This document shows positions 1-19,633 of a DNA stretch of 19,633 bases, in pieces. Each line of letters starts with the position of its first letter. Position 1 is the first letter of the stretch. Source of the stretch: Prevotella sp. UBA3288 (GTDB lineage Bacteria > Bacteroidota > Bacteroidia > Bacteroidales > Bacteroidaceae); the NCBI GenBank assembly GCA_002361655.1, contig DETM01000051.1:6243-25875 (forward strand), in the 5' to 3' direction. The notes beneath the pieces were generated by a model. It ran no database searches and was not told the DNA's origin. It saw only the letters and a list, made by a program, of their open reading frames with translations. Made by a program: the position numbers and the translations under genes.

Positions 1-520
1 TCTCCAGGAAGAACTTGTCGCCGTATGCCAGATGGTGCTCTGCAGACGAAGCGGTTGTCGTAAACGGCGGCTCGATGCCGTCGGGATGAGTCAACTCCAA
101 AGCACCGTACACCTCGTCGGTTGAAATGTGATAGAAGCGCTTACCCTCATACTTCTCAGGCAGGCTCTCCCAATAGAGTTTGGCAGCCTGCAGCAGGCTG
201 AGCGTGCCCATCACATTGGTACGTGCAAAGGTGAAGGGGTCTTTGATGCTTCGGTCCACATGACTCTCTGCGGCCAGATGGATGATGCCGTCGACCCGTT
301 TGTCCTGCATCAACTGATAGAAAGCGTCGAAGTCACAGATGTCCATTTTCACAAACTCGTAGTTGGGTTTGTCTTCGACATCCTTCAGATTAGCCAGATT
401 GCCGGCGTATGTCAACTTATCCAGATTGACGATATGATAGTCCGGATACTTGTTCACGAAAAGGCGCACCACGTGGCTTCCTATGAAGCCTGCACCACCT
501 GTAATGACGATTGTTCTCAT
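1..520 (-). CDS. rfbB: dTDP-glucose 4,6-dehydratase, N-terminal part (runs off the window)
   Basis: Cytosolic SDR-family enzyme converting dTDP-glucose to dTDP-4-keto-6-deoxyglucose, the second step towards dTDP-rhamnose for surface polysaccharides. The 173 visible residues start MRTIVITGGAGFIGSH, the Rossmann NAD-binding glycine motif, followed by NLDKLTYAGN, the LAAESHVDRS segment and HISTDEVYG, all diagnostic of RfbB. After STDEVYG there is an extra stretch (TTTASSAEHHLAYGDKFF) that I associate with the Bacteroidetes version of the enzyme. The catalytic YxxxK lies outside the window. The ATG at 518-520 is the only sensible start, as the glycine motif begins eight residues later. It is the last visible gene of a minus-strand run behind the 64-residue membrane protein, only 4 bases after that gene's stop, so it is probably read from the same transcript. 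Confidence 0.95.
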   Translation of the reverse strand, partial: MRTIVITGGAGFIGSHVVRLFVNKYPDYHIVNLDKLTYAGNLANLKDVEDKPNYEFVKMDICDFDAFYQLMQDKRVDGIIHLAAESHVDRSIKDPFTFARTNVMGTLSLLQAAKLYWESLPEKYEGKRFYHISTDEVYGALELTHPDGIEPPFTTTASSAEHHLAYGDKFFLE

Positions 521-524
521 TGTA

Positions 525-719
525 CTATTGCTTTTTAATTTTTCGATAAACACCTAACACAAACATGATCAGGAAACTCATGATGAACGTCTGCGCGGCA
601 TCGTCCCACGACGTTTCCGCCCCCGCGATTATCCCTATTATATATACTAGTAACGTCACAACAGTGGCAACTATTGTGTCGAGGGCCAGTTCCTTTGTCC
701 ATTCTTTTATCCCATCCAT
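525..719 (-). CDS. Small two-helix membrane protein, function unknown
   Basis: I do not recognise a named family. The 64 residues form two hydrophobic segments, roughly residues 15-33 and 43-58, joined by a short acidic loop (ETSWDDA). The tail is basic (YRKIKKQ), suggesting both ends face the cytoplasm. Its ATG lies 13 bases inside the 3' end of the metallophosphoesterase gene in another frame, and its stop is 4 bases before the rfbB ATG. This packing implies translational coupling and is the main support that the gene is real, with the clean two-helix profile. A role linked to the envelope or sugar-nucleotide genes beside it is only a guess from position. Confidence 0.7.
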   Translation of the reverse strand: MDGIKEWTKELALDTIVATVVTLLVYIIGIIAGAETSWDDAAQTFIMSFLIMFVLGVYRKIKKQ

Positions 720-1219
720 TGTTTTCTCGGATCTTCCAGCGTTATGACTTCACAATCTTTCATCGCCGTGCCGTCGATGGTCAGTCTGACAAGCGTCCGG
801 TCGCGATGCCAGCCCTGCAGTCCGGCCGCCCCCGGATTGATGTGCAGCAGGTTGAGCGTCTTGTCGTATTTCACTTTCAGTATATGCGAATGTCCGGCGA
901 TGAACAGTTGGGGCGGGCTGGCATAGAGCAGGCCTCTGACCGACGGGTCGTAGTGGCCGGGATAGCCGCCGATATGCTTGATGAGCACGTCGACATCCTC
1001 GCAGCGGAAACGGTTCAACTCACGATACATCAGTCGCAGGTCGCCACCGTCGCAGTTGCCGCAGACGGCCCGCAGCGGCCGGAAGGCTGCCAGTTTTTCA
1101 GCCACCTCCACACTGCCGATGTCGCCGGCGTGCCATATCTCGTCGCAGGGTTCGAAGTAGTGCAGATACTTGTCGTCCCAGTAACTATGCGTATCGCTGA
1201 TGATGCCTATCCGTTTCAT
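707..1219 (-). CDS. YfcE/MJ0936-type metallophosphoesterase
   Basis: A 170-residue calcineurin-like phosphoesterase of the small YfcE/MJ0936 class, probably cytosolic because no signal peptide is present. The metal-binding motifs appear in order: DTH (D9, H11), HAGDIG (D33), GNCD (residues 54-57), a His at about 82, and GHSH (109-112), followed by the usual INPGA segment. Known relatives hydrolyse phosphodiesters with Mn2+ in vitro, and the natural substrate here cannot be read from sequence. The start overlaps the stop of the MATE gene by 4 bases (ATGA), and its own 3' end overlaps the next small gene by 13 bases, so it belongs to a tightly coupled minus-strand operon. Confidence 0.92.
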   Translation of the reverse strand: MKRIGIISDTHSYWDDKYLHYFEPCDEIWHAGDIGSVEVAEKLAAFRPLRAVCGNCDGGDLRLMYRELNRFRCEDVDVLIKHIGGYPGHYDPSVRGLLYASPPQLFIAGHSHILKVKYDKTLNLLHINPGAAGLQGWHRDRTLVRLTIDGTAMKDCEVITLEDPRKQWMG

Positions 1220-2568
1220 GTCTTTTTTACTTTAAACTCACGCATATATTTCCACATCACGAAGAATGCCACGAGTGCTGCGATGCCATCGCTGGCCGGC
1301 AGCGAAGCCCACAGACCGTCGAGCCCCCAGATGAGCGGCAACACGAAGATGAGGGGCAGCAGGAAAAGCAACTGTCTGGACAGTGAGAGGAAAATGGCTA
1401 TCTTCACCCGTCCGATGCACTGGAAGAAGTTGGTCACCACCGCCTGGAAGCCGATGAGCGGGAACAGCAGCATATTGATGCGGATGCCTATGGCCGACAG
1501 CCGCACCTGTTCTGCATCGTGGGTCAGCACCATGGCCATGGCCCCGGGAAACAGCATGGCCAGGAGCCAGCCAAAGGTCATCACGGCCGTGGCCGAGAGG
1601 ATGGCCAGGTTCAGGCAGCGCATCATACGGTCGTATTTCTTTGCCCCGAAGTTATAGCCCGCTATCGGCTGCATGCCCTGGTTGATGCCGATGACAAACA
1701 TAAAGAACAGCATGCCCCATGTGTTGGCAATGCCATAGGCTCCTACAGCCATGTCGCCTCCATAGTCGCGAAATTGGCGGTTCATGAATATCACGATGAC
1801 GCAGGCCGTTACGTTCATCAGAAATGGCGACACACCGATGGATATGATATTCTTCACCAGCGAGGCCTTCAGCCGGTAGATGCCCCGTTTCAGATGCAGC
1901 AGTTCATGTCGGTCGGACAGTATCCACATCTGCCAGCACAGGGCCATCGTCTGCGAGATGACAGTAGCCGCTGCCGCGCCACGGATGCCCCATCGGAACC
2001 ACCACACGAAGCAGACCACCAGCACGATGTTCATCAGCACCGTGAAGAGCGTGGCATACATCGCATGGCGCGGTTTTCCGCAAGCCCTCAGCACGGCATT
2101 CATGCCGAAGTACATATGGGTGATCATATTGCCCGCCAGAATAATCTCCATAAAGCGGCGGGCATAGGGCAGCGTCACCTCACTGGCTCCGAAGAAACGG
2201 AGTATCGGATCGAGAAAAATCAGGCAGACGGCCATAAACAGGAAACCCACGATGAGGTTGAGGGTCACCGTATTGCCCAGCAGATGCTCTGCCGTCTGAT
2301 AGTCGCGCTGCCCCAGTTTGACACTGATACAGGTCGACGCGCCCACACCCACGGCAGCCCCGAAAGCGCCGCTGAGGTTCATAAACGGAAACGTCACCGA
2401 CAGGCCGTTGATGGCATCAGCACCCACCACCTGTCCTATTGACGCCCGGTCGATGATGTTGTACAGCGACGAGGCCGTCATAGCCACTATAGCAGGCAGA
2501 GCATACTGCCACAGCAGTTGGCCCACAGGCTTCTGTCCCAGTTCCAGCGCTTTCTGCTTATTATCCAT
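1216..2568 (-). CDS. MATE family efflux transporter
   Basis: A 450-residue inner-membrane protein of the multidrug and toxic compound extrusion family, which exports drugs or metabolites using a Na+ or H+ gradient. About twelve hydrophobic helices span the whole length. The start MDNKQKALELG with LLWQYALPAIVAM just after it, and an internal GINQGMQPIAGYNFGA segment in the second half, are characteristic of bacterial MATE proteins. The frame stays open further upstream, but that part is low-complexity and lies before the promoter. The ATG at 2566-2568 is therefore chosen: it sits 10 bases after a perfect -7 box and gives the normal family length. It is the first gene of the run towards rfbB. 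Substrate unknown. Confidence 0.93.
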   Translation of the reverse strand: MDNKQKALELGQKPVGQLLWQYALPAIVAMTASSLYNIIDRASIGQVVGADAINGLSVTFPFMNLSGAFGAAVGVGASTCISVKLGQRDYQTAEHLLGNTVTLNLIVGFLFMAVCLIFLDPILRFFGASEVTLPYARRFMEIILAGNMITHMYFGMNAVLRACGKPRHAMYATLFTVLMNIVLVVCFVWWFRWGIRGAAAATVISQTMALCWQMWILSDRHELLHLKRGIYRLKASLVKNIISIGVSPFLMNVTACVIVIFMNRQFRDYGGDMAVGAYGIANTWGMLFFMFVIGINQGMQPIAGYNFGAKKYDRMMRCLNLAILSATAVMTFGWLLAMLFPGAMAMVLTHDAEQVRLSAIGIRINMLLFPLIGFQAVVTNFFQCIGRVKIAIFLSLSRQLLFLLPLIFVLPLIWGLDGLWASLPASDGIAALVAFFVMWKYMREFKVKKT

Positions 2569-2578
2569 ATTCACGTTG

Positions 2579-2609
2579 CAAAGGTACAAAGAAAAAATGA
2601 AACCGCCAA
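2579..2609 (-). promoter_or_regulatory. Sigma-ABfr promoter of the MATE operon
   Basis: On the minus strand a TTG at 2609-2607 is followed after 20 bases by TACCTTTG at 2586-2579, an exact TAnnTTTG box. Only 10 bases separate the box from the MATE ATG, so the 5' leader would be just a few bases. It is divergent from the protease promoter 20 bases away. Confidence 0.75.
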
Positions 2610-2628
2610 AGAAAAGATGAACAGGAAT

Positions 2629-2659
2629 TTGGCCGTTCAGAAAAAAATACATACCTTTG
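2629..2659 (+). promoter_or_regulatory. Sigma-ABfr promoter of the protease-xseAB run
   Basis: TTG at 2629-2631, a 20-base spacer, then TACCTTTG at 2652-2659. Expected transcription start near 2665, about 25 bases before the protease ATG. It lies back to back with the MATE promoter. Confidence 0.75.
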
Positions 2660-2689
2660 TCGACAGAAACCGAAAGACTGCACACATTT

Positions 2690-4123
2690 ATGCTACGAAA
2701 CATACTACTGCTAACCCTACTGGCCGGTCTGCTGCCGGCAGCAGCACGTACCAACAAGGTGAAGAATCCGGAGCCGAAGACTTTTGTCTACCGCTATTAT
2801 CTGCGCGACAAGGCTGGTACGGAATATTCGCTCGACGCTCCACGCCGTTTCCTCAGCAGTAAGAGTCTGCACCGCAGGGAACGACAGCGGCTGACAGTCG
2901 ACTCCACCGACATCCCGGTCTGCAAAGCCTACATCCGACAGTTTGTGCGCCCCGGCTGCCAGGTCATCGGCACCAGCCGCTGGCAGAACACCGTGCTGGT
3001 GCGCTCGGCCGACTCGCTGCTGCTCGACTCGCTGTGCCGTCTGCCACTGGTCAGGGACTCACGCTGTGTGTTCGTCGCCCCTGACTCTATCGAACCGGCA
3101 GGCGACATCATCTGGAATGTGCACGAAGAGTTCAACCTGTGGGATTCAATAAGGAACGAGCCCTACGGAGCCATGCGGCATCAGATAGAGGCAATGGGCG
3201 GCGTAAGCCTCCACGAGGCGGGCTTCAGAGGTCGCGGCATGACCATCGCTATCCTCGACGGCGGTTTCCAAAACTACAACCGCATCCCCGCCCTTCAACG
3301 AGCAAGAATACTGGGCACTCACGACTTTGTCACCCCTCCAATGCCTCAGCCGTCGGCCAAAGCCAAAAACAAGAAGCCCCGGAACGTCTCCCCCTTCCAT
3401 GCCATCGACCACGGCACCAAGGTATTCTCGGCCATCGGAGCCTATGCACCCGAGGTAGCCATCGGTACGGCCCCTGACGCCTTCTTCTGGCTCTTCAGAT
3501 GCGAAGACCCGGCCACCGAACAGCCCATCGAAGAAGACTACTGGACGATGGCGGCAGAGATGGCCGACTCCGTAGGGGCGGACATCATCAACTCGTCGCT
3601 CGGCTATTACGACTACGACGGTGACAACGACGACTACCGCCTGCAAGACCTCGACGGCAACACAGCATTCATCTCCCGGAGTGCCTCTCTACTGGCCCGG
3701 AAGGGCATCGTACTCTGCAATTCCGCCGGCAACGCCGGCATGGGACAGTGGAAAAAAATCGGCGTACCGGCCGATGCCCGCGACATACTGACCGTGGGTG
3801 CCATCGACCGCAAGCACAACCTGGCCCCCTTCTCCAGCATCGGACCCTCGCAAGACGGGCGCATCAAGCCCGATGTGGTGGCACTGGGAGCCTCGGTGGC
3901 CCTTATTTCCGGACGCGGCACACTGGTCTACGACATGGGCACCTCGTTCTCCACCCCCCTCGTCTGCGGCCTGGTGGCCTGTCTCTGGCAGGCTTTCCCC
4001 GACAAGACCGCACTGGAGATTATCGACATGGTGCGCCATTGCGCCGACCAGCACAACTGTCCTACAAACATCTTCGGATACGGCATGCCCAATTTCCGGC
4101 ACCTGATAAAGGATGACCGATAA
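2690..4123 (+). CDS. Secreted subtilisin-like (S8) serine peptidase
   Basis: A 477-residue S8 protease, probably exported to the periplasm or cell surface. Residues 1-19 are a signal peptide (MLRNILLLTLLAGLLPAAA). Residues about 30-150 form the proregion typical of Bacteroidetes S8 enzymes, with the SLHRRERQRL stretch near 59-68. The catalytic triad is visible: D190 in AILDGG, H241 in DHGTKVFS and S419 in GTSFSTP, with the oxyanion Asn at 348 in SAGNAG. The chain ends soon after the catalytic domain, so no C-terminal type IX secretion domain is present. The ATG at 2690 is preferred over an upstream in-frame TTG at 2657 that lies within the promoter. xseA follows after 32 bases and probably shares the transcript. 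The proteolytic target is unknown. Confidence 0.93.
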   Translation: MLRNILLLTLLAGLLPAAARTNKVKNPEPKTFVYRYYLRDKAGTEYSLDAPRRFLSSKSLHRRERQRLTVDSTDIPVCKAYIRQFVRPGCQVIGTSRWQNTVLVRSADSLLLDSLCRLPLVRDSRCVFVAPDSIEPAGDIIWNVHEEFNLWDSIRNEPYGAMRHQIEAMGGVSLHEAGFRGRGMTIAILDGGFQNYNRIPALQRARILGTHDFVTPPMPQPSAKAKNKKPRNVSPFHAIDHGTKVFSAIGAYAPEVAIGTAPDAFFWLFRCEDPATEQPIEEDYWTMAAEMADSVGADIINSSLGYYDYDGDNDDYRLQDLDGNTAFISRSASLLARKGIVLCNSAGNAGMGQWKKIGVPADARDILTVGAIDRKHNLAPFSSIGPSQDGRIKPDVVALGASVALISGRGTLVYDMGTSFSTPLVCGLVACLWQAFPDKTALEIIDMVRHCADQHNCPTNIFGYGMPNFRHLIKDDR

Positions 4124-4155
4124 CACGGTCGAAGGCCAAAGGCCAATAAAAAGAA

Positions 4156-5460
4156 ATGGAAACATTATCATTATACGAACTGAACCGCCTGGTGCGACAG
4201 GTTGTTGAACAGACACTCAACAGAGAGTACTGGGTGGAAGCCGAACTGTCGGAATGCCGCACGAGCAGAGGCCACTGCTACATGGAACTGGTAGAGAAAG
4301 ACGACCGTTCAAACACCCCCATCGCACGGGCATCGGCCAAATGCTGGCAGAGCACATGGACAATGGTGGCTCCCTATTTCGAACGCACCACCGGACAGAG
4401 CCTGCACGCCGGACTAAAAGTACGGCTGAAGGTCTATGCACAGTTTCACGAGACCTACGGTTTCTCGTGGATCGTCACCGACATCGACCCGACATTCACC
4501 ATGGGCGACATGGCCCGCCGGCGACAGGAGATTATTCGCCAACTGAAGGCCGAGGGCATCTTCGACCTGCAGAAAGGCCTTACCCTCTCACCCTTCTCGC
4601 TGTGCATTGCCGTCATCTCCAGCGAGACGGCCGCCGGCTATGGCGACTTCGTCAATCAACTGGCCGACTCACCTTACGCATTCCAAACACGGCTGTTCCC
4701 GGCCATCATGCAGGGTGAACAGGTAGAACAGAGCGTCATCGCTGCCCTTAACAAAATTTTCGAGAGTGTCAACGATTTTGACGCCGTGGTCATTATCCGG
4801 GGCGGCGGAGCCACAGCCGACCTATCAGGTTTCGACACACTGGCATTGGCGGAGAATGTTGCCCAGTTTCCACTGCCCGTCATCACCGGCATCGGCCACG
4901 ACCGCGACGAGAGCATCCTCGACATGGTCAGCAATACCCGCGTAAAAACACCCACCGCAGCGGCCCAGATGCTCATCACCCTCCTGGACGACACGCTGCA
5001 ACGCATCACGACAAGCAGCGAGCGCATTACCCGGCTGGCACAGAACCGTCTGGAGAACGAGCGACTACGGCTGGCCCGCTTCTCCGAACGCATCCCCACC
5101 CTCTTCTCTCTTGTCAGAACAAGACAAGAGGCTCTGCTTGACCGACTGAGTCAGACCGTCATCACCATCATACAGAGACAAACAGAGAGAGAACGCCTCA
5201 GGGTGGAGAGACTTGCCGACCGACTGCCGGCGATGACTGCCAGCCGGCTACAGACCGAACAGCACCGGCTGCAACTGCTCGAACAGCGTGCCGGCAGCCT
5301 GAACCCCGACCTGCTGCTCAAACGCGGCTACAGCATCACCCTCCACAACGGAAAGGTACTGCAATCGACCGACGGACTAAAGCAGGGCGACATTCTGCAA
5401 ACCCGACTGGCCAAAGGCTGTCTGACCTCTACCGTCGTCAACACTTCATCAGACACTTAA
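4156..5460 (+). CDS. xseA: Exodeoxyribonuclease VII large subunit
   Basis: Catalytic subunit of exonuclease VII, which degrades single-stranded DNA from both ends into oligonucleotides and acts in repair and recombination in the cytosol. The 434 residues compare with 456 in E. coli. Residues 1-110 are the OB-fold DNA-binding domain (SLYELNRLVRQ, then YWVEAELSE). The catalytic core follows, with SSETAAGYGDF (155-165), the RGGG motif (215-218), DLSGFD (222-227) and GIGHDRD (245-251); these hold the conserved Asp, Arg, His and Asp of the family. A long charged helical region follows, to about residue 390, which binds small subunits in relatives. xseB starts 14 bases after the stop, the expected partner order. 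Confidence 0.97.
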   Translation: METLSLYELNRLVRQVVEQTLNREYWVEAELSECRTSRGHCYMELVEKDDRSNTPIARASAKCWQSTWTMVAPYFERTTGQSLHAGLKVRLKVYAQFHETYGFSWIVTDIDPTFTMGDMARRRQEIIRQLKAEGIFDLQKGLTLSPFSLCIAVISSETAAGYGDFVNQLADSPYAFQTRLFPAIMQGEQVEQSVIAALNKIFESVNDFDAVVIIRGGGATADLSGFDTLALAENVAQFPLPVITGIGHDRDESILDMVSNTRVKTPTAAAQMLITLLDDTLQRITTSSERITRLAQNRLENERLRLARFSERIPTLFSLVRTRQEALLDRLSQTVITIIQRQTERERLRVERLADRLPAMTASRLQTEQHRLQLLEQRAGSLNPDLLLKRGYSITLHNGKVLQSTDGLKQGDILQTRLAKGCLTSTVVNTSSDT

Positions 5461-5474
5461 TACCCAAGACCGTT

Positions 5475-5654
5475 ATGACATACGAAGAATCATTAGCCAA
5501 ACTCGAAGCCATCGTCAGCAAGATGGAGAACGGACAGTTCTCGGTCGACGAACTGGCACAACAACTCAAGGAAGCACAGCACCTCATTGAACAATGCAAG
5601 GCGAAACTGAACAAAACTGACAGCGAAATAAAGAAAATTTTAGAAAAAAGTTAG
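5475..5654 (+). CDS. xseB: Exodeoxyribonuclease VII small subunit
   Basis: A 59-residue protein starting MTYEESLAKLEAIVSKMENG, the signature of XseB, and continuing through ELAQQLKEAQHLIEQCKAKL. Several copies wrap around the helical arms of XseA and are needed for exonuclease VII activity. The length fits the family (about 60-80 residues). The ATG is 14 bases after the xseA stop in the standard arrangement. The coding sequence ends 6 bases before the -33 element of the ilvE promoter, and no intrinsic terminator is visible between them. Confidence 0.95.
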   Translation: MTYEESLAKLEAIVSKMENGQFSVDELAQQLKEAQHLIEQCKAKLNKTDSEIKKILEKS

Positions 5655-5660
5655 AAAAAC

Positions 5661-5691
5661 TTGCAAGTTATTAGTTTTTTGCCTATCTTTG
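5661..5691 (+). promoter_or_regulatory. Sigma-ABfr promoter of ilvE
   Basis: TTG at 5661-5663, a 20-base spacer, then TATCTTTG at 5684-5691. This places transcription start near 5698 and leaves a leader of about 25 bases before the ilvE ATG at 5723. It may also drive the membrane-protein genes downstream, since no terminator is seen after ilvE. Confidence 0.75.
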
Positions 5692-5722
5692 CATCATCAT
5701 TTAAAGAAAATAGTAAATTAAG

Positions 5723-6739
5723 ATGAAAGACTTAGACTGGAAAAATCTATCGTTTGGCTACAGGCCGACAGACTATAACGTACGCTGTTACTACCGCGAC
5801 GGACAATGGGGCGAAATAGAAGTATGCTCCGATGAATACCTCAAACTGCACATGGCAGCCACCTGCCTGCACTACGGACAGGAGGCCTTCGAGGGTCTGA
5901 AAGCCTACCGCTGCAAGGACGGCAAGGTGCGCACCTTCCGTGTGAAAGACAATGCCGAGCGTCTGCAGTCTACCTGCCGCGGCATCATGATGCCCGAAGT
6001 GCCCACGGAACTCTTCACCGAGATGGTCAACAAGGTGGTGCGCCTGAACCAGGAGTGGATACCCACCTACGAGAGCGGAGCCACCCTCTACATCCGTCCC
6101 TTGCTCATCGGCACCAGTGCCCAGGTGGGCGTCCATCCCGCCAAGGAATACCTGTTCATGATCTTCGTCACGCCCGTAGGCCCTTATTTCAAAGGCGGCT
6201 TTGCCTCCAACCCCTATGTCATCATCCGCGACTACGACCGCTCGGCTCCCCTCGGCACCGGTAAATATAAGGTGGGCGGCAACTATGCTGCCAGCCTCTT
6301 CGCCAACAACCTGGCCCACGAGAAAGGCTACGCCTGCGAGTTCTACCTCGATGCTAAAGAGAAGAAATACATCGACGAGTGTGGCGCTGCCAACTTCTTC
6401 GGCATCAAGGACAACACCTACATCACCCCGAAGTCTACCTCTATCCTCCCCTCCATCACCAACCGTTCGCTGATGCAGGTGGCCGAAGACCTGGGACTGA
6501 AGGTAGAGCGCCGTCCCATTCCCGAGGAAGAACTCTCGACCTTCGAAGAGGCAGGAGCCTGCGGAACGGCAGCCGTCATCTCACCCATCTCCTATATCGA
6601 CGACCTGGAGACCGGCAAGCGCTACGACTTCGGCGCACAGCCCGGCCCCATCTCCAAGAAACTCTACGATACCCTGCGCGGCATCCAGTACGGCGAGATT
6701 GAAGACAAGCACGGCTGGACCAGTGTGGTTATTGAATAG
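5723..6739 (+). CDS. ilvE: Branched-chain amino acid aminotransferase
   Basis: PLP-dependent fold-type IV transaminase interconverting leucine, isoleucine and valine with their 2-keto acids, using glutamate/2-oxoglutarate in the cytosol. The 338 residues match the BCAT type II length. Recognised motifs: YGQEAFEGLKAYR (51-63), TLYIRPLLIGT (121-131), and LGTGKYKVGGNYAAS, where the second Lys, K183, is the expected Schiff-base lysine. DECGAANFFGIK, SILPSITNRS and GTAAVISPI follow in normal order. It has its own promoter and is followed after 32 bases by the first CD225 gene. There is no sign of truncation or of other branched-chain genes nearby. Confidence 0.97.
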   Translation: MKDLDWKNLSFGYRPTDYNVRCYYRDGQWGEIEVCSDEYLKLHMAATCLHYGQEAFEGLKAYRCKDGKVRTFRVKDNAERLQSTCRGIMMPEVPTELFTEMVNKVVRLNQEWIPTYESGATLYIRPLLIGTSAQVGVHPAKEYLFMIFVTPVGPYFKGGFASNPYVIIRDYDRSAPLGTGKYKVGGNYAASLFANNLAHEKGYACEFYLDAKEKKYIDECGAANFFGIKDNTYITPKSTSILPSITNRSLMQVAEDLGLKVERRPIPEEELSTFEEAGACGTAAVISPISYIDDLETGKRYDFGAQPGPISKKLYDTLRGIQYGEIEDKHGWTSVVIE

Positions 6740-6771
6740 AACTATCAACAAGAAATAACCGATTTTGAATT

Positions 6772-7053
6772 ATGGAAACAAATCAAGGCTATTACGCTCC
6801 CGCCAAACCGGACAACAACCTTATCCTGGCCATCTTCTGCACGGCATGCTGCTGTCTGCCGGCAGGCATCTATGCCATCATCAAGGCAAACGATGTAAAC
6901 AACCAATACAACATGGGCATGTACGACCAGGCTGTTGAGTCAGCGGCGCAGGCAAAGAAGTGGAGCCTTATCGGCATTGGCGCCAGCGCTGTCGTATGGA
7001 TTCTGTACATCCTGTTCTACATCATCATCTTCGTTATAGCCGCTGCCAGTTAA
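6772..7053 (+). CDS. CD225/dispanin family small membrane protein
   Basis: A 93-residue protein with the CD225 (dispanin, IFITM-like) layout. A short polar N-terminus with prolines is followed by NNLILAIFCTACCCLPAGIY, a half-buried segment with a Cys cluster. The conserved cytosolic loop follows, with AIIKANDVN, a DQAVESAAQAKKW stretch, then one C-terminal transmembrane helix (about residues 70-91). In animals this family remodels membranes and blocks viral fusion; bacterial members have no established role. It begins the first CD225-DUF2752 pair, with a gap of 9 bases to the DUF2752 gene. No promoter of its own is visible, so it may be read from the ilvE promoter. Confidence 0.85.
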   Translation: METNQGYYAPAKPDNNLILAIFCTACCCLPAGIYAIIKANDVNNQYNMGMYDQAVESAAQAKKWSLIGIGASAVVWILYILFYIIIFVIAAAS

Positions 7054-7062
7054 AACAGTTCT

Positions 7063-7443
7063 GTGTCTACGAAGAAACGAGCCATAGCGGTAGTCGCGGC
7101 ATGCGTCATCACCCTGGCTGTACTCTATGTACTGAATCCCGTCGACCATCAACTGATGCCGAAATGCCCCTTTAAACTGCTCACTGGGCTGAGTTGTCCG
7201 GGGTGTGGTTTCCAACGAGCCATCCACGCACTGTTGCACGGACGAATAGCAGAAGCGTTGGGCTATAATTACTGGCTAGTGTTTGCCCTGCCCTACCTGA
7301 TAGCGGTCATCGTCGAGAAATGGGCATTGCACGGGAAATGGCAAAAGAAGGCTGAGGCTGTGATTGAACATCGCTATCTCATCCACTTCTATATCGTAAC
7401 ATTCTTCATCTGGTTTGTCGTAAGAAACCTCTATAACATTTAA
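7063..7443 (+). CDS. DUF2752 membrane protein (copy A)
   Basis: A 126-residue protein of the uncharacterised DUF2752 family. It has a transmembrane helix at about 7-25, then NPVDHQLMPKCPF, the family signature GLSCPGCGFQRA with its CxxC, an HALLHGRIAEAL amphipathic stretch, and two further helices. It starts with GTG 9 bases after the CD225 stop; no earlier in-frame start fits, and the next ATG would lose the first helix. No function is established for the family. The CxxC could bind metal or form a disulfide, which is a guess. A second, diverged copy lies at 7785-8177. Confidence 0.85.
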   Translation: MSTKKRAIAVVAACVITLAVLYVLNPVDHQLMPKCPFKLLTGLSCPGCGFQRAIHALLHGRIAEALGYNYWLVFALPYLIAVIVEKWALHGKWQKKAEAVIEHRYLIHFYIVTFFIWFVVRNLYNI

Positions 7444-7456
7444 AACTAAAAGAAAT

Positions 7457-7774
7457 ATGGATTATCAGTATCAAGACACGGGCTACATCGCTGCCCCACA
7501 GGACTACAAAATCTGGTCCATCATCAACATCGTACTGGGCGTGCTCTGCTGCGGATGCTGCGGCATCATCGGACTCGTACTGGCTATCATGGCCCTGCTG
7601 AAGTCAAACGACGTGGGCAAGTTCGTCGCCATGGGCGAAACGGGCATCACACAGGCACAGGATGCCTCAGAGAAAGCCAAACTCTACAACATCATTGCGT
7701 CTGCACTGATTGGTCTGAGTTTCATCTGCAACTTCATCTACGTCATCCTCTACTTCACCGGGGCACTCAACTAA
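7457..7774 (+). CDS. CD225-like small membrane protein (second copy)
   Basis: A 105-residue protein with the same plan as the gene at 6772: tyrosine/glutamine-rich N-terminus (MDYQYQDTGYIAAP), a hydrophobic segment with a CCGCC cluster, a polar loop with LLKSNDV and the ITQAQDASEKAKLY stretch matching the AKKW region, and a C-terminal helix. It is clearly more diverged from standard CD225 than the first copy, so the assignment rests on layout and the Cys cluster. It starts 13 bases after the first DUF2752 gene, and the second DUF2752 gene follows after 10 bases, reproducing the first pair. Function unknown. Confidence 0.75.
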   Translation: MDYQYQDTGYIAAPQDYKIWSIINIVLGVLCCGCCGIIGLVLAIMALLKSNDVGKFVAMGETGITQAQDASEKAKLYNIIASALIGLSFICNFIYVILYFTGALN

Positions 7775-7784
7775 TCATGCAGTG

Positions 7785-8177
7785 ATGAGCAAAAGGGGTC
7801 TGAAGACTGTTGCACTGATCCTGGGCACGCTGGGTGTGATCACGGTGTTGGTGCTGCTCTACATCTTCAACCCGACAGAGACATCTGTTGCGCCCAAATG
7901 CGTATTCAAAGCCATCACGGGCTGGAGTTGTTCAGGTTGCGGGATGCAGCGGTTTATCCATGCTTTCCTGCACGGCCGGTTTCTCGAGGCCATCCAATAC
8001 AACTACATCCTGGTTGTCTTCATACCCTACATGATACTCTTCGGCGTTGAGAACCTGCTCCTCACCGGTGAAAGGAAACAGCGATGGAAGCGTATACTGG
8101 AAGGAAAAGAGATGGTGATGACCATGCTCGTTCTTGTTACGGGCTGGACCGTCATTAGGAACATACTTGAAATATAG
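7785..8177 (+). CDS. DUF2752 membrane protein (copy B)
   Basis: A 130-residue paralogue of the protein at 7063. It has an N-terminal helix ending YIFNPTETS, then KCVFKAITGWSCSGCGMQRF with the same CxxC and following Arg, the HAFLHGRFLEAIQYNY stretch, and two more helices, ending with an IRNILEI tail like the VRNLYNI of copy A. The ATG at 7785 is chosen; a GTG sits directly before it in frame. The paralogues share the core motif but differ in most helix residues, so the duplication is old or has diverged quickly. Function unknown. Confidence 0.85.
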   Translation: MSKRGLKTVALILGTLGVITVLVLLYIFNPTETSVAPKCVFKAITGWSCSGCGMQRFIHAFLHGRFLEAIQYNYILVVFIPYMILFGVENLLLTGERKQRWKRILEGKEMVMTMLVLVTGWTVIRNILEI

Positions 8178-8224
8178 AGTCATTTGTAATACATCATTAT
8201 TAACCCTTTAAAACAATTAGAACT

Positions 8225-8548
8225 ATGACAACAGAACAAATTGAACAGTTTTTGTCCGTAAATGCTGACAAAATCGCCCCCGAGGACATGGACACCATCC
8301 GCGAGCGTCTTGCTAATGCCGACCAGGGTGCAGCGACAGCCGCATTCTCCAATCTCAAGAGCCCCACTATCGCCCTCATTCTGGCTATCCTCACCGTATG
8401 GGATCGTCTCTATCTAGGCGAAATCGGCATGGGCATTTGCAAATGGTTCACCTGTGGTGGTTGTGGCATTTGGTGGCTCATCGACATCTTCACCGCCAAG
8501 AAGAGAGCCCAGCAGATTAACCTCAACAAGATTCTGGAGCAAATCTAA
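8225..8548 (+). CDS. TM2 domain protein (short form)
   Basis: A 107-residue protein. An N-terminal helical, charged region (residues 1-45, with IAPEDMDTIRERL and FSNLKSP) precedes a TM2 domain of two transmembrane helices joined by the DRxYLG turn (D60, R61), ending GGCGIWWLIDIF. Compared with its neighbour at 8683, three residues are missing just before the DR motif, where TM2 proteins usually have a Gly-rich GxLGxD turn. The first helix may therefore be strained or shorter. TM2 proteins are widespread with no agreed function. A leader of 47 bases separates it from the DUF2752 gene, and a strong terminator follows. Confidence 0.85.
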   Translation: MTTEQIEQFLSVNADKIAPEDMDTIRERLANADQGAATAAFSNLKSPTIALILAILTVWDRLYLGEIGMGICKWFTCGGCGIWWLIDIFTAKKRAQQINLNKILEQI

Positions 8549-8571
8549 ACCGACTCCGACAAAACAAAAAG

Positions 8572-8602
8572 AAACGCCCTGCATCGTCGGGGCGTTTTTT
8601 TT
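8572..8602 (+). terminator. Intrinsic terminator after the first TM2 gene
   Basis: AAACGCCC at 8572-8579 pairs perfectly with GGGCGTTT at 8590-8597 across a 10-base loop, and the T run extends to 8602. It lies 24 bases after the TM2 stop and closes the transcript coming from ilvE and the CD225-DUF2752 genes. Confidence 0.88.
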
Positions 8603-8612
8603 ATCATATTAT

Positions 8613-8643
8613 TTGGCGGTTTCGATTTTTTTGTTTAACTTTG
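8613..8643 (+). promoter_or_regulatory. Sigma-ABfr promoter of the second TM2 gene
   Basis: TTG at 8613-8615, a 20-base spacer and TAACTTTG at 8636-8643. Coming 11 bases after the terminator T run, it gives the second TM2 gene independent transcription with a leader of about 33 bases. Confidence 0.75.
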
Positions 8644-8682
8644 TAGCCAAAATCATGTAAAAACAAATAAAAACATAGCATT

Positions 8683-9057
8683 ATGGAACAGAAGCAAGCC
8701 GATCAACTGATCATGATGAACAGTTCAAAACTGGCACCGGAGTATATCGAGACCATCCGTGAGCGACTGCTCGACATGGAGTACAGCCAGGCCGCCGTAT
8801 ATTTTGCCAATCTCAAAGATCCCACTCTGGCCATCATCCTCTCGATCATCGTTGGCGAACTGGGCGTCGACCGCTTCTACATCGGCGATATCGGCATGGG
8901 TGTAGGCAAACTGCTGGTATTCATCATCGTTGGCACCATCAGTTGCGGCACGCTGTTCTGGGTCTGGTGGCTCATCGACATCTTCCTCATCATGGGCGCC
9001 ACCCGCAAGAAGAACTCCGAGACGCTGCTCCAGTCGCTGTCCATGCTCTCCTACTAA
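8683..9057 (+). CDS. TM2 domain protein (long form)
   Basis: A 124-residue TM2 protein paralogous to the one at 8225. The N-terminal regions align well (KLAPEYIETIRERL against KIAPEDMDTIRERL; FANLKDPT against FSNLKSPT). The TM2 domain has the regular GELGVDRFYIGDIGMG turn, then a second helix with about nine more residues than its paralogue before VWWLIDIF. The C-terminus (ATRKKNSETLLQSL) is charged. It has its own promoter and no evident operon partner downstream. Function unknown; localisation to the inner membrane is inferred. Confidence 0.87.
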   Translation: MEQKQADQLIMMNSSKLAPEYIETIRERLLDMEYSQAAVYFANLKDPTLAIILSIIVGELGVDRFYIGDIGMGVGKLLVFIIVGTISCGTLFWVWWLIDIFLIMGATRKKNSETLLQSLSMLSY

Positions 9058-9108
9058 CAGACACAAGCGCACCGGTGGAGCATGACCGTACGGACGAGTC
9101 CCGACGCA

Positions 9109-9132
9109 GGACAGTAGGACAGTAGGACAGTA
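9109..9132 (+). repeat. Three tandem copies of GGACAGTA
   Basis: Three perfect head-to-tail copies of an 8-base unit directly upstream of the inverted-repeat element. Non-coding, 52 bases after the TM2 stop. Confidence 0.85.
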
Positions 9133-9133
9133 C

Positions 9134-9204
9134 AATTTGCAAAAATCCTATCGCGTACCGCGCGCATGTGTGCGGTACGCGATAACTTTATAAAAATGCA
9201 AATT
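9134..9204. repeat. Nested inverted-repeat element with 13-bp perfect palindrome arms
   Basis: The core is TATCGCGTACCGC at 9149-9161 with its exact reverse complement at 9172-9184 across a 10-base spacer that could pair further with G-T pairs. An outer pair, AATTTGCA at 9134-9141 and TGCAAATT at 9197-9204, frames it. The right side lacks the immediate T run of an intrinsic terminator. Read on the minus strand the stem is followed by a short T run. It resembles an interspersed palindromic (REP or MITE-like) element, but copy number cannot be judged from this window. Confidence 0.7.
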
Positions 9205-9206
9205 CA

Positions 9207-9257
9207 TATCTGTCGTATCTGTCGAAAGTCATCACAAAGTCTTCACAAGTCATCACA
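9207..9257 (+). repeat. Two short imperfect tandem repeats upstream of trmB
   Basis: Two copies of TATCTGTCG (9207-9224) are followed by three near-copies of AAGTCATCACA (9226-9257; the second has one mismatch, the third lacks one base). They lie between the inverted-repeat element and the trmB promoter. No function can be assigned. Confidence 0.75.
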
Positions 9258-9280
9258 TGGCCACAAAGACACAACATTAT

Positions 9281-9311
9281 TTGGAAAATTAAAAGAAAAA
9301 GCGTAACTTTG
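9281..9311 (+). promoter_or_regulatory. Sigma-ABfr promoter of the trmB operon
   Basis: TTG at 9281-9283, a 20-base spacer and TAACTTTG at 9304-9311. Transcription should start near 9318, leaving a leader of about 20 bases before the trmB ATG. Confidence 0.75.
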
Positions 9312-9338
9312 CAGCACCAAAGGCAAGAATAGCAAAAC

Positions 9339-10109
9339 ATGAGCAAAGGAAAACTGGCCAAGTTTGCCGACATGGAGACCTACGCGAACGTCTTTCAGTA
9401 CCCCTACTCGGTGGTGAGCGACGTGCCGTTCGCCATGTGCGGCCATTGGCGCGAACAATACTTCAAGAACGCCAACCCCATCGTGCTCGAACTGGGCTGC
9501 GGCAAGGGCGAATATGCGGTGGAACTGGCCAAGCAGAACCCCGGCTGCAACTTCATCGGCGTCGACATCAAGGGAGCCCGTATGTGGACCGGTGCCACCC
9601 TGGCCTTGGAGCAGGGACTGACGAACGTAGCCTTTCTGCGCACCAACATTGAGATCATCGACCGTTTCTTCGGCCGCGACGAGGTGCAGGAGATATGGCT
9701 CACGTTCAGCGACCCGCAGATGAAGAACCCGCGCAAGCGCCTCACCTCGACCTACTTCCTGGAGCGCTACCGCCATTTCCTGACCGACGGGGGCACCATC
9801 CACCTGAAGACCGACTCGAACTTTCTGTTCACCTACACCGACGCTCTGGTGAGCCGCAACGGTCTGCCCGTAGTGCAGAAGACCACCGACCTGTATGCCG
9901 CCGACTACAACACTGCCGACTACGCCAAGGCCCGGTCGATACAGACCTACTACGAGCAGATGTGGCTGGAGCGCGGCCTGAACATCAAATACCTGAGATT
10001 CCGTCTGCCCGCAGCAGGACCGCTGGAGGAGCCGGACATCGAAATACCCTTAGACGACTACCGCAGTTACCATCGGACGAAGCGCAGTTCGCTGGAGACT
10101 GCCAAATAA
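9339..10109 (+). CDS. trmB: tRNA (guanine-N7-)-methyltransferase
   Basis: SAM-dependent enzyme that methylates G46 in the variable loop of tRNAs. The 256 residues contain the SAM-binding motif [10 protein letters not shown] (50-59), [10 protein letters not shown] (74-83), the catalytic-region [12 protein letters not shown] (123-134; family FPDPWxKxRHxKRR) and [11 protein letters not shown]-terminal extension after about residue 210 adds to the usual 210-240 residues. It has its own promoter and is followed after 9 bases by the LRR gene, probably in the same transcript. The Mrp-type ATPase gene further downstream is its usual neighbour in related genomes, as I recall them. Confidence 0.95.
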
Positions 10110-10118
10110 CTAAAGCCT

Positions 10119-11864
10119 ATGAACATCAAGCACCTATTGATAAGTATCGTACTGACAGCCGTCTGCCCCACCCTGTCAACAGCCCAGCAGACGGAGGTCA
10201 CCGTCGACAGCGTGGGCCTGCTGGCTACCCAACTGCCCGACAGCATCCGCTACACCATAGAGCGGTTGAAGATCAGCGGTCCGCTCAACGGTAGCGACAT
10301 CAAGGTGATACAGCAGATGACCAGCCGCGTCAGGCCCAAGAAAGCCGGCGATGCCGTGCTGAAGGAGATTGACCTGAGCGATGCCACGATAGAAGAAGGC
10401 AAGGGGACGTTTCGCACCCGCGGCGGTGTGGTGCCTGCCGCTATGTTTCTCAATAGCAAGGTACTGGAGCGCATCACCCTGCCCGCCACGGCCATTGAAA
10501 TTGGCCGCAGTTGCTTCAGCGGCTGTATCAACCTGCAGGAAGTGGTGCTGCCCGAGACGCTGCAGACCATCGGCGACTATGCCTTCAACGGCTGCACCAG
10601 TCTCGACGGACTGGAACTGCCGCCGACGCTGACGGCCATAGAGAACCATGCCTTCGACGGTTGCCGGGCACTGACGGCCATCCGGATACCCGCCTCGGTG
10701 ACCAACATCGACGTCTATGCTTTCAACGGCTGTGAGCAAATGGACAGCATCGCCCTGGAAGCCACCATCACCCGCATCGGCAACAACACCTTTGCCGGTT
10801 GCACCCATCTGCGCACCCTGACGCTGCCCGCCGGTGTCAGCCAGATAGGCAAGGAAGCCTTCAAGGACTGCCAGATGCTGACAACCATCGCGATGCCTGA
10901 GCGAATCGATGAGATAGGCGACAATGCCTTTGAGAACTGTCAGAGCCTGCAGACCATCACCATGCCGACAGTGACACGCCTTGGCGACGAGGTGTTTATG
11001 AACTGTATGAGCCTGCAACAGGCCGAACTGGGCAGTGTTAGCCGTATGGGCAAGATGACCTTCTACAATTGTACCAACCTGCAGCAGGCCACCATCACCG
11101 GCAACCTGCAAGTAATCGGCGACGAGACCTTCGCCGGCTGTCTGAGCCTGCTCACAGCCGCACTGCCGTCGACGGTGAAGACTATCGACACGAAGGCCTT
11201 CTTCGACTGCAAGTCGCTGGAGCGAATCGAGTTACCATCGTCGCTGGTGCGCATCAACGACCATGCCTTCGAGAACTGTGCCAGCCTGCGCTCACTAGTG
11301 GTGCCCAACATGACGAAGCACATAGGCAGCGACTGCTTTGAGAACTGCGCCTCGCTCGACAGCATCACCATCCAGGGCTTCATCGAAAGGATAGAGAGCG
11401 ACATGTTCCGCTACTGCCACTCCCTGCGCGTAGTCAACCTGCCCGTGTCGATCAAGGCCATCGACGACAATGCCTTCCAAGGCTGCTCGTCGCTAAGCAG
11501 CATCCTCCTGCCGATTGCCATCGCCAAGATTGGCGACAATGCCTTCGAGCAGTGCGTCTCGCTGCAGGCAATCGTCATCCCGGCTGCCTGCACCAACATC
11601 GGCAGTGCGGCCTTCCGCGAATGCAGCACCCTGAGTCATGTGGAGTTGCCCGCCGCCCTGAAGAAAGTGGGCGGCAACGCCTTTGCCAAGTGCGTCTCGC
11701 TGAAGATCCTCCACACCATGGCTGCCCTGCCGCCAGACATCAGCCACAGCACGTTCAAGGGCGTCGTCAACAACGCCTGCCGCGTCTACGTGCCCAGAGG
11801 TTCGAAGAGCCACTACCAGAAGAACAAGTCGTGGAATAAATTCTCACAAATCTTTGAGAATTGA
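10119..11864 (+). CDS. BspA-type leucine-rich-repeat protein, exported
   Basis: A 581-residue protein with a signal peptide (residues 1-22, cleavage near STAQQ), so periplasmic or surface located. An N-terminal region of about 75 residues includes LKISGPLNGSDIKVI, common in Bacteroidetes LRR proteins. Then come 18 LRR_5 repeats of 21-23 residues, each with an AF.xC or CF.xC core (FSGC, FNGC, FDGC, FAGC, FENC, FQGC and so on) and an ITLP-type strand. It closes with VYVPRGSKSHYQKNKSWNKF, the standard end cap of this family. BspA relatives bind host matrix or other bacteria; the ligand here is unknown. There is no visible anchoring domain. It sits between trmB and the mrp-like gene, and its stop codon lies inside a tandem heptad repeat. 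Confidence 0.93.
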   Translation: MNIKHLLISIVLTAVCPTLSTAQQTEVTVDSVGLLATQLPDSIRYTIERLKISGPLNGSDIKVIQQMTSRVRPKKAGDAVLKEIDLSDATIEEGKGTFRTRGGVVPAAMFLNSKVLERITLPATAIEIGRSCFSGCINLQEVVLPETLQTIGDYAFNGCTSLDGLELPPTLTAIENHAFDGCRALTAIRIPASVTNIDVYAFNGCEQMDSIALEATITRIGNNTFAGCTHLRTLTLPAGVSQIGKEAFKDCQMLTTIAMPERIDEIGDNAFENCQSLQTITMPTVTRLGDEVFMNCMSLQQAELGSVSRMGKMTFYNCTNLQQATITGNLQVIGDETFAGCLSLLTAALPSTVKTIDTKAFFDCKSLERIELPSSLVRINDHAFENCASLRSLVVPNMTKHIGSDCFENCASLDSITIQGFIERIESDMFRYCHSLRVVNLPVSIKAIDDNAFQGCSSLSSILLPIAIAKIGDNAFEQCVSLQAIVIPAACTNIGSAAFRECSTLSHVELPAALKKVGGNAFAKCVSLKILHTMAALPPDISHSTFKGVVNNACRVYVPRGSKSHYQKNKSWNKFSQIFEN

Positions 11865-11895
11865 GAATTGAGAGTTGAGAATTAAGAATTAAGAC
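11854..11895 (+). repeat. Six tandem heptamers spanning the LRR stop and the mrp start
   Basis: Six 7-base units in perfect register: TTGAGAA twice, TTGAGAG, TTGAGAA, TTAAGAA, TTAAGAC. The first two units carry the last codons and TGA stop of the LRR gene, and the sixth ends one base before the ATG of the next gene. The array therefore fills the whole junction. Confidence 0.9.
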
Positions 11896-11896
11896 A

Positions 11897-12997
11897 ATGA
11901 CACTATATCCGAAACTTATTATGGATGCGCTCGCAACAGTGACTTATGCGGGCACGAAGAAAAACCTAGTGGAAAGCGAGATGGTGGCCGACACCCCGAC
12001 GGTGACGCCCCTCAACCCCGCAGTAGACGGTAAAAACTGGAAGGTAGGCGTAGTACTGCTGTTTCCCCGCGACACCGACCCCTTCCTGAAGTCGACCGTC
12101 AAGGCTGCCGAGGCGGCTATCAAATACCACTGCGGTCAGGATGTGGAAGTGAACATCGCCACTGAATACAAGACAAAGCCCCGTCCGGATGATGCCCACC
12201 TGCTGCCCGGCGTGAAGAACATCATAGCCGTGAGCAGTGGCAAGGGCGGCGTAGGCAAGAGCACCGTCTCGGCCAACCTGGCTATCGCTCTGGCCCGGCT
12301 GGGCTATAAGGTGGGCCTGCTGGACACCGACATCTTCGGTCCGTCGATGCCCAAGATGTTTCACGTTGAGGATGCCCGTCCCTATGCTGTCAAGGTGGAC
12401 GGCCGCGACCTCATCGAGCCTGTAGAGAAGTATGGAGTGAAGTTGCTCAGCATCGGATTCTTCGTCAGTCCCACCACCGCCACCCTATGGCGTGGCGGCA
12501 TGGCCACCAGCGCCGTGAAGCAACTCATCGGTGATGCCGACTGGGGCGAACTGGACTACTTCATCCTGGACACCCCGCCGGGCACCAGCGACATACACCT
12601 GACGCTGCTGCAGACACTGACAATCACGGGTGCCGTCATCGTCAGCACACCGCAACAGGTGGCCCTTGCCGATGCCCGCAAAGGAATCGACATGTACCGC
12701 AACGAGAAGGTCAACGTGCCCATATTGGGACTGATTGAGAATATGGCGTGGTTCACACCGGCCGAACTGCCCGAGAACAAATACTACATCTTCGGCAAGG
12801 AGGGCTGCAAGCAACTGGCACAGGAAATGGGCGTGCCCCTGCTGGCTCAGATACCTCTGGTACAGAGCATCTGCGAGAGCGGCGACGAGGGTGAGCCTGC
12901 CGCCACAAGAGTTGACACGATGACCGGCCAGGCCTTCATCAATCTGGCACAAGCCGTGGTGACTGTGGTCAACAGGCGGAAGAAAAGTGAGAATTGA
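11897..12997 (+). CDS. mrp: Mrp/ApbC-type P-loop ATPase (iron-sulfur carrier family)
   Basis: A 366-residue cytosolic ATPase of the Mrp/NBP35 family, known for carrying and delivering iron-sulfur clusters. Residues 1-95 are a diverged DUF59-like domain. The P-loop is SGKGGVGKST (114-123), a deviant Walker A with the extra Lys, followed by DTDIFGPSMPKMF, FILDTPPGTSD (223-232) and STPQQVALAD. At ENMAWF (281-286), where most family members have the cluster-binding CPxC, this protein reads TPAELPENKYYIFG and has no Cys pair. Only C79, C304 and C326 are present, none spaced as CxxC. It may thus bind a cluster differently or not at all. The ATG immediately follows the heptad array; a second Met at residue 9 is a possible alternative start. 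Confidence 0.93.
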   Translation: MTLYPKLIMDALATVTYAGTKKNLVESEMVADTPTVTPLNPAVDGKNWKVGVVLLFPRDTDPFLKSTVKAAEAAIKYHCGQDVEVNIATEYKTKPRPDDAHLLPGVKNIIAVSSGKGGVGKSTVSANLAIALARLGYKVGLLDTDIFGPSMPKMFHVEDARPYAVKVDGRDLIEPVEKYGVKLLSIGFFVSPTTATLWRGGMATSAVKQLIGDADWGELDYFILDTPPGTSDIHLTLLQTLTITGAVIVSTPQQVALADARKGIDMYRNEKVNVPILGLIENMAWFTPAELPENKYYIFGKEGCKQLAQEMGVPLLAQIPLVQSICESGDEGEPAATRVDTMTGQAFINLAQAVVTVVNRRKKSEN

Positions 12998-13025
12998 AAC
13001 TTATTCTCGCTTCACCTTCTTCCGC
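12976..13025. terminator. Hairpin shared by two converging gene ends
   Basis: GCGGAAGAA at 12976-12984 is the reverse complement of TTCTTCCGC at 13017-13025, and inside it AGAAT at 12990-12994 pairs with ATTCT at 13003-13007 around an 8-base loop. The left arm is the end of the mrp gene and the right arm the end of the permease gene, which are separated by only 3 bases. It may act as a two-way terminator, but no T run follows the stem, so this is tentative. Confidence 0.45.
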
Positions 13026-14242
13026 TCCTTCATCTCATGCCAACGCTCCAGCGCATCCTGCCGTGTCAGATAGATCTGATAGCGGTAGACACCGCAGGCG
13101 ATGGCGAAATAGACCGTCATGAGGAGCCAGATCATGTTCAACTCAAAGGCTACATCGCTCAGCGAGGCTCCCATCGAGTTAAGACGAACATAGGCCTTGA
13201 TGCCCCAGGTGGAGGGGAATATCCACGACACGCCCTGCCATAGGCCGGGGATGTTGCTCTGCGGCCACGACACACCCGACATGAACAGCAGGGGCACCGA
13301 CATAAAAACCATGAGCAGCATCACGTTCTCACGATACTTGACTAGGCACGACGTGACCATGCCGAAGAAGATGCAGGCCAGAATATAGGGCAGCATCAGC
13401 ACCAGCAGCGTCCACCCTGTGGCCAGTTGCGGAAAACTGAACAGTTTCGGCACGACGACGGCCAGCCAGACACCCATGATAGCATAAATCATGAAATAAC
13501 ACAGCGACTTGCCGAAGACGATGCGAAACACGCCCTGATAGGGACGGCTGATGGGTATGAGTTGCTTGTAGCGGCTGTTCTCGCGTGCCGTGCCGGCCGA
13601 CATGCCGATGCCGAGAACCAGGGTCTGCTGCAGGATGAGCATCAGCACACCGGGCAGGATGAACGATCCGTAGCCGCCAGCGGGATTGAAGATGGGCACG
13701 TCGGCATAGTCGAGGGGACGGGCGGTAATAGTCTCTTCGCGTGACGTGTAGTGACCGCCAAGTTTCGTTCTGATCTCCGCCCCCATCTCGAGCGACACCA
13801 ACTGCGCCGTCTGGAAGATGGCCTTATAGGTGAGCATCAGACTCATGTCGCAATAGACGCTAATGACACCCTGCTGCATGCGATAGACATTAGTCTCGAA
13901 ATCGCCGGGGATATAGTAGGCACCCTTCACCAGTTGGCGGCTGATGAGCGACTTGGCCTCGTCCATATCCTGGGCGTAGAAAGCGACACGCACATCGGGC
14001 GAGGCATCACACCGGCGGATAAACTGACGCGACAGGGAGGTGTGGCTATCGTCGACCACCACGACGGGCACCTCGTGCACCGTCTCATTATTATATATCC
14101 ACGAGTAGAGCAACGGATAGACCAAAGGCACGATGATGAGGAAGATCAGCACACCCTCATCCTTGAACACCTGCTTGAACTCCTGTCGCCAGATATAGAA
14201 GGTGTCTTGCAGCATTCGGTTCAAACTATGGTATGTAGACAT
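13001..14242 (-). CDS. ABC-2 type transporter permease (second of pair)
   Basis: A 413-residue inner-membrane protein of the ABC2_membrane_3 type (YhhJ/YbhR-like). One N-terminal helix (about residues 33-49, near VLIFLIIVPLVYPLLYSW) is followed by a periplasmic domain of about 150 residues and then five or six helices, with the typical LFMSGVSWP segment near the C-terminus. Such permeases pair with a second permease, an HlyD adaptor and a TolC channel to export drugs or other compounds. It begins by overlapping the upstream permease: the ATG chosen gives 17 bases of overlap, while another ATG at 14215 would leave 10 bases between them. It is the last gene of the operon and faces mrp. Confidence 0.9.
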   Translation of the reverse strand: MSTYHSLNRMLQDTFYIWRQEFKQVFKDEGVLIFLIIVPLVYPLLYSWIYNNETVHEVPVVVVDDSHTSLSRQFIRRCDASPDVRVAFYAQDMDEAKSLISRQLVKGAYYIPGDFETNVYRMQQGVISVYCDMSLMLTYKAIFQTAQLVSLEMGAEIRTKLGGHYTSREETITARPLDYADVPIFNPAGGYGSFILPGVLMLILQQTLVLGIGMSAGTARENSRYKQLIPISRPYQGVFRIVFGKSLCYFMIYAIMGVWLAVVVPKLFSFPQLATGWTLLVLMLPYILACIFFGMVTSCLVKYRENVMLLMVFMSVPLLFMSGVSWPQSNIPGLWQGVSWIFPSTWGIKAYVRLNSMGASLSDVAFELNMIWLLMTVYFAIACGVYRYQIYLTRQDALERWHEMKERKKVKRE

Positions 14243-15395
14243 AAGTGAGCATGGCATTTTTAATTTTTCTGACTACCAGCCACGGCAGCAGAACAAAGGC
14301 TGCCAATGCGGCGAAATGAAACCACGCCTCCAACAGCGGATAGCCGTTGAACACGCAAATCTGATAGAGCATGTAGTAGTGGCGCAGGGGGAACAGCCAC
14401 GACAGCGACTGCAGCGGACCGTCCATGCCCATCACCGGGAAGGCGGAACCGGCCATCGAGAAACTGAGCACCGCCCAGAGCGAACAGACACTCATCGACA
14501 TGCGGAGCGAGGGCATCAGGCCGAAGGCAAAGATGCCGAAGCCCTGGGCTGCCAGTACTTGCATCAGCCCGAGCAGGACCATCATCCACGGACTGCCCAA
14601 ATGGGGAAAGCCGAGGACATAGAACACATAGATCTGATAGCCATAGACAATGGCGAGCCAGATGAGTGTTTGTGGCAGAAACTTGCCCAGCATGGCCAGC
14701 GTGATGTTGTTGTCGGTCAGAGCCAGCCACTCCTTCGACGTGTTGAACTTCACCTCGTTGCCCAGCGAATAGGCGGAGATAAGGAAGATGAACAGCATAA
14801 TCATGCCCGGTACCATCATCGTCGAGAGGTAGGAGTTGTAACTGGTCCACGGGTTGGCAATCTGGTGCAGGTCGATGCGGATGGGCTGCAGAAGCGTCTG
14901 TATCTGTGCGTCAGTGAAGCCCCTGGCCCGCAGCGTGGCCTGTCCGACGGCAGCCGACCCCAAGGTAGAGATGGTCTTCATGTCTTTCATCAGCAGCGCA
15001 CCGGCCGCCAGCGTCGTATAGGAATAGTAGTACGACACCTTGGGCTGGCGACTGGCCAGCAGGTCGTCGGTCGTTCCTTTCGGGATATAGAGGAAGGCGT
15101 ATATCTCGTTTTTCTGAATGGCATGCCGGGCTTCGCTCACGCTCGGATAGTGGGCCACGACGCGCGACATCTGGAAGGCATCGAGGCGCTGCACCAGCGA
15201 GCGCGACGTCGAGGTGTTGTCGAGGTCGACAACGCCCACAGGCATAGCCGTCGGCAGCCCGTCGTCCATGAGCGAGGTAAAGAAGAACATCACCAGGACG
15301 GGGAAGGCCACCATACAGAACCGATACATGTGGTTCCTGCGCAGAATCGACAGTTCGCGCAGACTCACCTGCAATATTTGCCTCAGTTGCTTCAT
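14226..15395 (-). CDS. ABC-2 type transporter permease (first of pair)
   Basis: A 389-residue permease with the same layout as its neighbour. An N-terminal cytosolic stretch and helix (about 24-42) lead to a periplasmic domain starting PVGVVDLDNTSTSRSLVQ, and a C-terminal block of five or six helices follows, with the SFSMAGSAFPVMGM segment near the end. The PVGVVDxD strand and its spacing are typical of ABC2_membrane_3 proteins. Its ATG overlaps the HlyD stop by 4 bases (ATGA), indicating coupled translation. The two permeases differ strongly in sequence, as expected for a heterodimer. The substrate is unknown. Confidence 0.92.
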   Translation of the reverse strand: MKQLRQILQVSLRELSILRRNHMYRFCMVAFPVLVMFFFTSLMDDGLPTAMPVGVVDLDNTSTSRSLVQRLDAFQMSRVVAHYPSVSEARHAIQKNEIYAFLYIPKGTTDDLLASRQPKVSYYYSYTTLAAGALLMKDMKTISTLGSAAVGQATLRARGFTDAQIQTLLQPIRIDLHQIANPWTSYNSYLSTMMVPGMIMLFIFLISAYSLGNEVKFNTSKEWLALTDNNITLAMLGKFLPQTLIWLAIVYGYQIYVFYVLGFPHLGSPWMMVLLGLMQVLAAQGFGIFAFGLMPSLRMSMSVCSLWAVLSFSMAGSAFPVMGMDGPLQSLSWLFPLRHYYMLYQICVFNGYPLLEAWFHFAALAAFVLLPWLVVRKIKNAMLTYVYIP

Positions 15396-16384
15396 TCTTT
15401 CACTATCAGCGACATGCCGGGACGCAACCCTTCAAGGGGCTCCACCGGACGGGCCTTCACCTCGAAGGTCTTCAGGTCGAACTGGCCGTTGGCCTTGGTA
15501 GCCTTCCATACGGCATACGAGCCCTGGTCTTTCATGTGGTAGACCTTCATCGTCACCTCGCGATTGAAGGCGGGCACGAAGGCCGTGAACTCAGTGCCTA
15601 TCTGCATGCCGTTCAACTGGTCCTCACGCACATTGAAGGTGCCCCACAGGTCGTTCATCATCGAGATGGTCATGATGGGACTACCCGTGCCCACCAGTTC
15701 GCCCACCTTGGGATAGATGCTGCTCACCTCGCCGTCCATCTGAGCCACCTGCACGGTCTCACCGATATAGGCACTGACCTCCTGCACGGCACCCTGGGCA
15801 CGCGCCACCTGGGCCTTAGCGGCCATCTTCTCTTCCTGACGGGCGCCGTTGACGGCCATGTCGTATTGACTCTGGGCGGCTTTCACCTGAGCCTGCGAAG
15901 CCTTATACATGGCCTCGGCCTCGTCGCGCTTCTGGGCACTGACCACACCCTCGTCGAACAGACGCTGAACACGGTGATACGATTTCTCGGCAATTTCAAG
16001 ACCGGCCTTGGCCTGCTGCAGCAACTGGAAGGCACCCTGCACCTGCTCCTTGCGTGCACCGTTCTGCGCCATCTGTTCCAAGGCCGAAGCACCGGCCTCA
16101 GCACCCTGTGCCTGCTGCATCTTGGCCCTCACCTCGGGGGCATCGATAATAGCCAGCGTGTCGCCGGCACGGACGAAGTCGCCCTCTTTGACACGGATTT
16201 CCAGTATGCGGCCTGGCACCTTGCTCGACACGCGATATTCGGAGACTTCCACCTGTCCCTGTATGAGTTCCGGGTCGCGCCCCAGGGTAAAGAAACCAAT
16301 CAGCGCCACGACGACAACGACTGCTGCGAAGCCGAGGATGGCCCACAGAATATTATGATGTTGTTTTTTTGCTTGCGTAGACAT
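15392..16384 (-). CDS. HlyD-family membrane fusion (periplasmic adaptor) protein
   Basis: A 330-residue adaptor linking an inner-membrane pump to an outer-membrane channel. One signal-anchor helix (residues about 12-33) is followed by a biotinyl-lipoyl half-motif, VPGRILEIRVKEGDFVRAGD (56-75). A long coiled-coil hairpin rich in Ala, Gln and Glu comes next (about 83-205), then the second lipoyl half (AQMDGEVSSIYPKVGELVG) and a beta-barrel domain. The end, GLRPGMSLIVKE, is typical. The YbhG/EmrA type is the closest pattern. It lies between the TolC gene and two permeases and overlaps the first permease by 4 bases. Confidence 0.93.
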   Translation of the reverse strand: MSTQAKKQHHNILWAILGFAAVVVVVALIGFFTLGRDPELIQGQVEVSEYRVSSKVPGRILEIRVKEGDFVRAGDTLAIIDAPEVRAKMQQAQGAEAGASALEQMAQNGARKEQVQGAFQLLQQAKAGLEIAEKSYHRVQRLFDEGVVSAQKRDEAEAMYKASQAQVKAAQSQYDMAVNGARQEEKMAAKAQVARAQGAVQEVSAYIGETVQVAQMDGEVSSIYPKVGELVGTGSPIMTISMMNDLWGTFNVREDQLNGMQIGTEFTAFVPAFNREVTMKVYHMKDQGSYAVWKATKANGQFDLKTFEVKARPVEPLEGLRPGMSLIVKE

Positions 16385-16410
16385 AGGGATATTTACTTTT
16401 TACGTATTTA

Positions 16411-16458
16411 CTATTTATCTTTCTATTGGACTATTTATATTCTATTGGACTATTTAAA
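16411..16458 (-). repeat. Tandem repeat between the TolC and HlyD genes
   Basis: On the plus strand two copies of TTCTATTGGACTATTTA start at 16421 and 16440 (period 19), and a third partial CTATTTATCT copy is at 16411-16420. On the coding strand the array begins at the TolC stop and runs towards the HlyD start, filling most of the 69-base gap with AT-rich, TAAATAG-like words. Confidence 0.75.
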
Positions 16459-17998
16459 GGTCGCCGACAGCCTTCCTCAGTTCCACATGAGCAAGTTTGA
16501 CGGCTATCTGGGCATCGATGAGTTGCGACTGGGCCTGCAGCCAGGCCGTCTGTGCCTCCATTACCACAGTAGTGGCAATGACACCCTCGCTGAAGCCAAG
16601 GTTGGCGGTACGTAGATTCTCGTTGGCCTTCTCGATGTTGTTCTGAGCCATTGTCAGACGTTTGTTGGCCTCCTCCACCTTGAACGTATTCTGGTTGACC
16701 TGCAACTCAATCTTCTCACGCACATCCTGCATCTCCAGGTTGGCAATGGCCGTAGCACCCTTAGAGGCACGCACCTTGTAGGCCACGTCGCCCCAGTTCC
16801 AGATGGGAATGCGCACCAGCACGCCGACATTCCAGCAGCCCCGGAACTTCTTCTCAAAGCCATTCTGCAGACTGGGGTTGCTGACCATATAGCCACCCAT
16901 AAGAGCCACCTGCGGCAGGTTGCCGGCCTTGAGGATGTTGGTCACCTGCTTAGTCATACCCACCGAACTGTCGAGCATCTTTATTTCCGGACGGTTGCTG
17001 ACGGCCTGTTCGACATCCATCTGCGGCTGCAGGGCGACCACAGCCAGATTCTCGGCATCCTCGTCGGCCAGGGTAATCGTATCGTTCATAGGCAGGCCCA
17101 TCATCTGGCAGAGCAGCATCTTCGACAGTATCAGACCGTCGTTGACTTTCTGCACGGCCATCTCAGCCTCGTTGACCTTCACGCTGACGCTCAGGCCGTC
17201 GCTGCGGGTGGCCACGCCCTCAGCGATCATACGCTGCACGTCGTGGTCGAATTTCTTGACAAGGGCCAGATAACTCTCTGCCAGACGTTTCTTATGCTTC
17301 AGCGACACCACCTGCCAGTAAGCCTGGTCGGTAGCATACATCACAGCCTGCCGACGGGCATCGGCAGAATGGCTGACCAACTGCTCGTTGAGGTCGGCCA
17401 GACGGTTCAGAGCAATGAGACTTCCGCCCATGAACACGGGCTGTGTCACCATGACACTGCCGGCAAAGATGTTGCGGGTATCGGTACGGAAGGCATCGAC
17501 GATGCGCTGGCCGGCGGCATTCAGCGGGGGTACCACCTGACCCACGCTCTGCTGCATCTGCTGCTGCATGTCAGCCGACATCTGCTGCAAAGCCTCAGCG
17601 GGAACACCCATCTGTCCGAGCAAGTCGCCCATCTGGGTCATCATACCCGTGCCTAAACCCTGGAGCATTCCCCCGGCATTGGTACCCAGGTTTGAGAGGG
17701 CACCCTTCTGCGTGCTGTTCAGCAGCGATATCTCCTCGCTTGAGAACATATAGCCGCCCATTGCGCTGACATGAGGCAGATACTTCGTACGGGCCGACTT
17801 CCTGAGGTTGGCGGCCACTTCCTGTTTCAGTTGCGACACACCCAACTGCTTGTTGTTGCGCAAGGACATCGCCCTGCAACTGTCAAGCGTCAACAGGTGT
17901 TGTCCCTGCATGGGTAGAGGCAAAAAGGCAAAAAGGCAAAAAGGCAGCAGCCGTTTTACCCTCCCTTTCATCTCCATCACGATTTTCCGATGCATCAT
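16454..17998 (-). CDS. TolC-family outer membrane efflux protein
   Basis: A 514-residue outer-membrane channel of the OEP/TolC family, the exit duct for the adaptor and permeases encoded downstream. The export signal is KGRVKRLLPFCLFAFLPLP (residues 11-29); translation could begin at the first Met or at the Met codons 8 or 10, which place the signal closer to the N-terminus. Two OEP halves follow with long helices (SQLKQEVAANLRKSARTKYL; later LEMQDVREKIELQVNQ). Residues about 105-155 form a Met- and Gln-rich insertion (MLQGLGTGMMTQ and SADMQQQMQQS) in the first half. Three copies of an 8-base repeat lie within the signal-peptide codons. It follows the coiled-coil gene by 48 bases on the same strand. 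Confidence 0.93.
   Translation of the reverse strand: MMHRKIVMEMKGRVKRLLPFCLFAFLPLPMQGQHLLTLDSCRAMSLRNNKQLGVSQLKQEVAANLRKSARTKYLPHVSAMGGYMFSSEEISLLNSTQKGALSNLGTNAGGMLQGLGTGMMTQMGDLLGQMGVPAEALQQMSADMQQQMQQSVGQVVPPLNAAGQRIVDAFRTDTRNIFAGSVMVTQPVFMGGSLIALNRLADLNEQLVSHSADARRQAVMYATDQAYWQVVSLKHKKRLAESYLALVKKFDHDVQRMIAEGVATRSDGLSVSVKVNEAEMAVQKVNDGLILSKMLLCQMMGLPMNDTITLADEDAENLAVVALQPQMDVEQAVSNRPEIKMLDSSVGMTKQVTNILKAGNLPQVALMGGYMVSNPSLQNGFEKKFRGCWNVGVLVRIPIWNWGDVAYKVRASKGATAIANLEMQDVREKIELQVNQNTFKVEEANKRLTMAQNNIEKANENLRTANLGFSEGVIATTVVMEAQTAWLQAQSQLIDAQIAVKLAHVELRKAVGDL
17919..17946 (-). repeat. 8-base tandem repeat in the TolC signal-peptide codons
   Basis: GGCAAAAA occurs three times in tandem (17919-17942), plus GGCA, on the plus strand; the coding strand reads it as the LPFCLFAFLP part of the signal peptide. 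Because the unit is 8 bases, gain or loss of one copy would shift the frame. Confidence 0.85.
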
Positions 17999-18023
17999 AC
18001 TTTTTTATTACTTTATATCTGAG

Positions 18024-18069
18024 TTAAAAGTATAAGTTCGCGTTTCTTATTTAAAAGTAAAAGTTCGTG
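18024..18069 (-). repeat. In-frame duplication of the end of the coiled-coil gene
   Basis: A 19-base segment at 18051-18069, holding the last codons of the gene at 18047-18928, is repeated at 18024-18042 with two mismatches and a period of 27 bases. Read past the TAA stop in the same frame, the copy encodes TRTYTFN, matching the TRTFTFK that ends the protein, before a second stop. Confidence 0.8.
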
Positions 18070-18928
18070 TGCCAATCATGTTGCCGTCGGAGAAGATGCT
18101 CACGCGGTATTCGCCACCCTCCAGGTATTCGCCCACCTGCCAGTTGGCGGTGACGGGCAGTTCTTCGCCGGCATATTCCACCACACGCTTCATCGAGTAC
18201 TCCAACTGGCGGTTCTCGTAGGGGAAGGTGCCCTCGGTGAGCACGCTACCGGCGGGAGTCTGGATACGCACATAGAGGGTGCGGTTGCCGTTGGCGGCCG
18301 TCACGTTGCGGGCGATGGTGAAGTTCACCTGAATGGTCTTGCAGTCCTTCATCTTCTTCGTCACCTTGCCGCGCTTGTTCAGGATGGTCATCGAGATGTT
18401 CGTGGCATCGAGTTGGGCGGCGATGGCCACCTTCTCCGTCAGGTTCTGCTTCTCCTGGCGCAGACCGGCATTGGCCTGGTTCGACTGGGCCAACTCGTCC
18501 TTCACACGGTCGTTCTCGGCCACCAATTGCTGGTTCACCTGATTGAGCGAGTCTACCTGGCGGATATAGTCGCGCAGAACGGCACGCACCGTCTCCAGTT
18601 CTTTCTTCAGACGGGTGATTTCACGGGCATCGGTTGTCTTAACCTCTTTCAGTTCCTTCAGCAGTTGCTGCGTGCGTAGTTGCTCCTGTGTGAGTTGTGC
18701 AATCAGCGAGTCGTTGTTGATCTGCGAGATCATCTCGCCATACTGCACCGTCAACCGCTCGTAGTCGTTCTCCATCTCCTGCTTGTCCAGTTCGGCCAAC
18801 TCGCGCAGTTCCTGCAACTCCTGATTCTCTTCCTTCAGCCCCTGACGCTCGAACAGCATCCACGCCAGTGCGGCCACAAGTGCCAGGACGGCAATTCCGC
18901 CCACAATCCACGGCAAATATCTCTTCAT
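18047..18928 (-). CDS. Membrane-anchored coiled-coil protein, function unknown
   Basis: A 293-residue protein. One N-terminal helix (about residues 7-25, WIVGGIAVLALVAALAWML) anchors it in the inner membrane. A long coiled coil follows (about 30-170, rich in Glu, Leu, Gln and Lys), then a C-terminal all-beta domain (about 175-293, with NISMTILNKRGKVTKKMKD and a GEYRVSIFSDGNMIGTRTF end) that looks like an Ig-like fold. I recall similar proteins as conserved hypotheticals in Bacteroidetes but no function. It has its own promoter and is followed by TolC after 48 bases with no terminator, so it probably heads the efflux operon. Whether it works with the exporter is inference from position. Confidence 0.82.
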   Translation of the reverse strand: MKRYLPWIVGGIAVLALVAALAWMLFERQGLKEENQELQELRELAELDKQEMENDYERLTVQYGEMISQINNDSLIAQLTQEQLRTQQLLKELKEVKTTDAREITRLKKELETVRAVLRDYIRQVDSLNQVNQQLVAENDRVKDELAQSNQANAGLRQEKQNLTEKVAIAAQLDATNISMTILNKRGKVTKKMKDCKTIQVNFTIARNVTAANGNRTLYVRIQTPAGSVLTEGTFPYENRQLEYSMKRVVEYAGEELPVTANWQVGEYLEGGEYRVSIFSDGNMIGTRTFTFK

Positions 18929-18953
18929 AACAATCTTTTATCAAAATTTTGTG

Positions 18954-18983
18954 CAAAGTTACTGCATTCGGCAGAAACGGCAA
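18954..18983 (-). promoter_or_regulatory. Sigma-ABfr promoter of the coiled-coil/efflux operon
   Basis: On the minus strand TTG at 18983-18981 is followed after 19 bases by TAACTTTG at 18961-18954. Expected start near 18948, about 20 bases before the ATG at 18928. Probably drives all five genes down to 13001. Confidence 0.75.
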
Positions 18984-19129
18984 AATAATTTCACATTAAT
19001 TTGGGAACTTTCTTGATTCTTTCTTTTGATTAAGTGCTGCAAAGTCACACAACAATATCCAAAATGACAAGACTAACGAGCAAAAACAACCAAGTATTGA
19101 GCGCAAAAAGATTTTTATCGGGGATTTAT

Positions 19130-19160
19130 TTGGAAATGTCAGGAAAAAGGCCTATATTTG
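19130..19160 (+). promoter_or_regulatory. Sigma-ABfr promoter of the cytochrome bd operon
   Basis: TTG at 19130-19132, a 20-base spacer and TATATTTG at 19153-19160, with the ATG of the DUF4492 gene 20 bases further on. The 146 bases between this and the divergent promoter are AT-rich and hold no other clear site. Confidence 0.75.
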
Positions 19161-19180
19161 CCAAGTAAAAAGTCACGTTC

Positions 19181-19405
19181 ATGAAAAAAGACGGATTTCT
19201 CTATCGGGCCTTCGACCTGTACTACGACGGTTTCCGCAGCATGACACTGGGGAAGACCCTCTGGGCCATCATCCTCGTCAAACTATTCATCATGTTTGCC
19301 GTTCTGAAGATTTTCTTCTTCCCCAACTACATCGGCCAGCATGCCGAGAAAGGAGGAGAAGCCGACTTCGTAGCCACGGAACTCATCGAGCGGGCAGGAG
19401 AGTGA
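19181..19405 (+). CDS. DUF4492 protein preceding cydA
   Basis: A 74-residue protein matching the small DUF4492 family, found next to cytochrome bd genes in Bacteroidetes. The N-terminus YRAFDLYYDGFRSMTLGKTL is the family signature, followed by one transmembrane helix (about residues 27-48, ending FFFPNYIG) and a charged tail. Its place directly before cydA suggests a small accessory subunit or assembly factor of the bd oxidase, which is inference. Its stop codon lies within the first unit of a tandem heptamer repeat. Confidence 0.9.
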   Translation: MKKDGFLYRAFDLYYDGFRSMTLGKTLWAIILVKLFIMFAVLKIFFFPNYIGQHAEKGGEADFVATELIERAGE

Positions 19406-19419
19406 AGAGTGAAGAGTGA
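19399..19419 (+). repeat. Three tandem heptamers at the DUF4492 stop
   Basis: Three perfect copies of AGAGTGA. The TGA stop of the DUF4492 gene is the last three bases of the first copy, and the array leads towards the cydA start 22 bases later. Confidence 0.85.
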
Positions 19420-19441
19420 AAACTAAAACCCATATATTGCT

Positions 19442-19633
19442 ATGACAAACCTACTGTTAAACATTGATCCCGGCACTATCGACTGGTCGAGAGCACAGTT
19501 TGCCCTCACCGCCATCTACCACTGGCTCTTCGTGCCGCTGACGCTCGGCCTGGCCGTCATCATGGGCATTGCCGAGAGCATCTACTACAAGAAGCGTACC
19601 GACTTCTGGAAGAAGACGGCCCAGTTCTGGCAG
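19442..19633 (+). CDS. cydA: Cytochrome bd ubiquinol oxidase subunit I, N-terminal part (runs off the window)
   Basis: Inner-membrane subunit of the high-affinity terminal oxidase that reduces oxygen with quinol electrons, used by anaerobes and microaerobes to remove oxygen. The 64 visible residues contain DWSRAQFALTAIYHWLFVPL, in which the His (residue 27 here) aligns with the heme b595 ligand H19 of E. coli, then TLGLAVIMGIAESIYYKKR. The rest, including the Q-loop, lies outside the window. It follows DUF4492 by 36 bases, which include a heptamer repeat. Confidence 0.96.
   Translation, partial: MTNLLLNIDPGTIDWSRAQFALTAIYHWLFVPLTLGLAVIMGIAESIYYKKRTDFWKKTAQFWQ

Follow-up and report, generated by a model that had tools for sequence, protein, structure and literature searches.

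CD225 and DUF2752 proteins are likely partners, judging from the comparison of genomes: their genes are adjacent far more often than expected by chance and in a near-fixed order, their trees are correlated, and cases are found outside the phylum, all of which supports the proposal of the initial annotation that the two families work together. This reading is based on the observed conservation of adjacency and order, the partner-specific lineages of DUF2752, the tree correlation and the predicted DUF2752 fold, and from these we infer that the proteins probably form a physical complex. By gene neighborhood, DUF2752 is not bound to CD225 alone, and TM2, CCC-motif and DUF4190-like proteins appear to fill a similar place. 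The six genes studied here, in a window of 19,633 nucleotides (the whole stretch of DNA that was analyzed), lie together because DUF2752 is often encoded next to a small hairpin membrane protein.

All six open reading frames between 6772 and 9057 were confirmed, in the order CD225, DUF2752, CD225-like, DUF2752, TM2, TM2, and each protein scored above the curated Pfam cut-off of its own family (27.1 bits for CD225, 27 for DUF2752 and 27.9 for TM2), in agreement with the row of adjacent small membrane-protein genes described earlier (Table 1). The first four genes are separated by 9, 13 and 7 bp (10 bp for the last gap if counted from the ATG of dufB), with 47 bp between dufB and tmA and 134 bp between tmA and tmB. 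Identity over the aligned part is 32% for cdA and cdB, 41% for dufA and dufB and 38% for tmA and tmB. No further member of the CD225, DUF2752 or TM2 family was found in the rest of the source genome, the assembly of which is incomplete, and among the 201 genomes of the family only the window has two DUF2752 matches within 3 kb of each other. The flanking genes include ilvE, xseAB and trmB and give little indication of the function of the module.

Table 1. Features of the locus, with positions in the window
Feature	Position	Strand	Evidence
cdA, canonical CD225, 93 aa	6772..7053	+	Pfam CD225, 77.4 bits
dufA, DUF2752, 126 aa, GTG start	7063..7443	+	Pfam DUF2752, 72.9 bits
cdB, divergent CD225, 105 aa	7457..7774	+	Pfam CD225, 37.8 bits
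dufB, DUF2752, 131 aa, GTG start (ATG at 7785)	7782..8177	+	Pfam DUF2752, 68.3 bits
tmA, divergent TM2	8225..8548	+	Pfam TM2, 46.5 bits
Terminator-like hairpin with U-rich 3' arm, 3' of tmA	8567..8602	+	Folding compared with shuffles
Promoter-like TTTG-N20-TAACTTTG, 5' of tmB	8612..8643	+	Pattern search
tmB, TM2	8683..9057	+	Pfam TM2, 45.0 bits

Neighbors of DUF2752, defined as lying within 1.5 kb, were counted in 149 genomes of the order (117 DUF2752 matches) and in 201 genomes of the family (119 matches). CD225 was a neighbor in 17 of the 117 order matches and in 57 of the 119 family matches, counts that each contain the window's own two, compared to 0.03 and 0.12 expected under uniform placement and assumed genome sizes, and the adjacency on which the initial annotation had built is thus found elsewhere. 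In the order set, the nearest CD225 gene was upstream and on the same strand in 17/17 cases, at 123 to 258 bp from match to match, and in the family set it was upstream in 55 and downstream in 2. The pair is also present outside the phylum, in Nonomuraea and on the gut contig MT839860. TM2 was a neighbor in 38/117 order matches and in 26 of the 60 family matches lacking CD225 that were examined (62 in all), while the 65 order matches with neither CD225 nor TM2 had a CCC-motif neighbor in 25 cases and a DUF4190-like neighbor in 14. Profile comparison linked CD225 to the CCC-motif family with 99.0% probability and the CCC-motif to the DUF4190-like family with 97.4%; on these profiles the three are one superfamily, to which TM2 is not detectably related.

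The same neighborhoods could be read as those of operon companions, with small membrane genes expressed together under envelope stress and each product acting alone. DUF2752 does have several unrelated neighbors (TM2, CD225, GPDPase_memb-like proteins or none), with no recognized hairpin neighbor for 26/117 order matches and 34/119 family matches (2 further ones left out), and its partners also occur far from it (52/91 TM2 and 5/23 CD225 in the order set, and 27/101 CD225 in the family set). In addition, one weak search (one query, lengths 153 to 488, nothing scored) turned up no fusion of CD225 or TM2 with DUF2752. However, the position of CD225 is near-fixed and its spacing tight, the DUF2752 clades are specific to the partner, and the triad described below is preserved across about five neighborhoods, and we consider independent action unlikely. 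The partner specificity is evident from the DUF2752 tree (215 rows, 150 labeled), where the partner label changed 8 times compared to a mean of 81.5 after shuffling, and 7 times compared to 52.4 for 94 labeled rows below 50% identity; by this measure, DUF2752 lineages follow partner type. The trees of CD225 and DUF2752 correlate (r of 0.62, 50 pairs) when four long-branched rows are dropped, but r falls to 0.25 with all 54 pairs, a value reached in 2 of 999 permutations, and part of the correlation may come from species history.

A simple CD225-DUF2752-TM2 triad is found in four genomes of the same genus, and the triads (G203, G239, G297, G339, L258 and L259) have surroundings that differ from those of the window and remain intact across about five distinct neighborhoods. 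Both cdA, which forms one tree set with exactly six triad CD225 proteins (support 95) and is on this placement an orthologue-like member of the genus triad, and the last TM2 protein, tmB, which falls within a set of seven triad rows (support 96), group with these triads, while cdB, dufB and tmA lie outside. The A and B copies do not cluster with each other. Since cdA and tmB join the genus triad and the other three do not, we provisionally regard the locus as a cdA-dufA-tmB triad with a second, diverged cdB-dufB-tmA triad nested inside, a moderately probable arrangement given that the tree placing of dufA, dufB, cdB and tmA is weak; cdB, dufB and tmA are hard to place because of their long branches. 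Of the duplicated CD225-DUF2752 pair proposed initially, the gene order and the presence of two copies stand, but two triads describe the locus better than two pairs. A tandem duplication of the pair with a separate duplication of TM2 would fit the order pair, pair, TM2, TM2, and tmB is the match of highest identity to tmA (42%). This history is nevertheless somewhat doubtful, because cdA and tmB join the genus triads with high support and cdB and tmA do not, and dufA appears closer to genes of other species than to dufB: its nearest rows are mostly triad DUF2752 proteins, while those of dufB are L146 and L165 and not dufA, in both cases without support.

The model of dufA has three long helices (pLDDT 93.6, pTM 0.73), with cysteines at C35, C45 and C48 and the motif CPGCGFQR, and dufB retains C..CxxCGxxR as CSGCGMQR. 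C-x7-10-CxxCG is kept in 204/213 distinct DUF2752 sequences, with the window excluded, and together with the arginine in 55/55 of those partnered with CD225. Such conservation could mark DUF2752 as a thiol or metal protein, with a CPxCG knuckle and one more cysteine, that the hairpins merely position for redox or metal handling. Against this, DUF4190-partnered proteins keep C..CxxCG in only 9/14 cases (7/14 with the arginine), so the site is dispensable in some versions, and no redox enzyme was seen among the recurrent neighbors of CD225 loci, as judged by eye and with names from sequence only, which makes such a role quite improbable. DUF2752 itself is dispensable, since 5 of the 13 genomes of the genus (source genome included) have no match, and a literature search on the family by name found no paper.

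Both cdA and cdB have two hydropathy peaks, indicating two hydrophobic segments, and the first carries a cysteine motif, CCC at positions 26 to 28 in cdA and CCGCC in cdB; CC occurs somewhere in 78/88 of the distinct CD225 sequences collected. The cdA model has helices at 17-25, 29-47 and 51-92 and reaches medium confidence (pLDDT 76.6, pTM 0.51). The divergent cdB has a longer first hydrophobic segment and a very long end branch, and its score against the CCC_membrane profile NF040945 is 27.5 bits, under the cut-off of 65, so that it would be an intermediate towards the CCC-motif family.

The N-terminal segments APExxxTIRERL and FxNLKxPT are indeed present in both tmA and tmB, as noted initially, but a similar region is found in about 27/38 aligned Bacteroidota TM2 proteins (judged by eye) and is therefore no peculiarity of the locus. 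When these 38 proteins were compared with domain families at E up to 1, SHOCT was absent from the 25 of 31 families listed, and a distant relation of the N-terminal region to it is possible. In the TM2 alignment, tmA (row A3) has a short deletion ahead of the DRLYLG segment. A hairpin after tmA folds at -20.1 kcal/mol (z of -4.7, 0/200 shuffles equally stable), although a simple terminator scan missed it. The pattern before tmB, which we take to be the Bacteroidetes -33/-7 consensus, occurs 7 times in the window, both strands counted, compared to 0.14 expected. Because of this terminator-like hairpin and promoter-like site, tmB is probably transcribed separately.

As for function, the whole explanation that we propose, at close to but below an even chance, is a core of DUF2752 whose hairpin subunits are interchangeable, in nested triads, serving envelope upkeep. 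The product of the locus would be an inner-membrane protein module with DUF2752 as the constant member, its three membrane helices carrying Cys-x9-CPxCG-x2-R between the first two, and with two-helix hairpin subunits (CD225, CCC-motif, DUF4190-like or TM2) that could be exchanged; in this genus the unit would be the CD225-DUF2752-TM2 triad and, as there are two triads in the window, the complex may exist in two forms in the cell. By analogy with CD225 in IFITM3, the hairpin subunit may wedge into the membrane, and it could bring in DUF2752 and envelope enzymes or define the membrane surroundings in which they work. The task would then be envelope upkeep under stress rather than phage defense, a role that is possible and that we put forward with caution. 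It is consistent with the TM2-DUF2752-DUF4870-M48 peptidase arrangement at 8 loci, with MurB upstream in 8/18 DUF2752-TM2 loci (gap up to 223 bp) and with a GPDPase_memb-like 6-TM neighbor at 11 loci, neighbors that were checked against Pfam by one example each (a second GPDPase_memb example fell below the cut-off) and whose DUF2752 clades differ from that of the window.

A phage-related role had also been raised, by which CD225 would stop phage entry or fusion as IFITM3 stops enveloped viruses, and mycobacterial CD225 proteins are described as restricting influenza virus after expression in human cells (PMC4488726). The six proteins matched 0 PADLOC families at E up to 1, and the 10 flanking proteins matched at E of 1e-5 or better only through an S8 protease (subtilase/IetS), TrmB (mad2) and Mrp (PDC-M28B), which we read as shared enzyme domains of ordinary genes. 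No relative was confirmed among viral contigs. Three records of a phage collection do match dufA, and the one with an adjacent CD225 gene looks bacterial by eye. Moreover, most phages of such hosts are not known to enter by membrane fusion. Our results thus give no support to the phage-related role, which we hold to be very improbable.

The partner-specific link to DUF2752 in two named phyla and a gut contig offers a concrete CD225 partner to test, and four families of small membrane proteins that have received little study (CD225, CCC-motif, DUF4190-like and TM2) are joined in a single picture. Among known systems, the CD225/dispanin family (PF04505; IFITM3, PRRT2) shares with cdA and cdB two hydrophobic segments, Cys-Cys in the first of them and a CD225 domain that scores above the Pfam cut-off, but these two are bacterial and encoded with DUF2752. 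IFITM3 is described as having an R-SNARE-like central arginine that is only semi-conserved (PMC11730294), which is absent here because cdA and cdB contain no arginine at all. Animal IFITM antiviral proteins have been hypothesized to derive from bacterial CD225 (PMC4488726), and the accessible text of the literature searched gave no function for bacterial CD225; the adjacency to DUF2752 is thus a handle on a possible bacterial role of IFITM-related hairpin proteins. It is conceivable, if somewhat unlikely, that a membrane complex widespread among bacteria is built around DUF2752 and that the bacterial ancestors of IFITM arose as its hairpin subunits, stiffening the membrane for envelope upkeep before any antiviral use in animals. 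The CCC motif membrane proteins (NF040945) share the DUF2752 neighbor, with 28/28 aligned CCC-motif neighbors matching at E of 0.001 or better, and the profile relationship to CD225, but they lie mostly downstream of DUF2752 and cdB scores under their cut-off. The stlA gene from a gut metagenome encodes a four-TM membrane protein conferring salt tolerance in Escherichia coli and lies near TM2, DUF4339 and DnaJ zinc-finger genes, but StlA is described as having had no homologues at publication and is not described there as belonging to these families (PMC3861447); the analogy gives no more than a hint of a membrane-stress role. Finally, dufA and dufB are ordinary members of DUF2752 (PF10825), and tmA and tmB belong to TM2 (PF05154), a domain whose function was described as unknown in 2013 (PMC3581485) and which flanks DUF2752 in Streptomyces cadmiisoli too (TM2-DUF2752-TM2), but here in the Bacteroidota form with the extra N-terminal region.

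The genome carries exactly two matches each for DUF2752, CD225 and TM2, all six of which lie within a single locus, in an assembly that is 68.6% complete and in 66 contigs. The initial annotation had read this locus as six genes in the order CD225, DUF2752, CD225, DUF2752, TM2, TM2 (here cdA, dufA, cdB, dufB, tmA and tmB), and open reading frames and Pfam confirmed that the genes are real and that the order is as described. The two copies in each gene pair are only 32 to 41% identical and are thus old or fast-evolving. The GC content of the six genes is 49 to 54%, in every case lower than the 57 to 59% of the five flanking genes measured, which may reflect membrane-protein composition; it does not set the B genes apart from the A genes. 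Because a terminator-like hairpin lies 3' of tmA, tmB has a promoter-like site of its own and the pattern search found no exact match on the plus strand over the long interval in the table, cdA to tmA may share a transcript with ilvE and the genes that precede it. Several of the promoter-like sites in the window precede genes, the usual position of Bacteroidetes promoters.

Features of the window and its flanks
Feature	Positions	Strand	Remarks
Six-gene locus	6772-9057	+	cdA, dufA, cdB, dufB, tmA, tmB
No exact promoter-like match	2660-8611	+	pattern search
TTTG-N17-23-TANNTTTG sites	2579-19160	both	seven found vs 0.14 expected
BspA-type leucine-rich repeat protein (Pfam LRR_5)	10119-11864		immediately 3' of trmB
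Two ABC-2-type permeases, HlyD-like adaptor, TolC-like protein	13001-17998	-	putative cluster, judged by eye

The proposed partnership of CD225 and DUF2752 is supported by their adjacency elsewhere. Neighbours were counted up to 1.5 kb from each DUF2752 match, the window's own copies included. The 149 genomes spread across the order gave 117 DUF2752 matches in 89 genomes, 23 CD225 matches in 16 and 91 TM2 matches in 65. CD225 was a neighbour of 17 of the 117 and TM2 of 38, both being near 3 and neither near 65. Among 201 genomes of the family, with 119 DUF2752 matches in 108 genomes and 101 CD225 matches in 69, CD225 was a neighbour of 57 of the 119. Uniform placement, on assumed genome sizes, predicts 0.03 such neighbours in the order and 0.12 in the family. 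The gene order is also consistent: the nearest CD225 was upstream on the same strand in 17/17 order cases and upstream in 55 family cases (52 at 123 to 286 bp, 3 further away) vs downstream in 2, while the nearest TM2 in the order was downstream in 20 and upstream in 17, with a single case on the opposite strand. Counted from the other side, DUF2752 was near 18/23 CD225 and 39/91 TM2 matches in the order and 74/101 CD225 matches in the family, where CD225 is often tandem (another within 600 bp for 45/101). DUF2752 was present in 62/69 family genomes with CD225 vs 46/132 without it (Fisher p = 1e-14, without correction for kinship).

Partners of the remaining DUF2752 matches were called with home-made profiles on fetched loci. 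In the order, 25 of the 65 matches lacking CD225 and TM2 had a CCC-motif neighbour (24 downstream) and 14 a DUF4190-like one (13 upstream), and these profiles recognised neither beside the other 26. In the family, CD225 was missing near 62 matches, and loci were retrieved for 60 of these: 26 had TM2 (upstream in 25, opposite strand in 1) and 34 had no partner that the profiles recognised. All 28 aligned CCC-motif neighbours matched NF040945 at E 0.001 or better, at least one of them scoring below its cut-off, and the label "DUF4190-like" is loose since only 5/14 matched Pfam DUF4190 at E 0.001 or better. In profile comparison the CCC-motif set matched both CD225 (99.0%, E 3e-18) and the DUF4190-like set (97.4%), with scores that hydrophobic segments can inflate; CD225 was not joined to TM2. 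The link between CD225 and the CCC motif is illustrated by cdB, which passes the CD225 Pfam cut-off yet also resembles NF040945, below the cut-off of that family.

The DUF2752 lineages match their partners. In a tree of 215 DUF2752 proteins, 150 of them partner-labelled, the five labels need 8 changes vs a shuffled mean of 81.5, and for the 94 labelled proteins under 50% identity 7 vs 52.4, in trees of 137 to 139 columns with strong support on few branches. The CD225 and DUF2752 trees are correlated (r 0.62 for 50 pairs, 0/999 permutations as high) when L131, L019, L249 and the window's B pair, which have long branches in the CD225 tree, are left out; with all 54 pairs the correlation is weaker (r 0.25, reached by 2/999 permutations).

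Closely spaced CD225-DUF2752-TM2 triads are present in four further genomes from the genus (G203, G239, G297, G339) and in the Prevotella loci L258 and L259. Among the 13 sampled genomes of the genus, these four and the window's own have CD225, G283 and G325 have TM2-DUF2752, G180 has DUF2752 with no partner recognised, and five gave no DUF2752 match. A tblastn search (E 1e-10) with 13 window-flank proteins gave no match in the stretches retrieved from the triad genomes, and by their reading frames G203, G239 and G339 have one neighbourhood in common while the others differ by eye, so the triad stays together in about five neighbourhoods. The initial annotation had taken the first four genes for a duplicated CD225-DUF2752 pair. 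The trees favour another history: cdA and the six triad CD225 proteins form a set of their own (support 95), tmB groups with the six triad TM2 proteins (support 96), and the rows nearest to dufA are mostly triad DUF2752 proteins (not starred), whereas cdB, dufB and tmA do not group with triad proteins, tmA joining L033, with which it has a deletion in common. The order would thus be A, A, (B, B, B), A, and provisionally, given long branches, we read a second triad as nested between dufA and tmB.

Outside the phylum, dufA matched six plasmid-collection and three phage-collection records by tblastn, and eight of the nine (all but H9) were examined. CD225 lies upstream of DUF2752 in Nonomuraea and immediately upstream in MT839860, Streptomyces cadmiisoli has TM2-DUF2752-TM2 as annotated, and MT836841 has two CCC-like genes on the strand opposite DUF2752. 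In Paenibacillus and Tsukamurella the upstream gene seems, by eye, to encode a different small hydrophobic protein, and no partner was recognised beside DUF2752 in the Nocardia and Rhodococcus records. The Nonomuraea record (L260, NZ_LT559118.1), listed as a plasmid, is 11.85 Mb and probably a chromosome. MT839860.1 (L266), labelled Bacteriophage sp., may be bacterial DNA, because in addition to its CD225-DUF2752 pair it has an apparent pyrF gene (by eye).

The AlphaFold2 model of dufA (33 sequences; pLDDT 93.6, pTM 0.73) has long helices at residues 3-23, 71-87 and 104-124 with short ones between. C35, C45, C48, G49 and R52 are invariant in the 33-sequence alignment, whose rows were picked by a script requiring the cysteine motif; in a larger set not picked for it, C-x7-10-CxxCG is kept in 204/213 sequences. 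The motif with R occurs in 55/55 CD225-partnered proteins vs only 7/14 DUF4190-partnered ones. At least one of its cysteines is lost in L098 and L101-L104 (DUF4190-like partner) and L100 (none recognised), which keep GLSRAFS-like residues. The cdA model, of medium confidence, has a long helix (51-92) after a helix broken at CCC (17-25, 29-47), a layout resembling that of IFITM3. Among 88 distinct CD225 sequences, 27 show N-terminal DUF4339/GYF_2-like patterns and 7 show zinc-ribbon-like ones, and extensions resembling these domains were seen by eye in CD225 of L244, L245, L246, L253, L254, L255 and L256.

Several neighbours hint at the cell envelope. A TM2-DUF2752-DUF4870-M48 peptidase set, in which the DUF2752 and DUF4870 reading frames overlap, recurs in eight loci (L028, L031, L034, L035, L198, L214, L215, L221). 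MurB lies upstream, with a gap of up to 223 bp, in 8/18 DUF2752-TM2 loci (L105, L107-L110, L115, L116, L118), and a stricter MurB motif was found in 7/18 vs 0/249 other loci. A six-TM GPDPase_memb-like protein adjoins DUF2752 in 11 loci without a recognised hairpin protein; Pfam was run on one example per recurrent neighbour, and a second GPDPase_memb example fell below the cut-off. In 11 loci the CCC pair is followed by LuxC-like genes; in 8, of which 7 are labelled CCC, genes for NAD(P)H-hydrate repair lie downstream. The clades with envelope neighbours are other than the window's, and shared locus ancestry can explain part of the recurrence.

Our best reading is that DUF2752 would form the core of a module in which hairpin proteins are exchangeable subunits, that the window's genome carries two versions of it, and that it would serve envelope upkeep. 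Adjacency, gene order and the match between lineages and partners are what the data show directly, whereas physical contact between the subunits, a wedge action of the hairpins on the membrane and the envelope role are inferred. A gut-metagenome locus near TM2 and DUF4339 genes is reported to give salt tolerance in E. coli (PMC3861447).
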